A DNA stretch of 64,000 nt from Methylotuvimicrobium buryatense 5G (GTDB lineage: Bacteria; Pseudomonadota; Gammaproteobacteria; Methylococcales; Methylomonadaceae). The notes under the pieces were generated by a model, which saw only the letters and a list, made by a program, of their open reading frames with translations, made no database searches and was not told where the DNA came from. The DNA lies in contig NZ_KB455575.1 of the NCBI RefSeq assembly GCF_000341735.1, forward strand, positions 588,718-652,717, given 5' to 3'. Each line of letters begins with the position of its first letter. Within the stretch, counting starts at the first letter, position 1. Positions 1 to 64,000 of the stretch are shown piece by piece. A program made the position numbers and the translations under genes.

Positions 1-1
1 C

Positions 2-151
2 GATGAATTAATTTTGATCAAGTCGGCTGAAATTCCGCAAGCCGCTGATGTAAACAAACTTGCGGAATTAGGGATTGTCGATCGGGCTTTTCCTGTAGTT
101 ACCGAAAATGCCCGATTTAAAATAAGCGTCGTTAATAAAGATAAGTTCTGA
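2..151 (+). CDS. C-terminal end of a gene entering from the left, possibly amino-acid-kinase family
   Basis: An open frame enters the window and ends at a TGA whose last base is the A of the next gene's ATG. The 49 visible residues include LIKSAEIPQAADVNKLAELG and end in FKISVVNKDKF. This loosely resembles the C-terminus of small amino-acid/uridylate-kinase-family proteins such as the MfnE-like kinase found beside cofactor genes in methylotrophs. That is recollection of a family pattern, not an alignment. No catalytic motif falls in the visible part, so the function is unproven. The 1-nt stop/start overlap suggests cotranscription and translational coupling with the DUF2959 gene that follows. 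Confidence 0.4.
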   Translation, partial: DELILIKSAEIPQAADVNKLAELGIVDRAFPVVTENARFKISVVNKDKF

Positions 152-825
152 TGGCAGATAACAATTTAACCCGAAAAACGCTCAATTCGGTCGGACGTTT
201 GGTGAGCAAATTAGCCCGTCAAGCCTATTATCAGGCCAAGGAGTCGATGGGGCATCCGAAACGGGATATGGTGGTGAGGCATGTCGAACAAGCCTGCAGC
301 AGTTTGCAAGAAACCAAAATTCATTTCGAAAGTGCTTTGGATCGATTTAAAACGATTGTCGTCGTTGACGATTCGACGCTCGAAACCAAATATCGCTTAT
401 TGCAGCAACAATACGATTTCTGTAAGGCGAAGGCAGATGAGGTCGGTTGCCGCGTTCGCGCGATCGAAGAAGTCACCGGTGCGTTGTTTGCAGAATGGGA
501 AGCCGAAATAGACGAGTATAGTAATCGCTCGTTGAAGACCAAAAGTCGGCAGCAATTAAGGCAATCCCAGCAGCATTACGCTAAATTAATCAAAACGATG
601 CACAGAGCCGAAAGTAAAATCAACCCGGTTTTGGCGGCATTCAAGGATCAGGTATTGTTTTTGAAGCACAATCTCAACGCGCAAGCGATTGCCGCGATCG
701 AGCATGAGTTCATCGAAATCAGCATGGATATGACGCAGTTGGTTCAAGCGATGGAGCAGACCATTTTCGAAGCGAACCGCTTTATCGCCGGTTTGGTCGA
801 GCAAAAAGCCTTGCCCGCAGCTTGA
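151..825 (+). CDS. DUF2959 family protein
   Basis: A 224-residue protein matching DUF2959 as I know it. The diagnostic stretches are the QQETK-like SSLQETKIHFESALDRFK, the EWEAEIDEYSN segment near residue 117, SRQQLRQSQQHYAKLIKTM, and DQVLFLKHNLNAQAIA near residue 170. It is almost entirely alpha-helical with heptad-like spacing, so probably a coiled-coil helical bundle. Many family members carry a lipoprotein signal; this one starts MADNNLTRKT with no signal peptide, so it is probably cytoplasmic. The ATG overlaps the upstream stop by one base. The family has no established function and the context gives no firm clue. Confidence 0.8.
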   Translation: MADNNLTRKTLNSVGRLVSKLARQAYYQAKESMGHPKRDMVVRHVEQACSSLQETKIHFESALDRFKTIVVVDDSTLETKYRLLQQQYDFCKAKADEVGCRVRAIEEVTGALFAEWEAEIDEYSNRSLKTKSRQQLRQSQQHYAKLIKTMHRAESKINPVLAAFKDQVLFLKHNLNAQAIAAIEHEFIEISMDMTQLVQAMEQTIFEANRFIAGLVEQKALPAA

Positions 826-914
826 AATGGGGTCATTAAACAGCAAAGAGTCTGTTCGTCGAGTCGCTTAACAACCTAGGGTAAGGGGCCGCGAAGCTTT
901 CTCTGCGCTAATTC

Positions 915-948
915 GCAGGGGCGGATCGATGGTACAAATCCGCCCTGC
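915..948. terminator. Hairpin between convergent genes, possible bidirectional terminator
   Basis: GCAGGGGCGGAT (915-926) can pair with ATCCGCCCTGC (938-948) with one bulged base and an 11-nt loop. It sits between the convergent DUF2959 gene (+) and the lipoprotein gene (-), where a shared terminator is expected. There is no clean T-run on either side, so it may be a REP-like palindrome instead. Confidence 0.4.
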
Positions 949-968
949 ATGTTTCTCTCTTAGGGCTT

Positions 969-1388
969 TTACAATTTGTAAAGAACGTCGTTCGCTTTAT
1001 CTCTTTGGTCGGGTTTAATGTGTCGGTCTTGTTCGCGGCGTTCCCTTGCATATTTGTCGATCATTTCTTCCCAGGAGCTATATTGCTGGTATTCCCTGAA
1101 ACCTTGGTTTTTACGTTGCTGATAAATCTCCCGGCCTGTTTCAATGACTTCGTCCGGATTTTTGCCGTCGACTTGAGACAGAAATTCAGCGGTGTCTTTG
1201 TAGGCGTCACGAATGGTCCAGAACGAGATTTCGAATTCAATTCGTTTTTCCGGGGGCAAGCGTTCCTTTAGCATTTTGACCGACCGGTAAGCGGTGCTGC
1301 TGCTTCGCCCGTTAATTTGTTCCGATCTACCGCAGGCGGTTAGCGATAAAGTCAATACGGAGAGCAAAAGGGCTGATAGAATCCTCAT
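969..1388 (-). CDS. Small predicted lipoprotein, unknown function
   Basis: A 139-residue protein with a lipoprotein signal: a short hydrophobic run (LSALLLSVLTLSL) followed by the lipobox LTAC, with Cys19 as the predicted lipidated residue. The mature part is highly charged and helical (KMLKERLPPEKRIEFEISFW, then QRKNQGFREYQQYSSWEEMI) and looks like a periplasmic helical domain. The ATG has a GAGG-containing ribosome binding site 8 bases upstream, which fixes the start. I do not recognise a family. It lies alone, convergent with DUF2959 and divergent from the GTPase pair. Confidence 0.7.
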   Translation of the reverse strand: MRILSALLLSVLTLSLTACGRSEQINGRSSSTAYRSVKMLKERLPPEKRIEFEISFWTIRDAYKDTAEFLSQVDGKNPDEVIETGREIYQQRKNQGFREYQQYSSWEEMIDKYARERREQDRHIKPDQRDKANDVLYKL

Positions 1389-1545
1389 AGGGTTAACCTC
1401 AATCGTTATAGTGTCTGGTGTACTATTCTTATAATAATGTTAATTAGCTAATTAATTTTTCGGAAACTCCATTTTCCTGTTCGGTGTCCGCTGTGAAGTC
1501 GAACACTCCAATTACTTGGCGATTATAAACCTAAGCCACATCAAT

Positions 1546-3282
1546 ATGCTGGAATTTATTCAATTACTAAAGCAACGCTATCAAACGGTTTCTTCGCATA
1601 CCGCTAACGATGCGGTCAAGGCAGTGTATCAGCAACGCATCGATCGGCAAATTTTGGCCGAAGCATCGATTCGTAAGGCCGATATGCATAAACGGTTTAC
1701 TTTTCAACCCTTACAAGTGGCCGTAGTTGGTCCGACGCAAGCCGGAAAAAGTACCTTGGTCAATCTATTGCTGAACAGCTCTCAGGCTGGTGTGAGTCCG
1801 TTGGCCGGATTTACCGTGCATGCGCAAGGTTTTTGTAATGCGGTCAAACTTGAAGACTGCGAAAATGTGCAGCATTTCTTTGGACGTTTTCAACAAGTGC
1901 GCCAAGACGAATTACGTAAGGACAGGCTCGAGTGTTATGCCTTGACCGAGAACATAGGGTCATCCGATTTATTGCCCGAGTGCTTGGTTTGGGATACCCC
2001 TGATTTCGATTCGATCGGCGCGATTGGTTACAGCGAGGCGTTAATGCGTTCGATTGCGTTGGCCGATGTTGTGATTTTGGTCGTCAGCAAAGAGAAATAT
2101 GCCGACCAATCGGTATGGGAGCTGATGAGTTCGATTGAAACATTGCGTCAACCGACCTTAATTTGCGTGAACAAGCTGGCCGAAGGTAGCGAGCATATCG
2201 TAATCCGTTCGTTGACCGAAAAATGGCGACAATCGAGAAGCGACGATTGCCCGACTATCGTGCCGCTATTCTATCAAAAACAAGCCGCACCAACATGGCC
2301 GGAAAGCGAGCGGTCGGCGGTCCGGCAATTGTTTCGCCAAGTCAATCGCCGCCGTTACAATGAAGCGGTTCAAGAGTTTTTGCTTAAACATTGGCAGGAG
2401 TGGCTGGAGCCTGTTCATGCGGAACACCTGGCATTGCAAGAATGGCGAAGCCTTGTCGATGCATCGATCAAACAGTCGTTAGCGCAGTATCAAAACGATT
2501 ATTTGAATCATCCGCGTTATTACGAAACTTTTCAAAGCGCCTTGGCAAAATTGTTGAGTTTGTTGGAAATACCCGGGCTCGCAAGAGTTTTGGTCGGTAC
2601 TCGCAAAGCACTAACTTGGCCGATTAGGCAAGTCATGAAAATAGGGGAGAAGAGATCTCGCATAACCGACAGCAGTCAGGAGGTTGCTTTATTGAATCAT
2701 CTGGCGGAACATTTATTGATACGCATCATGGATGCATTGCTGGAAAAAACCGAACAAAATAGCGACAGCGCTTGGTGGCGGGGTGGTATCGGATTGTTGC
2801 GCAATCGGCGGCATACGTTATTGGCAGAATTCAACGATGCCGTGCTGCGTTATCATAATGATTTTCAGCAGGAAGTCGAAAGCGCGGCTTTTCGCCTCTA
2901 TGCAAAATTACAGGAACAGCCTTATGTATTGAACGGTCTTAGAGCCACCCGCGCGACCACCGATGCGGCTGCCGTTGCCATTTCCCTTCAGGCTGGCGGA
3001 CTAGGTCTGCACGATTTAATCATAGCACCTGCGATGTTATCGGTGACTTCGTTTTTGACCGAAAGCGCGATGGGGAGCTATTTGAATAAGGTCGAGGCGG
3101 AACTCAAGCAGCGGCAATTGCAAATTGTCAGGCAAAAACTTTATATCGAATGCCTTCGAGAGGCCTTGTTCAAACTGCCCGAGCAATTGTCCTCGGACAG
3201 CTATTTCAATATTACCCCGGAGCAATTAGAACAGGCCGAGCAGCAACTCAAGAATAAAAAACATGGATTACGATTACTCTGA
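1546..3282 (+). CDS. Dynamin-like GTPase, first of a pair
   Basis: A large GTPase of about 578 residues. The N-terminal G domain has the P-loop GPTQAGKST near residues 65-73, a G3-type DTPDFDS and the G4 motif VNKL. The remainder is long and helical with a hydrophobic patch near TDAAAVAISLQAGGLGLHDL, a layout typical of bacterial dynamin-like proteins that bind membranes. I chose the ATG at 1546 because the longer frame needs a TTG at 1516; neither has a convincing Shine-Dalgarno, so ten more residues are possible. The 3' end overlaps the next GTPase gene by 20 nt, so the two are almost certainly coexpressed. Membrane remodelling is inferred from architecture only. Confidence 0.7.
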   Translation: MLEFIQLLKQRYQTVSSHTANDAVKAVYQQRIDRQILAEASIRKADMHKRFTFQPLQVAVVGPTQAGKSTLVNLLLNSSQAGVSPLAGFTVHAQGFCNAVKLEDCENVQHFFGRFQQVRQDELRKDRLECYALTENIGSSDLLPECLVWDTPDFDSIGAIGYSEALMRSIALADVVILVVSKEKYADQSVWELMSSIETLRQPTLICVNKLAEGSEHIVIRSLTEKWRQSRSDDCPTIVPLFYQKQAAPTWPESERSAVRQLFRQVNRRRYNEAVQEFLLKHWQEWLEPVHAEHLALQEWRSLVDASIKQSLAQYQNDYLNHPRYYETFQSALAKLLSLLEIPGLARVLVGTRKALTWPIRQVMKIGEKRSRITDSSQEVALLNHLAEHLLIRIMDALLEKTEQNSDSAWWRGGIGLLRNRRHTLLAEFNDAVLRYHNDFQQEVESAAFRLYAKLQEQPYVLNGLRATRATTDAAAVAISLQAGGLGLHDLIIAPAMLSVTSFLTESAMGSYLNKVEAELKQRQLQIVRQKLYIECLREALFKLPEQLSSDSYFNITPEQLEQAEQQLKNKKHGLRLL

Positions 3283-4849
3283 TTTAGTCGCAAACACCAA
3301 GCGTTGGGCCGAACGAGCAGTAGCGGCCGGATGGATAGACCAACATACGGCGAGACAGCTTGAGGCGATCGACTCGAGAACGCCGGAGTCGCTGATCGAC
3401 CGTTCGTTATCCCGGCCCCTGATCGTCGCATTCATGGGCGGAACCGGTGTCGGCAAGAGCACATTATTGAACCGTTTGGCCGGTCAGGCGATCGCAAGAA
3501 CCGGCATCGAGCGTCCGACGTCGCGAGAAGTGACGATGTACCGCCATCGCGCAGTGCAATTGTCGAAATTGCCGGAAAACCTACCGTTCGATGAAATCCG
3601 TCAGGCCGAGCACGATGACGAAACCAATAAAAATGTCATCTGGATCGATATGCCCGATTTCGATAGTACAGCCTTGCATAATCAAGAAATCGTGCGGCAA
3701 TGGCTGCCGCATATCGATGTATTGATTTATGTCGTCAGTCCCGAACGATACCGGGATAACAAAGCTTGGCGTTTATTGCTGGCCGAAGGCGGGCGTCATG
3801 CTTGGCTGTTTGTGATGAATCAATGGGATCGCGGTGAGGCTGTGCAATACGGCGATTTTAAAGAACAGTTAAGCGTGGCCGGATTTGACGCCCCGATTAT
3901 TTTCAAGACTGCCTGCGGCGAACCTGATTTCTCCGACGAGTTTGAAAACTTGGCTGAGACGATTGCAGCACTTGCGACCGAAACCACAGTCAAACAATTG
4001 GAATATCGAAATACTCAGGCTCGAAAGGATGCATTGAAAATGAGATTGGCCGATTGTTTGAATCATGTCGGCAATGACCTGGATTATCGAAATCTTGCTG
4101 AGCGCTGGCGACGGAGCTGGCAGGACACCGGTCGAACTTTGCAGCAAGGTTTCGAATGGCCGCTTCGACATCTAGCCGGTTATTATGCCGAACATGATAA
4201 AGCGTCGAAACAGCAGCAAAGCGAGTTATGGGATGCGTGGGCGCAAAGCCGTTTTGAGGATACGCTCGACGACCTTATTCTACATGCCGATGCCAACGGG
4301 TTGGCGACAGCTGCGCTGAAACGCGCATTATTGCAATTACGAGGCAAGGCCGAAAAACTCATGTATGACCAAACAGAACTCGCGGTCAGACAGGCCTTGG
4401 CCAATCCCGGACATGCCGCGCATCGTGCTTTTTTAAAAGGTATGCGGTTTTGCGAAATCGTACTGCCGCTCGGCGCGATGAGTTTTGTCGGTTACCAGGT
4501 TTTTTCCGGTTACTATCATAGTAGTTTGGAATACCGTAACTATCTGGGGGCGAACTTTGCGATCCATAGCGTTTTGTTTGTAGGCCTCAGTTGGCTGATT
4601 CCGTTTTTCATCCTGAAAAAGCTCAAGCCATCGCTTGAAAAAGCCGCATTGAAAGGTTTGAAAAAGGGCGCGGCGATAGGGCTGATACAAATCGAAGCGG
4701 AGATCGTCAATGCCATCGAGAGGCTTTGTCAGCAACGTAACGAAATTGCGGCAGAGGTCGAGCAGATAATACGACAATGCGAGAGCAGTCAAGAAAGTAT
4801 CGAAACGATACGAATTGATAGTCGTTTAGCTAGAATGTTGGTTGATTAA
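3263..4849 (+). CDS. Dynamin-like GTPase with C-terminal membrane segments, second of a pair
   Basis: A 528-residue GTPase with P-loop GGTGVGKST near residues 59-67, G3 motif DMPDFDS, and G4 motif NQWD. Two hydrophobic segments lie at about residues 397-412 (around [15 protein letters not shown]) and 428-450 ([16 protein letters not shown]), so it is probably membrane anchored. The C-terminus is helical. The ATG lies 20 nt inside the upstream GTPase gene in a different frame. The two proteins share the G-domain layout (DxPDFDS in both) but differ in length and membrane anchoring. Bacterial dynamin-like proteins often occur as adjacent pairs that co-assemble, which is the best working model. 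Confidence 0.7.
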
Positions 4850-4903
4850 AGTTTTTTTGGTAAGCAGTAAGTTGTAAGCGGTGAGCAGGGAAAGAGGAGG
4901 GAA

Positions 4904-5064
4904 GAGGAAAGAGGAAAGAGGAAAGAGGAAAGAGGAAAGATGAAAGATGAAAGATGAAAGATGAAAGATGAAAGATGAAAGATGAAAGATGAAAGATGAA
5001 AGATGAAAGATGAAAGATGAAAGATGAAAGATGAAAGATGAAAGATGAAAGATGAAAGATGAAA
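4904..5064. repeat. Heptanucleotide tandem array, 5 x GAGGAAA then 18 x GATGAAA
   Basis: Five perfect GAGGAAA units (4904-4938) run without a break into eighteen perfect GATGAAA units (4939-5064). The two units differ by one base, so the array probably expanded from a single substituted unit. Because 7 is not a multiple of 3, all frames are read in turn, which creates spurious open frames. The array lies just 3' of the GTPase pair. No function is evident. Confidence 0.95.
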
Positions 5065-5100
5065 TTAGGACTTGACAAATGGGTTAAATGCCGGATCATT

Positions 5101-5224
5101 TCACCGCTCACCGCTCACCGCTCACCGCTCACCGCTCACCGCTCACCGCTCACCGCTCACCGCTCACCGCTCACCGCTCACCGCTCACCGCTCACCGCTC
5201 ACCGCTCACCGCTCACCGCTCACC
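5101..5224. repeat. Heptanucleotide tandem array, 17 x TCACCGC
   Basis: Seventeen perfect TCACCGC units plus a partial TCACC. It begins 36 bases after the GATGAAA array ends. A reverse-complement remnant of this unit (GCGGTGAGC) sits just upstream of the first array near 4878-4886, so the two arrays appear as parts of one composite locus. Open frames across it are artefacts of the 7-base period. Confidence 0.95.
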
Positions 5225-5343
5225 CAAACATATCCAAAATTAAATTTAAACTTAAGGAACTGTCGGTCATTAAGAAGGTCTTTATATGCGAACGATGCAG
5301 AAACGGAAAGAGGCAAGTTCGAAGCGCGATAATAAATTAACAT

Positions 5344-5372
5344 TTGCTAATGATGAATTTAATTGTTAATAT
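5344..5372 (+). promoter_or_regulatory. Predicted sigma-70 promoter of ssrA
   Basis: TTGCTA (-35, 5344-5349) and TAATAT (-10, 5367-5372) are separated by 17 bp. The mature tmRNA begins 14 bases after the -10 box, leaving a short leader that RNase P would remove. Seen in sequence; the promoter role is inferred. Confidence 0.55.
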
Positions 5373-5385
5373 CGCGCAACACTAA

Positions 5386-5760
5386 GGGGGCGACATGGCT
5401 TCGACGTGGGTAGCAAAACCTTGAGTGCATGCCGAGCACAGTACAGCTCGTAAAACCTACTGAAATAAAGTATTCGCAAACGACGAAAACTACTCAATGG
5501 CTTTGGCTGCATAAAAACAGCCACCATTCCTCTGACTATCTGTGCTTATGCGGGTAGGATCTTCGGATCACTCAGGGGTCACAGCACATAAGATCGTGCC
5601 GATGCCTGTCCGGAGCTGACGCACTAAAACCTAACGGAATCGCCGACGGTTTTCTTGGCCTGACGGGTAGCCGGCGGTTAAATCAAAAGATCAGGATAAG
5701 CATGTAGAGCTTGTGGCGGAGTGCTTGCGGACGCGGGTTCAATCCCCGCCGCCTCCACCA
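5386..5760 (+). ncRNA. ssrA: tmRNA (transfer-messenger RNA)
   Basis: A 375-nt one-piece tmRNA. The 5' GGGGGCG pairs with CGCCTCC ahead of the encoded 3' ACCA, forming the alanine-type acceptor stem. The T-arm GGTTCAATCC lies near the 3' end. The tag frame begins at the resume codon GCA (5476) and reads ANDENYSMALAA, then TAA at 5512-5514. The C-terminal ALAA is the usual protease signal. Together with SmpB, tmRNA rescues ribosomes stalled on broken mRNAs and marks the unfinished protein for degradation. Compared with the Escherichia coli tag ANDENYALAA, two residues (SM) are inserted before ALAA. A strong terminator follows directly. Confidence 0.97.
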
Positions 5761-5768
5761 AATTCAAG

Positions 5769-5799
5769 AAGGTGAACTGATCTCAGTTCACCTTTTTTT
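5769..5799 (+). terminator. Rho-independent terminator of ssrA
   Basis: AAGGTGAACTGA (5769-5780) is the perfect inverse of TCAGTTCACCTT (5783-5794), followed by a run of T. It begins 8 bases after the tmRNA CCA end. Confidence 0.9.
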
Positions 5800-5828
5800 A
5801 TGCCTGTGTCCCGCGCTACAGGCCTTAT

Positions 5829-6110
5829 TTGCCAAGGAGTTGCGGACTTGGTCGTCGCGGACTTTCACCTTTTAATGGAAAAACGCCCGATGAATGGTTG
5901 CAAGAATTGATTGCAGACACGATCAAACAACGTGCGCGCAAGGCGGCGACCTATTCTACTTCGGCTGGTAAGGAAGAGCCTTTTCAATCAGCCGGCGAAT
6001 GGGATGTTTTTTTCGAGCGTTTTAGTCGCCCCGTCGTTGATGAAAGTCCTTGTACGAGAGAGGAAATCTATGCCGGCCGCTGTATCGATAGCACTATTGG
6101 GAGCCAATGA
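5829..6110 (+). CDS. Hypothetical protein or gene remnant ahead of a toxin-antitoxin pair
   Basis: An open frame of 93 codons with no ATG; the longest version starts at a TTG. The readable part (FNGKTPDEWLQELIADTIKQ to CTREEIYAGRCIDS) looks like real protein, being charged and helical, but I do not recognise a family. Its TGA overlaps the ATG of the UPF0175 gene in an ATGA junction, so it was probably part of the same operon. Lacking a good start and sitting right after the tmRNA, it may be the 3' part of a gene whose beginning was lost when the adjacent DNA was inserted or deleted. Confidence 0.35.
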   Translation: MPRSCGLGRRGLSPFNGKTPDEWLQELIADTIKQRARKAATYSTSAGKEEPFQSAGEWDVFFERFSRPVVDESPCTREEIYAGRCIDSTIGSQ

Positions 6111-6358
6111 TGTTAGTAGAATTACAACCCGAATTTGAAGAAGTCTTGCAACCACTAGGTCAGCATGCCATTGAATTTTTCCTGGCGGCAAGCTTGTACC
6201 ATGCAGGTAAAATCAGTTTCGCCAGTGCCGCACATATTGCCGGACTTAGTTTCGAAGCGTTCAACGACCGCTTAATAGAACATTTCGATCAAGGTTACCG
6301 AATAGCCGATCAATGTGTTTTAGAAGATATAGCAACGGTTGATGACCTCAAACTATGA
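6107..6358 (+). CDS. UPF0175 family antitoxin
   Basis: An 83-residue protein resembling UPF0175 proteins, small DNA-binding antitoxins paired with PIN-type proteins. Visible signatures are an EFFLAASLYHAGKISFASAA helix and AHIAGLSFEAFNDRLIE, which fits the family's helix-turn-helix. The ATG at 6107 overlaps the upstream stop; a second in-frame ATG at 6110 is better spaced from the GGGAG at 6099-6103 and may be the true start. The stop overlaps the start of the PIN gene by 4 nt. Role inferred: neutralise the PIN partner and repress the operon. Confidence 0.75.
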   Translation: MMLVELQPEFEEVLQPLGQHAIEFFLAASLYHAGKISFASAAHIAGLSFEAFNDRLIEHFDQGYRIADQCVLEDIATVDDLKL

Positions 6359-6837
6359 AAATAGTCTTGAACACCAGCCCGATTATTTTCCTTGGCAAGA
6401 TCAATTGTCTGCATTTACTAACGCATTGCGCGACCGAGATTTTGGTGCCGGAAGACGTCAAAGCAGAATTAGGCGATGACAGTTTGCCCAGCTTCATGCT
6501 TGTTAAAGCATTATCGAACACCGGTGACGCTTACCTCAGAGGCGCATTAGGCCAACTCCATCGCGGCGAATTGTCCGCCATGGTATTGGCGCAAGAAACA
6601 CTGGCCGACTTTGTCATTCTGGACGATTTGTTGGCCCGAAAAAAAGCCCAGCGTCTTGGGTTAAAAGTCATGGGTACCCTTGGCTTATTGTTGCTGATGG
6701 CAAAATCCGACATCCTGACCCCGGTACAAGTTTGGCGGCATATTAACAAATTAACCGGACAACATGGCATGTATTTATCGTCTCGCCTTATGGAACAAAT
6801 CAGGCAAAATCTCTTAATTTCCTCAGACACGAAGTAA
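6355..6837 (+). CDS. PIN-domain-like ribonuclease toxin (DUF3368 family)
   Basis: A 160-residue protein. It begins MKIVLNTSPIIFLGKI: the usual PIN start places Asp where this protein has Asn (VLNTSP), which is also seen in many DUF3368 members. Downstream are EDVKAELGDD, RGELSAMVLAQE with the central acidic residue, and DFVILDDLLARKKAQRLGL with the paired Asp residues expected of the metal site. DUF3368 proteins are PIN-fold nucleases, usually encoded after UPF0175 antitoxins exactly as here (4-nt overlap). The expected role is RNA cleavage when the antitoxin is lost; activity with Asn at the first acidic position is uncertain. Confidence 0.75.
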   Translation: MKIVLNTSPIIFLGKINCLHLLTHCATEILVPEDVKAELGDDSLPSFMLVKALSNTGDAYLRGALGQLHRGELSAMVLAQETLADFVILDDLLARKKAQRLGLKVMGTLGLLLLMAKSDILTPVQVWRHINKLTGQHGMYLSSRLMEQIRQNLLISSDTK

Positions 6838-7038
6838 TTGCCGCACCGCTGGTTAAAATTGGACTGCCCATTCGAATGAACACCAACAACATCAAAAAAT
6901 ACGCCCCACATAGGTGCGCGGGCGTTTAGTCAGATCTCCGGTATGGTCAAGAATAAGTTCTTCATACTTAGGAGTTAGATATTCTGAAGGTGGATTTTTA
7001 TTTGATACAAATGGCAGCAACAAAACCACCAGACAACC

Positions 7039-7275
7039 ATGGAAATGCAACAGCTGGAGGAAGAAAACAACCGCTTGTTCATCAACGCCTATGGCTTGCA
7101 AGACGAACTAACTGACACCCGATGAACCACTGGAGCAAATCACCTTAACCGTCAATCCCAAATATCGCTATGGCGGCAACTATCCTGACACGGGGGGAAG
7201 CTGAAACGCAAGCACTGATAGCGAAAAGTCTGGGCTACGTAACGAGCCAGTATACGGGGTGGATAATCTGCAGCT
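7039..7275 (+). pseudogene. pglX: Frameshifted fragment of a BREX-type pglX DNA methyltransferase
   Basis: The segment reads [20 protein letters not shown], then QDELT, then after a frameshift [20 protein letters not shown] and GGNYPD, then after another shift EAETQALIAKSLGYVTSQY. The first two blocks match my memory of the conserved [20 protein letters not shown] ... ITLTCNPHYRYGG region of PglX, the adenine methyltransferase of BREX-1 phage-defence systems. At least two frameshifts and no flanking domains make it a relic. No other BREX gene is present. The 200 bases before it (6838-7038) contain nothing I can identify. It lies directly upstream of hsdM, which may have replaced an older system. 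Confidence 0.5.
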
Positions 7276-7317
7276 CGCGCCAGGCTATGAGCCTGAACCC
7301 CAAGAGAACAAACATTA

Positions 7318-8817
7318 ATGACGTTGATATCCCTAAAAGACCTCGAAGCCCATCTATGGCACGCCGCTCATATCATCACCGGCCCCATAGACGCCTCTGA
7401 CTACAAAACGTACATTTTTCCGGTTCTGTTTTTCAAACGGATATGCGATGTCTACGACGAGGAGTTTGATCAAGCCTTGGCGCAAGTGGGTGATGAAGAG
7501 CTTGCCAAGGGCGATATGTTCCATCGCATACAGATTCCAGAAAACTGCCACTGGAGCCATGTATTCAATCGAACGAAAGACGTCGGCCAGGCTCTGAAGG
7601 ATGCGTTCAGAGGCATCGAGCTGGCAAACCCAAAGCTCCATGGCATTTTTGGTGATGCCAGCTGGACCAACAAAGATCGCCTGTCAGATGAACTATTAAG
7701 CACACTGCTCAATCATTTCAATAAGGTGAATCTCGGTGTCGCCAGCGTACGCGATGACGATATGGGTCGTGCGTACGAATACCTGATTAAACGCTTTGCA
7801 GATAAGGCCAACAAAAAGGCGGGCGAATTCTATACCCCGCGCACAATTGTTCGCTTAATGGTCAATATTCTTGACCCCAAAGCCGGTGAAAGTGTCTACG
7901 ACCCCGCATGCGGCACCGGCGGCATGTTGCTGGAAACCATCCATCACGTTAAAGAAAACGGCGGTGATCCACGCCTGCTAAAAATCAAAGGCCAAGAAAA
8001 GAACCTAACCACCGAAGCCATTGCGCGCATGAATCTGTTTCTCCATGGCCAGGAAGACTTCGATATTGTGCGCGGCGATACATTGCGTGACCCTAAGTTT
8101 CTGGTCAGCGATCGGTTGGAAACCTTTGATTGTGTAATCGCCAACCCGCCATTCAGCCTCAAAGAATGGGGCTATGATCTTTGGTCGGCGGACCCGTTCG
8201 GCCGCAAACAGTATGGCCTGGCTCCCAAAACTAACGGCGATTTTGCCTGGGTACAGCACATGTTCGCCTCGTTAAATGACAAGGGCCGAATGGCCGTCGT
8301 TTTGCCACATGGCGTGCTGTTCCGTGGCGGAGCTGAAGGTGCCATCCGCACCAAACTACTACAAGAGAATCGCATTGAAGCCATTATCGGTGTGGCATCG
8401 AACCTCTTTTATGGCACAGGCATTCCAGCCAGCATTCTCGTGCTACGCAAATCACGCCCGCAGACTCATAAAGATCATGTGCTGATCGTTAATGCCGAAG
8501 AAATCTTCACCAAAGGTCGAGCGCAAAACACCCTAAGCAATGATCAAGCCGATGAAATCTACGCTATCTACCAAAGCCAGATTCAACAGGGCCCTAAAGC
8601 TGCAGAAATTGAAGGGGTTGCGCGCTGGGTTCCAATCAGTGAAATCGAAGAAAACGACTTCAACCTGAACATTGCGCGCTATGTCCAAAAGCCACTGGAA
8701 GAAGAAACCATAACGGTTGAGGAAGCTTTGAGAGATTTTCAACAAAAGCTCGCCGCATTGGAACAAGCCGAAGACGAATTGGAAGCCCTACTGATCCAAG
8801 AGGGTTTTGAGATATGA
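7318..8817 (+). CDS. hsdM: Type I restriction-modification methyltransferase subunit HsdM, copy 1
   Basis: A 499-residue N6-adenine DNA methyltransferase subunit. The N-terminal HsdM helical domain (residues 1-150) is followed by FYTPRTIVRLMV, the SAM-binding motif I DPACGTGGML at 195-204, and catalytic motif IV NPPF at 276-279. The C-terminal coiled segment (about 465-495) would contact HsdS. Length and domains are those of complete HsdM. The stop overlaps the ATG of a second, different hsdM by 4 nt (ATGA). It is the first gene of a four-gene operon; no obvious promoter is visible in the decayed sequence upstream. Confidence 0.93.
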   Translation: MTLISLKDLEAHLWHAAHIITGPIDASDYKTYIFPVLFFKRICDVYDEEFDQALAQVGDEELAKGDMFHRIQIPENCHWSHVFNRTKDVGQALKDAFRGIELANPKLHGIFGDASWTNKDRLSDELLSTLLNHFNKVNLGVASVRDDDMGRAYEYLIKRFADKANKKAGEFYTPRTIVRLMVNILDPKAGESVYDPACGTGGMLLETIHHVKENGGDPRLLKIKGQEKNLTTEAIARMNLFLHGQEDFDIVRGDTLRDPKFLVSDRLETFDCVIANPPFSLKEWGYDLWSADPFGRKQYGLAPKTNGDFAWVQHMFASLNDKGRMAVVLPHGVLFRGGAEGAIRTKLLQENRIEAIIGVASNLFYGTGIPASILVLRKSRPQTHKDHVLIVNAEEIFTKGRAQNTLSNDQADEIYAIYQSQIQQGPKAAEIEGVARWVPISEIEENDFNLNIARYVQKPLEEETITVEEALRDFQQKLAALEQAEDELEALLIQEGFEI

Positions 8818-10298
8818 AAAAAGCAGATTTAGAAAACCTCCTTTGGGGTGCGGCCGAGTTTTTACGCGGCCAAATCGACGCCTCAGACTACAAACAGTAC
8901 ATCTTCCCTCTGCTGTTTTATAAACGCCTGTCCGACGTGTACTTAGAAGAATACGCCGAAGCGTTGGAGATTCACGAAGGCGATGCCGAATACGCCGCCA
9001 TGCCCATGTTCCACCGTTTTGATATTCCACAAGAAGCGCGTTGGGAAAAGGTGCGCAACACCAGCAAAAACATTGGTGAAGCCATTCAAAACGCGCTGCG
9101 CTTAATTGAAGCGAACAATCCGCGCTTGCATGGGGTGTTTGGCGATGCCCAGTGGACCAACAAAGAGCGTCTGCCCGATCACCTGCTGGCCGACCTCATT
9201 GAACACTTCAGTAAAATTCCGCTGGGTATTAAATCCGTTGCTCAGGATGATCTGGGGGAAGCTTACGAATACTTAATCAAAAAATTCGCCGACGACTCCG
9301 GCCACACCGCTGCCGAGTTTTATACCAACCGCACCGTGGTGCATTTGATGACCCGCATCATGGGCTTGAAACCCGGTGAAACCGCCTACGACCCCACCTG
9401 CGGCACTGGCGGTATGTTGCTTAACGCGGTGATGGATCTGCGCGAACGCGGTGAAGAATGGCGCAGTGTGCATTTGTATGGCCAAGAAGTAAATTTGCTC
9501 ACCTCAGCCATCGCCCGTATGAACATGTTCCTGCACGACATTGAAGAATTCGATGTGCTGCGCGGCGACACCCTGGCTGAACCCAAGTTTATTGAAAACG
9601 ACCAGCTCAAGCAGTTTGATGTCATTTTCGCCAACCCGCCTTACTCCATCAAAAAGTGGAACCGCGACAAGTTTGCCGCCGACCCCTATGGCCGTAATCT
9701 GTATGGCGTGCCACCACAAGGCTGTGCCGACTATGCGTTTTATACCCATATCATCCTTAGCCTAAAACCCGACACTGGCCGCGCCGCCATGCTCTGGCCG
9801 CACGGCGTACTATTCCGCGATTCCGAGCAAAGCATCCGTAAACAGGTGATTGAATCCGACATTATCGAAGCGGTGATTGGCCTTGGGCCAAACCTATTCT
9901 ACAACTCGCCGATGGAATCCTGCGTGGTGGTGCTTAATTGCAATAAACCTGCCGAGCGCAAAAACAAGGTGTTGTTTATTAATGGCGTAGAACACGTAAC
10001 CCGAGCGCGCGCCCACAGCCGCTTATCCGATGAGGATTTAGCCGTGCTGTGTGAAGCCTACTTTGCACCTGACAAGCAAAGCGACATCACGGCTTTGGTT
10101 GATATCGACACCATCAAAGAAAACCTCTACAACCTGTCGATTCCGCTCTATGTGCAAGCACAAAGCAATGGCGAAGTACACGATATTGAACATGCCATCG
10201 AGGCATGGAAAGTCAGCCGTGTGCAATTGAAGAAACAGACCAATAAATTATTCCAGAGCCTCGCGCAGTTAGGTTACGAGGTAAAAAACAATGACTGA
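8814..10298 (+). CDS. hsdM: Type I restriction-modification methyltransferase subunit HsdM, copy 2
   Basis: A 494-residue HsdM with motif I DPTCGTGGML at 193-202 and motif IV NPPY at 274-277, so it should be catalytically competent. It parallels copy 1 along its length (IDASDYKQYIFPLLFYKRLS against IDASDYKTYIFPVLFFKRIC) but is clearly diverged, with ACGTGG/NPPF there and TCGTGG/NPPY here. They are paralogues or recruits from two loci, not a recent duplication. It starts in an ATGA overlap with copy 1, and its 3' end overlaps hsdS by 8 nt, which suggests it is the native partner of this HsdS. Confidence 0.93.
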   Translation: MKKADLENLLWGAAEFLRGQIDASDYKQYIFPLLFYKRLSDVYLEEYAEALEIHEGDAEYAAMPMFHRFDIPQEARWEKVRNTSKNIGEAIQNALRLIEANNPRLHGVFGDAQWTNKERLPDHLLADLIEHFSKIPLGIKSVAQDDLGEAYEYLIKKFADDSGHTAAEFYTNRTVVHLMTRIMGLKPGETAYDPTCGTGGMLLNAVMDLRERGEEWRSVHLYGQEVNLLTSAIARMNMFLHDIEEFDVLRGDTLAEPKFIENDQLKQFDVIFANPPYSIKKWNRDKFAADPYGRNLYGVPPQGCADYAFYTHIILSLKPDTGRAAMLWPHGVLFRDSEQSIRKQVIESDIIEAVIGLGPNLFYNSPMESCVVVLNCNKPAERKNKVLFINGVEHVTRARAHSRLSDEDLAVLCEAYFAPDKQSDITALVDIDTIKENLYNLSIPLYVQAQSNGEVHDIEHAIEAWKVSRVQLKKQTNKLFQSLAQLGYEVKNND

Positions 10299-11472
10299 TA
10301 AACAAACCGTTAAATTTGGTGATATTTGCCGTGAAGTAAAGCTCACCACCAAAGACCCGATTGCCGATGGCTATGAACGCTACATCGGCTTAGAACATTT
10401 GGATTCCGGTTCGCTAAAAATCAAACGCTGGGGAATGATTGCTGAAGATAACCCAAGTTTTACCCGAGTCTTTAAAAAAGGGCATATCCTTTTTGGGAAG
10501 CGCCGTCCATACCTAAAAAAGGCGGCTATTGCTGAGTTTGATGGGATATGCTCAGGTGACATTATTGTTATGGAGCCAAAGGCAAACTTCGACAGGGATT
10601 TACTGGCGCATATAGTTCAATCAAATATATTTTGGATGACGGCAATAAACACATCATCTGGGTCGCTATCACCCAGAACTAAATTCAAATCAATTGCAGA
10701 GTTTTCTACTACCAAGTCCTCATTGAATACGCTTTCAGAAAAGAAAAACATTCTTTTAGCTTCAGAAAATATCAATAATTATGCAAGGGCGGCTATTAGT
10801 TCTGGCGAAAATCTTGTGCCGCTGTTAATGCAAGAATTGTTGTACGGATGTAAGAGTGATGAACCAAAAAGGCAAGCGAATTGCGGCTTGATACCTGAGT
10901 CGTGGGATGAGGTTAGGTTTGATTTGGTAGGCAAGTTTCTTAGCGGTGGAACACCTTCAAAGTCGAAATCTGAATATTGGGGAGGTTCAATTCCTTGGTT
11001 CAGCCCAAAAGACATGAAGACGGTAAATCTATCGGAATCTATAGATACTATAACTGATGAAGGTGCAAAGTCAGGTTCAAAAATTATATCTGAGAATACA
11101 ATACTATTTGTTGTAAGAGGAATGATACTGGCACATACGTTCCCGGTTGGAATAACCAATGTTACAGCGGCTTTCAATCAGGATATGAAGGCTATAGAAG
11201 TCGATGAGGATTTTTGCCCTCGATTTATTCTCAATTGGCTAATTGCGAGCTCGCCAAAGTTCCTATCGAGCGTTAGCACATCCACTCATGGCACCAAGAG
11301 ATTAAGCTCTGATTCTTTTTCTACGTTTTGGGTTCCTAAGCCACCAAAGCATTTGCAGGAAAAAACTGCACTAATTTTGGATGGGTACCGTGAATTACTC
11401 AGCACTATTCGCTCTAAGGAAGAAAGAGCAAACTCAATTAGGCAGGAAATAGTAGGAAATTATTTGGGGTAA
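10291..11472 (+). CDS. hsdS: Type I restriction-modification specificity subunit HsdS
   Basis: A 393-residue specificity subunit with two target-recognition domains. The first runs from residue 7 (VKFGDICREVKLTTKDP) to about 170, including GHILFGKRRPYLKKAA. The second starts near residue 199 (IPESWDEVRFDLVGKFLSGG) and has the usual GTPSKSKSEYWGGSIPWFSP block. Each domain binds half of a bipartite DNA target, and conserved helical spacers lie between and after them. The gene overlaps hsdM copy 2 by 8 nt. By eye, base composition falls sharply towards AT after about 10600 relative to the hsd genes on both sides. That is the pattern expected when recognition domains are swapped by recombination. 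Confidence 0.92.
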   Translation: MTDKQTVKFGDICREVKLTTKDPIADGYERYIGLEHLDSGSLKIKRWGMIAEDNPSFTRVFKKGHILFGKRRPYLKKAAIAEFDGICSGDIIVMEPKANFDRDLLAHIVQSNIFWMTAINTSSGSLSPRTKFKSIAEFSTTKSSLNTLSEKKNILLASENINNYARAAISSGENLVPLLMQELLYGCKSDEPKRQANCGLIPESWDEVRFDLVGKFLSGGTPSKSKSEYWGGSIPWFSPKDMKTVNLSESIDTITDEGAKSGSKIISENTILFVVRGMILAHTFPVGITNVTAAFNQDMKAIEVDEDFCPRFILNWLIASSPKFLSSVSTSTHGTKRLSSDSFSTFWVPKPPKHLQEKTALILDGYRELLSTIRSKEERANSIRQEIVGNYLG

Positions 11473-11475
11473 CAT

Positions 11476-14400
11476 ATGTTTAACGAACAAACCGTCACAG
11501 AAAATGGAATGATTGACCGCTTAAAAGGTTTAAGCGGCGTAAAGTGGACTTACTGCCACGGTGAGAGCCTGCCCAAACAAGCGCAGGATATCTTTGTCGA
11601 TGAGTGGCTTAAAGACGCGTTGTGTTCGTTAAACCCCGATATCGCCAAGCAGCCGGATTATGCGGATGAAGTGATCTACAAACTGCGTGGTGTGGTGCTG
11701 GAAGCGCGCCACACCGGCTTGGTGAAGGCCAATGAAAACTTCCATGAATGGTTGATGGCCGAGAAAACCTTGCCCTTTGGCGAGAACGGCGACCATATCA
11801 CCATCAATCTGATTGATTTCGACAATATCGACAACAACCATTTTGTGGTCGCGCAGCAAGTGCACTATATCGCGGCCACCGAAGTCTATTTTGATATTGT
11901 GCTGTATGTGAATGGCATTCCCTTGGTGGTGGGTGAAGTGAAAACCGCTACCCGCCCGAGTGTTACCTGGCAAGACGGTGCCGCCGATTTTATGGGTGGC
12001 AAAAAGCACTACTGGAAAAACGTTGAACCCTTCTTTGTGCCCAACTTGCTGTGTTTCGCCAGTGAAGGCAAAACCTTTGCTTACGGCGCCATCAATGCCC
12101 GGGTAAAAGATTGGGGGCCTTGGCACAACACAGATCAGCGAAATGAAATACTGCCTGGCATGGCTTCGGTACTCGACAGTTGCGAAGGTTTGTTAAACCC
12201 GCAAACGTTGTTGCAGTTACTCGAATCCTTCGCGTTGTTTTCAACGGTAAAAATCGGCAAGAACACGCCACCCAAGCGCATTAAAATTCTACCGCGCTAC
12301 CCGCAGTTTGAAGCTGCAAAGCAGATTGTGGAGCGTGTGCGCAAAGGTTACCCGAAAAAAGGCCTGATCTGGCACTTCCAGGGTTCGGGTAAATCCTTGT
12401 TAATGCTCTATGCCGCCAAAATGCTGCGCGCCGAAAATGCGCTTAAAAATCCCACCGTATTGATCGTGGTCGACCGCCGCGACCTGGACAGTCAAATCAA
12501 CGAAACCTTTGGCGGTGCGGATGTTAAAAACCTCATCAAGGTGCAAAGCTGCAAGAAGCTCGGTGAGCATATCGAGCAAGACAGCCGTGGCATATTGATC
12601 TCCACCATCTTCAAGTTTAAAGAGGTCGAGATTGACGAGTGCAGCCCCAATGGCCTGAATAACCGCGACAACATCATCGTGCTCGTAGACGAAGCCCACC
12701 GCACCCAAGAGGGCGGCTTGGGCGAGAAGATGCGCTGGGCCCTTCCCAATGCGCATTTCTATGGGTTAACCGGTACACCGATTTCGGGCATTGACCGCAA
12801 CACCTTCAAACTATTTGGCGCCGAGGAGGACCCCGGCCGCTATATGAACCGCTATAGCTACAAACAATCCATTCGCGATGGCGCCACCAACCCGGTTAAG
12901 TTTGAGCCACGCTTGGCTGAACTGCGCGTAGACCGTGACGCCATTAACCAAGAATTTGAACAGCTGGCCCAAGAAAACAACCTGGACGAAGAAGAAAAGG
13001 CGGCGCTCTCCAAGCGTGCAGGTAAATTGGCTGTGATGCTCAAAGCACCCAAACGCATGGCCGCAGTCAGCTCCGATATTGCCGAGCACTTTACCAGCCA
13101 TGTGAAGCCGAAAAAGATGAAAGGCATGGTGGTGGTGTACGACCGCGACGCTTGCGTGCAGATGTACTATTTGCTCGGTGAAAAACTCGGCTTTGATGCC
13201 GTTGATGTGGTGATGAACGTCGACCAAGCACCGGTAAAAGCCGGAGAAGGCGGTAAAAAAGACAAGCTCAACAAAGACTGGCGCAAGTGGCATGACGATT
13301 TAGAACTGCCGATTCAGCAGACAGATTTCGAGCGTTGGCAGCAGATTGATGCCGAAGATCAGGCTCAGAAGGACTTAATCGAGAGCTACAAAGATCCCAA
13401 GCACCCGATACAGCTGATTATCGTGACCGCCAAGTTGCTCACCGGATTTAATGCGCCGATTTGCTATTGCATGTACTTGGATAAGCCCCTGCGCGATCAC
13501 ACCCTGTTACAGGCCATGTGTCGCACCAATCGCTTGTACGAAACGGACGAGGTGCGCAAAGACATGGGCCTGATCATTGACTACCTCGGCGTATTTGAAA
13601 ACCTGCGTACCGCGCTGGCCTACAATCCGGAAGAGATTGATGGCGTAGTGGAAGGCATTGAGGCCTTTAAAGAGCTGCTGCCTGCTCAGCTAAACAAGTG
13701 CCTGGACTTCTTCCCCGATGTGGACCGCACACTAGAAGGCTTCGAAGGCATTATGGCCGCGCAAGAATGTTTGCCGACCAATGAAAAGCGCGATGAGTTC
13801 GCCGCCAGCTTCGGTGTGTTGTCCAAGCTATGGTCAGCTATTAATCCTGACCCATTCTTAAGTCCTTTCAGAAAGGATTATAAATGGCTGGCGCAAATCT
13901 ATGAGTCCGTCCGCCCTGTAGGCCAAACCGGCGCTCTTGTGTGGGCGGCATTGGGCCCTGAAACCATCAAGATGATCCACGAGCATACCGATATCAACCG
14001 CATCCGCGACGATATCGATGAGCTGATCATGGATGAACACGCTATTTTTACCCTGACTGAAAAAGAACAAGAACAGCGCGCGAAGCGACTGGAGATTAAC
14101 TTAATGGGGCGCCTGCGAGGTCACACCGATCCGAAATTTATCGAGCTGGGTGAGCGCCTGGAAAAGCTGCGCCAAGACTACGAAGCCGGTGTGATTAAAG
14201 CGATCGACTGGTTAAAAGGACTGTTAGACGCAGCCAAGGAAACCGTGCAAGCCGAGCGCGAAACGGGCGACCGCGTCGTTACCGAAGAGGACAACAAACA
14301 GGCCTTAACCAAGCTCTTCCTGGAAACCCGGCCCGAAACAACACCAAAGTTAATAGGCGATGTGGTTGAGCAGATCGACAAAATCGTCAAAGCCACCCGT

Positions 14401-14538
14401 TTCGAAGGTTGGCAAAACTCCAATAGTGGTCCGCGTGAAATCCAAAAGGCGCTTCTGGTGACGCTTGCGCAATTTGGGCTGGGTAAAGATAAAGAGCTGT
14501 TTAATAAGGCTTACGCCTACATCGAAGAACATTACTAA
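11476..14538 (+). CDS. hsdR: Type I restriction endonuclease subunit HsdR
   Basis: A 1020-residue motor/nuclease subunit. The N-terminal PD-(D/E)XK-type nuclease shows D140, E154 and K156 (FDIVLYVN...GEVKTA). The superfamily 2 helicase follows with Walker A QGSGKS at 302-307 and DEAH at 405-408, and the later helicase motifs include LLTGFNAP and QAMCRTNRLY. The C-terminal helical domain that docks on the methyltransferase ends the protein. The subunit translocates DNA with ATP and cleaves unmodified DNA away from the recognition site, in complex with HsdM and HsdS. It begins 3 bases after hsdS. Length is normal and no frameshift is seen, so the system looks intact. Confidence 0.95.
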   Translation: MFNEQTVTENGMIDRLKGLSGVKWTYCHGESLPKQAQDIFVDEWLKDALCSLNPDIAKQPDYADEVIYKLRGVVLEARHTGLVKANENFHEWLMAEKTLPFGENGDHITINLIDFDNIDNNHFVVAQQVHYIAATEVYFDIVLYVNGIPLVVGEVKTATRPSVTWQDGAADFMGGKKHYWKNVEPFFVPNLLCFASEGKTFAYGAINARVKDWGPWHNTDQRNEILPGMASVLDSCEGLLNPQTLLQLLESFALFSTVKIGKNTPPKRIKILPRYPQFEAAKQIVERVRKGYPKKGLIWHFQGSGKSLLMLYAAKMLRAENALKNPTVLIVVDRRDLDSQINETFGGADVKNLIKVQSCKKLGEHIEQDSRGILISTIFKFKEVEIDECSPNGLNNRDNIIVLVDEAHRTQEGGLGEKMRWALPNAHFYGLTGTPISGIDRNTFKLFGAEEDPGRYMNRYSYKQSIRDGATNPVKFEPRLAELRVDRDAINQEFEQLAQENNLDEEEKAALSKRAGKLAVMLKAPKRMAAVSSDIAEHFTSHVKPKKMKGMVVVYDRDACVQMYYLLGEKLGFDAVDVVMNVDQAPVKAGEGGKKDKLNKDWRKWHDDLELPIQQTDFERWQQIDAEDQAQKDLIESYKDPKHPIQLIIVTAKLLTGFNAPICYCMYLDKPLRDHTLLQAMCRTNRLYETDEVRKDMGLIIDYLGVFENLRTALAYNPEEIDGVVEGIEAFKELLPAQLNKCLDFFPDVDRTLEGFEGIMAAQECLPTNEKRDEFAASFGVLSKLWSAINPDPFLSPFRKDYKWLAQIYESVRPVGQTGALVWAALGPETIKMIHEHTDINRIRDDIDELIMDEHAIFTLTEKEQEQRAKRLEINLMGRLRGHTDPKFIELGERLEKLRQDYEAGVIKAIDWLKGLLDAAKETVQAERETGDRVVTEEDNKQALTKLFLETRPETTPKLIGDVVEQIDKIVKATRFEGWQNSNSGPREIQKALLVTLAQFGLGKDKELFNKAYAYIEEHY

Positions 14539-14551
14539 CAGGGATGGACGC

Positions 14552-14851
14552 ATGACCGTCAGAAAAAGAATCTCAAAAAGCACCATGTCGATGTTTCTTC
14601 GTACAAAGTGTGATCGTGAACTCTATCTCTCTTTGCATGAGGATTCTGAACTCGAGGCTAATGGTATGCCGGTTCCGTTGCAGGCTCGACCGGGAATTGG
14701 AGTGCTACAAACGGTTGGAAGGGATTTTGAAGATGATCGCAATGAACAGCTGATTCAGGCGTTTTACAGTCTTGTCATATATCAGCCCGACAAAGGAGGC
14801 GCAAACTATAATGGCCCCCTAAATGTTTTGTCGTTGATCAAAAGACTTTGA
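14552..14851 (+). pseudogene. Truncated hypothetical gene at the end of the hsd operon
   Basis: The ATG at 14552 lies 13 nt after the hsdR stop. The frame reads MTVRKRISKSTMSMFLRTKC, then DRELYLSLHEDSELEANGMP, and ends after 99 codons at LSLIKRL. The start resembles larger proteins, tentatively nuclease-like, that begin with a similar LRTKCDRELYLSL block. The coding-like pattern fades after about residue 70 (NEQLIQAF), and the following DNA is antisense to hipA. I think it is the 5' end of a longer gene cut off when the hipBA segment arrived. Its function is unknown. Confidence 0.45.
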
Positions 14852-14942
14852 ATGACGAATGGGCTGCTTTGGTGGGTCTTTGTTTGAAATTTCGCCGATT
14901 GTTGTTAAACCCTGGGTTTAATAATCATGATATTTTCAAACT

Positions 14943-16211
14943 CTATTTGATTCGAAAGTCCTCGTGTAAATTAATCCAATGGCCTTTCAGTTTCTGCTTG
15001 TGCGCCTCATTCATGGGGAGATCTTTGATAGCCTCTCGCCAAAGATTTCGAGCCTTCTCCATGACATCATCCAAGTGGGGTTTAATTACTCTCCATGGAA
15101 TCTCGGCACGATTAGCCCATGACTGAAAGTTTGCCAAGGATACGTCATACCACTCTTTAGTCTTGCCTAAATTCAGTGCGAAATGTCGTTCACCGTCGAT
15201 ATATAAGCTCGTGGTAACAATATCGTACGCGGGTGAAAGCCTTGGCGTGATTTTATCTGAATAAATCAAACTCCAATTCTTTAGATGTGCATCGCCATTT
15301 GCGAGAAGAATGTTGACAAGCAATCGCCTAGCGAATTGTTGTGCATCGGCCAAACCATCACCAGAAAAACCGTAAATAATTCGGCCTATTTGTTCGTAGT
15401 TTGCCGAGTTGTATTTTTCATGGGCGTATTTAACCAGCACCTGGGCAAAGTCTTCCATGTGGATGCGCGCATCATTATCGCGATCAAAGCGTTTGATTGC
15501 GAAGGCTAGCTTTTCATCGGGCAGATTTATCTGCGGAAGATTATCGAGTTTATTTAGCTCAACCAGCTTAATTTCCGGAATGTCCACTCCGACCAATTCC
15601 GCAAGTTTCATTGCGGTATATTCGTTTACCGGCACATCTTTATGCTTGGTAGAAGGCGTTTTTACAATCCAATCGCCCAAGACATCGCCTTTGGAAAGAT
15701 TGTAACGTCCGTCTTTTTCCTTCATGGAAAATTTCATCTGAACGCCGGCCAATGAAAATTTGTTTTCCGGTGATACATTGTCAAACTTTATTGCTCGAGC
15801 TTTGCCGTGAGTATTGAGAACACTATCTGGAACATCGTCTGGTTCCATCGGCTCGGCCACCAAGGCGCCAGGCAGGTCAGCACCTAAATAGGAAAGAATA
15901 TGGAACTCGTTGTCGACATGAACTTTGAGTCCTTGAGCAATCAACTCTCTCAGTGACCCCTCCGGAAGTAAATTGGACAATGTAGGGTGCAGCCTTTGGT
16001 TTCTTGTCCATGGTTCCGCCATTATTTTTTTAGAATGAGGAAACGCTGGGTGAGTAATCAAACTAAAGGTAGGACGGTTTGCATCATTTTTAAATTCCTC
16101 GGTAAAGCTCAGTACATTTCTACCGCCTTGAAAGCCAGCCAAATACCCAACCAGCCTGTCGTGCAGGCTCAACTTGATTACGTTTATCTCATCGACTTGG
16201 GCTTCGCTCAT
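14943..16211 (-). CDS. hipA: HipA-family serine/threonine kinase toxin
   Basis: A 422-residue HipA-type protein. The N-terminal subdomain (GYLAGFQGGRNVLSFTEEF, residues 22-40) leads into the couple_hipA region with RLHPTLSNLLPEGSLRE. The nucleotide loop is FSLAGVQMKFSM, the catalytic loop NGDAHLKNWSLIYSD and the metal-binding segment LSPAYDIVTT. HipA toxins phosphorylate glutamyl-tRNA synthetase or related targets and induce dormancy. The start overlaps the upstream HTH antitoxin gene in an ATGA junction, the standard hipBA layout. All kinase motifs are intact. Confidence 0.92.
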   Translation of the reverse strand: MSEAQVDEINVIKLSLHDRLVGYLAGFQGGRNVLSFTEEFKNDANRPTFSLITHPAFPHSKKIMAEPWTRNQRLHPTLSNLLPEGSLRELIAQGLKVHVDNEFHILSYLGADLPGALVAEPMEPDDVPDSVLNTHGKARAIKFDNVSPENKFSLAGVQMKFSMKEKDGRYNLSKGDVLGDWIVKTPSTKHKDVPVNEYTAMKLAELVGVDIPEIKLVELNKLDNLPQINLPDEKLAFAIKRFDRDNDARIHMEDFAQVLVKYAHEKYNSANYEQIGRIIYGFSGDGLADAQQFARRLLVNILLANGDAHLKNWSLIYSDKITPRLSPAYDIVTTSLYIDGERHFALNLGKTKEWYDVSLANFQSWANRAEIPWRVIKPHLDDVMEKARNLWREAIKDLPMNEAHKQKLKGHWINLHEDFRIK

Positions 16212-16549
16212 GAATCATCCCCCAGCAAGTCCTGCCATGGATCATCTGAAAGACTTTTCTTTGCCTCTTCTTTTGCAGTTTTTGTCGCCTGGCATATATG
16301 CTCCTTACCTAGCTCGGAACTCTCCTGTTCAAGCAGCGCTATGACAGCGCCAAGCTTTTCCTTTGGTATGAGCATAAGTTCGCTATTCAAGCCCTTCGCT
16401 ATCAACTCCAAGGTGTTTAGCCTAGGGTTTCCTTTTGATTCCATGCGCTGATATTGCTGACGAGATACGCCTACACGCAACATCATGTCGTTCTGCTTGA
16501 GGTCGAGTGTCAGTCGCCGTTGTTTTATCTGGTGGAGTAAAGAATTCAT
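16208..16549 (-). CDS. hipB: HipB-like helix-turn-helix antitoxin
   Basis: A 113-residue protein starting MNSLLHQIKQRRLTLDLKQN. The N-terminal Xre-type helix-turn-helix spans about residues 5-60 (LKQNDMMLRVGVSRQQYQRM, then NPRLNTLELIAKGL). The C-terminal tail is acidic and ends PWQDLLGDDS. I chose the ATG at 16549 because a longer frame upstream runs through the promoter/operator and into a repeat element, which cannot be coding. The protein should bind HipA and repress its own promoter through the operator array immediately upstream. Confidence 0.85.
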   Translation of the reverse strand: MNSLLHQIKQRRLTLDLKQNDMMLRVGVSRQQYQRMESKGNPRLNTLELIAKGLNSELMLIPKEKLGAVIALLEQESSELGKEHICQATKTAKEEAKKSLSDDPWQDLLGDDS

Positions 16550-16562
16550 CTTAGTAAACACA

Positions 16563-16631
16563 TATGTTGCTTTCACGATGGATAGCAACATATTAGTTGC
16601 TTTCATATCTAAAGGCAACTTATCCGTTGCT
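16563..16631 (-). promoter_or_regulatory. hipBA promoter with tandem palindromic operators
   Basis: Two adjacent 30-bp sites, each with 9-bp arms around a 12-bp spacer: TATGTTGCT (16563-16571) with AGCAACATA (16584-16592), a perfect inverse, and TTAGTTGCT (16593-16601) with GGCAACTTA (16614-16622), imperfect. A third half-site, TCCGTTGCT, follows in the same 30-bp phase at 16623. On the minus strand, -35 TTGCCT (16618-16613) and -10 TAATAT (16595-16590) are 17 bp apart and lie inside these sites. Repressor binding would therefore block RNA polymerase, as expected for autoregulated hipBA. Confidence 0.75.
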
Positions 16632-16670
16632 TTTGAGGGGTGCCACACCAGCAGCATAAAAGGCAGCATA

Positions 16671-16830
16671 TATACCTTTCGCACTTCAAATTTCGGCAGT
16701 GCCGGAGGAGGCCTCGGGGTGCTCGATAAAGGCTTTGCCAGCATGGAGCTGGCATAGAGCCTACATGGACGTATTTACGGCGTCCTTTAACGGGCACCCC
16801 GAGGCCGAATTTTCATCTGCGATGAGTATA
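16671..16830 (+). repeat. Dispersed palindromic repeat family A, copy 1
   Basis: A 160-bp element bounded by TATACC and a final GTATA, with imperfect inverted ends (TCGCACTTCAAATTTCGGC at the left, an inverse of it at the right). An internal hairpin has arms TGCCAGC and GCTGGCA around ATGGA, with outer GGCT/AGCC pairing. Other copies are at 44414-44573 (inverted), 50869-51029 and 58437-58586. The shared core reads GCCTACATGGACGTATTTAC and then GGCGTCCTTT. Confidence 0.9.
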
Positions 16831-16912
16831 TATTGCCTTTTGGCCGTAGCGCTCTCGTTGTCGAACAGTCGAGTAAGCCGCCGATTCCCAAAATGAACGG
16901 AACTTTGTAGCC

Positions 16913-17234
16913 GAACTCGGCACCCGTGATGAAGTAGTGGTCAACGCCAAACTGCCGAAAGGCTTTTTCATGTCGACGCCGGTCGGTGACTACAATCCGA
17001 ATTGGATGATCGCGCATTCGAAGATTGAATGCGCCCGCATGTTTTTCGAGCGACTCAATCATATAGTGTTCGCACATCAAATTTCGTTTTTTTATCCCCT
17101 CATCCTAGCTTTCTCCCGGAGGGAGAATATATTGAAGCGCCGAAATTTGATGTGCGATAGGCAAAAATCAACGAAGAGCAAGTGAAATCCGACGTCGAGG
17201 ACAATTACATAAAACTGATGAGGTTAGTGATGTA
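16913..17234 (+). pseudogene. Decayed 3' end of a type III restriction endonuclease Res gene
   Basis: Before an insertion, the frame reads ELGTRDEVVVNAKLPKGFFM, then STPVGDYNPNWMIA, then SKIECARMFFERLN. After the insertion (from 17158) it reads INEEQVKSDVEDNYIKLM and stops at about 17234. These blocks match, from memory, the C-terminal nuclease region of Res proteins (AKLPKGFxIxTPVGxYNPDWAI ... KIECARKFF). The segment between NWMIA and SKIECARMFF that should carry the rest of the nuclease core is missing. It is therefore an internally deleted relic, further split by the 88-bp element at 17070-17157. No Mod gene is present. Confidence 0.6.
17070..17157. mobile_element. 88-bp palindromic insertion with 17-bp perfect inverted ends
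   Basis: TCGCACATCAAATTTCG at 17070-17086 is the perfect inverse of CGAAATTTGATGTGCGA at 17141-17157. It interrupts the Res relic between RLN and INEEQVK. The arm differs by one base from the left end of repeat family A (CGCACTTCAAATTTCG), so it is probably a short non-autonomous relative. It has no coding capacity. Confidence 0.75.
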
Positions 17235-17388
17235 AACAAGCTTGTTTATTGCAATGTTGATGGGAGAATTGAAATCCGGCAACTCAATAAAAAACAGTGG
17301 GTCGCTTTTGCTGCGGCAGTATCGCATTTTTCAAAAGGCAATAAAAAAAGGCCTTAACGGAAAATCCGCTAAAGCCTTGATTATTCTT

Positions 17389-17475
17389 TGGTACCGAGGG
17401 CCGGAATCGAACCGGCACGGTATCGCTACCACTGGATTTTGAATCCAGCGCGTCTACCAGTTTCGCCACCCCGGC
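17389..17475 (-). tRNA. tRNA-Leu (anticodon CAA)
   Basis: An 87-nt class II tRNA on the minus strand. The 5' GCCGGGG pairs with CCTCGGT ahead of an encoded ACCA. The anticodon stem-loop is CTGGA-TTCAAAA-TCCAG, giving CAA, and the T-arm is GCCGG-TTCGATT-CCGGC. A long variable arm is present. It decodes UUG leucine codons. Together with the tmRNA at 5386-5760 it brackets the defence-gene region. A small open frame read from this tRNA (beginning [14 protein letters not shown]) is a common annotation artefact. Confidence 0.97.
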
Positions 17476-17564
17476 AAAGAACGGATATTATATTGAAATT
17501 TTTTCAATTGTCCAATGTTTTTTTAAGTGTCATTATTCGGAGCAAACTGGTATTATCGCGCGCC

Positions 17565-18587
17565 ATGAAAAAAAGCGACTTTAATTATCATTTACCGGAG
17601 CATTTAATTGCTCAATACCCCTTACCTGACCGCGTTAGCAGCCGATTGTTGTGTTTGGATGGCGCTAATGGGAATTTGCGCGATAAGCGGTTCAGCGATT
17701 TTATCGATTTGGTCGAGGCTGATGATTTATTGGTATTTAATGATACCAAGGTGATTCCCGCGCGCCTATTCGGACAAAAACAAACCGGCGGCAAGGTGGA
17801 AATTTTGATCGAGCGCATCGTCGATCGGCATGAAGCCATTGCGCATGTACGAGCGAGTAAGTCGCCCAAAGCCGGGACGATTATCGATTTGGATCGAGAT
17901 TATCGCTGCGTAGTGCAGGGTAGGGAGGATGACTTGTTTAGGCTCCGCTTCGATGGCGACGCCGGCGTGCTCGACATTCTGGAAAGCATCGGTCACATTC
18001 CGTTGCCGCCTTATATCGACCGGGCTGACGACGCTGTCGATTTGGAGCGCTACCAAACCGTATTTGCGAAGGAAGCGGGTGCCGTGGCGGCGCCGACTGC
18101 CGGCCTGCATTTTAGCCAAGCTATTCTTGATCAGTTAGACGCAAAGGGCGTACCAAAAACGTTTGTGACGCTGCATGTCGGGAGCGGTACGTTTCAACCG
18201 GTTCGAGCCGAGGATTTGTCTCAGCATCTAATGCATAAGGAATATTATGCGGTTTCGCCTGAAACAGTCCAAGCAGTCGAGCAAGCCAAGTCTCGTGGCG
18301 GACGTGTCATCGCTATCGGCACCACGGCGGTAAGGGCATTGGAATCGGCTTCGAGGAGCGGCAGACTTGAGCCCGGTTTTGGCGATACCGATTTGTTCAT
18401 TACGCCGGGTTACCGATTTGTATCGGTCGATGTTTTGCTGACCAATTTTCATTTGCCCGAGTCTACGTTATTGATGCTGGTTTCGGCGTTTGCCGGTTAC
18501 GACAATATTATGAAGGCTTATCGGCATGCCATAGAACAAGAATACCGTTTTTTCAGTTACGGCGATGCGATGTTCTTGACACGTTGA
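17565..18587 (+). CDS. queA: S-adenosylmethionine:tRNA ribosyltransferase-isomerase
   Basis: A 340-residue QueA. It transfers and isomerises the ribose of S-adenosylmethionine onto preQ1 in tRNA to make epoxyqueuosine, a late step of queuosine synthesis in the cytoplasm. Family signatures are the start [33 protein letters not shown], the AAPTAGLHF block, [13 protein letters not shown] and [20 protein letters not shown] chose the ATG at 17565 because the longer frame would read through the tRNA-Leu gene. It ends 5 bp before the convergent VOC gene. queF, an earlier step of the pathway, is also in this window at 53638-54027 but unlinked. Confidence 0.97.
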
Positions 18588-18592
18588 TGCGC

Positions 18593-19006
18593 TCATAAAT
18601 TACTATTTGCCGCTCCCTTCAGCTCGATAACATTATTCTCCGGATCTTCGATATACAACGAAGGTCCGTAGCCTTCTGCTCCGTAATGTATTTCGATATC
18701 ACTGTAGCTAACGCTTTTTTCTACTAAGTACCGTTTGATTTCTTGTTCATCGAACGGGTCGATACGCAGGCAAAAATGATGCATGTTCCGACCCTCTTCG
18801 CTCGGAGCCCGGCCTCCTTGGCGGCCGAGTTCGCCTTGGACCGAGACGATGTCGATCAATGAGGCTCCTGCTCTCAATTGATACAAGCCGATTTTTTCCG
18901 ACGATTTTTCGAGATGGCAAGCCAGCACATCGCAATAGAAGCGGATCATCGTTTCCGGGTTTCGGGCCCGGATCACGACATGGTCGATATTTTTAATCTG
19001 GAGCAT
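18593..19006 (-). CDS. VOC-family (glyoxalase/dioxygenase fold) protein
   Basis: A 137-residue single-unit vicinal-oxygen-chelate protein. It has a beta-alpha-beta-beta-beta repeat from IDHVVIRARNPETMIRFYCD (residues 6-25) and a second from HHFCLRIDPFDEQEIKRYL. Potential metal ligands are His8 in IDHVVI, a His in the MHHFCLRID strand, and Glu in NNVIELKG near the C-terminus, the usual H/H/E arrangement. SLYIEDPENNVIELK is the typical family ending. VOC proteins include glyoxalases, dioxygenases and resistance proteins; the sequence does not decide among them. It is convergent with queA. Confidence 0.85.
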   Translation of the reverse strand: MLQIKNIDHVVIRARNPETMIRFYCDVLACHLEKSSEKIGLYQLRAGASLIDIVSVQGELGRQGGRAPSEEGRNMHHFCLRIDPFDEQEIKRYLVEKSVSYSDIEIHYGAEGYGPSLYIEDPENNVIELKGAANSNL

Positions 19007-19125
19007 GACTGGACTCCTTGAGGATAAGAGCTATCAGCATCGGCTTGGCGCGCTTGAAAGCCGGCATCGGCCTCTTGCTTATCGGAAAGCGCCATGGCAA
19101 CTAGCTTTTTGCGCTTCGAGAAAGC

Positions 19126-20982
19126 TTAAGACTCGGCATCGGCTTCGGCCAATAGAAAAATTACCGACCAAGGCGTCAGCCGGCCCTGTTCGACACGTTC
19201 GGACGCGTCCGGTTCGGCGGCAAACAAGACTTCGCCATCGCTAAAGCAGTTGACCCAAGCCGGTTCGCTGCCGAGGTTGGCGATCATTTTTAAAATGCTT
19301 CCATCATTCATCGGCCATTGCACGCATAACGCATGTTCATTGAGAACTCGGTATTCGGCTTGCCCTCCGGTCAATCCGTAGAGTCTCGGTCGAATATACC
19401 GGCTTCGAATGCGTAATAGTTTTCGGTGATATTCGAGCCATTGCAGATGCGGCGTTTCGTCGATTTCGTTCCAATCCAGTATTGCCGACTCGAAGGTTTC
19501 CGGCTCATTCGGCGTCGGAATCGGCTTTTTGGGGTTCGGTTTGAAATCGGGGAACTTGGCAAATTCGTTGAGCCTGCCTTCGGCGACTTGCTTATTTAAG
19601 TCGTCGGAGAAGTCGACAAAGTAGTTGAAAGGACGGCTGCAGGCCCATTCCTGTCCCATGAACAACAACGGCGGGGCAGGGGCTAGCAGCAATATCGCGG
19701 TTGCGGCTCGTAACGCTTCGGGCGAGCATAGAGCCGATAAGCGTTCGCCATAGGCTCGGTTGCCGATTTGGTCGTGAGTCTGGAGAAAATTGACAAAAGC
19801 GGTCGGCGGTAGATCCTTCGACGGTTCGCCGCGCGGATTGTCGTCTCGGTATCCGGAAATCTCTCCCTGGTAGGCAAAGCCTTCGGCAAGACACCGCCCC
19901 AGGTGTTGAATCGGCTGCTCGCCGTAGTCTTGATAATAACCTTGGTGTTCGCCGGTCAACTGTGCGTGTAGTGTATGATGAAAGTCGTCATTCCACTGCG
20001 AGGTAAAATAACGTTCCGGGTGCTCCGAATTCTGCCTCAAGTAATGCGCGGCATTGGCGTCGTTTTCCAGTATCAAGTGAATTTGCCGGTCGAAACCCGG
20101 ACCCCGGCGCACGGCTTCGGCCAGACAACTCAAAAAATCCGGGTCGGATTCGTCGAAAATGGCATGTACCGCATCCAGGCGTAGGCCGTCGAAATGAAAC
20201 TCGTCAAGCCAATACAAGGCATTATGGATAAAAAACTGGCGTACCCAATGGCTGTGTTCGCCGTCGAAATTTATCGCCGCGCCCCACGGCGTATGCGTTC
20301 GATCGCTGAAAAATGCCGGCGCGTAATGATGCAGATAATTGCCTTCCGGTCCGAAGTGATTGTAAACCACATCGTTGAAAACCATCAGACCCTTGGCATG
20401 AGCGCTGGCAATCAAGTCTTTTAAGTCGTCGGGTGTCCCGTAGCGGCTGTCGGTGGCAAATAACAGAGCACCGTCGTAACCCCAATTACAGCGCCCGGGG
20501 AAGTCGGCGATCGGCATCAATTGCAATGCGGTGACGCCTAAATCGACCAAGTGGTCTAGATGTTTTTTAACGCCGGCGAATGTGCCTTCTTTACTGAAAG
20601 TGCCGACATGCAATTCGTAAATGACCGAATCTTCCCAAGGCAGGCCTATCCAATCATTGTCTTGCCATTGCCATTCGCTAGGATCGATGACCTGACTGGA
20701 ACCGTGGACATCCTGCGGTTGATATCGGGAGGCAGGATCGGGAACTTGTATTTTTTTATCGATTCGGTATTGGTAATAAAATCCCGCGCTGGCCAATTCG
20801 GTAGTAATGCCGAACCAGCCATCATCTTCCGGGGCCATCAGCAATCGTGTTTCCGGAGCCAAACCTTGTAAACAAAGTTCGACTTGCTTCGCGCCGGGCG
20901 CCCACAAGCGGAAATTGACGCGTCCGTCGTCGAGTATATGAGAGCCGAACGGCATGGAGTGTAGACGTTTTACGATAGACAT
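19126..20982 (-). CDS. treZ: Malto-oligosyltrehalose trehalohydrolase
   Basis: A 618-residue GH13 enzyme. It releases trehalose from maltooligosyl trehalose made by TreY, a route from glycogen-like glucans to an osmoprotectant. An N-terminal carbohydrate-binding domain (MPFGSHILDDGRVNFRLWAP) precedes the TIM barrel. Visible barrel motifs are VIYELHVGTFSKEGTF, DVVYNHFGPEGNYL, FHFDGLRLDAVHAI with the nucleophile Asp, LILENDANAAHYL with the acid Glu, and QTHDQIGNRAYG. It resembles branching enzymes, but the GPEGNYL and FHFDGLRLDAVH blocks favour TreZ. treY and treS are not in the window. Confidence 0.9.
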   Translation of the reverse strand: MSIVKRLHSMPFGSHILDDGRVNFRLWAPGAKQVELCLQGLAPETRLLMAPEDDGWFGITTELASAGFYYQYRIDKKIQVPDPASRYQPQDVHGSSQVIDPSEWQWQDNDWIGLPWEDSVIYELHVGTFSKEGTFAGVKKHLDHLVDLGVTALQLMPIADFPGRCNWGYDGALLFATDSRYGTPDDLKDLIASAHAKGLMVFNDVVYNHFGPEGNYLHHYAPAFFSDRTHTPWGAAINFDGEHSHWVRQFFIHNALYWLDEFHFDGLRLDAVHAIFDESDPDFLSCLAEAVRRGPGFDRQIHLILENDANAAHYLRQNSEHPERYFTSQWNDDFHHTLHAQLTGEHQGYYQDYGEQPIQHLGRCLAEGFAYQGEISGYRDDNPRGEPSKDLPPTAFVNFLQTHDQIGNRAYGERLSALCSPEALRAATAILLLAPAPPLLFMGQEWACSRPFNYFVDFSDDLNKQVAEGRLNEFAKFPDFKPNPKKPIPTPNEPETFESAILDWNEIDETPHLQWLEYHRKLLRIRSRYIRPRLYGLTGGQAEYRVLNEHALCVQWPMNDGSILKMIANLGSEPAWVNCFSDGEVLFAAEPDASERVEQGRLTPWSVIFLLAEADAES

Positions 20983-21215
20983 AAGCTTTAACCTTACGCG
21001 GCCTTTAGCGACCGCAACTTTTGCGATCCTTGCAAACGCGGGGAGAGGTTTTCACTCTTAGTAAATTCTCAAGAGAAAACCGTGATATTCACTTATAGGA
21101 CTGTTCGTATTCTTGCGATCCTTAGCTATCAATATACGCCGACGAATTTATACATGCAAGGTTGGGTCGGAATTCACCCGTTAGGAACAGGCATGAAATC
21201 TGTGCTTTAATGTCC

Positions 21216-21412
21216 TAAGGGTTTGGTCGTAAATAACTTCCCTATTTTAGGGAGGGTTTGGTAATTCGATTGGCAGGTGTCGGCAGCAGGGCAGATTTTT
21301 GCTCTATGCAAGATCTGCATTCACGGCATCCCTGGCGTTCGAGTTGCCGTCTTCGATAGACACATCCCATACCTTTTTTCATAGACGGTTTTTCGATCAA
21401 AAGGGAGTCAGG
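21216..21412 (+). repeat. Dispersed repeat family B, copy 1, with a shared 3' tail
   Basis: The block beginning GTCGTAAATAACTTCCC matches 47337 onward (B3) closely for about 90 bases and includes CAGGGCAGATTTTTGCTC, which also occurs inverted inside 26871-27085 (B2). The tail at 21361-21408 (CACATCCCATA ... AAAAGGGAGT) recurs at 28734-28782. The remainder of the gap 20983-21543 holds no gene that I can see. A TATAAT at 21503-21508 could be the mfd -10 box but lacks a matching -35. Confidence 0.75.
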
Positions 21413-21543
21413 TGAAACCGCCTATTTGAAGATCGTTAGAATTAACGTTTCCGCCATTCTAAATTTCAAATGCATCTACTGAGAAGCTGACAACGAAAAG
21501 TATATAATACCCTTTTTAAATTTCTCAATTTTGACTCCGAGTC

Positions 21544-24500
21544 ATGTCCAAACATCAAGATTTGATTTTCCCCACCGAAATTTCATTACAACCGCATACC
21601 ATTTCAATTTGGACAGGTTTAAACGGTTGCGGCGATTCGCTTGCGTTGGCATCGGCGATACAACAAGAAAAGCGCTTATTCGTGATTATTACGCAGGATA
21701 GTCAAACTGCATTGCGTCTTGAGCATGAACTGGCGTTCTTTCTGCAAAATAAGCATCCCATTTTGCATTTCCCCGACTGGGAAATCCTGCCTTACGATGT
21801 ATTTTCGCCGCTGCCGGACATCGTCTCGGAACGCCTGAAAACGCTCGCGGTGCTGCCCGAAGTACAACGCGGCGCGCTGATCGTACCGGTCTCGACTCTA
21901 ATGCACAGGCTTGCGCCGCGAGATCATGTTCTGGCCAACAGTTTTTCAATCGCCGTCGGCGATACCTTCAATCTGGAGCTGAACCGCTCAAAACTCGAAA
22001 GCGTCGGCTATCAGTGCGTGTCTCAGGTCTATCAGCATGGCGAATTCGCGGTGCGTGGCGCCATCGTAGATCTGTTTCCGATGGGCAGCAGGGTGCCGTA
22101 CCGTATCGAATTGTTCGACGAAGACATCGAATCGATCCGCACCTTCGATCCCGAGACGCAGCTTTCGGTTGAAAAAATCGACCGCATACAATTGTTTCCG
22201 GCGCGCGAATTTCCGTTCACCGACGAGGCGATCAAGCATTTCCGCCAAGCCTTTCGAACCCGTTTCCCGAATGCCTCGCAGAAAAACAGTCTTTATCTAG
22301 ATGTCAGCAAAGGCGTCGCGTTCGGCGGCATCGAATATTATTTGCCGTTGTTCGTCGAAAGCACCGCAGCGCTATTCGATTATCTGCCCGATTCTGCGGT
22401 GTTGGTCACGGCCGACAATTTTGCGCAAAGCACCGAGTCTTTCTACAGCGAGGCAAAAGAGCGTTACGAACAACGCAAATATGATGTGGAGCGGCCGCTG
22501 CTCGAACCCGAAACCTTGTTCCTGTCGCCGGGAGAAATGCGCGAGCGTACCGATAAGTTTACTCGTATTACGTTGAGCCAAACCCAGCTCGGCGGAATTA
22601 GCGAGATTGATTTTCGCTGCAAGCCGCTGCCCGAGGTAACGATCGACGCGAAGTTGAAGGAGCCGGCGCGGGCGTTGCAACAGTTTCTCGACGAGTTTCC
22701 GGGCAAGGTATTGTTCGTCGCCGAAACGGCCGGACACCGCGAAGACTTGATCGGTAAATTGAGCAAATTCGGCATTAAGACCCAACAAGTCGAACATTGG
22801 CACGCGTTTCTGCAATCCGAACAGTCGCCGTGCATGGTCGTCGCGCCGATGGATCAAGGCTTGTGGCTGGATTCGCCGCCGCTCGCCGTGATTACCGAAA
22901 GCCAGTTGAGCGGCGAAAAAGTCCAACAGCGCCGCCGTCGCCGTAAATCGGCCGCGAAAGAACTCGAAAACATCGTCAATAATCTGAACGAATTGACGAT
23001 CGGCTCGCCGGTTGTGCATGTCGAGCACGGCGTCGGACGCTATATGGGACTGCAAACCCTCGAGCTCGGCGGCATGACCGCGGAATTCCTGATGCTCGAA
23101 TACGCGAACAACGACAAACTCTACGTGCCGGTCTCGTCGCTGAACCTGATCGGCCGCTATACCGGCATCAGCCCCGAAGACGCGCCGCTGCACAGGCTCG
23201 GCGGCGACCAGTGGAGTAAGGCAAAGAAAAAGGCGATGGAACGCATTCGCGACGTCGCGGCCGAATTGCTCGACATCCACGCCAAACGCGCGATGAAAAA
23301 AGGCCATGCCTTCGATGTCGACAACACCGAATACCAAGCCTTTGCGGCCGCTTTTCCGTTCGAGGAAACGCCGGATCAGCAAACCGCGATCGAAGCGATT
23401 CTCGAAGACATGGCCAGCCCGCAGCCGATGGATCGCGTGATCTGCGGCGACGTCGGCTTCGGCAAGACCGAAGTGTCGATGCGCGCGGCCTTCATCGCGG
23501 TGCAAAGCGGCAAGCAAGTCGCGGTTCTGGTACCGACCACGCTGTTGGCGCAGCAGCATTATCAGAATTTCCGCGATCGCTTCGCCGACTGGCCGGTGCG
23601 CATCGAAGTGATGTCGCGTTTTGTCACGCCGAAGCAGCAAAAAGCGATTCTCGAAGACCTGGAGCAGGGCAAGGTCGATATCGTGATCGGTACGCATAAA
23701 CTGTTGTCGAACGAGATCAAATACCGCGAGCTCGGCCTGGTCGTCATCGACGAGGAACACCGTTTTGGTGTGCGCCAGAAGGAGCATTTCAAGAAGCTGC
23801 GCAACGAGATCGACATGCTGACGCTGACCGCGACGCCTATTCCGAGAACCTTGAACATGGCGATGTCGGGTCTGCGCGAAATCTCGATCATCGCGAGCCC
23901 GCCGCCAAACCGCCACGCGATCAAGACCTTCATCAGCGAATGGATCGACTCGCAAATCAAAGAGGCCTGTCAGCGCGAAATCAAGCGCGGCGGTCAAGTG
24001 TTCTTTCTGCATAACGACGTCAAAACGATGGAGAAAATGGCGCGCCAGCTCGAAAACCTGGTGCCCGAGGCGCGCATCGAAATCGCGCACGGCCAGATGC
24101 CCGAGCGCGAACTGGAAAAAATCATGCTCGATTTCTATCACCAGCGCTTCAACTTATTGCTCAGCACGACGATTATCGAAAGCGGCATCGACATACCCAG
24201 CGCGAATACGATCGTGATCAATCGCGCCGACAAGCTCGGTCTCGCGCAATTGCATCAATTGCGCGGCCGGGTAGGGCGCTCGCATCATCGGGCCTATGCC
24301 TATTTCGTGATTCCGCCGAAAACGGTCATGACCAAGGACGCCTTAAAACGGCTCGAAGCGCTCGAAGCGTCGGGCGACCTCGGCGCGGGCTTCATGCTGT
24401 CGTCGCACGACATGGAAATTCGCGGTGCCGGCGAATTGCTCGGCGACGAACAAAGCGGGCAAATCCAGGAAATCGGCTTCACGCTCTACACCGATCTGCT

Positions 24501-25005
24501 CGAACGCGCGGTCAACGCATTGAAATCAGGCCGCCAGCCCGAGCTTGACGCGCCGATGGAAACCGGTCCCGAAGTCGATTTGCAGTCGCCGGCATTGATT
24601 CCCGAAGATTACCTGCCCGACATCCATGCCAGACTGGTGCTGTATAAACGCATCGCCAGCGCCGACACGCACGACGACCTGAGAGCCCTGCAAATCGAAA
24701 TGATCGATCGCTTCGGTCTGCTGCCGGAACCGGTCAAGACGTTGTTCAGCGTTGCCGAATTGAAACAGCAAGCCGAAAAACTCGGCATCAAGAAAATCGA
24801 AGCGAACGCCGGCGGCGGCCGCATCGTGTTCTCGCACGAACCGAAGATCGACGCGGCCAGTCTGATCGAATTGATACAAACGCAGGCGCAAGTCTACAAA
24901 TTCGACGGCGCGGATAAATTGCGCTTCATCATGCCGTTCAACGCAACGGAAGAAAAGCTGGAGTTCATCGAGGCATTGTTGAAACAGTTGGCGCCGGCGG
25001 ATTGA
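21544..25005 (+). CDS. mfd: Transcription-repair coupling factor Mfd
   Basis: A 1153-residue Mfd of normal length. It displaces RNA polymerase stalled at DNA damage and recruits UvrA. The N-terminal UvrB-like module includes FPDWEILPYDVFSPLPDI. The RNA-polymerase-interaction (CarD-like) domain starts near residue 490 (IGSPVVHVEHGVGRYMGLQ). The RecG-like translocase has Walker A GDVGFGKTE near 637-645, the DEEH box near 735, and TATPIPRTLNMAMSGLRE. The C-terminal TRCF domain has LPEDYLPDIHARLVLYKRIA-like sequence. It appears monocistronic. By eye the 3' two-thirds is more GC-rich than the surrounding genes. Confidence 0.98.
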   Translation: MSKHQDLIFPTEISLQPHTISIWTGLNGCGDSLALASAIQQEKRLFVIITQDSQTALRLEHELAFFLQNKHPILHFPDWEILPYDVFSPLPDIVSERLKTLAVLPEVQRGALIVPVSTLMHRLAPRDHVLANSFSIAVGDTFNLELNRSKLESVGYQCVSQVYQHGEFAVRGAIVDLFPMGSRVPYRIELFDEDIESIRTFDPETQLSVEKIDRIQLFPAREFPFTDEAIKHFRQAFRTRFPNASQKNSLYLDVSKGVAFGGIEYYLPLFVESTAALFDYLPDSAVLVTADNFAQSTESFYSEAKERYEQRKYDVERPLLEPETLFLSPGEMRERTDKFTRITLSQTQLGGISEIDFRCKPLPEVTIDAKLKEPARALQQFLDEFPGKVLFVAETAGHREDLIGKLSKFGIKTQQVEHWHAFLQSEQSPCMVVAPMDQGLWLDSPPLAVITESQLSGEKVQQRRRRRKSAAKELENIVNNLNELTIGSPVVHVEHGVGRYMGLQTLELGGMTAEFLMLEYANNDKLYVPVSSLNLIGRYTGISPEDAPLHRLGGDQWSKAKKKAMERIRDVAAELLDIHAKRAMKKGHAFDVDNTEYQAFAAAFPFEETPDQQTAIEAILEDMASPQPMDRVICGDVGFGKTEVSMRAAFIAVQSGKQVAVLVPTTLLAQQHYQNFRDRFADWPVRIEVMSRFVTPKQQKAILEDLEQGKVDIVIGTHKLLSNEIKYRELGLVVIDEEHRFGVRQKEHFKKLRNEIDMLTLTATPIPRTLNMAMSGLREISIIASPPPNRHAIKTFISEWIDSQIKEACQREIKRGGQVFFLHNDVKTMEKMARQLENLVPEARIEIAHGQMPERELEKIMLDFYHQRFNLLLSTTIIESGIDIPSANTIVINRADKLGLAQLHQLRGRVGRSHHRAYAYFVIPPKTVMTKDALKRLEALEASGDLGAGFMLSSHDMEIRGAGELLGDEQSGQIQEIGFTLYTDLLERAVNALKSGRQPELDAPMETGPEVDLQSPALIPEDYLPDIHARLVLYKRIASADTHDDLRALQIEMIDRFGLLPEPVKTLFSVAELKQQAEKLGIKKIEANAGGGRIVFSHEPKIDAASLIELIQTQAQVYKFDGADKLRFIMPFNATEEKLEFIEALLKQLAPAD

Positions 25006-25056
25006 TTACAGCGTTGTGGGAGCGATGCCCAGATCGCGACTGATGATTGGGCGGTA

Positions 25057-25122
25057 ATGATCACGGTCTATAAACCGGATTCCGCGCGTTGGAATGATTG
25101 GAAGGTGAGGGTGAAGAAATGA
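25057..25122 (+). pseudogene. Truncated DUF4258-like toxin remnant
   Basis: Only 21 codons: MITVYKPDSARWNDWKVRVK and a final K, then TGA overlapping the next ATG. This resembles the C-terminal VITVYxPDxxRW end of DUF4258 proteins, which are commonly encoded directly before YgiT-type zinc-finger antitoxins. The remainder of the toxin is missing. The ATGA junction with the next gene is preserved, which supports the interpretation. Confidence 0.45.
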
Positions 25123-25397
25123 TTCCATTTGAAAAATGCCCTGTATGCGGTGGCGAGCTTGAAACTAAACCGGTAGAGAAACTATTGCGAGGCGGTGGCA
25201 ACACTCTGTCATTTAGGGTAACAGCAGAAGTTTGCCGACAGTGCGGAGAACGACTTTATGCGGTGGATGTTGTTAGGTCTTTTGAAGAAATCCGAGCCAA
25301 GCTCCAGAAACAGGAGTTTGATCATCTCAAGCCACTTGGACGGTCATTTACTGTTGACAACGATTGGTCGAACAAAGCCATTCAGCCAAGCGCTTAA
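25119..25397 (+). CDS. YgiT-type zinc finger protein (orphan antitoxin)
   Basis: A 92-residue protein with two zinc-binding CxxC knuckles, CPVCGG near residue 8 and CRQCGE near residue 44, then AVDVVRSFEEIRAKLQKQ. This is the MqsA/YgiT N-terminal zinc domain that binds a toxin. I chose the ATG at 25119 for the GAAG-rich leader and the ATGA overlap with the truncated upstream frame. With its probable toxin partner reduced to 21 codons, it looks orphaned and free to decay. Confidence 0.75.
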   Translation: MIPFEKCPVCGGELETKPVEKLLRGGGNTLSFRVTAEVCRQCGERLYAVDVVRSFEEIRAKLQKQEFDHLKPLGRSFTVDNDWSNKAIQPSA

Positions 25398-25449
25398 CTT
25401 GACTCTAAACCTCAAAAATATCAATCATCCAAGCAGGTATTTCTCCACC

Positions 25450-25572
25450 ATGAGTATAACCGAACTTCATAAATTACCCGCCATGGAGAAACTGAAGATA
25501 ATTGAAGAACTTTGGAGCGATTTGATCTACGACGGGTATACAACGCTTTTACGCCAAATGTCCGGCCGATAA
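25450..25572 (+). pseudogene. Truncated addiction-module antitoxin
   Basis: A 40-codon frame reading MSITELHKLPAMEKLKIIEE, then LWSDLIYDGY. The LPAMEKLKIIEELWSDL start fits the small addiction-module proteins of about 70 residues that pair with RelE/ParE toxins. The C-terminal half is missing, replaced by unrelated sequence after DGY, and no RelE/ParE gene follows. Confidence 0.5.
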
Positions 25573-25581
25573 ATTGTTGTT

Positions 25582-26337
25582 TTAATGGGTTCTATCTCTC
25601 TTGCTTGGCTTATATTCCGTTTTTACATACACGTTTGAAAAATCAGAACCATCCCAAACATAACAGTAATGTTTACCTTGGCGTACGGGTGACAAAGCCT
25701 TAGGTCTAAATATTGCGATACACTCTCCACCCTGGCGCCTGACGCTATCGTAAACGATACCGTTTGAGCCATTATTGCGAAGTTCACGCGCAAGCGTCTG
25801 AGGATAAGAATATTGATCCGGACTGGACTTATAAATATCCTGCATGTCGCTCTGTTTGCCACGGATATCGTGAAACTCTGTGTTTATGTCCGACGCATAG
25901 CTGCGCATGTCTATTTCTATTGGCGGCTGATTGGTTGCCTCAAGAAATCGTTTCCTATGAAACTTGGTTTCCTCAATAGCGGTATCAATATCCTTTGCCG
26001 CGTAATATACGCCATATGAGCCATCGGTAAAGCGGCTGCCTTCCGGATTTAAATGCGTGAATGCGGCCATGATTGGCGTTGTTCCCGGGCCTGAAATTCG
26101 TTCGTCCGGCGGGACAAGAAAAATCTCTCCGGCCTCTTCGCGTAAACGGTCATTGGTTAGGCTTTCAATAAAGAAAACCACTTCCAAATCCTCCGGGTCT
26201 GCAACTCGATCAAATAGACCAACAGGTGAAAACCTGCTTGGAACGAGTCGCCAGCATGATTTCCAGCTGATTAAAGAGGTCTGCAATAACTCACTACGAC
26301 CAACCACGTTGGCTATCCAAGTATTGGCGGACGACAT
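25582..26337 (-). CDS. RES-domain toxin (NAD-degrading family)
   Basis: A 251-residue RES protein. The conserved core is visible: WRLVPSRFSP near residue 29 with the family Arg, GSRFTDGSYGVYYAAKDIDT near 109-128 with the YxA/E region, and the following Glu-rich helix TAIEETKFHRKRFL. The C-terminal part has GSNGIVYDSVRRQGGECIAI, with the usual G(I/V)xYxSxR...GG pattern. RES toxins paired with Xre/MbcA antitoxins deplete NAD+ or ADP-ribosylate targets. The first 44 bases overlap the end of the antitoxin gene upstream. All expected blocks are present, so the toxin is probably functional. Confidence 0.85.
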   Translation of the reverse strand: MSSANTWIANVVGRSELLQTSLISWKSCWRLVPSRFSPVGLFDRVADPEDLEVVFFIESLTNDRLREEAGEIFLVPPDERISGPGTTPIMAAFTHLNPEGSRFTDGSYGVYYAAKDIDTAIEETKFHRKRFLEATNQPPIEIDMRSYASDINTEFHDIRGKQSDMQDIYKSSPDQYSYPQTLARELRNNGSNGIVYDSVRRQGGECIAIFRPKALSPVRQGKHYCYVWDGSDFSNVYVKTEYKPSKRDRTH

Positions 26338-26698
26338 AAAGATCGGCTACATGTCCTGATAACATTCTTTCCAAAGCAGACTGCCCATTAAACGGACTCG
26401 CTGAATTTGGTCGGCTCAACCAAGTATCGGCGGCCTCAGGTTTAGGTAAAAGAATTTGCAGCGCCTTGTAGATTCCAAAGATATAGGAAAGCCGCTCAAG
26501 CTTATCTTGGGTCAAGTTGGCTTCCTCGGGCTTCTTTTTCCATTTAAAGAAAGTGCTTTTTGAGTCTAATCCCAATAGCTTCATGGCCTGCTCTGTATTA
26601 AGCCGCCATGCGTCGGCTATATTGAAGAATGTGTTTAAAGCGCCTTTTGCGATAGAAGATTTATCCTGTGAAAAATTATGTTTAGTACTCTTGTTCAT
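26294..26698 (-). CDS. Xre/MbcA/ParS-type antitoxin of the RES toxin
   Basis: A 134-residue protein. The N-terminal helix-turn-helix region (FFNIADAWRLNTEQAMKLLG, then STFFKWKKKP) precedes the DUF2384 toxin-binding domain, which starts near LERLSYIFGIYKALQILLP and ends RPNSASPFNGQSALERMLSG plus the short tail that occludes the toxin site. I chose the ATG at 26698 for its AGGAAG ribosome binding site 6 bases upstream; longer frames read through the promoter. It lies upstream of and overlaps the RES gene, the normal order for this system. Confidence 0.82.
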   Translation of the reverse strand: MNKSTKHNFSQDKSSIAKGALNTFFNIADAWRLNTEQAMKLLGLDSKSTFFKWKKKPEEANLTQDKLERLSYIFGIYKALQILLPKPEAADTWLSRPNSASPFNGQSALERMLSGHVADLYVVRQYLDSQRGWS

Positions 26699-26731
26699 GC
26701 CTTCTTCCTGTCTATCCATAGATATAATTAC

Positions 26732-26760
26732 AAAATATGTCCATTTATGCGCTTTGTCAA
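26732..26760 (-). promoter_or_regulatory. Promoter of the Xre/RES toxin-antitoxin operon
   Basis: On the minus strand, a consensus -35 TTGACA (26760-26755) and a -10 TATTTT (26737-26732) are separated by exactly 17 bp, about 35 bases upstream of the antitoxin ATG. A near-palindrome, TATCTATGGATA, lies between them and the start (26713-26724) and may be an operator. Confidence 0.65.
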
Positions 26761-26870
26761 TCATATCTGACTGCACAAAAAATCAAGCATGCGAGGACCA
26801 TTGAAGCCGTTTGGCGAGGCTATAAGGATTTCGTGATAAATAACGTCCTGTCAAGCGAGTCACCAAACCG

Positions 26871-27085
26871 CAGCAATTCCCAGTTTGAGCAGTTTCGCCG
26901 ATTTTAGGGTGTGGGGTATGCCTGTCGAGGAACGCCGTAAACCCATCCATGGGGGCTTGGCGGCAGCTCGAGCGCCAAGGATGGCGTGAATGCAGATTTT
27001 GCATGGAGCAAAAATCTGCCCTGCTGCCGACATCCTCGCCAAGCACACCCCACACCCTTTTTGATCTCCAAATTGGGAATTGCTG
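26871..27085. repeat. Dispersed repeat family B, copy 2, nested palindrome
   Basis: CAGCAATTCCCAGTTTG (26871-26887) faces its near-perfect inverse CAAATTGGGAATTGCTG (27069-27085). Inside are further inverted arms, AGGGTGTGGGGT against ACCCCACACCCT, and a central stretch that is the inverse of CAGGGCAGATTTTTGCTC shared with copies at 21216 and 47330. The gap 26777-27274 holds this element and no gene. Short open frames across it are not credible. Confidence 0.75.
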
Positions 27086-27274
27086 ACCAAACCGCCACAA
27101 AGCCTACTATTTGTATAAGTTATTTTGTGCATATTCCTTAGTGGCATTACCCCTTTGACCGCCTCTCGTTTTGATGATCTTGAATTGACAATCAATTTAA
27201 TATTTTCATCATTATCAACAATCGCTAAACTATGCTGTTATTCAAGAGCGCCCCTGCTTTTCATGTTTCGATAA

Positions 27275-28603
27275 ATGACCACCGACAATAATGTGACGAC
27301 CTTATTTCCCTTGCCGCAAAACCACCCGCAACGTTTCGTGTTGCACAATGAAGTCCATGCCCGCGCATCGCTGAACTTGGAGTTACCGATCAGGGCCTCT
27401 CATCTGGCCTTGCTGTTGACGAGCGATGAAAAACAGCGCGAGCGCGACCATCTGAGCAAGCTCTGCGAGCGATACGGCAAGCCGTGTCCCGAAAACGACG
27501 CTAGCCATTTGAGCGAAACCTTCGATACGTTCGAAATCCGGTGGGAGCAGCACAGCGAGTTCAGCACTTACACGTTTTACGTAGCGAATACGCCGGCCGA
27601 TCCGTTTTCCGACCCTGCGTTGAAGAAAGTGCCGGTCGATTGGCTTTCCGAATTGCCGGGTCAATTGATGGTCGCCGCGCATGCCGTAATCCAACCGGCG
27701 GCTGTTGTCAAGAACGGCGACGGTCTCGATATGGCCGCTATTTCCGCCTGTTTCGCGAACAATCCGGTCGTAGGTTCCAGCGTTACCGGCGGGGACGCTC
27801 AGGTATTTACCGATTTTAGGATACATGTCGACGGATTCAGCCGTTTTCTGATCGTCGACCATAATTTGCGCTCGGCGCAGGCAGGTCGATTGCTGCATCG
27901 TCTGTTCGAAATCGAAGTCTACAGAGTAATGGCACTGCTGGCGTTTCCAATCGCGAAAAAGCTCGCGCCGGAACTGAGGCGGGCCAATCAGAAGCTTTAT
28001 ACGATCACGAATGCAATGGCGCAATCGGACAACAGTAAGGACGCCGGGCTGTTGGACGAATTGACGACGTTGGCTGCCGAAATCGAAAACCATATTTCGA
28101 CGCATCTGTTTCGATTCACGGCTGCAAGCGCCTACTATCAACTGGTCGGTCAACGTCTAGAGGATTTACGCGAAGTCCGGATTCAAGGCATACAGACGCT
28201 CGGCGAATTCATTCGGCGGCGCATGGAACCGGCGATGAATACCTGTTATTCGACCTCCAAACGATTCACATCCTTGTCCGAAAGAGTCGGCAATGCGAGC
28301 CAATTATTGCGAACACGAGTCGATATCGTGATCGAGCGGCAGAATCAAGGGCTGCTGAGCTCGATGGCGCGGCGAGCGAAGATGCAGTTCAAGATGCAAC
28401 AGACCGTTGAAGGCATTTCGATCGTCGCGATCACCTATTACGCGACCGGGCTGATCGGCTCGGTCTCCAAGGCTGCGCGCGCTGCCGGTTGGCCGGTCAA
28501 TCCGGAGCTCGCGGTAGGCGCGGCGATTCCGTTCGTGATGATAGCGGTCGCGTTGGGCCTGAAACGGATTCACAAAATGATCGAAAAAACGAGCGACGAA
28601 TAA
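27275..28603 (+). CDS. DUF3422 family membrane protein
   Basis: A 442-residue protein matching DUF3422. It has the N-terminal HNEVHARASLNLELPIRASH block (residues 24-43), a long helical middle with the ARELRRANQ-like APELRRANQKLYTITNAM, and the family pattern FTAASAYYQLVGQRLEDLRE followed by GEFIRRRMEPAMNTC. Two hydrophobic segments close the C-terminus (IVAITYYATGLIGSVSKAA, then VGAAIPFVMIAVALGL). The family is of unknown function, possibly an inner-membrane protein. It is a single gene flanked by repeats on both sides. Confidence 0.88.
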   Translation: MTTDNNVTTLFPLPQNHPQRFVLHNEVHARASLNLELPIRASHLALLLTSDEKQRERDHLSKLCERYGKPCPENDASHLSETFDTFEIRWEQHSEFSTYTFYVANTPADPFSDPALKKVPVDWLSELPGQLMVAAHAVIQPAAVVKNGDGLDMAAISACFANNPVVGSSVTGGDAQVFTDFRIHVDGFSRFLIVDHNLRSAQAGRLLHRLFEIEVYRVMALLAFPIAKKLAPELRRANQKLYTITNAMAQSDNSKDAGLLDELTTLAAEIENHISTHLFRFTAASAYYQLVGQRLEDLREVRIQGIQTLGEFIRRRMEPAMNTCYSTSKRFTSLSERVGNASQLLRTRVDIVIERQNQGLLSSMARRAKMQFKMQQTVEGISIVAITYYATGLIGSVSKAARAAGWPVNPELAVGAAIPFVMIAVALGLKRIHKMIEKTSDE

Positions 28604-28719
28604 AGTCGCGTAGTCGGGTTAGTGTTGCGTAACCCGACGTTCTGGAGAAGTCTTATTCCCAAGCTATCGTCTGTGGATCGAACGCCAAGAGAATCAAAAT
28701 CTGGAGCCGCAGGGTGCTT

Positions 28720-28782
28720 ACTCCCTTTATATACACATCCCATATCTTTTATTCTTAGACGGTTTTTCAATCAAAAGGGAGT
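28720..28782. repeat. Short inverted repeat with a tail shared with 21361-21408
   Basis: ACTCCCTTT (28720-28728) faces AAAGGGAGT (28774-28782). Bases 28734-28782 nearly match 21361-21408 (CACATCCCATA ... AGACGGTTTTTC ... AAAAGGGAGT). It lies in the convergent gap between DUF3422 and dctM, where it might also terminate transcription. Confidence 0.65.
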
Positions 28783-28788
28783 AATAGC

Positions 28789-30078
28789 TTATGACCGACT
28801 TGCTTCTAGCCAACTCGGTAAGCCTAATGTGAGTGCCGGCCAATAAGTAATGATCAGTACGGCTAATAGCAGAATGAAGAAAAAAGGCAATGTGGCTTGG
28901 TATAGCTGTAATAGAGGTCGCTGGAACCGGTAACTGGCGATAAACAAGTTCATGCCCACCGGTGGCGTGAAGTAGCCGATTTGCATATTCGCCAGAAAAA
29001 TAATGCCCAAATGCACGGGGTCTACGCCGTAACCGACCGCGATCGGCAGCAGTAACGGAATCATGATGACCAACGCGGCGAAAATGTCGAGCATCATGCC
29101 CAAGATCAGCAAAAACACGTTCAGCGCGATAAGAAAGGTCAATCGGCTCGAGATATGATCGTGAACGAATTCGAATAAACGCCCCGGCACATCGGCATCG
29201 ATCATCACGTTCGTCGAGGCCAGCGAAACGCCTAAAATTACCAGAATGCCGCCGACCATGACCATTGCGCTTCGCATCACGGCAGGCAATTGGCTTAGAC
29301 TGATTTCGCGGTGAATCAAGACTTCGACAATCAGCACATAGACCGTCGTGACGGCGGCGGCTTCCGATACCGCGAAATAGCCGCTGTAAATGCCGCCCAG
29401 CACGATAAACGGCAAAGGCAGTTCCCAGCGCGATTCGCGCAAAGCCTGCCAGGCTTCGTTTACGGTGAATCGAGTCAGTCCGATATCGCGGTTATGCCAA
29501 TAACTCCAACCCGACAACATGACCAACATCAGCAGACCCGGCATGACGCCGGCCAAAAACAACTCATCGATCGTAAACGGCCGGCCGACGCTCATTTGCT
29601 GTGCGATAACGCCGAACAATATCAGTGGTAATGAAGGGGCGAACAGCAAACCCAGGCTGCCGGATGTCGTCACCAAGCCGAGGCTGAAATTTTCACGGTA
29701 ACCGGCTTTGATCAAGGCCGGATAAAGCAAGGCGCCCAATGCGACGATCGTGACGCCCGAAGCGCCGGTAAACGCTGTCAACAATGCGCAAGCCGTCAAT
29801 GAAACCATGGCCAGGCCGCCGGGCAACCAGCCTAGCAGCGCTTGCGTCAGGCGCATCAGCCTTGCCGGCGCTTGGCTTTCGCTTAATAAGAAACCTGCAA
29901 ACGTAAACAGCGGAATCGCCAGTAATATCGACATATCGGCCAGGCGGTAAAACTCGATCGCCACGACCATCAAGTCGATTTCGTTATGATAAAACCCGAG
30001 CAGGGCGCTGGCGGCAATAATCGCGAACAATGGAGTGCCCAAGAGCGCCAGAACGATTAGCGCAACTGCGATGAGCAT
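28789..30078 (-). CDS. dctM: TRAP transporter large permease subunit
   Basis: A 429-residue integral membrane protein of about 12 segments, the sodium-coupled permease of a TRAP transporter. Family signatures are an N-terminal hydrophobic start MLIAVALIVLALLGTPLFAI, FTGASGVTIVALGALLYPAL, a GLVTTSGSLGLLFAPSLPLI block, and HLGIIFLANMQIGYFTPPVG near the C-terminus. It acts in the inner membrane with DctQ and receives substrate from DctP. Its start overlaps the dctQ stop by one base. It is the last gene of the tatT-dctP-dctQ-dctM run. The substrate is unknown. Confidence 0.93.
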   Translation of the reverse strand: MLIAVALIVLALLGTPLFAIIAASALLGFYHNEIDLMVVAIEFYRLADMSILLAIPLFTFAGFLLSESQAPARLMRLTQALLGWLPGGLAMVSLTACALLTAFTGASGVTIVALGALLYPALIKAGYRENFSLGLVTTSGSLGLLFAPSLPLILFGVIAQQMSVGRPFTIDELFLAGVMPGLLMLVMLSGWSYWHNRDIGLTRFTVNEAWQALRESRWELPLPFIVLGGIYSGYFAVSEAAAVTTVYVLIVEVLIHREISLSQLPAVMRSAMVMVGGILVILGVSLASTNVMIDADVPGRLFEFVHDHISSRLTFLIALNVFLLILGMMLDIFAALVIMIPLLLPIAVGYGVDPVHLGIIFLANMQIGYFTPPVGMNLFIASYRFQRPLLQLYQATLPFFFILLLAVLIITYWPALTLGLPSWLEASRS

Positions 30079-30557
30079 CAGGGCGCCTCTCTATTCAGCA
30101 AGACCGAAAGCCCATGCAATACAAAGCGCAGGCTCATGATGCCGAAGCCGAATGGGATAATTAGTTGGCAAATCCAGACAGGAACCGAGGCGAATGCCGT
30201 AGTCGCATCTTGATAGTCCATCAGCGTCAATCGCGCGCCTTGCCAAGCCAGTAGTGCGCAAATGATAGCGGTAAACCAGTGGCTGATGAGTTGAGCGGGT
30301 ATTTTCAGAAATGGGGGCAGGTACTTGCTAAGGACATCGATGCTGATATGGTTATTATCGCGGGTTGCGGCCATCGCCCCGAGCAGCGCGATCCATAGCA
30401 CTAGGATACGCAGCAGCGGGTCGGCCCAGTCCAAGCCGGCGCCCCAAACGTTTCGCAGCACGACCTGGCCGATGGCCAGCAAAATCATCGCGGCGAGTAC
30501 TAACGCCAAAATGCCGTCTTCTAGCCGCCTTAAACCGTTGATGAGACGCCGACACAT
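30078..30557 (-). CDS. dctQ: TRAP transporter small permease subunit
   Basis: A 159-residue protein with four predicted membrane helices. Typical DctQ features are the start RRLEDGILALVLAAMILLAI and GQVVLRNVWGAGLDWADPLL, RDNNHISIDVLSKYLPP, and the final hydrophobic helix. DctQ stabilises and couples the DctM permease. It starts 4 bases after dctP ends and overlaps dctM by a base, so the operon structure is clear. Confidence 0.9.
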   Translation of the reverse strand: MCRRLINGLRRLEDGILALVLAAMILLAIGQVVLRNVWGAGLDWADPLLRILVLWIALLGAMAATRDNNHISIDVLSKYLPPFLKIPAQLISHWFTAIICALLAWQGARLTLMDYQDATTAFASVPVWICQLIIPFGFGIMSLRFVLHGLSVLLNREAP

Positions 30558-30561
30558 GGAG

Positions 30562-31566
30562 CTAGTGGACTGAGCCTTGGCGAAAGTCGTTTAAATGCCG
30601 TCTTAGGGTCTCGATAATCGATTGGCTGAGAATGCCTTCCCGTTCCATTTTCGATTTAGTGTCTTCGAGCATCGCCTGCCAGTTTTTTCGATCGTTTTCA
30701 TCGGTTGCGACGAATTGAATGCCTTGGTTGCGTAAAACCCTGAGCGCTTCGGCATTATCGCGGCGATTGATACTGTTGAATTCCTTATAAACCGCGCCGA
30801 TTACATCGCGAACGATTCGTTGATCGTCCGGCCTTAATCGCGAGAAGGCCCGTGCTTGAACGATCATCGTACCGTACAAATAAGCCAACGGTTCATCGGT
30901 AACAAATTTGACGCGGGCGTGCCATTGCAGCGCAATCGCGCCCATCGGCGAGCTGGCGACCGTATTGATCAGGCCGGTTTGCAATGCGGTCATTACATCG
31001 GTTAACGGTAGCGATATCGGGGATACGCCGATGGTTTGAAAAGCGCTTCGGCTGATGTAATCGCCTTCGGGAATCCATATCTTTTGGCCTTTCAGGTCTT
31101 CGACCCGCGACACCGGTTTGTCCGACATCAAATAGGCAAAACCGCCTTCGCTCAGACCGAAGCTGATGAAACCGTTTTGCTCGAGTCCCTTGACGATCAA
31201 ATCGTCCATGCGCGAGCGCACATAATCGACTTCGTCGAAAGAGCGAAAAATCAACGGCAAGCTATACACCTGCGAATCCGGGTAAATGTCCTTCAAACCG
31301 CCGCCGGGAATAATGCCGCCTTGTAACTGATTGACATTGATTTTACGCATCACGCTGGCGTCGTTGCCCATGATACCGCCCGGGTAAAACCGAAAGGTAA
31401 CGCGACCGTTCGTGCGCCGTTTAATCTCGTCGGCAGCTTCGCGCATTTTTTCCATCCAGACCGTACCGTCCGGCGAAGCTGTTGCGATTTTGAGCATTTG
31501 CGATAGGGCCGGCGGCGAAAAAACCGTCAGGCACATTAAAAACAGAGTCGCGATTAAATGATGCAT
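30562..31566 (-). CDS. dctP: TRAP transporter substrate-binding protein
   Basis: A 334-residue periplasmic solute receptor with a signal peptide ending around SPPALSQ (residue 23). DctP hallmarks follow: LKIATASPDGTVWMEKMREA, the TNGRVTFRFYPGGIMGND block, YSLPLIFRSFDEVDYV, and DLKGQKIWIPEGDYISRSAF with the residues that line the ligand cleft. The canonical carboxylate-binding Arg should lie in the KGQKIWIPE strand; I do not see the usual (K/R)xRVP form, so the ligand may not be a simple dicarboxylate. It lies directly after tatT, whose product is thought to partner with DctP. Confidence 0.92.
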   Translation of the reverse strand: MHHLIATLFLMCLTVFSPPALSQMLKIATASPDGTVWMEKMREAADEIKRRTNGRVTFRFYPGGIMGNDASVMRKINVNQLQGGIIPGGGLKDIYPDSQVYSLPLIFRSFDEVDYVRSRMDDLIVKGLEQNGFISFGLSEGGFAYLMSDKPVSRVEDLKGQKIWIPEGDYISRSAFQTIGVSPISLPLTDVMTALQTGLINTVASSPMGAIALQWHARVKFVTDEPLAYLYGTMIVQARAFSRLRPDDQRIVRDVIGAVYKEFNSINRRDNAEALRVLRNQGIQFVATDENDRKNWQAMLEDTKSKMEREGILSQSIIETLRRHLNDFRQGSVH

Positions 31567-31569
31567 AAG

Positions 31570-32430
31570 TCACTCTTGGAAGTAGCTGTCGGATTCGGCC
31601 AGTAATTGTTGGGCTTCTTGTTGCGCCATGGTATTGGAAAGGGACAGGCCCGGCACATTCGGGTCAGCCTGCAGTACTTCGCGCAGCAAACGGTCGTGGA
31701 GATCACGATCATACAGCATCCGAGCATAATTGCGTGCCAAGGCGACCTTGACGGCCAGATCGTTACCGCGCGACAGTTCTATCGCGCGCTCGAAATGGCT
31801 TTTAGCGGTTTCCGGATCGCCGCCCAAAGCCGGCGATAATTGCGAGCGGAGCAGTCCCAGATAGAAATGCGCCCGTCCGGAATCGAAGGACTCGTCCAAT
31901 TCGAGTATTCTTTCGAATAACGATTCGATTTTCGGTCGGTCGGCAATAGCATCCCAATCGCGGCTGTGAGCTTGCAGCCACGAAGCCCAAGTCAGTCCGT
32001 AGGTGTACAGAACATTCAAGGATGCACGATCGGCATTTTGCAAAGCCGGTGCGAAAGCGTCATGAGGCAATCGGTCGATCCGACATAGGGAGTGCCGTTC
32101 CAAACACAGAGCCCGTTCGGCGTAAGCGCGCGCTTTATTGCTGAGGTTACGGGCACGGGACGTCTCCCTCACCAATTCCGATGCATATAATGCATAGAGC
32201 TTAGCGCCGGAAACCAGCAGGTCCGTATTTTCCGGTTGTTGCTCGATCAATCCGTCGGTCATCAATAGATAAGCCGGCAAGCCTTTGCGCACGATCTCGA
32301 TGTCGTTCTGATCGAGAATTGCCGAGGACAGAGAGTCGGAAAGGTTTTGAAGGGAAGCGCTCACGCAGCCCATCAAAAACGCCGATAAAACCGGCAATAA
32401 AATAAATCGGGTTAATTTCGCTATGGCCAT
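31570..32430 (-). CDS. TRAP transporter-associated lipoprotein TatT
   Basis: A 286-residue lipoprotein: the signal ends in the lipobox LMGC, with Cys22 as the lipid-modified residue. The mature part is entirely helical with TPR-like repeats (LVSGAKLYALYASEL, RARNLSNKARAYAERAL, SFDSGRAHFYLGLLRSQLSP, AKSHFERAIELSRG). This matches the TatT family, trimeric TPR lipoproteins that bind the TRAP receptor and may pass hydrophobic ligands to it. It is first in the tatT-dctPQM run, 3 bases ahead of dctP and 155 bases downstream of the thioesterase gene. A hydrophobic substrate is an inference from the family. Confidence 0.88.
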   Translation of the reverse strand: MAIAKLTRFILLPVLSAFLMGCVSASLQNLSDSLSSAILDQNDIEIVRKGLPAYLLMTDGLIEQQPENTDLLVSGAKLYALYASELVRETSRARNLSNKARAYAERALCLERHSLCRIDRLPHDAFAPALQNADRASLNVLYTYGLTWASWLQAHSRDWDAIADRPKIESLFERILELDESFDSGRAHFYLGLLRSQLSPALGGDPETAKSHFERAIELSRGNDLAVKVALARNYARMLYDRDLHDRLLREVLQADPNVPGLSLSNTMAQQEAQQLLAESDSYFQE

Positions 32431-32585
32431 AGGATTATTCAGAAAAATTCGATATTCGGCCGGTCATTATACCTTTATTGATCAGCGAAAGAGTACAGAA
32501 GCTAAAAGCGGATCGCTAAAGAGTAGAATCTATAATCGCTGCTTCGGGGTTGCATAAATTCGGAGTTGAATCCAAGATTGAATTT

Positions 32586-33011
32586 TCAGATTTCAAATTC
32601 GTATAACGCCAAGCGTAGCGATTGAGGAAGTGGCGTAGGGCGCATTGTCGTTCCCTCTTTCATCATAGAGGCGATTTGTTGTTCGCCGCTGGCGATCAAT
32701 TCTTCAGTATTTTCTTGACGGACTCTTAGATAATCAAATTTCATCGTAACGCGATTTTGTGTGATCTGAGTTGCAAACATTTTTATGAGCACTTCGTCCA
32801 ATGCGAACAACTCCTGAAAATATTCGCACGATACCCGCGTCGTTACTAGGCTTAACCCTTGCCCAAGCGCATCGATCACGTCGGGTGCATAATCGCGTAG
32901 AAACATTTCACGTACTCGGCCTTGCCAACGTATATGGTTGGCGAAATAGACATTGCCGACCAAGTTGGTTTCTTCAAAACTAACGATGTGCCGATATTCG
33001 TAGGCTTTCAT
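32586..33011 (-). CDS. Enediyne-type hotdog thioesterase (E10-like)
   Basis: A 141-residue hotdog-fold acyl-ACP thioesterase. The start YRHIVSFEETNLVGNVYFAN, then HIRWQGRVREMFLRDYAP, matches the distinctive YFxNxxRWQGRxREMFL pattern of the enediyne thioesterases (CalE7/SgcE10/DynE7 family). These release the polyene or beta-keto polyene chain from the iterative PKS. The catalytic Asp of ordinary 4-hydroxybenzoyl-CoA thioesterases is replaced in this subfamily, as here. The gene begins 1 base after the PKS stop, so the two are translationally coupled. Confidence 0.9.
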   Translation of the reverse strand: MKAYEYRHIVSFEETNLVGNVYFANHIRWQGRVREMFLRDYAPDVIDALGQGLSLVTTRVSCEYFQELFALDEVLIKMFATQITQNRVTMKFDYLRVRQENTEELIASGEQQIASMMKEGTTMRPTPLPQSLRLALYEFEI

Positions 33012-33012
33012 A

Positions 33013-36000
33013 TTACTTCCCGAATGCTGCCGGCGATTTTGATTGGCGATTTTGTTCGATCAATATCGAAAACATCAATGGCGAAGAAGTGCCTTTGAGC
33101 TTTGCGATGTAGGTGGCAATGACGAAAGGGCCGGCTGTAAAAGTGACCCATCCGTCTTTTTCAGCCGATTGTAAGGTCAACGGGTGATTGGCGCTTGCGC
33201 CTGCTTTTTTCAAGCATTCGATGGCACCCCAAACGCGGGTCGCCGTTCGATCCAGGTTTTCTCCGAATTGTTCGACGGTCAACCGCGCCAATGCAAAGCG
33301 TTCTTTGCCGAGTAAGTCTTCCCACGCGGTAATCGGCCGATCGGTAACGGTTTCTAAATCGCAAGCGACTTGTGATTCGCTTGTAACCGCGAAAACCCAA
33401 CCCTCAGCATGTGCTACGGAAATCGTTCGGCCATCGACGGATTCGGGTTTGCCGTCGCTACGGCGCAAAATAGTGTTTTTATTGCCCAAGGCCAATTTTA
33501 TCGCAGTCTTTGTCGGTTCTTCGGCAACATGGCTGTCTTTGCGTAACAAGACGAAGTTCAAATCGTGTGGTTTAACGATTGCATCAATCTTGCGCTGCAG
33601 ATAAGGCGCAATTAAACCAACATGCCAAGTTTCCCAATCGATGTTCGTAATCTCGCGCAAATGTAGGCCTTGCCAAATTTCTTTCAAAAAGCCCGCATGG
33701 GTTCGAATTTCGAGGTCGTAGCAAAATTCATCGTGTCGTTGCCACCGTTCTCGGGCTAAGACATATGTCGGGCCGTCGATATTCAAGTCTTTCGGTATCC
33801 AGCGTTCTAAGGCGGTGGGTAACACGATTGCATGCGGAATGCAGGCTTGAATTGCGTGGAGGGCTGCATCTCGAGTACCGGGATCGCCTATCAGTAAGGT
33901 TTGCGGCAAAAAGCGGGCAAACCAAGTTTCTTCCGAAAGGTCTGTGCCGATATCGGCAGTACATTGAAATGCGGAAAGCTGCCGATAGGCTTTTACTTGT
34001 CGAAAGCGGCCATCTTGAAAAAATAAAGGGCCGTAAAGTTCGGCGTCCGGGTCGATGGCTATTTTTTGTGGATTAGTTGAATTCTCCTGAGCTGCTTCGT
34101 CGCGATAATTATTCGGACAGGCATCGAATCTTAATATCGCATGGAAGTGATCGATTTGGAATGCGGTCTGGCTGAAACGTAGAGCGACCTCGATGCTCTG
34201 GTCCTCTTTAACTAAAGCAACGGTGCGCAACGTAACGATCTCGTTGGGAGGCACTACGATCGGGTGGGCAAAACGCAAGTCCTGGAAGGAAGGAGTTTCA
34301 GTCCGGCCAGTGACCGACCGGGCTGCTTGCACCATAGCTTCCATTCCGATGACAGCCGGAAAAATATGTTCGCCTTGGTAAACATGATCGTTCAAATAAG
34401 GATCGTTGTTTAATGAAATTTCAGAATCGGTCACTAATTCGATTCCCGGATAAAATAGTCCGGGCTTTTCTATAAATCGAAGAAAAGGTAATTCGTTGGT
34501 CGGCAGAACCGGCAAAGGCGGAGTAATGCCTAAACGGCCGCTTATTACCACGTTTGAACTCGGCAATTCCAAATCCAGCAACCGGTTCAACCATTCGATG
34601 CCTTGTTCCGGCGATATCGGGCTAATCCCTTCACGTAATAAAGTGTCGATACGGCCTAAGCGCTCACCCATGCCGACGCCCGACCATATAGACCATTCGA
34701 GAGAAAGGCAACGACAAGCGGGGTTACGCTCTTTGAACGAATCGGTTTCATGGCTCAGCCAAGCATTCGCCAATGCATAATCTGCTTCGCCGCGCATTCC
34801 AACGCGGCCAATAATCGAGCTGAAGTTAATTAATAGCTTGAGTTTGCCGGAGTCGACCGATGCCAGTAGATGCTTAAGGCCGGATATTTTGGGAGACAAT
34901 GTGCGCTTTAGAATCTCAATATCCAAGTCGTGGATCAATCTGGGCTCATTGACGCCTGCGCCATGTAAAATAGCGGTAATCGCGCCGAATTCGGATTCCG
35001 CTTGCTTTACGGCGTTGTGAATACTATCCGCATCGCCGACATCGGCGGCATAATAGCGGAATGCGATGTCGGCCTCACTGAAACGCATCAGGTTTTCATC
35101 TAACACGGTATCGTTTTCCGGTAATGCGCGTCCCAAGAGTATCAAGCGTAGACCATGCACGCGCGCCAGCGAAAAGGCGCATTCGGCGGCGATGCCTTTA
35201 CCGCCGCCACTGACTAACAGCACATCGCCCGATGTTAATAACGAATTTCCGCTATCGTCGGCAAGAGTGGCAATTAAACGCAAAACCCGTTCCGATCGTT
35301 GTCCTGAACTATCGTAAATCGCTTCACAAAAACCGTCGGCAGCAAGCGTTTCGGCAACAATCCAAGATAACGCTTCTTGGCGATAGGGCGTATCGATAAC
35401 GCTAACGGATAATCCATCGGCTTCTTCAAACAAGGTTCTTGCAAATGCCGAGGCAAAACCGTTGTGCTGAACCAGAATGAAAGACCTTGGCGTTCCGTCT
35501 TGTTCCAACGCGACTTGTGCCGCATCCAACAGTAATCGGTCGTATCCGGAGTCTGGGATGGGAGGGAGACAGAGCAAAACGCCCGTGCCGCCGATCGACT
35601 CGAGCCGCTTTAATAAAGGGGCGGCCAGTATATGATCTTCAGGGGCAAATACACGCCAAGACGAAGGCTGTTGTCTTTGACGGTCATTAGAAGAGGGCTT
35701 GGCTGGCTTTAATTCGCAGGGGCGCTGTTCGATAGTGAAGGCTCTTACCCAATTTTCTAGTCCTTGAGGCGCTGTATGTCGTTCGATATCGGCGTCATTA
35801 TTAACGGTGCGCATCGATTCCAAAAATCGGGCTGCTTGGCCAACGGTGGCGTGTGCGTATTCCGTCGGCGCCAACGAAACCGGCAGATTCAGTTTCCGTG
35901 CGGCGTCGGCCATAATTTGTCCGATGCTGATCGAGTTAAGATGCAAATCCCGTAACAAATGATGTTGGTCTTGAATTTCCGAAGCGGGCAGTTCAACTTT

Positions 36001-38841
36001 TTGAGCCAGCATTTGACGAAGTAACTGTAAAGCGTCGAGGCGTTCGGAGGTTTTCGGTAAAGCCTCATTCCGCGGATCACGGATAAGGGCTTCGGTGTTC
36101 GTTTTCGGCGCCGAGTCGTTTAAACGGTTTTCGATAGTATCTGTTGGTGCTGCCTCGCAAGGGTTGGATAAAAACGACAAGGGTCGTAACGGGTCGAAAT
36201 ACCGTGTAAATCGATCCGCGAACAAGCCTCGGGTTTTGATTGGCTGCCCAAGCGCGTAAGCCGCGCCGATTGCCATGAGCAGCCCTTGTAAAGACGGCCC
36301 CGAGGAATCGAGCGCCACGACAGGCGTGGTGTGGTCGGTTTTAAGTAAGCCGCTGAGTATGCGTCCAGGGCCGACTTCCAGACAAAGATCGCAATGCGGT
36401 AGCAGTTTGGTGAGCGCTTCGGTGAAACGAACCGGAGAAGTTAATTGTTCCCCAAGATGTTTTGGAAAATGAATGTCCGACAAAAAATCGCCGGTTACGG
36501 TCGATACGACGGGCCGGATAATTGAATGAAAATTCTCGGATTCCAGAGACCGGGTCAATTGCTCGGCGGCAAGCGCCATTGAAGGCGAATGAAAGGCATG
36601 TGTAATCGGTAACAGGGTAAATGCAATATCTTGCGCTTGAGCGAGAGTCATCACACGGCGAATGGCATCGGTATCGCCGGCTATCACGCATTGGTTACTG
36701 CTGTTCAAACCAGCAACGACGACGCCGGATTCTTGGCCGATTAGCGCTTGCGTGTTGGCTTCATTGGCGCCTATAACCGCCATTGCACCTTCAGACCGTT
36801 TATCGGCAGACATGATCGCGCCACGCCGGCGAACGATGCGCATCAAAGCCTGTTCGTCTAAAGCGCCAGCCCAATGCAGGGCAGTTAATTCGCCCAAGCT
36901 GTGACCGGCTGCTATTTGCGCTTCGATACCGACGGCGTCAAGTAAGCGCAAGCCTGCGATTTCAGCGAGGGCGATCGCCGGTTGAGCATGACCGGTATCT
37001 TCAGGATCGCCTGGTAGCGGCGGTTGTTGGTCATAATATAAGCTGTCGATTTCGCTAAAGCGTTTGCCCATCGCGCCGCCTGTGAACCGTACAGGCGAAG
37101 CTTGGCCGGGAAATAAAAAGGCGATGCGCGGAGCCGTTTCGCCACAGCCTAAAAACACGCCTGCTTCGGTATCGAATCCGGAGCTTTTTTCTTCGTCAAG
37201 CCAACCGTGCAAAATGCCGAGGTTTTCTTCCAGTTGTTTCGGAGTTGCAGCGACGACAGCAGCGCGGACGCTGCAGGGCTTGATCGCGTTTGTCAGCGCG
37301 GCGGCCAAATCGGTCAATTCGGCATAAGAAAGAGAAGGTGCTAATTGCCGCAAGTGTTCGGTCGATTCGATTAGAGCGACCGGGGTTTCGGCGCAGAAAA
37401 TAAACAACTCGCAATCTTGTCGGCTGCGTATTAGTGCGGTTTCGCGTGACGTTAAGCTTTTTCGGCGAGCCGTCGATGCGCCTTCCAAGGTGACATGTAC
37501 ATTAATACCGCCGAAACCGAAAGAACTGACACCGGCTCTTAACGGCTGTTCTTCTGGCCAGCTAACGCCTGTTTCCAGAAGGCGTAGATTTCCTTGCTCG
37601 AATACCCGATGAGGACTGTCGATGGCGGTGGCGGGTGGTAAAATTTGGCTATGCAAAGCCATGAGTGCTTTTGTGAGTCCGGCCATGCCCGCCGCGGCCT
37701 TGGTATGGCCGATATTGGCTTTTATCGAACCGATCGTTGCGGGTGTTCGGTTGTCCGCCAGTAATTCGGACAAAGCATTCAGTTCGACTTCATCGCCGAC
37801 CGCCGTGCCGGTGCCGTGACCTTCAAACAAAGGCACGGTGCCGATTCCATAGCCGGCTCGCCGGTAAGCGCGTTGCATGGCGAGTTGTTGTCCCGATAGT
37901 TCAGGGCGGGTCATGCCTCCGCTGCCGTCGGATGAAATTCCCCAGCCGCGAATAAAACCATAACAACGAAGCCCCCTGCCTAAGGCTTCGTCATGTCGCA
38001 TTAATAAAGCGAAGCCGCAGCCTTCGCCGGGTAAAAATCCGCTTGGATTTCTATCGTAAACCCGCATGCTGCCGCGGGAAAGAGCGCCGACGCGAGAAAA
38101 ACCGATCAGTTCGAAAGGATCGAGGCTCAAATCGACACCGCCGACCAATGCGGCATCCAAATCGCCCGATTGCAAAGCGGTGCAGGCTTGTGCAACGGCA
38201 AGCAACGACGAACTGCAAGCACCGTCAACGGTAAATCCGCCGCCCTGGAAATTGAAAAAGTTGCAGATTCGTCCCGCTATCGTGTTGGCGAGACCGCCTG
38301 CCAAGGTTTCCTCGCCGACCGGCTCGAAAGGGGCTTTATAATGTTGTTCCATGAGCCGCAAGAAATCGCGGCGTTTGTCGTTGTCCCAACCTTCGGCGGT
38401 CAAGCGTTCGTTTAGCACTCTTTGAACATAGGGCCAGCGCAAACGCATCAAAGCTGCTCGAGAGAACTCTCCGGTCAGCGTATTACCGACAATGACGCCG
38501 GTGCTTTCTTTCGGTAAGCCGATACCGTTCGGCAGACCGGCGTCCTCGAGTGCGCGAGCGGCAATATCGAGCGCCAGCCAATGTGTCGTATCGGTGCTAC
38601 GAAAAGTCGAACCGGCAATGCGGAACTTTTGCCGGTCGAACGAATAACCCTCGAGCACGGCCGCCTCTTTGACGTATATCGAGTCGGAATGCTCGGTCCG
38701 GTTCTCTAAATAGTCCTGCAGGTTGAGCCGTTCGGACGGCAAACGCCTAAACGCGCGGCGTTGGGCTAATACGTTTTCCCACAGCGCTTGCGGCGAGTCG
38801 GCATCGGGGTAACGGCATGCAATTCCGACAATCGCGATCAT
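33013..38841 (-). CDS. Enediyne-type iterative type I polyketide synthase (PKSE)
   Basis: A 1942-residue multidomain synthase, the usual PKSE length. Domains in order: KS (1-455; Cys209 in DGACSSSLL, His342 in EGHGTGT, His379 in NIGHTK); AT (about 570-880; Ser648 in GHSLG, His748); ACP (about 935-1010; phosphopantetheine Ser970 in DLHLNSISIGQ, the enediyne-type motif); KR (about 1180-1420; SGGGKGIA nucleotide loop, Ser1341/1342, Tyr1355, Asn1359); DH (about 1470-1700; His1486 in DHVYQGEHIFP); and a C-terminal phosphopantetheinyl transferase domain (about 1740-1942; D1828 and E1830, E1875, K1878) that would self-load the ACP. I chose the ATG at 38841 because it forms an ATGA overlap with the UnbU stop and begins exactly at the KS; a longer frame adds 29 unlikely residues. 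It should build a conjugated polyene. Confidence 0.95.
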   Translation of the reverse strand: MIAIVGIACRYPDADSPQALWENVLAQRRAFRRLPSERLNLQDYLENRTEHSDSIYVKEAAVLEGYSFDRQKFRIAGSTFRSTDTTHWLALDIAARALEDAGLPNGIGLPKESTGVIVGNTLTGEFSRAALMRLRWPYVQRVLNERLTAEGWDNDKRRDFLRLMEQHYKAPFEPVGEETLAGGLANTIAGRICNFFNFQGGGFTVDGACSSSLLAVAQACTALQSGDLDAALVGGVDLSLDPFELIGFSRVGALSRGSMRVYDRNPSGFLPGEGCGFALLMRHDEALGRGLRCYGFIRGWGISSDGSGGMTRPELSGQQLAMQRAYRRAGYGIGTVPLFEGHGTGTAVGDEVELNALSELLADNRTPATIGSIKANIGHTKAAAGMAGLTKALMALHSQILPPATAIDSPHRVFEQGNLRLLETGVSWPEEQPLRAGVSSFGFGGINVHVTLEGASTARRKSLTSRETALIRSRQDCELFIFCAETPVALIESTEHLRQLAPSLSYAELTDLAAALTNAIKPCSVRAAVVAATPKQLEENLGILHGWLDEEKSSGFDTEAGVFLGCGETAPRIAFLFPGQASPVRFTGGAMGKRFSEIDSLYYDQQPPLPGDPEDTGHAQPAIALAEIAGLRLLDAVGIEAQIAAGHSLGELTALHWAGALDEQALMRIVRRRGAIMSADKRSEGAMAVIGANEANTQALIGQESGVVVAGLNSSNQCVIAGDTDAIRRVMTLAQAQDIAFTLLPITHAFHSPSMALAAEQLTRSLESENFHSIIRPVVSTVTGDFLSDIHFPKHLGEQLTSPVRFTEALTKLLPHCDLCLEVGPGRILSGLLKTDHTTPVVALDSSGPSLQGLLMAIGAAYALGQPIKTRGLFADRFTRYFDPLRPLSFLSNPCEAAPTDTIENRLNDSAPKTNTEALIRDPRNEALPKTSERLDALQLLRQMLAQKVELPASEIQDQHHLLRDLHLNSISIGQIMADAARKLNLPVSLAPTEYAHATVGQAARFLESMRTVNNDADIERHTAPQGLENWVRAFTIEQRPCELKPAKPSSNDRQRQQPSSWRVFAPEDHILAAPLLKRLESIGGTGVLLCLPPIPDSGYDRLLLDAAQVALEQDGTPRSFILVQHNGFASAFARTLFEEADGLSVSVIDTPYRQEALSWIVAETLAADGFCEAIYDSSGQRSERVLRLIATLADDSGNSLLTSGDVLLVSGGGKGIAAECAFSLARVHGLRLILLGRALPENDTVLDENLMRFSEADIAFRYYAADVGDADSIHNAVKQAESEFGAITAILHGAGVNEPRLIHDLDIEILKRTLSPKISGLKHLLASVDSGKLKLLINFSSIIGRVGMRGEADYALANAWLSHETDSFKERNPACRCLSLEWSIWSGVGMGERLGRIDTLLREGISPISPEQGIEWLNRLLDLELPSSNVVISGRLGITPPLPVLPTNELPFLRFIEKPGLFYPGIELVTDSEISLNNDPYLNDHVYQGEHIFPAVIGMEAMVQAARSVTGRTETPSFQDLRFAHPIVVPPNEIVTLRTVALVKEDQSIEVALRFSQTAFQIDHFHAILRFDACPNNYRDEAAQENSTNPQKIAIDPDAELYGPLFFQDGRFRQVKAYRQLSAFQCTADIGTDLSEETWFARFLPQTLLIGDPGTRDAALHAIQACIPHAIVLPTALERWIPKDLNIDGPTYVLARERWQRHDEFCYDLEIRTHAGFLKEIWQGLHLREITNIDWETWHVGLIAPYLQRKIDAIVKPHDLNFVLLRKDSHVAEEPTKTAIKLALGNKNTILRRSDGKPESVDGRTISVAHAEGWVFAVTSESQVACDLETVTDRPITAWEDLLGKERFALARLTVEQFGENLDRTATRVWGAIECLKKAGASANHPLTLQSAEKDGWVTFTAGPFVIATYIAKLKGTSSPLMFSILIEQNRQSKSPAAFGK

Positions 38842-39779
38842 TTTCCGGCACTCTCGGCAAGTTGCGCATTCTGGAACAGTCGTTGGCGGTGTGCGATCAG
38901 ATACAGCCCGGCTCCCCGGCAAGCGCAAACGGCAAATAATGCGATAAACAATCCGAACACGATATTTTCAATCAGCAACAGTGCATAAACGGCGGCAACG
39001 GCCAGGCCGAACAGGATTTGGCGCAATGGGTTTAAAGGCGTCGTGGCCGGATCCGGAATCATATAAAGCGTAAACAGGATAAAAGCGGCGCTGGTCATGG
39101 GAATCAGAGGTACGATCCAAGGAATATCGAAATACCAACTGCGTAGAAAGGCTTGCAGCAAAAAACCGCCGATCCAGGCGATGCATAACGGTAGACGACC
39201 GGTAAAATAAGCATGAACAATAATACCGCTGATTAAAATGAACCCCGGAATAATCCAATGCCAAAGGCCGGTGACGTTTTCGGTGAATTGATAGGGCGGA
39301 GCGAGGCCGATCCATGGAAATAGCAGCAAGGTTACCGTAATACCGAAATTCGATGGATTGAAAATATGCTGCGAACCTTGACCGACAGGCGCCCTAAAAA
39401 CGATTTTGGACGCGATCGATAACGCGGAAGCGAAAATCATCGGCCAAAGCAGTTCGTTCGGATAAATCAGCATACCGACAGCAAGCCCCGGTATTAGGGC
39501 TGGTAGCAAAAAGATAAATCGGTCCGATAAGCTGTTTCCGTATCGCGGCGCGCGTCGGGTCGAACGGCTATCCACCCACTCCAAGAGCCAATGCGTGAAA
39601 CACGCGCTTGCCACGGCGACGATCGGTTGCAGACCGGATTGCTCGAATCCGAGCACGGTATGTCCAAGAATCGTCCAAAGCGTAATGAGAGCGGCAAAAT
39701 AGCCTAATGCGAACAGGCGTAACTTAGGGCTGCCTTTCGGATAAAAAAAACGGGTCGTGATCGTTTCGTTAATATTCAT
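38838..39779 (-). CDS. UnbU-like integral membrane protein (enediyne E5-like)
   Basis: A 313-residue polytopic membrane protein with about nine hydrophobic segments, related to the RnfD/NqrB fold. Blocks include LFALGYFAALITLWTILGHT, HWLLEWVDSR, GQGSQHIFNPSNFGITVTLL and MTSAAFILFTLYMIPDPATT, the last two being typical of UnbU. UnbU/E5 genes accompany PKSE genes in known enediyne clusters; their function is unclear, perhaps redox or membrane anchoring. It overlaps the upstream UnbV-type gene and the downstream PKS by ATGA junctions on both sides, so it is locked into the cassette. Confidence 0.9.
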   Translation of the reverse strand: MNINETITTRFFYPKGSPKLRLFALGYFAALITLWTILGHTVLGFEQSGLQPIVAVASACFTHWLLEWVDSRSTRRAPRYGNSLSDRFIFLLPALIPGLAVGMLIYPNELLWPMIFASALSIASKIVFRAPVGQGSQHIFNPSNFGITVTLLLFPWIGLAPPYQFTENVTGLWHWIIPGFILISGIIVHAYFTGRLPLCIAWIGGFLLQAFLRSWYFDIPWIVPLIPMTSAAFILFTLYMIPDPATTPLNPLRQILFGLAVAAVYALLLIENIVFGLFIALFAVCACRGAGLYLIAHRQRLFQNAQLAESAGK

Positions 39780-41731
39780 AAATTTTCCGCCTCTGCTTCG
39801 CCGAGTATTACAGTGTGCCAGCCCTGTTCGAGGTTGAGCGTCTTACGGTGCATGCTGCCGGCTTGTCCGCGCCAACGCAGTTCAATCTCCAAAGGAGCAT
39901 TACCGGACAGTTTTCCAAGTCCGAAATGGAGATCGGGGCTACGTTGACCGGAATGACCGTTTCCACCGTCGACTTGAGCGACTATTTTTTTTCCATTCGG
40001 TAAATAAACGGTTGCTTGGGCTCCGATTGCCGGATAAGCGGAAATGTCATGATCCGGATGTCCCTCGATAATTCGAGTATGCGCCGAATCGCCGGCGATT
40101 CGAAGGTGTAGACCGATAAAATCGCCGCAGTCAGGGCATTCGTTCCGAAAGAAATACGATCTTTCCCATTGATTGGCTACGACAAAATCCAAGTCGCCGT
40201 CTCCGTCGACATCGGCCACGGCAATGCCGCGACTGACCATCGGATCGTCCAGTTGAAGTTCCGATGCTAAATTGTAGAAACGACCGTCCTCGGCGCGCAC
40301 AAAAAAACCGTTGGCTTCATGGCCACTTAAATCGTCGCCGAGTTTGAAAGAGGGCCAATGCCGAGGATTACTCATCATGCGGTCGTTTCCGGTGCCTAAC
40401 GCTTGCAATTTTGCCCAACGAGGCGTTTCGCCCTTGACGAAACCGGTCGCGACCAGTGCTTCCGGATAACCGCTGTTATCGAAGTCGGCTAGACGCGTGT
40501 CCCAACCCCAACCGGCTCTGGAAAGGCCGAGCTTTTCACTGGCTTGAACATAGGGGGCAACGCCGTCGCGCATGCGTTCCGGCTCGCCGGTGCTCAACCA
40601 TAATAAATTGCTCTCTTGCAAAGCCCATTCGCTGGTGATATTGCTGACGAATAAATCCAATAGGCCATCGCCGTTGAGATCGCCGAAATCGACGCCCATG
40701 CCTTTAAAGGAATCCTGACCCAGCACGAACGATTTCGGCGTGGCGAGGCCCGCTTTACCGCGCAATTCGACCCAATTTAAGCGCCCCGGGGTCGAACGGT
40801 TGTGCAGTAAGCGGTCCGGGCCGAAGTCATGCCCTAAATAAAGTTCCGGCAACAAGTCGCCATCCAAGTCGGCCGCGCCGACCGCCAAGGCCCAGCCGTG
40901 CTCGGTCGCCGGGTCGAGCACGCCGGTTACGGCTCGATAACGAACATTGGGTTGTTCACCGCTTTCGGCACCGTCCCAAAGCAATAAATGCGTTTTGCCG
41001 CCGCTGAACGAGCGGGACTTGGTGTCGTGCATCCGCTCGATGCCTGTGCCGCTTGCATCGAGAATTTGCGCGCCGTCCGAAAAATAGTTGCCGATAACCA
41101 AGTCGATATGGCCGTCGCCATCTAAGTCGGCTAGCGTTGCGGCATTGGTAAACCAACGCTCGTTGCCGGGAAAGATATCCACCGGTTTAAAGCTTTCCGC
41201 GGTGAGACCGGTGCTATCGCCACGCTGTAAAAAGGCGACCGGAGTGCGCCCCCAGTAATAAATGATAGCATCGAGTAAGCCATCCTCGTTGAGATCGCCG
41301 AATAGGCAGCCCATCGGCGCCATCGTCGCGGCATCGAATGCCACGGGCGCCGGATGCAATTCGAATGGCGTATAGCGTTCGCCGGTTTCCGGAACGGGCG
41401 CGATGATAACCGAATCGAAGCGCGGATCGACATGGCAGAGATCGTTCGGCAGGCCGTCGCCGTCAAGGTCGCCGAGCGCAACGCTCGCACCGACCGATGA
41501 GATCCACGCGGAAATATGTTCCAAGCTTGGATGAACGTTTCTTACCGAACGCGGGTTTTTTCCGGACGGCTCCGGTAACGCCAAGCGGGTAAAGTCGAAG
41601 CGTCCGGCGATGGCTTTTCGTTCCGAAGGGCTCAAGCTCGGCGGTTGCATAAAGCCGTAAAGAAGGCCGATCCAAACCAGGGCGGCCAACAGCGTCGCGC
41701 GGCGGCGTAGCAGTGGATAAATGCTATTCAT
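39776..41731 (-). CDS. FG-GAP/UnbV (ASPIC) repeat protein (enediyne E4-like)
   Basis: A 651-residue secreted or membrane-anchored protein. A hydrophobic N-terminal segment (ATLLAALVWIGLLYGFM) is followed by at least seven calcium-type FG-GAP motifs (DLDGDGLPND, DLNEDGLLDA, DLDGDGHIDLV, DLDGDLLPELY, DLNGDGLLDLF, DFDNSGYPEA, DVDGDGDLDFV), a beta-propeller. The C-terminal ASPIC/UnbV domain (IGAQATVYLPNGKKIVAQVD, then GGNGHSGQRSPDLHFGLG) closes it. I chose the ATG at 41731 for the AGAGGA ribosome binding site; 38 bases separate it from the DUF1702 stop. E4 proteins are conserved beside PKSE but biochemically undefined. Confidence 0.92.
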   Translation of the reverse strand: MNSIYPLLRRRATLLAALVWIGLLYGFMQPPSLSPSERKAIAGRFDFTRLALPEPSGKNPRSVRNVHPSLEHISAWISSVGASVALGDLDGDGLPNDLCHVDPRFDSVIIAPVPETGERYTPFELHPAPVAFDAATMAPMGCLFGDLNEDGLLDAIIYYWGRTPVAFLQRGDSTGLTAESFKPVDIFPGNERWFTNAATLADLDGDGHIDLVIGNYFSDGAQILDASGTGIERMHDTKSRSFSGGKTHLLLWDGAESGEQPNVRYRAVTGVLDPATEHGWALAVGAADLDGDLLPELYLGHDFGPDRLLHNRSTPGRLNWVELRGKAGLATPKSFVLGQDSFKGMGVDFGDLNGDGLLDLFVSNITSEWALQESNLLWLSTGEPERMRDGVAPYVQASEKLGLSRAGWGWDTRLADFDNSGYPEALVATGFVKGETPRWAKLQALGTGNDRMMSNPRHWPSFKLGDDLSGHEANGFFVRAEDGRFYNLASELQLDDPMVSRGIAVADVDGDGDLDFVVANQWERSYFFRNECPDCGDFIGLHLRIAGDSAHTRIIEGHPDHDISAYPAIGAQATVYLPNGKKIVAQVDGGNGHSGQRSPDLHFGLGKLSGNAPLEIELRWRGQAGSMHRKTLNLEQGWHTVILGEAEAENL

Positions 41732-41769
41732 ATTGCTGGTATCCTCTAAGGTGAGGCTGCGATACAGGC

Positions 41770-42711
41770 TTAAATAAAGTGTCGCCGTATCCGTTGCCGC
41801 CAATGTTCGTAAGCCGGCAGCGCGTTATCGGCAGGCACTTTCCGCAAGGCATCGTCCGTTAATTGCGCGGCATGTTCGGCGCTTAAATTGCAAAAGATGC
41901 GGCAGGCCAGCTTGGTATGATCGGCCGGATTGCCGGCCCGTTGTCGGGCTTTGGCTGCAAATGCAGCGCCTTGAGCGAGATGCGCAAGAAAGTCGCCGGC
42001 CAAAACTTTCAGACGCTCTAAATCGTCCGGTTCGACACCGCCGGCATAAGCGCCGGCCAAGCCGACGCCGCTCCACAAGTCGCCCTGCCTATCCGTCGGA
42101 AAGTCTTGCAGCGCCGATACGATACGCTCGGGATCGGCTCCCATGACGAACCACAGACTGCGTCCTAAACCTTGGTCGAAAGCCCTCTTTTCATAGCCTT
42201 GTAGGCATGAAGGACGCTGTTGACGGCCGATACTGTCCGGCCAATGAAAATAGCCTTCGTGGAAGCCGTAACCGTCAAGGACCAGCCAACGGAGTAGGCA
42301 GTCCATGCGCGAGGTCAGGCTTGCCGGCGACACCGGCAAGCGGGCCAAAGCCCAACCGGCGCCGACATGCAACATATAGGCGTGATGCTGCGCCGGGCCT
42401 GTCAAAAATGCTTGAAAACGGCTCGGTCGCCACGGGCAAAGGAAATCCGATATCACCAAGCCCATCGCGGCACCTTCGAAGAGGAAACCGCGCAATTCGT
42501 TGTCGTCGATTGCGTTCAAATGCTCGGTAAGGCGCAACGGATCGTTATCGAGCAAGGCGGCATGATAACCTTCGACAAAACTCTTGCCGATGCGCTCGAT
42601 TCGCGCCTTGACCCGGTCGTCGCCGACCTTGAAACCGCGCAGTTCGATTCGGGTTTCGGCATCCGAAATGCCGAATAAAGCGTGTCGGCAGCGTCCGAAA
42701 AATGCAACCAT
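41770..42711 (-). CDS. DUF1702 family protein (enediyne E3/UnbL-like)
   Basis: A 313-residue soluble helical protein matching DUF1702. Signatures are RIELRGFKVGDDRVKARIER, GKSFVEGYHAALLDN, ELRGFLFEGAAMGLVISDFL, a central HHAYMLHVGAGWALARLP, WLVLDGYGFHEGYFHWPDS and the RSLWFVMGADPERIVSAL block. DUF1702 proteins (UnbL, E3) are the first members of the minimal enediyne cassette and of unknown biochemical role. This is the first gene of the five-gene operon. Only about 37 bases separate its start from a terminator hairpin, so its promoter must be short or overlap that hairpin. Confidence 0.9.
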   Translation of the reverse strand: MVAFFGRCRHALFGISDAETRIELRGFKVGDDRVKARIERIGKSFVEGYHAALLDNDPLRLTEHLNAIDDNELRGFLFEGAAMGLVISDFLCPWRPSRFQAFLTGPAQHHAYMLHVGAGWALARLPVSPASLTSRMDCLLRWLVLDGYGFHEGYFHWPDSIGRQQRPSCLQGYEKRAFDQGLGRSLWFVMGADPERIVSALQDFPTDRQGDLWSGVGLAGAYAGGVEPDDLERLKVLAGDFLAHLAQGAAFAAKARQRAGNPADHTKLACRIFCNLSAEHAAQLTDDALRKVPADNALPAYEHWRQRIRRHFI

Positions 42712-42748
42712 AGAAAATTTTTATCGTTATTAAAGCCAAAAGCTTAGC

Positions 42749-42772
42749 AAAAAGCGCCGAAGGACTCGGCGC
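42749..42772 (-). terminator. Rho-independent terminator of the PEP-CTERM gene
   Basis: On the minus strand GCGCCGA, loop GTCCT, TCGGCGC, then TTTTT: a perfect 7-bp stem with a U-tract. It lies just 3' of the PEP-CTERM gene and just 5' of the DUF1702 gene, separating the two transcription units. Confidence 0.85.
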
Positions 42773-42784
42773 ATAGTCTTACGC

Positions 42785-43735
42785 TTAAGCGAGGGGTTTG
42801 CGGCGATGTTGCCAGCCGAACAATGCTAGTCCTGCGGACAGTAGCATGAATGTGGTTGGCTCAGGGACAGTATGTGTGGCGCTAATTACGGATACTGATA
42901 GTTGTTGTGGTTCAAGTTCAGTTCTGTCGGGTTTGATGAAATACAAATTAAGAGGCAAAGATTCAACATCTGCATCAAAAGTACCGATCGATGGATCTCC
43001 AGCGCTTACTTTACCCAAGCTAACATAGGTTGTACCTTTAGGAGGCGGAACATCATCCAATAAATCAAATGCCATTCGTAATGCATAACTATCTAGAATG
43101 CTATCGCCGGATAAATCACGGACATCGTTACTCACTACCTCCCCTACATCAACAATGCCATCGTTATTGAAATCGATCCATACGTCAAAGAAGATATCGA
43201 AGATACTGTTTGCAGGAAAGTCTATAATGCCATCAGTTGGTGAACCGGCTAAGTCTTGGATTTGCCCGCGAGAGTGATCGAGACCTATAGCGTTAAGGTC
43301 ATCGAAAAAAGACCAGCCTTGCCCAACTCGTATTTGAGCGTCATAACCAAGAACCTCTCCAATGAGATGAAGACTTATCATTTCAGTCATGATGGTATCA
43401 AACTCATTCTGCTCGAACGGCGTTCGGTTGCAATTAGCTATTTCACCAGGAGAGATGCAGTCGCGAATCACCTGTGTTGGGCCAGTGCCATAAAAACTTA
43501 CTTGCTGTCCATTTATGGTAAGCCCTTTGACACCTCTAGAACCAAAGCTATCTGTAATATCAAACGGTTGTTCCCAAATAGCTGCGGCATTGGAATCAGT
43601 TGATAACAACGTGGCAACCAATGCAAATGGTAGAGCGAAATATTTTAAGTCGCGAAATACTTGAGTACTTGATAGATAAGAGTGATAAAAAGACCGCCTT
43701 GTTTTATAGGACGAAAGATTAAAGAGTAAGAACAT
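42785..43735 (-). CDS. Secreted PEP-CTERM protein
   Basis: A 316-residue exported protein: a long signal region (hydrophobic YFALPFALVATLLS, cleavage near SNAAA), then an acidic mature domain, and a C-terminal PEP-CTERM sorting signal (VPEPTTFMLLSAGLALFGWQ ending HRRKPLA). The PEP-CTERM tail is recognised by an exosortase. Two Asp-rich calcium-type loops, DFNNDGIVDVGEV and DLSGDSILDSYAL, lie in the middle. I chose the ATG at 43735 for the GGGGGAG ribosome binding site; an upstream in-frame start would add a non-signal extension. It has its own terminator. The role is unknown but likely extracellular. Confidence 0.85.
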   Translation of the reverse strand: MFLLFNLSSYKTRRSFYHSYLSSTQVFRDLKYFALPFALVATLLSTDSNAAAIWEQPFDITDSFGSRGVKGLTINGQQVSFYGTGPTQVIRDCISPGEIANCNRTPFEQNEFDTIMTEMISLHLIGEVLGYDAQIRVGQGWSFFDDLNAIGLDHSRGQIQDLAGSPTDGIIDFPANSIFDIFFDVWIDFNNDGIVDVGEVVSNDVRDLSGDSILDSYALRMAFDLLDDVPPPKGTTYVSLGKVSAGDPSIGTFDADVESLPLNLYFIKPDRTELEPQQLSVSVISATHTVPEPTTFMLLSAGLALFGWQHRRKPLA

Positions 43736-43953
43736 AACTCCCCCAAATTTTTTAAAATTGAAGTCAAGTTTCAACGAAAATCGATATAAGTTGCTTTTTC
43801 GCCATGTGTTAGCATGAGTGTCTATTCGCCAACAAATTAAGAACACACAATATTGATACCAAAAGGCCTAGGTCATACGGTGCGTCATTGTGCTTGTCGC
43901 ACGATTCAGGCGGAACGTAGCGTTAACGACCGTTATTCAACAGTAGCAAAACG

Positions 43954-44412
43954 ATGAAACGACAAGATCTAAGCCATAATCGTCTGGTGCTTATCGAGAC
44001 GTTAAATAAATATTTAAATAAATCGCGATCCGCGCGTTTTCAATATCGATTACAGATCTTGATTTTAGCGACGGCGGGACTGAGTTACGAACGGATTGCC
44101 CAATGTTTCGACATCAGTATTCGAAGCGTTCAACGCTGGGTGCGTTTTTACCGAATATTCGGACTGGAAGGCCTTAAGGATGACAAGAAGACCGGTCGGC
44201 TTACCGTTTTGAAACAAGACGAGAAGCTCAAGGTGAAGCTTGATTTGTCCCATTCGCCGATCGAGTTAGGCTATCGGGATCAAAGCTGGAGCGGCGGTTT
44301 ATTGAAATCGCATTTACACGAAAACTATGGCGTTAATCTCAGTCTTAGGCAATGTCAGCGCATATTGAAGGATTATCGAGACGATTTAAACAGTAAGGAG
44401 CCTGCGCCATAG
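43954..44412 (+). CDS. Stand-alone IS630-type helix-turn-helix protein
   Basis: A 152-residue protein equivalent to the N-terminal winged helix-turn-helix half of IS630-family transposases. ILATAGLSYERIAQCFDISI and RSVQRWVRFYRIFGLEGLKD form the first helix-turn-helix; the second half (LLKSHLHENYGVNLSLRQCQ) is the typical HTH_32 block. The catalytic DDE domain is absent. It is either a truncated transposase or a domesticated DNA-binding protein. The stop is 2 bases before repeat family A copy 4. Confidence 0.75.
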   Translation: MKRQDLSHNRLVLIETLNKYLNKSRSARFQYRLQILILATAGLSYERIAQCFDISIRSVQRWVRFYRIFGLEGLKDDKKTGRLTVLKQDEKLKVKLDLSHSPIELGYRDQSWSGGLLKSHLHENYGVNLSLRQCQRILKDYRDDLNSKEPAP

Positions 44413-44413
44413 T

Positions 44414-44573
44414 TATACCCATCGCAGATCAAAACTCGGAACCAGGGTGTTCGTCAAAGGACGCCGTGAATACATTCCTGTAGACTCTATGTCAGCTCCA
44501 TGCTGGCAAAGCCTTTGCCGCACACCCTGGCGCCTCCTCAGGCACTGCCAAAATTTGAAGTGCGAAAGGTATA
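44414..44573 (-). repeat. Dispersed palindromic repeat family A, copy 4 (inverted)
   Basis: A 160-bp element from TATACC to GGTATA, in reverse orientation relative to the other copies. It includes the internal hairpin (on its own strand TGCCAGC ... GCTGACA, one mismatch) and the core inverse of GGCGTCCTTTGACG. It abuts the stop of the IS630-type gene. The remaining gap to 44843 holds nothing I can identify. Confidence 0.85.
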
Positions 44574-44843
44574 ATGGTTTTGCGACAAGTATTTTGTCGC
44601 TAGTACTAAAGTACAATTGACTTGTTACTGAGCGGAATAAAGATTATGTCGATCTGTAAAAATTATGGACATTCCGGCATCGTTTGTGTGGATGTGTTTA
44701 TTATACCTTTACGTTTCCAATCTAACGGCGTAGCTTTGAAGTTATCAATGATTCAGCAAAACAATACCTTAGAAGAATAAGTCAATTCGAGTTGTCTGCC
44801 TAGAGTGTAAAAAAAGCTGACAGTTAGCCCGGCTAAATTGAGC

Positions 44844-47189
44844 TCATTTGCGATTATTCGCATCGCCGTCCCACAGCATCAATAAAGGCGGCAGCAGTAA
44901 TAAATCCAAGAACAAGGCGATGGTTAGCGTTATCGCGGTCATTAACCCCATTTCCGAATTTATCGTAAAAGGCGAAAAACTCAAGACGATAAATCCGCAG
45001 ATCAAAACCGCTGACGTGATCCAGATCGCTTCGCCGACGGTCGAAAAGGCGTGTCGTATTGCCTCCCTGCAGCCATAGTTTTTTTCCAGTCGTGCATGCC
45101 GGTATTTGCTGATGAAATGAATCGTATCGTCGACTACGATGCCAAGCGTGATGCTTGCCACCACGGATAGGCTCAAACCCACGCGCCCGTCGATGAGCGC
45201 CCAAATACCGAAAGCGGCAATAGAAGGCGTTAAATTCGGAATAATGCTGATAAGTCCTAAACTTAGCGAACGAAATGCACCGATTAGAATAAACGAAATA
45301 AAGACGAGTACGAGCAAGGTTCCTGTAATCATGCTGCGGATATTGCGTTGCCCGACATGGGCGAACATCAATGCCGTGCTGCCGGTTTCAATGTTCGTTT
45401 CCGGCATGTCGGTTTTTAACCATGCTTTCGAGCGCGATTCGAATGTCAGCATTTGTTTAGAGCTCAAATTCTTCAAGGTGACGATGACCCGCGTACCCGA
45501 TTTATCGGCGTTGATTTGATCGTTTAAGTCCAAGCCGTATGGCAACGACAATTCGTACATTAAAAGGTATTGAGAGGCGAGTTCGCGCCGGTCGGGTAAA
45601 GCGTAATATTTCGGGTCGTCGTCATGCATGTTTTTATTGAGTCGTTTGAATATATCGGTCACGGTATTGACATGCACGGTTTCGGGTTGTTTTTTCAGCC
45701 AATCGTTAAATCGGTCGAGATTTCGCAAAAAAACGGGTTCTTGTACTCCGCCTTCCTGTTGAGTATCAAGCGAATATTCGATCGTGTATATGCCTCCGAG
45801 ATGTTGGCTGAGAAAATCGGTGTCTTGCCTGAATTCGATCGATTTCCCGAAATAGTTGACGAATTCGTCGTTCAATTCGTTGTCGGGTGCATAGCCGATC
45901 AGAATCATGGCAAGCAGACCGTTGATCGGTAGCAATGCTTTACGATAACGGATCACGAATATGGCCAAATGATGCATGGGCCTTTCGGTACGTTGTTGTT
46001 TTAACCGGGGTCTTATTGGCAATAGCGTTATCAGCGAGGGTAACAACGTAAGTGTTAAGAATAGCGCAGCCGCAACGCCGGTTGCGACGATATTGCCGAA
46101 GTCCCTAAAAGGAGGCGCTTCGCTGAAGTTCATGCCGAGAAACCCGAGCATCGTACTAACGCTGGTGAGTAAAATCGGCTGAAAATTCGAGTGTAGGCTT
46201 TCTTGAATGGCTTGTTTTTTTTCTTGCCCCGCCTCCATATTTTGACGTATCGCAAGCAATACATGGAGGCAGTCGGCTACCGCAACCGTCATGATGATGG
46301 TCGGCGCGACCGCCGAGGTAGGCGTTAAGTGGCCATGAAACCATCCGAATGTTCCTAACGCGGAAGCCATTGCCAACATAATGAGCAAGACGACGGCGAA
46401 TGTCGCCGATAGCGATCTCAAGCTTAGCCATAATACCCCAATGATAACGCTATACATCAGCGGCAATAATTTCAGATTATCGCTCATCGCCACCTCAACA
46501 AAGGCATTACTCATCATTGCTATGCCGCTGATTCGAATTTTAACGCCGGGATATTGACTCTCGATTTCGCCTGCGAGCTTTCGTGCTCGTTCGGCAAGAC
46601 GAATCGATTCCATCGGGCTTTTTCCAGGCAAATGCACATTAACATTGACGCCTGCGACATGGCCGTTTACAGATACCAGTCTATTAACCAGCAGGGGCTC
46701 ATTCAGTGCCGTTTTCTTTATGGATAGAATTTCGGTTTCGGTCAAAGCCTTCGGGTCGGGAATCAAGTCGGCGATGATTATGTTTTCGTTGTCTGAATAA
46801 CTATGTTGAAAATTAACGATAGAATCGACTCTGCTCGCATAAGGAAGCTGCCAGGCGGCTTGAGTCAATTGCGCGATGGCCTGAAGGGAGGAAAGATTAA
46901 AAATGGAATCGTTCGGCGGTTGAATGACAAAAAATACGCTATCGGTTCTATTATAAACGGCCTCTAAGGCCTCAAAAGCAAGAAGCCGCGGATTTTCCTT
47001 GCTGAAATAGACCCGTGAATCGCTATTGAACCCAAGATTCATCGCGCCGGACGATAATGCAACAACGACCGAAAAGACAAGCAAAAGAACGCGCCAAGGA
47101 TAATACGTTACCCAGTGTGACAATCTATGACTGACGCTTTTCCAAGGCATATAAATGATTTGTTGTTTGAGGTTGGCGAGATTGTGCAT
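44844..47189 (-). CDS. MMPL/RND-family transporter
   Basis: A 781-residue membrane exporter with about 12 transmembrane segments and two large extracytoplasmic loops. TM4 and TM10 carry the paired acidic signatures TIIMTVAVADCLHVLLA and GIVVDDTIHFISKYRHARLE, which relay protons in RND pumps; each half has the usual sterol-sensing-domain-like fold. MMPL-type members export lipids, hopanoids and polyketides. It lies on the same strand as, and about 2.1 kb upstream of, the enediyne-type cassette; a link is possible but not shown. It is a single gene with repeats on both sides. Confidence 0.88.
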   Translation of the reverse strand: MHNLANLKQQIIYMPWKSVSHRLSHWVTYYPWRVLLLVFSVVVALSSGAMNLGFNSDSRVYFSKENPRLLAFEALEAVYNRTDSVFFVIQPPNDSIFNLSSLQAIAQLTQAAWQLPYASRVDSIVNFQHSYSDNENIIIADLIPDPKALTETEILSIKKTALNEPLLVNRLVSVNGHVAGVNVNVHLPGKSPMESIRLAERARKLAGEIESQYPGVKIRISGIAMMSNAFVEVAMSDNLKLLPLMYSVIIGVLWLSLRSLSATFAVVLLIMLAMASALGTFGWFHGHLTPTSAVAPTIIMTVAVADCLHVLLAIRQNMEAGQEKKQAIQESLHSNFQPILLTSVSTMLGFLGMNFSEAPPFRDFGNIVATGVAAALFLTLTLLPSLITLLPIRPRLKQQRTERPMHHLAIFVIRYRKALLPINGLLAMILIGYAPDNELNDEFVNYFGKSIEFRQDTDFLSQHLGGIYTIEYSLDTQQEGGVQEPVFLRNLDRFNDWLKKQPETVHVNTVTDIFKRLNKNMHDDDPKYYALPDRRELASQYLLMYELSLPYGLDLNDQINADKSGTRVIVTLKNLSSKQMLTFESRSKAWLKTDMPETNIETGSTALMFAHVGQRNIRSMITGTLLVLVFISFILIGAFRSLSLGLISIIPNLTPSIAAFGIWALIDGRVGLSLSVVASITLGIVVDDTIHFISKYRHARLEKNYGCREAIRHAFSTVGEAIWITSAVLICGFIVLSFSPFTINSEMGLMTAITLTIALFLDLLLLPPLLMLWDGDANNRK

Positions 47190-47329
47190 GAAAAATTTAA
47201 ATGCACAAACTGAAAGTTATTAACGGTAAAAGGTAATTTAAAAATTCTGTCTAAAATAACTTTCGGATTTTGCTCCCTTGTCCTTCGGGATAGGAATAGT
47301 CCTTGGCAGGAGGACGGTTTTTCAATTAA

Positions 47330-47530
47330 GGATTTGGCCGTAAATAACTTCCCTATTTTAAGGAGGGTTCGGTTGCTCGATTGGCAGGTGTCAGCGGCAG
47401 GGCAGATTTTTGCTCCTCGGCAATTGCTCCTGCATTGCCCTAATACACGTCATCCATGGCAATCAGTCACCGCCGTCAAGCCTGCACGGACGTATTCACG
47501 GTTTCCTGTCAAGCGAGTTACCGAACCCGC
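47330..47530 (+). repeat. Dispersed repeat family B, copy 3
   Basis: It opens GGCCGTAAATAACTTCCC and matches 21225 onward for about 90 bases, including CAGGGCAGATTTTTGCTC. It ends with a stretch (GGACGTATTCACGG) that also resembles the core of family A, so it may be a mosaic. The gap 47190-47554 holds this element and no gene. Confidence 0.7.
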
Positions 47531-47554
47531 TATAAAACTCATAGCATCAGGAAG

Positions 47555-48370
47555 TTATTTTTGACACTGTTTGCAAAAAACCGAGCTTCTGTTGGCGATG
47601 CGGATTTCGGTGAGCGGCGTTAAGCAGGTGCGGCAGGGCTCTCCGGCTCGTCCGTAGACTTGCAATTGTTGTTTGAAATATCCGGGTTTTCCGGTTTCGT
47701 TGACGAAGTCTCTTAGCGTCGTGCCGCCTTGTTCGATTGCGCTGCTCAAAACCGAGCGGATACAGTCGGCGAGCGTTCGATAACGGGCGAGCGATATGAG
47801 GCCGGCAGCGCGGGTCGGTTTGATGCCGGCCATGAACAAGGCCTCGTTGGCATAGATATTACCGACGCCGACCACGATATGGCTGTCCATGATGAACGAT
47901 TTGACCGCAAGGCCTCGCTTTTTAGACAACCGATAAAGATAGTCGCCGTTAAAATCGGTTAGCAGGGGTTCGGGGCCGAGTTCTTTCAACAAAGGATGCT
48001 CGGTAATCGCTTCGGAAGTCCACAGCACCGCGCCGAAGCGTCTCGGGTCGTTGAAACGCAGTATCGTCGTATCGGAAAACACCCAATCGACATGGTCGTG
48101 TTTCTTGATTTCTTGTTCGCGGTTGACGATGCGTAGACTCCCCGACATACCCAAATGAATGATCAGCACGCCTTTTTCGGTGTGCAGCAATAAATATTTT
48201 GCCCGCCGGTCGACTCGTTCGATGCGAAGTCCGTTCAATAGGCGATCTAAACGGTCCGGCACCGGCCAGCGCAGGCTCGCTTGGCGTACCACCGTTTCTT
48301 GGATGGTTCTGCCTTCGATATGAGGCTTGATGCCTCGGCAGGTTGTTTCGACTTCAGGTAATTCAGGCAT
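47555..48370 (-). CDS. mutM: Formamidopyrimidine-DNA glycosylase
   Basis: A 271-residue Fpg/MutM. It excises 8-oxoguanine and formamidopyrimidine and nicks at the abasic site. The start MPELPEVETTCRGI gives the catalytic N-terminal Pro (after Met removal) and Glu; Lys in the AKYLLLH strand is the usual third residue. The helix-two-turn-helix GVGNIYANEALFMAGI precedes a C-terminal zinc finger CRTCL ... FCKQCQK. Length is normal. It is separated from the next minus-strand gene by 42 bases. Confidence 0.97.
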   Translation of the reverse strand: MPELPEVETTCRGIKPHIEGRTIQETVVRQASLRWPVPDRLDRLLNGLRIERVDRRAKYLLLHTEKGVLIIHLGMSGSLRIVNREQEIKKHDHVDWVFSDTTILRFNDPRRFGAVLWTSEAITEHPLLKELGPEPLLTDFNGDYLYRLSKKRGLAVKSFIMDSHIVVGVGNIYANEALFMAGIKPTRAAGLISLARYRTLADCIRSVLSSAIEQGGTTLRDFVNETGKPGYFKQQLQVYGRAGEPCRTCLTPLTEIRIANRSSVFCKQCQK

Positions 48371-48412
48371 GATAAAGTTGTCGCATTAAATCCAGTGTGG
48401 CAAGCCGGCTTT

Positions 48413-49720
48413 TCAACGGCGTCTACGCCGGTACCAAATCAACCAGCCGGTTATCAGCAATACTATCGGAATAATCAACAGAAAGCCGAAGCCCATCAAA
48501 GTGACCGATAGTGGAGTCAGCTGCAGATGCCGATCCGGAGCGGATTTGACCGGAATTGCGACATAGCGGTCGTCGCGGAGTAGCCAATTGATCATTCTTA
48601 GGCCCAGTTCAAGGTTGCCGACGTTGCCAAGGTAGGCATTGGCGAGAAAATCGCCGTCGCCAATCACGATGATGCGTTGTTCGGTCGTTTCATCGATTTG
48701 GCGGGTTAAGGCGTAAGCCAGACTTAACGGGCCTTTGCGTTCTTCGGCGTCGGTCCATGATTTATCGGAGCTTTTTATTAAGACCTCGCTGTCGAATGAG
48801 CTTTCCTCGCGGCTTTGCAGCGCCGCCGCGGCGGGAAATAGCGTCATCGTCTGTAGATTTTGCGTGATCGGATGGCCCGGGTATTTGGGGATTATCACGA
48901 AACTCGGGTCATTTATGCCGTAGAGTCCGGCGCTCATATCGACGATCGTGCCGGGCAAGCGGTCGATGCCTAGGTAATCAGCCAAGCCGCTTGGAATTAG
49001 GCTGTCGGGATCCGCCAACCAAAATAAATGGCCGCCTTGTTCGAGATAGTCATGCAAAATGCTGACTTCTCCAGGTAATAAGTCGACGCGCGGGCCGGCG
49101 ATGATCAATAATTCCGAATTATCCGGAATAGCCGGTATTTCGGCCCAGTTGAGCGTTTGCGCTTTGATGTTGCGTTGCGCCAGCTCTTCGCCGAAGCGAC
49201 TCAGGTCGAAATTAGCTTGCCCTTCGGGAGATCTTTCGCCGTGGCCGGTCAGAAAACTGATCCAACGGACATGAGCGCCGGTCAATTGTTGTAAGGCATT
49301 GGTAAGTGTCGACTCGTCCAGAAAATTGATACGTTCGGTGCGGCCTAGATAATCGACAATGATAGCGCCCGAGGCGCCGATTTCCAGTTTTCGCGTTTTT
49401 TCCGGCGTCGAGTCGGGATCGATGAAAGTCAATTCGATATCGGGCTTGTGGAGCTTAAAGCGATCGATCAATTGCTTGATCTGGGATCTGAGTGCCGGAT
49501 CTTTTTTGATATAAGCCGTCACGACGATTTTATCGGTCAACGAATTTAAGACATTTTGACTAACCGACGATAGGGTATTGCGCGATCCGGCGCTGATGTC
49601 AAAGTGAATAGGGCGCAGCGTGCTCAACCATGCCAAACCGAAAAGAATGCTAAGCCAAAGCGTGGTATGAAACAGGTTTTTAATGCGAAGTTGCCGGTGA
49701 ATATGGCGCGAAATTTTCAT
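48413..49720 (-). CDS. GldG-type ABC auxiliary membrane protein
   Basis: A 435-residue protein with an N-terminal membrane helix (NLFHTTLWLSILFGLAWLST) and a C-terminal one (LSVTLMGFGFLLIIPIVLLI) followed by a basic tail YRRRRR. The periplasmic part is a GldG/ABC_transp_aux domain: TLSSVSQNVLNSLTDKIVVT, DPDSTPEKTRKLE, WISFLTGHGERSPEG, LAQRNIKAQTLNW, and LLIIAGPRVDLLPGEVSIL. It starts in an ATGA overlap with the ABC-2 permease gene. In gliding bacteria GldG works with GldA and GldF; here it is a homologue in a non-gliding context of unknown substrate. Confidence 0.85.
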   Translation of the reverse strand: MKISRHIHRQLRIKNLFHTTLWLSILFGLAWLSTLRPIHFDISAGSRNTLSSVSQNVLNSLTDKIVVTAYIKKDPALRSQIKQLIDRFKLHKPDIELTFIDPDSTPEKTRKLEIGASGAIIVDYLGRTERINFLDESTLTNALQQLTGAHVRWISFLTGHGERSPEGQANFDLSRFGEELAQRNIKAQTLNWAEIPAIPDNSELLIIAGPRVDLLPGEVSILHDYLEQGGHLFWLADPDSLIPSGLADYLGIDRLPGTIVDMSAGLYGINDPSFVIIPKYPGHPITQNLQTMTLFPAAAALQSREESSFDSEVLIKSSDKSWTDAEERKGPLSLAYALTRQIDETTEQRIIVIGDGDFLANAYLGNVGNLELGLRMINWLLRDDRYVAIPVKSAPDRHLQLTPLSVTLMGFGFLLIIPIVLLITGWLIWYRRRRR

Positions 49721-50469
49721 TTTTGCAGCCGGTCGTTATCGAGGTTACGAATGCTGAGGATCAGGAAAGTCGCGATAAATAACGCGAAATAGATTAGGTC
49801 GACGGTGTTGATCAACCCGCTTTGCAGGTTTTGAAAATGCCTCAGCAAGGATAGGTATTCGAATAATTCGCTTTTATCGTCGCGAAGCCCGGCCGACCAG
49901 TCCACAATCCATAAGAGCATTAACAGCCCGAATGCGCCCATCGCTGCAACGGTCGGATGTCCCGAGAGACACGACATGAATAGGCCGACCGAGCTGAAGG
50001 CGGCCAGCAATAACAGCAATGCCAGTATATTCGCCAGCAGTTTGCCGAAATCGAGCGTGCCGCCGGCGAGCAGCGATAGGGGCATTAACGTGATCATCAA
50101 GAGCACAGTCAGCATTAAGCCTAAAATTCCCAGATATTTGCCGATGACGATTTCGGTGCTCGATACCGGCGCCGAAAGCAACAGGGCCAAGGTTTTATTG
50201 CGCCGTTCTTCGCAAATCAGGCGCATCGTCAACATCGGCGTTACCAACATGAAGATAATCGCGGCATTGCCGTACAGCGGGGCGGCGATAACATCGGTCA
50301 AGCCGGGAGCATTATCCAAGCCTTCGAGTTGAGGCTGGAGGATGATGAAGGTTTCGACTTGGGTGAGAAACAAATAGGCTAGGATAAATTGTAAAATCGC
50401 TAGTATGGACCAGGCCAACGGCGATAAAAACAGGCTTTTGAATTCGCGTAAGGCTATTGCTGTAATCAT
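49717..50469 (-). CDS. ABC-2 type permease, GldF-like
   Basis: A 250-residue ABC permease of six hydrophobic segments. Key blocks are MITAIALREFKSLFLSPLAW, TPMLTMRLICEERRNKTLAL, LLSAPVSSTEIVIGKYLGIL and the FMSCLSGHPTVAAMGAFGLL helix. The EERRNKTLALLLSAPVS motif is typical of the ABC2 membrane_3/GldF family. I chose the ATG at 50469; a longer frame starts in an apparent non-coding region. No gene for the expected ATP-binding subunit lies next to it; the upstream 50470-51049 contains only repeats. Confidence 0.82.
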   Translation of the reverse strand: MITAIALREFKSLFLSPLAWSILAILQFILAYLFLTQVETFIILQPQLEGLDNAPGLTDVIAAPLYGNAAIIFMLVTPMLTMRLICEERRNKTLALLLSAPVSSTEIVIGKYLGILGLMLTVLLMITLMPLSLLAGGTLDFGKLLANILALLLLLAAFSSVGLFMSCLSGHPTVAAMGAFGLLMLLWIVDWSAGLRDDKSELFEYLSLLRHFQNLQSGLINTVDLIYFALFIATFLILSIRNLDNDRLQK

Positions 50470-50689
50470 TATTGACGATGGTATATTAGGCCGAAATTGA
50501 AATTCATGCGGTTGACAGTGTAAGCGCAAACGTGTTCAGAGACAATTTTAAACCCTGTGTTATATCTATCGTATATCAAAATTCGGCCGCGATATTTGAC
50601 TCGCAAGTAGGTTATTAACCTAACGTTCATGAAAGCCTGGCAATCACCCCGGCAAATGAAAGTACGAGACGTGGGGAGGGCGCGGTCAC

Positions 50690-50765
50690 TCGCCCGACAG
50701 GACGCCGTGAATACGTCCATGTAGGCTCGATGGCGGCTGTCGATCGAGCAACCGCACCCTCTTCG
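50690..50765 (-). repeat. Partial, degenerate copy of the family A core
   Basis: The inverse of the family A core is readable (GACGCCGTGAATACGTCCAT, then GTAGGCTC), followed by a diverged hairpin region. The ends are not preserved. It precedes the complete copy at 50869. Confidence 0.5.
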
Positions 50766-50868
50766 GAACCGGCTTAACCAGGCCGGTGAAAGTGTTGTAG
50801 CCCCTTCATGCTTCGACTTTACTCAGCACGAACGGTCTACAACACATGCCAACTGCTCTTTTTAGGAT

Positions 50869-51029
50869 TATACCTTTTGCACTTCAAATTTCGGCATTGC
50901 CTATGGAGGTGCCGGGGTGTTCGGCAAAGGCTTTGATAGCATGGATGCTATCATAGAGCCTACATGGACGTATTTACGGCGTCCTTTGACGGGCACCCCG
51001 GCACCGAAATTTGACAAGCAAAGGGTATA
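50869..51029 (+). repeat. Dispersed palindromic repeat family A, copy 2
   Basis: A 161-bp element from TATACC to GGTATA. Its hairpin arms, TGATAGCA (50934-50941) and TGCTATCA (50946-50953), differ in sequence from copies 1 and 3 yet still pair perfectly, with outer GGCT (50929-50932) and AGCC (50957-50960). Confidence 0.92.
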
Positions 51030-51049
51030 AATGATAACCGAGTCACTCG

Positions 51050-52378
51050 CTACCGAATCACGGCTGCGATTCCGAATAACACCGGCAGAAGGAATAGGCT
51101 GACCCATAAACCGCTACGGATCATTTGTTTTTGCGACACTAAGCCGCTACCGAAAACTATCGCATTCGGCGGCGTTGCGACCGGAAGCAAGAAGGCGCAA
51201 GAAGTAGTAATGGCCACCACGATAGCGATCGATTGATTATCGATCTGAGGAGTTATACCGATAAACAAAGGTATCAGCAGCGCCGCAGTAGCCGTGTTAC
51301 TGGCAACTTGGGTAAGCAGCATGGCGAATATGATCATCAACATCAGACAGCCTAATACGGGCATCGCGGCAAATGGGCCGCCGAGTTGTCCGGCGAGCCA
51401 TGCGCCCGCACCGCTAGAGGACAAAACGAGACTGAGTGTAAGGCCTCCGCCGAATAGCAGCAATACGCCCCAGTCGACGTTGTCCTCAATATCTTTCCAA
51501 TGAACTAAACGCAATCCGTGCATCAAAATCAGCGAGAATAGGGCTACCGCCGCATCGTAACCGCGGCCGATGCCCAGCCATCGATTCAGCGGTGCTCCGA
51601 ATGCCCAAAGTCCTACCGTCAGGAAAAATACCGCCAGCATTAAAGTATGAGATCGAGACCAAAGGATTTCGTGCTCCGGAGTTTCTATATCGACCTGTAA
51701 ATTCGGACTAATCGCAATGCGTAAGGCCAATTCCATTAGCGGCATCATGAGCAATACAGTGGGTAGACCGAACAGCATCCATTGGCCGAAATCGATACCG
51801 ACAGTGGATGCCGCAATAGCGTTTGGCGGGCTTCCGACAAGGGTTCCTATGCCGCCGATGTTGGCTGAGAACGCTACTCCGAGCAGGATGTAGATGTAGG
51901 TCGAGCGGAATTCCTTGGGGTTTAAAGGCGATAACAGGCCGAGCGCCAGCGGTAGCATCATCGCGGCGGTTGCGGTGTTGCTGATCCACATCGATAAGAC
52001 GGCGGTTAACCAGAATAGATAGCGCGATGCGATATCGACACGGCTGCCCGCCTTTGCAATCACCGAGGCCGCAATCCAGCGATCAAGCCCTTGTTTCTGT
52101 AAGCCGCCGGCGAGAGCGAAGCTGCCGAGAAAAAGAAAAATAACCGGGTCGGCAAATTGGCTAAACGCTTCGTCAAAAGCCATTATGCCGCTCGCTGAGG
52201 CCAGCAAGGGGACTAATAGCGCGGTCACACTAATATGGAGCGCCTCGCTGAGCCATAACCAGGCGATAGTGACCAATATGGCAATACCGCCGCCAGCAAG
52301 GCCGATTTCGCCGCCCAACCAGTGATACAGACTCAAATACAGCACGATTGCAACGGCAAGATTAATCGATCGTGACAT
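51050..52378 (-). CDS. SLC13/DASS-family sodium-coupled anion transporter
   Basis: A 442-residue permease of about 11-12 membrane segments. It has both inverted-repeat SNT signatures of the divalent-anion sodium symporters, ISNTATAAMMLPLALGL and ASNTATAALLIPLFIGI, and the GGIGTLVGSPPNAIA and VATPPNAIVFGSG loops. The family carries sulfate, phosphate or dicarboxylates; the substrate cannot be told. I chose the ATG at 52378; a GTG at 52399 would add seven residues. Neither start has a strong ribosome binding site. The gene ends directly at a family A repeat. Confidence 0.87.
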   Translation of the reverse strand: MSRSINLAVAIVLYLSLYHWLGGEIGLAGGGIAILVTIAWLWLSEALHISVTALLVPLLASASGIMAFDEAFSQFADPVIFLFLGSFALAGGLQKQGLDRWIAASVIAKAGSRVDIASRYLFWLTAVLSMWISNTATAAMMLPLALGLLSPLNPKEFRSTYIYILLGVAFSANIGGIGTLVGSPPNAIAASTVGIDFGQWMLFGLPTVLLMMPLMELALRIAISPNLQVDIETPEHEILWSRSHTLMLAVFFLTVGLWAFGAPLNRWLGIGRGYDAAVALFSLILMHGLRLVHWKDIEDNVDWGVLLLFGGGLTLSLVLSSSGAGAWLAGQLGGPFAAMPVLGCLMLMIIFAMLLTQVASNTATAALLIPLFIGITPQIDNQSIAIVVAITTSCAFLLPVATPPNAIVFGSGLVSQKQMIRSGLWVSLFLLPVLFGIAAVIR

Positions 52379-52485
52379 TTGAGAGGATTTTCGGCTCACA
52401 CTGCTGTACTCATCGCTGTTCTAAAATTAGACGACGGGATTCCCCTCGGCGGGACGGGTTTATAACTCGTCCTCAATGTTTCGTT

Positions 52486-53346
52486 TTACCCTAAGGTCTT
52501 TCCGATCAATTGGCCTAATTTCACCGGGCTGTCGGCCGTAAAATCGGCTTGCCAGTCGGCTTTGTCTCTGCCGAACAAGACGATGATCGTCGAGCCCATG
52601 TTGAAACGGCCCATTTCCTCGCCGATATTCAACTGCGGAGCATCGGTTTCGTAATGCCAGGTTCTGACTTTTTCGATCGTTGGCGGCGTGACCACACCGT
52701 GCCAAACCGTTTCGACGCTCGATACGAAGATCGCGCCGACCAATACTAAAGCCATCGGGCCCGCTTCGGTATCGAAGATCGCCGCGACACGCTCGTTGCG
52801 CGCGAACAGCCCGGGTACGCTGTTGGTCGTTGCGGCATTGACGCTGAATAAACGGCCTGGAATATGGATCATTTCTTTCAAGGTTCCGGTCAGCGGCATG
52901 TGCAAACGGTGGTAATCGCGAGGCGACAAATAGATGGTTGCGAACGAACCGTCTTTGAATGCTTCGGCGCGTTCGTCATCGCCGCCGAGTAGCTGCGTTG
53001 CGGTAAAGCTTTTACCTTTGGCCTGGAAAATATCGCCGTCCATGATTTTGCCTGCCTGGCTGACGACGCCGTCGGCCGGCGAAACGATCGCGCCGGGTTC
53101 GTTGGCAATCGGTCTGGCTTCGGGTTTTAATTGGCGCGTAAAAAACTCGTTGAAGCTGGCATAGGCGTCGATATTCGGCTCGAGCGCCTCGCTCATGTCG
53201 ACACCGTAGTGCCGTATGATTTGCTTGATGAACAGGTTTTTCCAACGCTTGTTTTCGCAATGGGTCAGTTTGCTCATCAACTGCGAGAGCGTATGATGAG
53301 GCAAAACATATTGGGGCAGGGTGGTTAGGGTTTCTTTAATCGTCAT
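52486..53346 (-). CDS. psd: Phosphatidylserine decarboxylase proenzyme
   Basis: A 286-residue enzyme that makes phosphatidylethanolamine at the inner membrane. The proenzyme cleaves itself between Gly251 and Ser252 in NMGSTIIVLFG to form the pyruvoyl group (LGST in many relatives, MGST here). The conserved Asp92 (SPADGVV), His147 (SPRDYHRLHMPLTG) and Ser252 form the self-cleavage triad, and FARNERVAAIFDT is typical. Length is normal. The start overlaps the stop of the FlhB-like gene by 11 nt. Confidence 0.97.
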   Translation of the reverse strand: MTIKETLTTLPQYVLPHHTLSQLMSKLTHCENKRWKNLFIKQIIRHYGVDMSEALEPNIDAYASFNEFFTRQLKPEARPIANEPGAIVSPADGVVSQAGKIMDGDIFQAKGKSFTATQLLGGDDERAEAFKDGSFATIYLSPRDYHRLHMPLTGTLKEMIHIPGRLFSVNAATTNSVPGLFARNERVAAIFDTEAGPMALVLVGAIFVSSVETVWHGVVTPPTIEKVRTWHYETDAPQLNIGEEMGRFNMGSTIIVLFGRDKADWQADFTADSPVKLGQLIGKTLG

Positions 53347-53629
53347 GGTTCGTGAAATTTTCAGGAGTTTTGCCGCTCAGAAAGTAAGCGAACGCGATCA
53401 CTTGCGCGACCGCGATATAGAGTTCTCGGGGGATTTCCTCGCCTAGCGGTACCTGAGCCAGAATTCGGGCCAACTCGGGTTCGGCTTGCAGCGGAATGCC
53501 GTGTTGGTCGGCAATGGCCATTATCTGTTCGGCGGTTAGACCTTCGCCTTTTGCGGTGACTTTCGGCGCATGCTTGCCGTCGTATTTGAGCGCGACGGCA
53601 ATATCGGCATTGTAATAGGTCTTCGCCAT
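53336..53629 (-). CDS. Orphan FlhB-like C-terminal domain protein (FhlX/EscU-type)
   Basis: A 97-residue protein equivalent to the cytoplasmic C-terminal domain of the flagellar/type III export switch protein FlhB. YYNADIAVALKYDGKHAPKV, TAKGEGLTAEQIMAIADQHG and IPLQAEPELARILAQVPLGE match well, then EIPRELYIAVAQVIAFAYFL. The NPTH autocleavage site of true FlhB is not present (NADI in its place), and there is no membrane domain. These orphan proteins may replace or modulate the FlhB tail. It lies between queF and psd with an 11-nt overlap into psd; no flagellar gene is nearby. Confidence 0.85.
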   Translation of the reverse strand: MAKTYYNADIAVALKYDGKHAPKVTAKGEGLTAEQIMAIADQHGIPLQAEPELARILAQVPLGEEIPRELYIAVAQVIAFAYFLSGKTPENFTNHDD

Positions 53630-53637
53630 CGAAAAAT

Positions 53638-54027
53638 TTAGGGCAGATGCACCGGTTCCGGCGCTTGCCAGTCGGGGCTTTTATGTTCGGCGATCACATT
53701 CGTGTAAATGCCGCCGCGCACATTGAAATTCGCGCGGATACGCATGAAGTTAGGATGGATCGCCGCGGCTATATGATCGAGAATTTCGTTCGTGACTGCT
53801 TCATGAAATGCGCCCCGGTCGCGGAAGGACCACATATAGAGTTTGAGCGATTTGAGTTCGACGCAGAGTTGACTTGGAACATATTCGATTGTTAGCGTCG
53901 CGAAATCGGGTTGGCCGGTTTTAGGGCACAGGCAGGTGAATTCCGGGATGTCGATGCGAATCGTAAAATCCCTGCCGGGTCTTGGGTTGTCGAAGGTTTC
54001 GAGCTGTGTGCTGGGTTGTGTCGTCAT
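53638..54027 (-). CDS. queF: NADPH-dependent 7-cyano-7-deazaguanine reductase
   Basis: A 129-residue type I QueF that reduces preQ0 to preQ1 in queuosine synthesis. The nucleophilic Cys lies in [17 protein letters not shown], and the Glu-His pair is in [20 protein letters not shown], followed by [11 protein letters not shown]. Length is normal for the unimodular type. It is 8 bases ahead of the FlhB-like gene, so the three minus-strand genes (queF, FlhB-like, psd) form an operon divergent from smc. Confidence 0.96.
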
Positions 54028-54128
54028 GTATCGATGATAAAAAGCAAAAATAAAAAGTCGAAGTTAATCCGGATATCGTTAATAATACCCGGTTATTTCC
54101 ATTTAAACCAAGCAGCATTGTACCAGTA

Positions 54129-57100
54129 ATGAAACTGGAAAAAATCAAACTTTCAGGATTTAAATCGTTTGTCGATCCGACCGTGATCCCGATTGCCGGC
54201 AATTTAACCGCGATCGTCGGGCCCAATGGTTGCGGCAAGTCCAATATCATCGATGCGGTTCGCTGGGTGATGGGGGAGAGTTCGGCCAAGCATTTGCGCG
54301 GCGGCAGCATGGTCGATGTGATATTCAACGGTTCGGCATCGCGTAAACCGGTCGGTACCGCATCGGTCGAATTAATATTCGATAACAGCGAAGGCAAGGC
54401 CGGCGGCGAGTTCGCGAAATACAACACAATTTCGATCAAACGCCAGGTCAGCCGTGACGGGCAGTCATTGTATGCCTTAAATAATGCACGCTGCAGACGC
54501 AAGGACATTACCGACCTGTTTCTCGGCACCGGGCTCGGTTCGAGAAGTTATGCGATCATCGAACAGGGCACGATTTCGCGCATGGTCGAAGCCAAGCCGG
54601 AAGAACTTCGTGTGCATATCGAGGAAGCGGCAGGCGTTTCCAAGTACAAGGAGCGGCGTCAGGAAACCGAGTCGCGCATGCAGCATACGCGGGAAAATCT
54701 GGAACGTTTGACCGACTTGCGCGATGAAGTCGAAAAACAATTGAAACATCTGCAAAAACAAGCCGAAAAAGCCGAAAAATATACCGGCCTAAAGCAGCAA
54801 GAGCGTCAATTCAAATTGGAATTGCTCGCGATGCGTTGGAATGGTTATCATCAATCCTTGCGGAAATTGGATGATCAGTTACGTGAAGTTGCCGAAGAAC
54901 ATAATCGCTTGTTCGTTGCGGCGCGCGAGACCGACGCCGCGATCGAAGCCGCGCGCGCCGAACATAAGAATCGGCAAGCGGCGATGAATCGCACGCAAGG
55001 CGACTATTATCAGGCGTCCTCCGAAGTCGGTCGTTTGGAGCAAACGATCAAGTTGAATCAAAAAAGCCATGAGGAGATCGTGGTCGAGATTGACCGGCTC
55101 AGGCGGCAACTCGAGCAGTCGGCTAACGAGCTTGATAACGATCAACTGCAGTTGGAGGAAATTAAACAAGCCTTGTTCGAAGCCGATGAAGCATTGGCGC
55201 TGAGCCAGGAGCGCGCCGAGGATGCGGACGCGGCGCGCCAACAAGCGCAGGATGAAAAAAGTACTTGGCAACGGCAATGGGAGTCTTATCTTGCGACAAG
55301 TTCGGGCGCTAAGGAACAAGCAGAAATCGAACGGGTTAAAATCCAACAGTTGGATAGTCAAAGTCGCCAACTGCAAGGGCGCTTAGATAAACTGTATACC
55401 GAGCAGGGCGAATTGACCGCAAGCCATTTACAAGCGGCTATCGAAGACTTGTCTGCAACGGTCGAATTACTTCAAGATCAGCGCGATGAGATGCATGGGC
55501 AACTGGAGGATTTATTGGCACGCATCCAGGAACAACGCCAACAGCTTAAGCAAAATAATCATGAGTTGCACGGCTTGCGCTCCGAGCTGCATGGTATCAA
55601 CGGCAAGATTTCATCGCTGGAGTTGTTGCAGCAACATGCGATGGGGAAGGATAACAAGCATTTGGCCGGATGGTTGGATCGAGCCCAATTGACGGATAAT
55701 AAACGTCTGGCGGAATTGCTCGAAGTCGAAAGCGGCTGGGATCATGCGCTCGAAACCGTACTGGGTGCTTATCTCGAGGCGGTTTGCGTTGAGGATGCCG
55801 AGTCACTGTTTCCAGTATTGCAAAACCTGACCGAGGATTCGGTGACGCTGTTTCAAACTCGAGAGTTCAACGGCGATTCGCAACAAGGCTCATTGCCGGC
55901 ATTGATCTACAAAGTTAAGTCACCTTGGAATTTAGATGGCTTGTTGACCGGTATTTATTGTGCGAACGATTTGGCCGCTGCAAAGGCGATGGCGTCTTCG
56001 CTCAAGCCTTATGAATCGATTATTCTACCCGACGGCACTTGGATCGGTTGCGGTTGGCTGCGTATCATTCGGACTAAAGACAGCAAAACCGGCGTGTTAC
56101 AGCGCGAAAAGGAATTGCGGTCGTTAAAACTTCGCCAATCGGAATTGCAACAACAAATTGAGCAACTCGAGGAGCGGGTCGAAGATGCCGAGCAAGCCTT
56201 GAAAGATGCCGAAGCTCATCGGGAAACCTGGCAGCGCGAGGAAAAAGCACTCGGATCGGAACTATCGGCTAAAAGCGCCGAATTGAGCGCGGAATCGGCC
56301 CGGCACGAGCAGCAACAACGGCGCTTGGCGCAGGTTCGTCACGAAATCGATGAAATCGTCGCCGAAACCGCCGAACAGGCCGAAATGCAAGCCGAAGCCG
56401 AAATGAAATTGCAACAAGCCGAGCAACATTTGTATCGACTAGATGAACAAAAAGAAGCCTTGGAAGAGGCTAACCGGGTTTTGCAAACTAAGCTGCAAAC
56501 CGCCGAAGCTCGAGCTTCGGAAATTAAGCAACAGGTTTTCAGTTATCAGTCGAAGATCGAATCATTGCGTTCTTCAGAGTCTTTGACGACAAAACAAATC
56601 GAACGCTTAAGCCTGCAAAATCGACAAGCCGGCGAGCGTATCGCAGAACTGGAACAAAAGCTCGTCGACACGGCCGCGCCGATTGACGATGAAAAGCTCT
56701 TATTGCAACAATACCGTACCGATAAAGAAAAACTTGAGAAGGATCTGAAGGCCGCGAGAAAATTACTCGAGGAAACCGAACAAACCATCGCCGGTTTAAC
56801 CGAGAGACATACGCAAATTCAGCGCGACTTGGAAAAACGGAAAGCAAGCTTGGACAAGCTTCGTTTCGAGCAGCAAGAGTGTCAGGTTCGGCGGCAAACA
56901 ATCACCGAACAGTTAAATGAAATCGATGCCGAGCCCGAACAGGTATTACAGCGAATACCGGAAGACGCTAATGAAGAGGGCTGGAAATCGCAAGTCGATG
57001 CATTAGCAACTCAAATCGATAAGTTGGGTGCGATTAACCTGAGCGCGATCGATGAATATCAAGTTCAGTCGGAACGCCTGAAGTTTCTCGACGATCAGCA

Positions 57101-57638
57101 TGCCGATTTGACCGAAGCCTTGGATACTCTCACGGAAGCGATCAATAAAATAGATAAAGAAAGCCGGCAGCGTTTTAGGGAAACATTCGATAAAATAAAC
57201 AGCGGTTTGCAAGAAAAATTCCCGAAGCTATTCGGAGGAGGGCAGGCTTACCTGGAATTGACTGAAGTCGATGTATTGGAGGCCGGTGTCAATATCATCG
57301 CCCGTCCGCCCGGTAAGCGGAACAGTTCGATTCATTTGTTATCGGGCGGCGAAAAAGCGTTGACGGCGGTTGCGTTGGTATTTTCTATCTTTGAGCTCAA
57401 TCCGGCGCCGTTTTGTTTGTTGGACGAGGTCGATGCGCCACTGGACGATGCTAACGTGGGCCGTTTTTCGAAAATGGTCGAAGAAATGTCTGCGGCCGTG
57501 CAGTTTTTATTTATATCGCATAACAAGGTGACGATGGAGATTGCAAAACAATTGGCAGGTGTTACGATGAGAGAGCCCGGAGTGTCGCGCATGGTCGCGG
57601 TGGATATCGAAGAAGCAATGAGTCTGGCGGAAAGCTAA
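54129..57638 (+). CDS. smc: Chromosome partition protein SMC
   Basis: A 1169-residue SMC. The N-terminal ATPase half has Walker A GPNGCGKSN at 31-39. Two long coiled coils (about 170-500 and 670-1020) surround the hinge (about 505-640; AELLEVESGWDHALETVLGA). The C-terminal half carries the signature LSGGEKALTAVALVF near 1070 and Walker B FCLLDEVDAPLDD near 1095. With ScpA/ScpB it compacts and segregates chromosomes. The stop overlaps the zipA start by one base (TAATG), the usual gammaproteobacterial order. Confidence 0.98.
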   Translation: MKLEKIKLSGFKSFVDPTVIPIAGNLTAIVGPNGCGKSNIIDAVRWVMGESSAKHLRGGSMVDVIFNGSASRKPVGTASVELIFDNSEGKAGGEFAKYNTISIKRQVSRDGQSLYALNNARCRRKDITDLFLGTGLGSRSYAIIEQGTISRMVEAKPEELRVHIEEAAGVSKYKERRQETESRMQHTRENLERLTDLRDEVEKQLKHLQKQAEKAEKYTGLKQQERQFKLELLAMRWNGYHQSLRKLDDQLREVAEEHNRLFVAARETDAAIEAARAEHKNRQAAMNRTQGDYYQASSEVGRLEQTIKLNQKSHEEIVVEIDRLRRQLEQSANELDNDQLQLEEIKQALFEADEALALSQERAEDADAARQQAQDEKSTWQRQWESYLATSSGAKEQAEIERVKIQQLDSQSRQLQGRLDKLYTEQGELTASHLQAAIEDLSATVELLQDQRDEMHGQLEDLLARIQEQRQQLKQNNHELHGLRSELHGINGKISSLELLQQHAMGKDNKHLAGWLDRAQLTDNKRLAELLEVESGWDHALETVLGAYLEAVCVEDAESLFPVLQNLTEDSVTLFQTREFNGDSQQGSLPALIYKVKSPWNLDGLLTGIYCANDLAAAKAMASSLKPYESIILPDGTWIGCGWLRIIRTKDSKTGVLQREKELRSLKLRQSELQQQIEQLEERVEDAEQALKDAEAHRETWQREEKALGSELSAKSAELSAESARHEQQQRRLAQVRHEIDEIVAETAEQAEMQAEAEMKLQQAEQHLYRLDEQKEALEEANRVLQTKLQTAEARASEIKQQVFSYQSKIESLRSSESLTTKQIERLSLQNRQAGERIAELEQKLVDTAAPIDDEKLLLQQYRTDKEKLEKDLKAARKLLEETEQTIAGLTERHTQIQRDLEKRKASLDKLRFEQQECQVRRQTITEQLNEIDAEPEQVLQRIPEDANEEGWKSQVDALATQIDKLGAINLSAIDEYQVQSERLKFLDDQHADLTEALDTLTEAINKIDKESRQRFRETFDKINSGLQEKFPKLFGGGQAYLELTEVDVLEAGVNIIARPPGKRNSSIHLLSGGEKALTAVALVFSIFELNPAPFCLLDEVDAPLDDANVGRFSKMVEEMSAAVQFLFISHNKVTMEIAKQLAGVTMREPGVSRMVAVDIEEAMSLAES

Positions 57639-58363
57639 TGGATAAAGAAATTTTAAGAATGGTTATTATTGTCATGGGGTTGATTGTGATCGCGGTCATG
57701 TTGCTGTGGTCTTATTTCAAAGGCAAAAAATCCCGGCGGGATGGTTTTTATTTCGATGATAAGGAGTCGGTACGGAATATCGATCCGTCGCTGGCCTTGC
57801 ATCCCGAACACGACGAATTCGACATCGTGCCGCTCGACTCTGCGCAAGACAATGATGATTCGGTCGATTTCAAGGATTATTCGACTGAAACGCGATACGG
57901 CTACGAGCCCGGCAAACAATCGGCAACCGATGTATCGACGCAGTCGCATCAAGCCAAAAAAACGAAAGATCAATTGCCTGCGTTGATTCAATTTAGTTTG
58001 ATAGCTGCCGCGGATGAAGGATTTAACGGCACCGATCTGGCTTTGGCTTTCGACAGTGTCGGATTGGTCTACGGCAATATTAAGATTTACGAACGATTGG
58101 ATAGCAGAGGCTTGGTCGATTTCGGCGTGGCTAGCATGGTTGAGCCGGGCATATTTCCCGACCGGGATATGGAGAAATTCACGACACCGGGTTTGGTGTT
58201 TTTTATGCAGCCGCGTGAAGTCGACGATCCTGTGGCGGTATTCGACGATTTTATCGAAACGATCGATATTTTAGCCGAGGAGTTGGATGGCGTGCCATGG
58301 GACGATAAGCGGCAGCCGTTGACCGACGATACGGTAGAAGTATTGAGGAATCGCTTGTCCTGA
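57638..58363 (+). CDS. zipA: Cell division protein ZipA
   Basis: A 241-residue ZipA. The N-terminal single helix (EILRMVIIVMGLIVIAVMLL, residues 4-23) is anchored in the inner membrane. A short charged/acidic linker (about 35-110) leads to the C-terminal FtsZ-binding domain (about 115-241: LPALIQFSLIAAADEGFNGT, YGNIKIYERLDSRGLVDFGV, FTTPGLVFFMQPREVDDPVA). It tethers FtsZ to the membrane. The linker is shorter than in E. coli. ligA, which often follows zipA, is absent; a strong hairpin ends the unit. Confidence 0.95.
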   Translation: MDKEILRMVIIVMGLIVIAVMLLWSYFKGKKSRRDGFYFDDKESVRNIDPSLALHPEHDEFDIVPLDSAQDNDDSVDFKDYSTETRYGYEPGKQSATDVSTQSHQAKKTKDQLPALIQFSLIAAADEGFNGTDLALAFDSVGLVYGNIKIYERLDSRGLVDFGVASMVEPGIFPDRDMEKFTTPGLVFFMQPREVDDPVAVFDDFIETIDILAEELDGVPWDDKRQPLTDDTVEVLRNRLS

Positions 58364-58365
58364 TT

Positions 58366-58403
58366 AACAAGGTTCGAGACGGATGTCCGTCTCGAACCTT
58401 GTT
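58366..58403 (+). terminator. Strong palindromic terminator after zipA
   Basis: AACAAGGTTCGAGACGGA (58366-58383) is the perfect 18-base inverse of 58386-58403, with only TG between them. It lies 3 bases after the zipA stop. No long T-run follows, but the stem is very stable and should stop transcription or protect the 3' end. Confidence 0.75.
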
Positions 58404-58436
58404 ATGAGCTTTGTTGCGTTTTCGGTTACCCGATAA

Positions 58437-58586
58437 TATACCTTTCGCACTTCAAATTTCGGCGATGCTTAAGTAGATCGGTAAAGGCTTTGCCGGCATG
58501 GATGCTGGCAAAGAGCCTACATGGACGTATTCACGGCGTCCTTTGACGATCACCCCGGCGCCGAATTTTGATCCACGATGGGTATA
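58437..58586 (+). repeat. Dispersed palindromic repeat family A, copy 3
   Basis: A 150-bp element from TATACC to GGTATA. Hairpin arms are TGCCGGCA and TGCTGGCA (one wobble pair) around TGGA with outer GGCT/AGCC, then the core CCTACATGGACGTATTCACG. Confidence 0.92.
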
Positions 58587-58592
58587 AATTGT

Positions 58593-59036
58593 TTATTGAT
58601 TTATTTTCTTATAGCCGGTGACTGGCCATTTGCCTGATGACGATTTTGGAGTCTCTTTAGGAGCTTCAATCGCAATTTCTCCCGCAGCAGCCGACCCTTT
58701 GGCTTGAGTCGATTTTTGAATGTGTTCAACTGCTTCTTCGGCTGGTGGCGTTGCTATGTCGGCATGATCCATTTTGCCATGTTCGATGGAATATTCCAGT
58801 ACTTTAATGGCGGCTTCCAAATGCGCTTTTTCCTCGCCTTCCGCGCTTTCCATTGCTTTCAATGCATGCTCTAAAGCAGCTTCGGCGTGCTCGACCAGAA
58901 TCGGAGCGTGACCCAGTTTGCCGTGCTCGACCGCGGCATGCGCATGTTCCAATGCCACCGCGGAATGATCCTCGGCTATCACCATCTGGCTGGCGCTCAT
59001 CAATAAACCTATGGTCATTGTTTTCAATAGTTTCAT
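58593..59036 (-). CDS. Small metal-binding protein, SmbP-like
   Basis: A 147-residue exported protein: signal MKLLKTMTIGLLMSASQMVI with cleavage near AEDHS. The mature part has a repeating HA(x)n pattern (VALEHAHAAVEHGKLGHAPI, then LVEHAEAALEHALKAMESA, then IEHGKMDHADIATPP), a four-helix His-rich metal-binding design like SmbP of Nitrosomonas. The C-terminal tail is low complexity and Pro/Lys-rich. I chose the ATG at 59036 for the AGAGGG ribosome binding site. It probably binds copper or other metals in the periplasm. It is followed by family A copy 3. Confidence 0.75.
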   Translation of the reverse strand: MKLLKTMTIGLLMSASQMVIAEDHSAVALEHAHAAVEHGKLGHAPILVEHAEAALEHALKAMESAEGEEKAHLEAAIKVLEYSIEHGKMDHADIATPPAEEAVEHIQKSTQAKGSAAAGEIAIEAPKETPKSSSGKWPVTGYKKINQ

Positions 59037-59563
59037 ATTAATACCCTCTTTTGTGATGTTGTTATAGTAAATTTTAAGGAACATAATTAAATATAGCTTT
59101 AGCGACCGATTGCATGTGTAACATAATTAAACGTTCACTTGATTATCCTCGTGTAGTCGAGCAAAGCCGCTTGAAATTCCCTTATGCCACCCAGCTCGAC
59201 CAGATAGGCATTTCGAATCGGTTGCCGAAGTTTTAGGTTGTTTCCGTCCCTTAGTCGATAAATATGCCGTGATGGTTTATTTATCGGTTTCATTGTAAAA
59301 ACGAAATTTTCCAATGTATTCAGTTTTAATGACATTGTTGTAAGTCATTGATATTTAGGCGACTTCATGTCTCCGCTTAAGGATAACGACTCTGCACCTT
59401 GAGGCAAATTAGGCCCGAGCCGTTACGCCACATATCCTTTTTAAGATCGAGTCGAACTTTATTTGATAACTTAAGTCCGCGATGAATAACCCTACACCTT
59501 TTTAGTGAGCTTTAGCAAGGTCTTTAGCCTATTTTGTTTCCGAGAAAATGAAATTGCGGTTCA
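59037..59563. other. Intergenic region without a credible gene
   Basis: A 527-base gap upstream of the SmbP-like gene and downstream of the SRAP gene. A 66-codon frame on the minus strand (59135-59335) has no recognisable motif and weak coding character, so I do not call it. No tRNA, strong hairpin or repeat copy is seen. It may hold the SmbP promoter. Confidence 0.5.
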
Positions 59564-60235
59564 TCAATGCGCTATTTGAATCGGTTGAATGCAAGCTTCA
59601 TCGTTATGAACCGGATTATTGACATGCTGGCTAACCGGCGTCAATTCCATTTGTTGATAACAAATGGCTTGATCGAATGCGAGCACTTCGGTCTCGAATT
59701 TTCGCTTATCCAGCCAATCGCCATAATTTTCAAGGTTGATAATAACCGGCATACGTTCATGAATGTCTGAAACCGGTGCTAAGGCCGGGCATGTAATGAT
59801 CGTGCAGGAGTAAATGGTTTCGTTGCCGTTTTCCCAATGCTCCCATAACCCTGCGAACGCAAATAGCCGATTATCTGGAAAATGCACATGATAAGGTTGT
59901 TTGCCGGTTTCGGTTTGTTGCCATTCGTAAAAGCCGGTAGCGGGAATCAGGCAACGGCGTTTAGAATAAGCGGATCTGAACGAGGGTTTGTCGGCCAAGG
60001 TCTCGGCCCGGGCATTAATTAAGCGGTTGGCGATTTTCGAGTCTTTGCTCCAGGACGGTATCAAGCCCCAATGCAAATAAACGCCTTTGTTGCTACCGTC
60101 CTCCAATTGTACGATGTTCAGAATTTTTTGACCCGGCGGTATATTGTAATCGGTCCGGTAATTCGGCAAACGCTTCAGCCGGAAATGTTCGATGATTGTG
60201 TCGCTCGTCGTGATTAAATTAAACCGTCCGCACAT
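59564..60235 (-). CDS. yedK: SRAP-family (YedK/HMCES) abasic-site processing protein
   Basis: A 223-residue SOS-response-associated protein. The start MCGRFNLIT fixes the catalytic Cys2, which forms a thiazolidine link with abasic sites in single-stranded DNA. Other core residues are NxR in RLINARAETLADKPSFRSAY, Glu in IPATGFYEWQQ, and His in SDIHERMPVII. It protects against double-strand breaks at replication forks. It is divergent from the next gene with only 2 bases between the two start codons, so their promoters lie inside each other's coding sequence. Confidence 0.95.
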   Translation of the reverse strand: MCGRFNLITTSDTIIEHFRLKRLPNYRTDYNIPPGQKILNIVQLEDGSNKGVYLHWGLIPSWSKDSKIANRLINARAETLADKPSFRSAYSKRRCLIPATGFYEWQQTETGKQPYHVHFPDNRLFAFAGLWEHWENGNETIYSCTIITCPALAPVSDIHERMPVIINLENYGDWLDKRKFETEVLAFDQAICYQQMELTPVSQHVNNPVHNDEACIQPIQIAH

Positions 60236-60237
60236 AG

Positions 60238-61134
60238 ATGCACCCTAAACTTATCGCACTCGAAAATCAATTTACACGTTCGATTTTAACAAAGGTTTCA
60301 GCTCCGTGTCTGGACAGAAGGCAGGTCGAGTTATGGATTAAACGCGATGACTTGTTGCATCCTATCGTATCCGGCAACAAATGGCGTAAACTTAAATACA
60401 TACTCAACCATGCCTTGTCGCTAGGTGCGATTAAAATCGTCAGCATGGGCGGCGCCTATTCGAATCATTTACATGCCTTGGCCTATGTCGGCCGCCGGCT
60501 TGGTATTCAAACGGAAGGTTTTATTCGCGGCGAGCCACAGTCGAATCCAACCTTAATCGATTTGCGGCGCTGGGGAATGCGTCTGCAATTTGTATCGCGT
60601 GAAGACTATCGCAATCTCAGGCAATACAAACATTGGAATAGTTTGCCGGGAATCGATACCAACGCTTATTGGCTGCCGGAGGGGGGATCGGTCGATTTGG
60701 CTTTGCAAGGTGTGGCCGAGCTGGTTTCGGAAATCGATATTCCATACGATGTCGTTTGTTGTCCTTGCGGAACCGGAACAACCTTGGCGGGCATTATCGA
60801 AGCGGTTCGGCCCGATGTCCAAGTCATCGGTTTCTCGGCGCTAAAAGGCGGCTCTTTTTTGAAGCGTGATGTAGAGGCGCTGTTGACTCAGCCCCGGGAG
60901 AATTGGGATATCGTCACCGATTATCATTTCGGCGGTTTTGCGCGAACCAAGCCTGAATTAATCGAATTTATCGAGCAATTTTTATACGAGACCTCGGTGC
61001 TACCGGAACCGATTTATACCGGAAAAATGTTTTACGGGATCTACGACCTAATCGAGAAAGGCTTCTTTCCTGCCGGTCGACGAATTGTCGCCATACATAC
61101 CGGCGGCCTACAAGGCAACAGAGGTTTTGCTTAG
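60238..61134 (+). CDS. PLP-dependent D-cysteine desulfhydrase/ACC deaminase-like enzyme
   Basis: A 298-residue fold-type II PLP enzyme. The core is IKRDDLLHPIVSGNKWRKLK with the PLP-binding Lys, SMGGAYSNHLHALAYVGRRL and VVCCPCGTGTTLAGIIEAVR, the phosphate-binding glycine-rich loop. GGLQGNRGF near the end is typical. The family includes D-cysteine desulfhydrase and 1-aminocyclopropane-1-carboxylate deaminase; substrate specificity is not decided by eye. The start is 2 bases from the divergent SRAP start. The next gene follows after 2 bases. Confidence 0.9.
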   Translation: MHPKLIALENQFTRSILTKVSAPCLDRRQVELWIKRDDLLHPIVSGNKWRKLKYILNHALSLGAIKIVSMGGAYSNHLHALAYVGRRLGIQTEGFIRGEPQSNPTLIDLRRWGMRLQFVSREDYRNLRQYKHWNSLPGIDTNAYWLPEGGSVDLALQGVAELVSEIDIPYDVVCCPCGTGTTLAGIIEAVRPDVQVIGFSALKGGSFLKRDVEALLTQPRENWDIVTDYHFGGFARTKPELIEFIEQFLYETSVLPEPIYTGKMFYGIYDLIEKGFFPAGRRIVAIHTGGLQGNRGFA

Positions 61135-61136
61135 GA

Positions 61137-61856
61137 ATGATGAATCAACTCGAAATAAGCCCAGAGCATCAGCATTATAGCCACCGATTATTGCAGCGAA
61201 TACTTGAGCCTGAATTGATGGAAGATCCCAAACAGGTGCAAGCCTATGCGCAAGCCGATTTTTCGGAGCCCAATGATCATTTTATGCAAAATTTGAACGC
61301 CTTGGTTGGCGTTAGTGGTTTCGATGGTTATGCATTGGATTTGGGCTGCGGTCCGGGCGATATCAGTTGCCGTTTTGCAAAGATTTACCCATCGGCTCTG
61401 GTCGATGCATTGGACGGGTCGAAAGCGATGCTTGACTATGCCGAATCAATTATGCCGAGTGAGTTGAGCGCGCGCGTTCGTTTTATTCACGGTAAATTAC
61501 CAACGGTTTCATTGTCTCGAAGCCGTTATGATTTGATTTTTAGCAATAGTCTGTTACACCATTTGCCGGAACCGCAAGCCTTGTGGCACTTTATCAAGCG
61601 CTACGCCGGCAATGGAACTAGGATTGCCATTATGGATTTATTCCGACCTCAAAGCGATCGGCAAGCCATAGAAATTGTTGAAAAATATGCCGCTAAGGAG
61701 CCCGAAATTTTACAACGCGATTTTTATCATTCGTTATTGGCGGCATTTACGCCTGAAGAAATCGAGGAACAATTGCGCGAAGCCGGCCTAAACTTTGAAG
61801 TCGAACGTATTAGTGACCGGCATGTTTTTATTTCGGGAACTATTATTTTCAAATAA
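61137..61856 (+). CDS. Class I SAM-dependent methyltransferase
   Basis: A 239-residue methyltransferase. Motif I is LDLGCGPGDISCRFA near residues 60-75, followed by VDALDGSKAMLDYAESIMP (motif II with its acidic residue) and DLIFSNSLLHHLPEP (motif IV-like). The C-terminus has FTPEEIEEQLREAGLNFEVE. The substrate is unknown. It begins 2 bases after the PLP enzyme stop, probably in one operon. Confidence 0.88.
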   Translation: MMNQLEISPEHQHYSHRLLQRILEPELMEDPKQVQAYAQADFSEPNDHFMQNLNALVGVSGFDGYALDLGCGPGDISCRFAKIYPSALVDALDGSKAMLDYAESIMPSELSARVRFIHGKLPTVSLSRSRYDLIFSNSLLHHLPEPQALWHFIKRYAGNGTRIAIMDLFRPQSDRQAIEIVEKYAAKEPEILQRDFYHSLLAAFTPEEIEEQLREAGLNFEVERISDRHVFISGTIIFK

Positions 61857-61950
61857 TTAAGATCCTAAGCGGCACTCAGTATCGTCAGGCAAATTAACAA
61901 AAATCGTAGCTAGTTAGACCCCCGACACTTATCGTTCCCATGCTCTGCGT

Positions 61951-62084
61951 CACTGCCATTAAGTTAAGCCGTTCGTGGTGAGCCTGTCGAACCATGGACG
62001 GCTTAACTTATCGACCCAGGATTTTTCCATTCATCCTTCGACAGGCTCAGGGCGAACGGAAAAATCCTTAACTTAATGGCAGTG
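61951..62084. mobile_element. 134-bp element with 18-bp perfect inverted ends and 11-bp flanking direct repeats
   Basis: CACTGCCATTAAGTTAAG (61951-61968) is the perfect inverse of 62067-62084. The same 11 bases, ATGCTCTGCGT, lie just outside both ends (61940-61950 and 62085-62095). Inside is a nested palindrome GTTAAGCCGT / ACGGCTTAAC and a GCCTGTCGAACC / CCTTCGACAGGC pair. Removing it restores a palindrome GTTCCCATGCTCTGCGTGGGA. Downstream, CGAGACGC (62125-62132) and GCGTCTCG (62137-62144) form another hairpin. The remaining gap 62145-62378 has no gene that I can see. Confidence 0.8.
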
Positions 62085-62378
62085 ATGCTCTGCGTGGGAA
62101 TGCTTGAGTACCGCTCCAGCTGTACGAGACGCTAGAGCGTCTCGGTCTTCATTCCCACGCTGGAGAGTCTGTGAAAGTATTGGTGAATACATCATAATAA
62201 ATTTATTCACCATGAAGAACATGAAGGCAATGAAGGTAAAATCAATAATATAACTCTTTATGTTACTTCATGCTCTTCATGGTTATTTCGTAATCTTAAA
62301 TACTTTTACAGCCTCTGGAGCGTGGGAGCGATAGGGGACGTGAATAATTAACAATAATCTATTACGGAAATTAATAGT

Positions 62379-64000
62379 ATGGAAAAAGAAAACGAAATCG
62401 GCGAGGCGATTAATCTCGATAGTTATGACCTGTATCTGAATCGCGAGCTTAGCCTGCTCGAATTCAATCAAAGAGTCCTCGCGCAAGCTAAGGATGCTCG
62501 TGTACCGTTATTGGAACGGCTAAATTATTTATGCATTTCTTGCTCGAATCTCGATGAGTTTTTCGAAGTCCGGGTCGCGAGTCTTTTGCAAATGGCCGAA
62601 ATGGACCCTAAGGCCATCGGCGTCGACGGTTTGTCGCCGCATGAACAGCTCGAAAGAATTTCAGCCAAGGCGCATGGTCTGGTCGAGGATCAGTATCGGG
62701 TCTTAAATGACATCTTGTTGCCGGCCTTGGCAGAGGAAAATATTCATTTTATCCGGCGAACGGAATGGACCGCTAAACAGCTCAAATGGTTGGAGAATTA
62801 CTTTAACGAAGAATTACTGCCGATTTTGACGCCGGTCGGATTGGATTCTGCCCACCCGTTTCCACGTATTCTCAACAAGAGTTTGAATTTCATCATTTCA
62901 TTAACCGGCAAGGATGCCTTCGGCCGAAATAGCGGTCGGGCGGTTTTGCAAGCTCCACGAGCTTTGCCAAGGATCATTCAATTGCCGGCCGACGCGACCG
63001 GCAGCGGACCTCATGACTTTGTGTTTTTGTCGTCGATTATTCACGCCTTTGTCGATCAATTGTTCAATGGCATGAATGTCAAAGGCTGCTATCAGTTTCG
63101 GGTGACCCGAAATAGCGATTTTTTTGTCGATGACGATGCGATAGACGATTTGTTGCTTGCGGTCGAAGGCGAATTGGCTATGCGCAATTACGGCGATGAA
63201 GTCAGGCTTGAGATTGCTTCGAATTGTCCTGAAGAAACCGTCAATTTTTTGATGGCCCGTTTTGAATTGACACAGGATCGCTTGTATTTGGTCGATGGGC
63301 CGGTCAATTTGAATCGCTTGCAGGAAATCATTAATCATGTAGAAAGGCCCGAATTGAAATTTACGCCGTTTAAGCCGGCAGTACCGCCGCAGCTGGCTCG
63401 TAACAAAAACATTTTTGCCGCTATTGAAAAGCAAGACATTCTTTTGCATCACCCGTTCGAATCGTTTTTGCCGGTTGTTGAGTTTTTGAAGCAGGCCGCC
63501 GCCGATCCCGATGTCTTGGCGATCAAGCAAACGCTGTATCGTACCGGCGTGGATTCGCCGATTGTCAGCGCATTGGTAAAAGCCGCTAGGGCCGGTAAGG
63601 AAGTTACGGTAGTGATTGAGCTGCGCGCTCGGTTCGATGAAAAAGCCAATATTAATTTGGCTGCAAAGTTACAGGAAGCGGCCGTGCATGTCGTTTATGG
63701 GGTCGTGGGCTATAAAACACATGCCAAAATGTGTCTGGTGCTACGCAAAGAAGGTAAAAAATTGCGTAATTATGTGCATCTCGGTAGCGGTAATTATCAC
63801 CCGAAAACAGCGTTGCTTTACACCGATTACGGTTTGTTTTCATGCGACAAGGAACTTGGCGAGGACGTTCGCCGCGTCTTCGCTCAATTGACCAGTCTCG
63901 GTAAGGTGACCAAGCTGAATAAGCTATTGCAATCGCCTTTTACGCTGCATAGCGGTTTGATCGAGAAGATCGAACGTGAAATAGATCATGCTCAATCGGG
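62379..64000 (+). CDS. ppk1: Polyphosphate kinase 1, N-terminal 540 codons (runs off the window)
   Basis: The open frame starts at ATG 62379 and is still open at the right edge, with 540 codons visible of about 690-700 usual. It makes polyphosphate from ATP. The N domain (LYLNRELSLLEFNQRVLAQA, SCSNLDEFFEVRVASL) and head domain are complete. The catalytic C1 domain shows IKQTLYRTG, VVIELRARFDEKANI and the VVYGVVGYKTHAKMCLVLR segment with the phospho-His, then YVHLGSGNYHPKTALLYTDY. All of these fit PPK1. The 521-base gap upstream holds a mobile element and short palindromes. Confidence 0.96.
   Translation, partial: MEKENEIGEAINLDSYDLYLNRELSLLEFNQRVLAQAKDARVPLLERLNYLCISCSNLDEFFEVRVASLLQMAEMDPKAIGVDGLSPHEQLERISAKAHGLVEDQYRVLNDILLPALAEENIHFIRRTEWTAKQLKWLENYFNEELLPILTPVGLDSAHPFPRILNKSLNFIISLTGKDAFGRNSGRAVLQAPRALPRIIQLPADATGSGPHDFVFLSSIIHAFVDQLFNGMNVKGCYQFRVTRNSDFFVDDDAIDDLLLAVEGELAMRNYGDEVRLEIASNCPEETVNFLMARFELTQDRLYLVDGPVNLNRLQEIINHVERPELKFTPFKPAVPPQLARNKNIFAAIEKQDILLHHPFESFLPVVEFLKQAAADPDVLAIKQTLYRTGVDSPIVSALVKAARAGKEVTVVIELRARFDEKANINLAAKLQEAAVHVVYGVVGYKTHAKMCLVLRKEGKKLRNYVHLGSGNYHPKTALLYTDYGLFSCDKELGEDVRRVFAQLTSLGKVTKLNKLLQSPFTLHSGLIEKIEREIDHAQS

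Follow-up and report, generated by a model that had tools for sequence, protein, structure and literature searches.

Analysis of a 64,000-nucleotide stretch of the Methylotuvimicrobium buryatense 5G genome (hereafter the window) revealed a block of about 15 kb which, as judged from its sequence, carries a real and intact enediyne-type (PKSE) core gene set in a methanotroph, together with genes for a predicted exporter and for a predicted secreted protein of the PEP-CTERM type, hereafter the partner. We give an even chance to the reading that this locus is an enediyne-PKS-kind island gained or lost as a unit, whose polyene product would be exported and held by the partner, an exchangeable secreted barrel protein.

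Core cassette

The five core genes are located on the minus strand in the order E3-E4-E5-E-E10, from 42711 down to 32586, and are joined by 38 nt, ATGA, ATGA and 1 nt, respectively. This order, the single strand and the joins had been given in a preliminary description of the same DNA, and all coordinates could be reproduced. E3 (41770..42711), predicted to be all-alpha, matched DUF1702 over its full length at 6.5e-123 in Pfam. The UnbV-type E4 (39776..41731 from its ATG, in a frame open already from a TTG at 41803) contains FG-GAP_3 (2.9e-30) and UnbV_ASPIC (6e-13); by simple hydropathy count, an N-terminal hydrophobic stretch is present in 44 of 48 E4 sequences and likewise in that of the window. 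E5 (38838..39779), a multi-span membrane protein of the UnbU type with seven hydrophobic stretches, is distantly similar to NqrB/RnfD, its sole Pfam match being a weak one to NQR2_RnfD_RnfE (1.9e-7). Its identity to the E5 proteins of related cassettes is mostly 42-75%, and 30-36% in three Chloroflexota loci. The DUF1702, UnbV and UnbU homologies claimed earlier were recovered by profile search, the last through this weak match.

The 1942-aa synthase E (33013..38841) showed KS, AT, PP-binding, KR and PKS_DH domains in Pfam, in the order KS-AT-ACP-KR-DH with a putative PPTase. The catalytic residues C209, H342, H379, S648, S970, Y1355 and H1486 are all intact at the positions previously named. 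For the putative PPTase domain assigned at the same time, the motifs can be read by eye, but no Pfam PPTase family matched at 1e-3. E10 (32586..33011), a hotdog ACP-polyene thioesterase with a 4HBT_2 match, hit the PDB entries 'ACP-polyene thioesterase', CalE7 and DynE7 at 1e-34 to 1e-36, and scored 117-128 bits against six enediyne-type thioesterase sequences. Placement in the 9- or 10-membered subgroup was approached through the DynE8 AT and the E10 structures; the DynE8 AT was 40% identical to the window PKSE and 28-47% identical to other PKSEs. For these predicted family assignments, chance is ruled out by the E-values. The host genome (5.07 Mb, 2 contigs) contains one AMO/pmoA-family gene (1.6e-134), which agrees with the earlier view of the host as a methanotroph.

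KS phylogeny and spread of the cassette

A midpoint-rooted tree, in which the bootstrap is not fully settled, was constructed from 63 KS rows, including 50 PKSE, five PUFA-type and eight other KSs; the PUFA label is based on the PfaA model score (581-877 bits, two of the five above the curated cut-off). The 50 PKSE rows were split from the 13 others with support of 100/100, and the window KS lies inside the PKSE clade, as the preliminary description had anticipated, and not with PUFA or other iterative PKS families. It pairs with Candidatus Methylumidiphilus (97/94) and falls outside the four actinobacterial rows, which form a clade of their own (100/100). The order Methylococcales as a whole requires two changes on this tree.

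Of 301 genomes sampled from Methylococcales, eight contain DUF1702, two of them (G083 and G289) as a weak or partial match. It is present in two of the six listed genomes of the host genus; one of the four genomes without it is 79% complete. Among 572 candidate stretches of GTDB contigs, an E3 relative is encoded in 519. Of these, the best 80, grouped by taxon from their record titles, served as named loci and span Methylococcales, other Proteobacteria, Cyanobacteria, Planctomycetota, Verrucomicrobiota, Acidobacteriota, Chloroflexota, Myxococcota, Bacteroidota, Bacillota and Actinomycetota.

Presence and absence of a 15-kb block

An empty site was found in all three sister genomes examined, out of the four in the genus without the cassette. 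In each, a match to window positions 28783-32479 is followed by 252, 77 or 79 nt and then by a match to 47555-47559 onward, with TRAP genes and then fpg as neighbours. This spacing indicates a presence/absence difference of about 15.1 kb, and the block was placed at 32480..47555 (ends approximate). It contains E10, E, E5, E4, E3, the PEP-CTERM gene, a 152-aa helix-turn-helix ORF and an MMPL gene. The five genes listed previously were correct, but the PEP-CTERM and MMPL genes, which come and go with the cassette, had been left out. The helix-turn-helix ORF (43954..44412, plus strand), a possible remnant, is presumably transposase-like and is followed by a dispersed repeat of about 160 nt (44413..44575) with other copies near 16670, 50867 and 58437. 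The predicted MMPL/RND-type exporter, assigned by Pfam (44844..47189, minus strand), has a 43% identical homolog directly after E10 in genome G113, where the gene order is partner-E3-E4-E5-E-E10-MMPL; relatives with 22-31% identity occur in 6 of the best 80 named loci.

The window and the cassette-bearing sister genome G090 could be aligned over 34 kb with 98.3% identity. Synonymous divergence was 0.004-0.027 in the core genes, MMPL and two TRAP genes, and 0.110 in fpg. A recent exchange between the two species is not pressed here because the whole aligned region shows this high identity. We consider it very improbable that the block is a relic, either silent or in decay. The low to very low transcription of the cassette reported for a relative, Methyloprofundus INp10 (PMC8788690), could point in this direction, as could the lack of DUF1702 in most of the listed genomes of the genus, including the incomplete one. 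Against this, all frames are open, the catalytic residues are intact, the aligned 34 kb is conserved between two species, and dN/dS towards G090 stays under 1 in E (0.18) and E5 (0.08), the values for E3, E4 and E10 resting on at most two changes of each kind.

The secreted partner protein

The partner gene (42785..43735, minus strand) encodes 316 aa from its ATG, in a frame open from a GTG at 43846, and lies 73 nt upstream of E3 on the same strand. Its secretion is predicted from a leader read from the sequence and a PEP-CTERM tail (PF07589, 7.5e-6), and an exosortase gene (PF09721, 5.5e-56) is present in the host genome. A terminator-like hairpin (42754..42772, minus strand), recognized by consensus match only, is located between the partner gene and E3 and has identical letters in the sister genome; sites of this kind are no more frequent than in shuffled sequence.

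No Pfam or NCBIfam model reached its cut-off for the partner body in ten members scanned, and the partner profile gave no sequence match to PDB chains up to E 10. A structural model of low confidence had DynF as its top match, and lipid-, hormone- and carotene-binding proteins were among those listed after it. DynF has been described with bound palmitate and proposed to bind the heptaene (PMC8725005).

Comparison of the window with G090 localized the difference between the two partners to the mature domain (42866-43585). The first 261 nt of the gene are free of differences, while the mature part (720 nt) shows 155 substitutions and 33 gap positions; the tail with the stop codon (81 nt) differs at two positions and the 73 nt to E3 at none. 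The adjoining enzymes differ by 0 to 1% at the protein level. No second partner copy was found in the host genome or in G090 at E 1e-3, and the donor of the exchanged domain is therefore probably to be sought outside both genomes, as far as these sequences can tell. Partner arrays occur in three Okeania MAGs, whose E3, E4 and E5 proteins are 93-99.7% identical. Their E4-E5 stretch contains 3, 3 and 5 ORFs of more than 150 aa, with 2, 3 and 4 partner-family members, respectively. Leaders and tails look alike in these arrays, and long matches across strains are 27-50% identical, except for two L028 proteins with 93 and 82% identity to one L029 protein.

Such constant ends around a changed middle would also suit the diversifying exchange expected if the cassette product were a polyene or an enediyne-like compound and the PEP-CTERM protein an unrelated surface or matrix protein, which travels within the block and diversifies under phage or predator pressure. 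We regard this as possible, at well below an even chance. Two family members, L004 and L022, weakly match the flocculation-associated PEP-CTERM protein PepA over their bodies (NF033554; 22 and 16 bits against a cut-off of 80), which is consistent with this alternative; PepA was the nearest model for the ten members scanned, and the window partner gave no such match at 1e-3. The whole-gene dN/dS of the partner towards G090 (0.23), also in its favour, is that of old diverged alleles under constraint rather than of recent positive selection, to the extent that a sequence ratio can indicate this. On the other side, the closest fold listed for the low-confidence model, DynF, belongs to an enediyne pathway.

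Distribution of the partner family

The distribution of the family bears on the same alternative. Similarly built proteins, in one case with a variant tail, were found upstream of E3 in G113, G125, G099 and L022. A profile of 34 rows, made from the body with leader and tail removed, detected the family in 27 of the best 80 loci, but since 20 of these 27 had contributed a profile row, little of this count is independent. The nearest member lies at most 700 nt from a core gene in 26 of the 27 loci, and 1,056 nt away in L068. By group, the family was present in 10/15 loci of Cyanobacteria, 5/10 of Planctomycetota, 4/9 of Verrucomicrobiota, 3/5 of Methylococcales, 3/8 of other Proteobacteria, 1/9 of Acidobacteriota and one of one unassigned. 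No member was found among the best 80 loci in Chloroflexota (0/9), Actinomycetota (0/8), Myxococcota with Deltaproteobacteria (0/3), Bacteroidota (0/2) or Bacillota (0/1).

This recurrence beside or within cassettes of several phyla, at varying places (upstream of E3, in the E4-E5 interval or following E10), argues against an unrelated surface protein. The same can be said of the Methylococcales, in which the family is found in seven of 301 genomes: 6/8 with DUF1702 against 1/293 without, five of the six being profile seeds. In the sixth, G209, the partner match lies on a separate contig, and the contig bearing E3 stops 776 nt upstream of that gene. For Cyanobacteriales (195 genomes), the partner was found in five and DUF1702 in six, with both in three genomes, each time on a single contig (Fisher p 0.0002; 0.003 without the seed genome G441). 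Two of these, G546 and G639, are not profile rows, carry partner matches 1.4 and 2.1 kb from E3, and are independent of the seeds, their E3 regions sharing no more than 75% identity with any of the best 80 loci.

Related domains in genomes without DUF1702, and multiple matches in one genome, on the other hand, favour the surface-protein reading. The order of G418 gave three strong partner hits, all seeds, four DUF1702 genomes without a partner, and weak hits in large proteins of four genomes without DUF1702. Among the genomes of 49 loci chosen from the best 80, 24 matched the profile, several of them many times; in G430 these matches lie mostly inside one long frame.

Proposed product and mechanism

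Within 32480-47555, no tailoring enzyme was recognized among the main ORFs of at least 130 aa. On this ground, as read from gene content, the product is likelier to be a polyene, polyyne or enediyne-type core, bare or with simple modifications, than a decorated enediyne. We consider improbable a true enediyne warhead whose tailoring enzymes are encoded in other parts of the genome. The five genes that PMC5181780 gives as shared by its 10 compared enediyne clusters are all present and intact here, which speaks for such a product. Against it, no tailoring enzyme was recognized in the block, compared with a dynemicin cluster of 60 ORFs (PMC8725005). The KS, moreover, lies outside the actinobacterial clade, and all 11 MIBiG enediyne KSs share a lineage with actinobacterial sequences (PMC10308959).

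In the exported-polyene mechanism that we favour, a linear polyene of the C15 type would be assembled by the PKSE on the enzyme's own ACP and set free by E10, by analogy with characterised families. In this family, a PKSE together with its thioesterase yields a linear heptaene (PMC8725005). Further conversion of the polyene would be the task of E3 and of E4 and E5 on the membrane side. These late steps may take place at the membrane, as suggested by the N-terminal hydrophobic stretch of E4 and by the hydrophobic stretches and weak NqrB/RnfD match of E5; we know of no reactions assigned to E3, E4 and E5. The MMPL protein would then export the lipophilic product, and the partner, secreted and processed by the host exosortase, would bind or display it outside the cell. 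The partner is envisaged as a beta-barrel whose binding domain is swapped between strains as a unit, and the hairpin before E3 might allow its production in excess. A wider proposal, which we put forward as tentative and rather unlikely, is that many non-actinobacterial cassettes encode an exosortase-sorted, extracellular, DynF-like barrel that binds a polyene or enediyne, a counterpart of the actinomycete apoproteins with an exchanged binding domain and constant leader, tail and enzymes. If true, the producer would display or deliver its product on the surface with variable specificity.

With its five core genes, exporter and secreted partner, the compact block lends itself to asking what non-actinobacterial cassettes make and which roles E3, E4 and E5 have. 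Strains with and without it at one site offer a natural comparison, and the variable partner is a testable lead on the destination of the product.

Comparison with known systems

The occurrence of the cassette in methanotrophs is not new in itself: PMC8788690 reports E3, E4, E5, E and E10 in Methyloprofundus INp10 and, citing Rudolf et al. 2016, mentions a database search that yielded homologs in two Methylotuvimicrobium species. The excerpts of that paper are silent on the partner, exporter, block boundaries and allele exchange, all described here for the window. Searches of open-licence papers gave no account of the block boundaries, partner family, mature-domain exchange or possible DynF-like fold; for PEP-CTERM and enediyne together they gave PMC8788690, in the excerpts of which the two are unconnected. 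Enediyne-type KSs are known from Proteobacteria, Cyanobacteria and other phyla through a study based on KS domains from metagenomes and RefSeq (PMC10308959); these share the PKSE clade with the window, but no partner protein is described in the excerpts of that study.

The actinomycete cassettes (C-1027, calicheamicin, dynemicin) resemble that of the window in the five genes and the PKSE domain order, and in the E10 matches to CalE7 and DynE7 given above. They differ in the placement of the KS, and, unlike the actinomycete clusters, the 15-kb block has no recognizable tailoring genes and carries both an MMPL exporter and a secreted partner of the exosortase type. The dynemicin-cluster protein DynF (PDB 6ubl), nearest to the low-confidence partner model, is 10% identical to the partner, with no sequence-profile match. 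The hallmark of the DynF family is an eight-stranded barrel enclosing a hydrophobic cavity. To our knowledge, DynF has no PEP-CTERM tail. The enediyne apoproteins of the CagA and NcsA type differ from the partner, which lacks a sequence match to PDB chains and would be sorted by exosortase instead; the likeness lies in the proposed role, which we take to be that of a secreted holder of a hydrophobic product.

Other features of the window

The E3 (DUF1702) protein of the enediyne-type cassette (window 41770-42711) was predicted with very high confidence to be all-helical (pLDDT 96.6), and comparison of this predicted structure with the PDB gave no informative match in the second-look list. The modelled structure could possibly represent a new fold.

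A repeat of approximately 160 nt is present in several copies (16670-16835, 44413-44575, 50867-51032 and 58437-58589), one of which lies directly against the HTH ORF within the block that holds the cassette, the partner gene and the MMPL gene. The repeat is also dispersed in the sister genomes. Elsewhere, two overlapping ORFs on the minus strand (25582-26776) may encode a pair made up of a RES-domain toxin and an Xre-type antitoxin.

Related loci

Among the retained GTDB loci with E3 relatives, three (L048, L049 and L059) carry the cassette as E3-E-E10, with neither E4 nor E5 found within the locus. In L101, on an anammox-labelled contig of a Candidatus Kuenenia stuttgartiensis MAG, E3-E4-E5 are followed by an E10-like ORF (31%), and no PKSE match was found within the locus. 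In L072 (Phycisphaeraceae), short PEP-CTERM ORFs lie in a row upstream of E3; these are too divergent to reach the threshold of the partner profile.

In the KS tree, the KS of L035, on a Rhizobium-labelled contig (Rhizobium MAG), is almost identical to that of the cyanobacterium Microseira wollei (L038), with branch lengths of 0.017 and 0.022, a likeness reflecting either mis-binning or recent transfer.

Five further loci (L077, L088, L093, L094 and L096) each have four to six DUF1702 matches in tandem or near-tandem. Next to these matches, four of the loci carry a type I PKS of another kind (27-28% to E), and the 63-row tree places the KSs taken from L077, L088 and L094 outside the PKSE clade. 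The substrates of DUF1702 proteins may include products besides enediynes.
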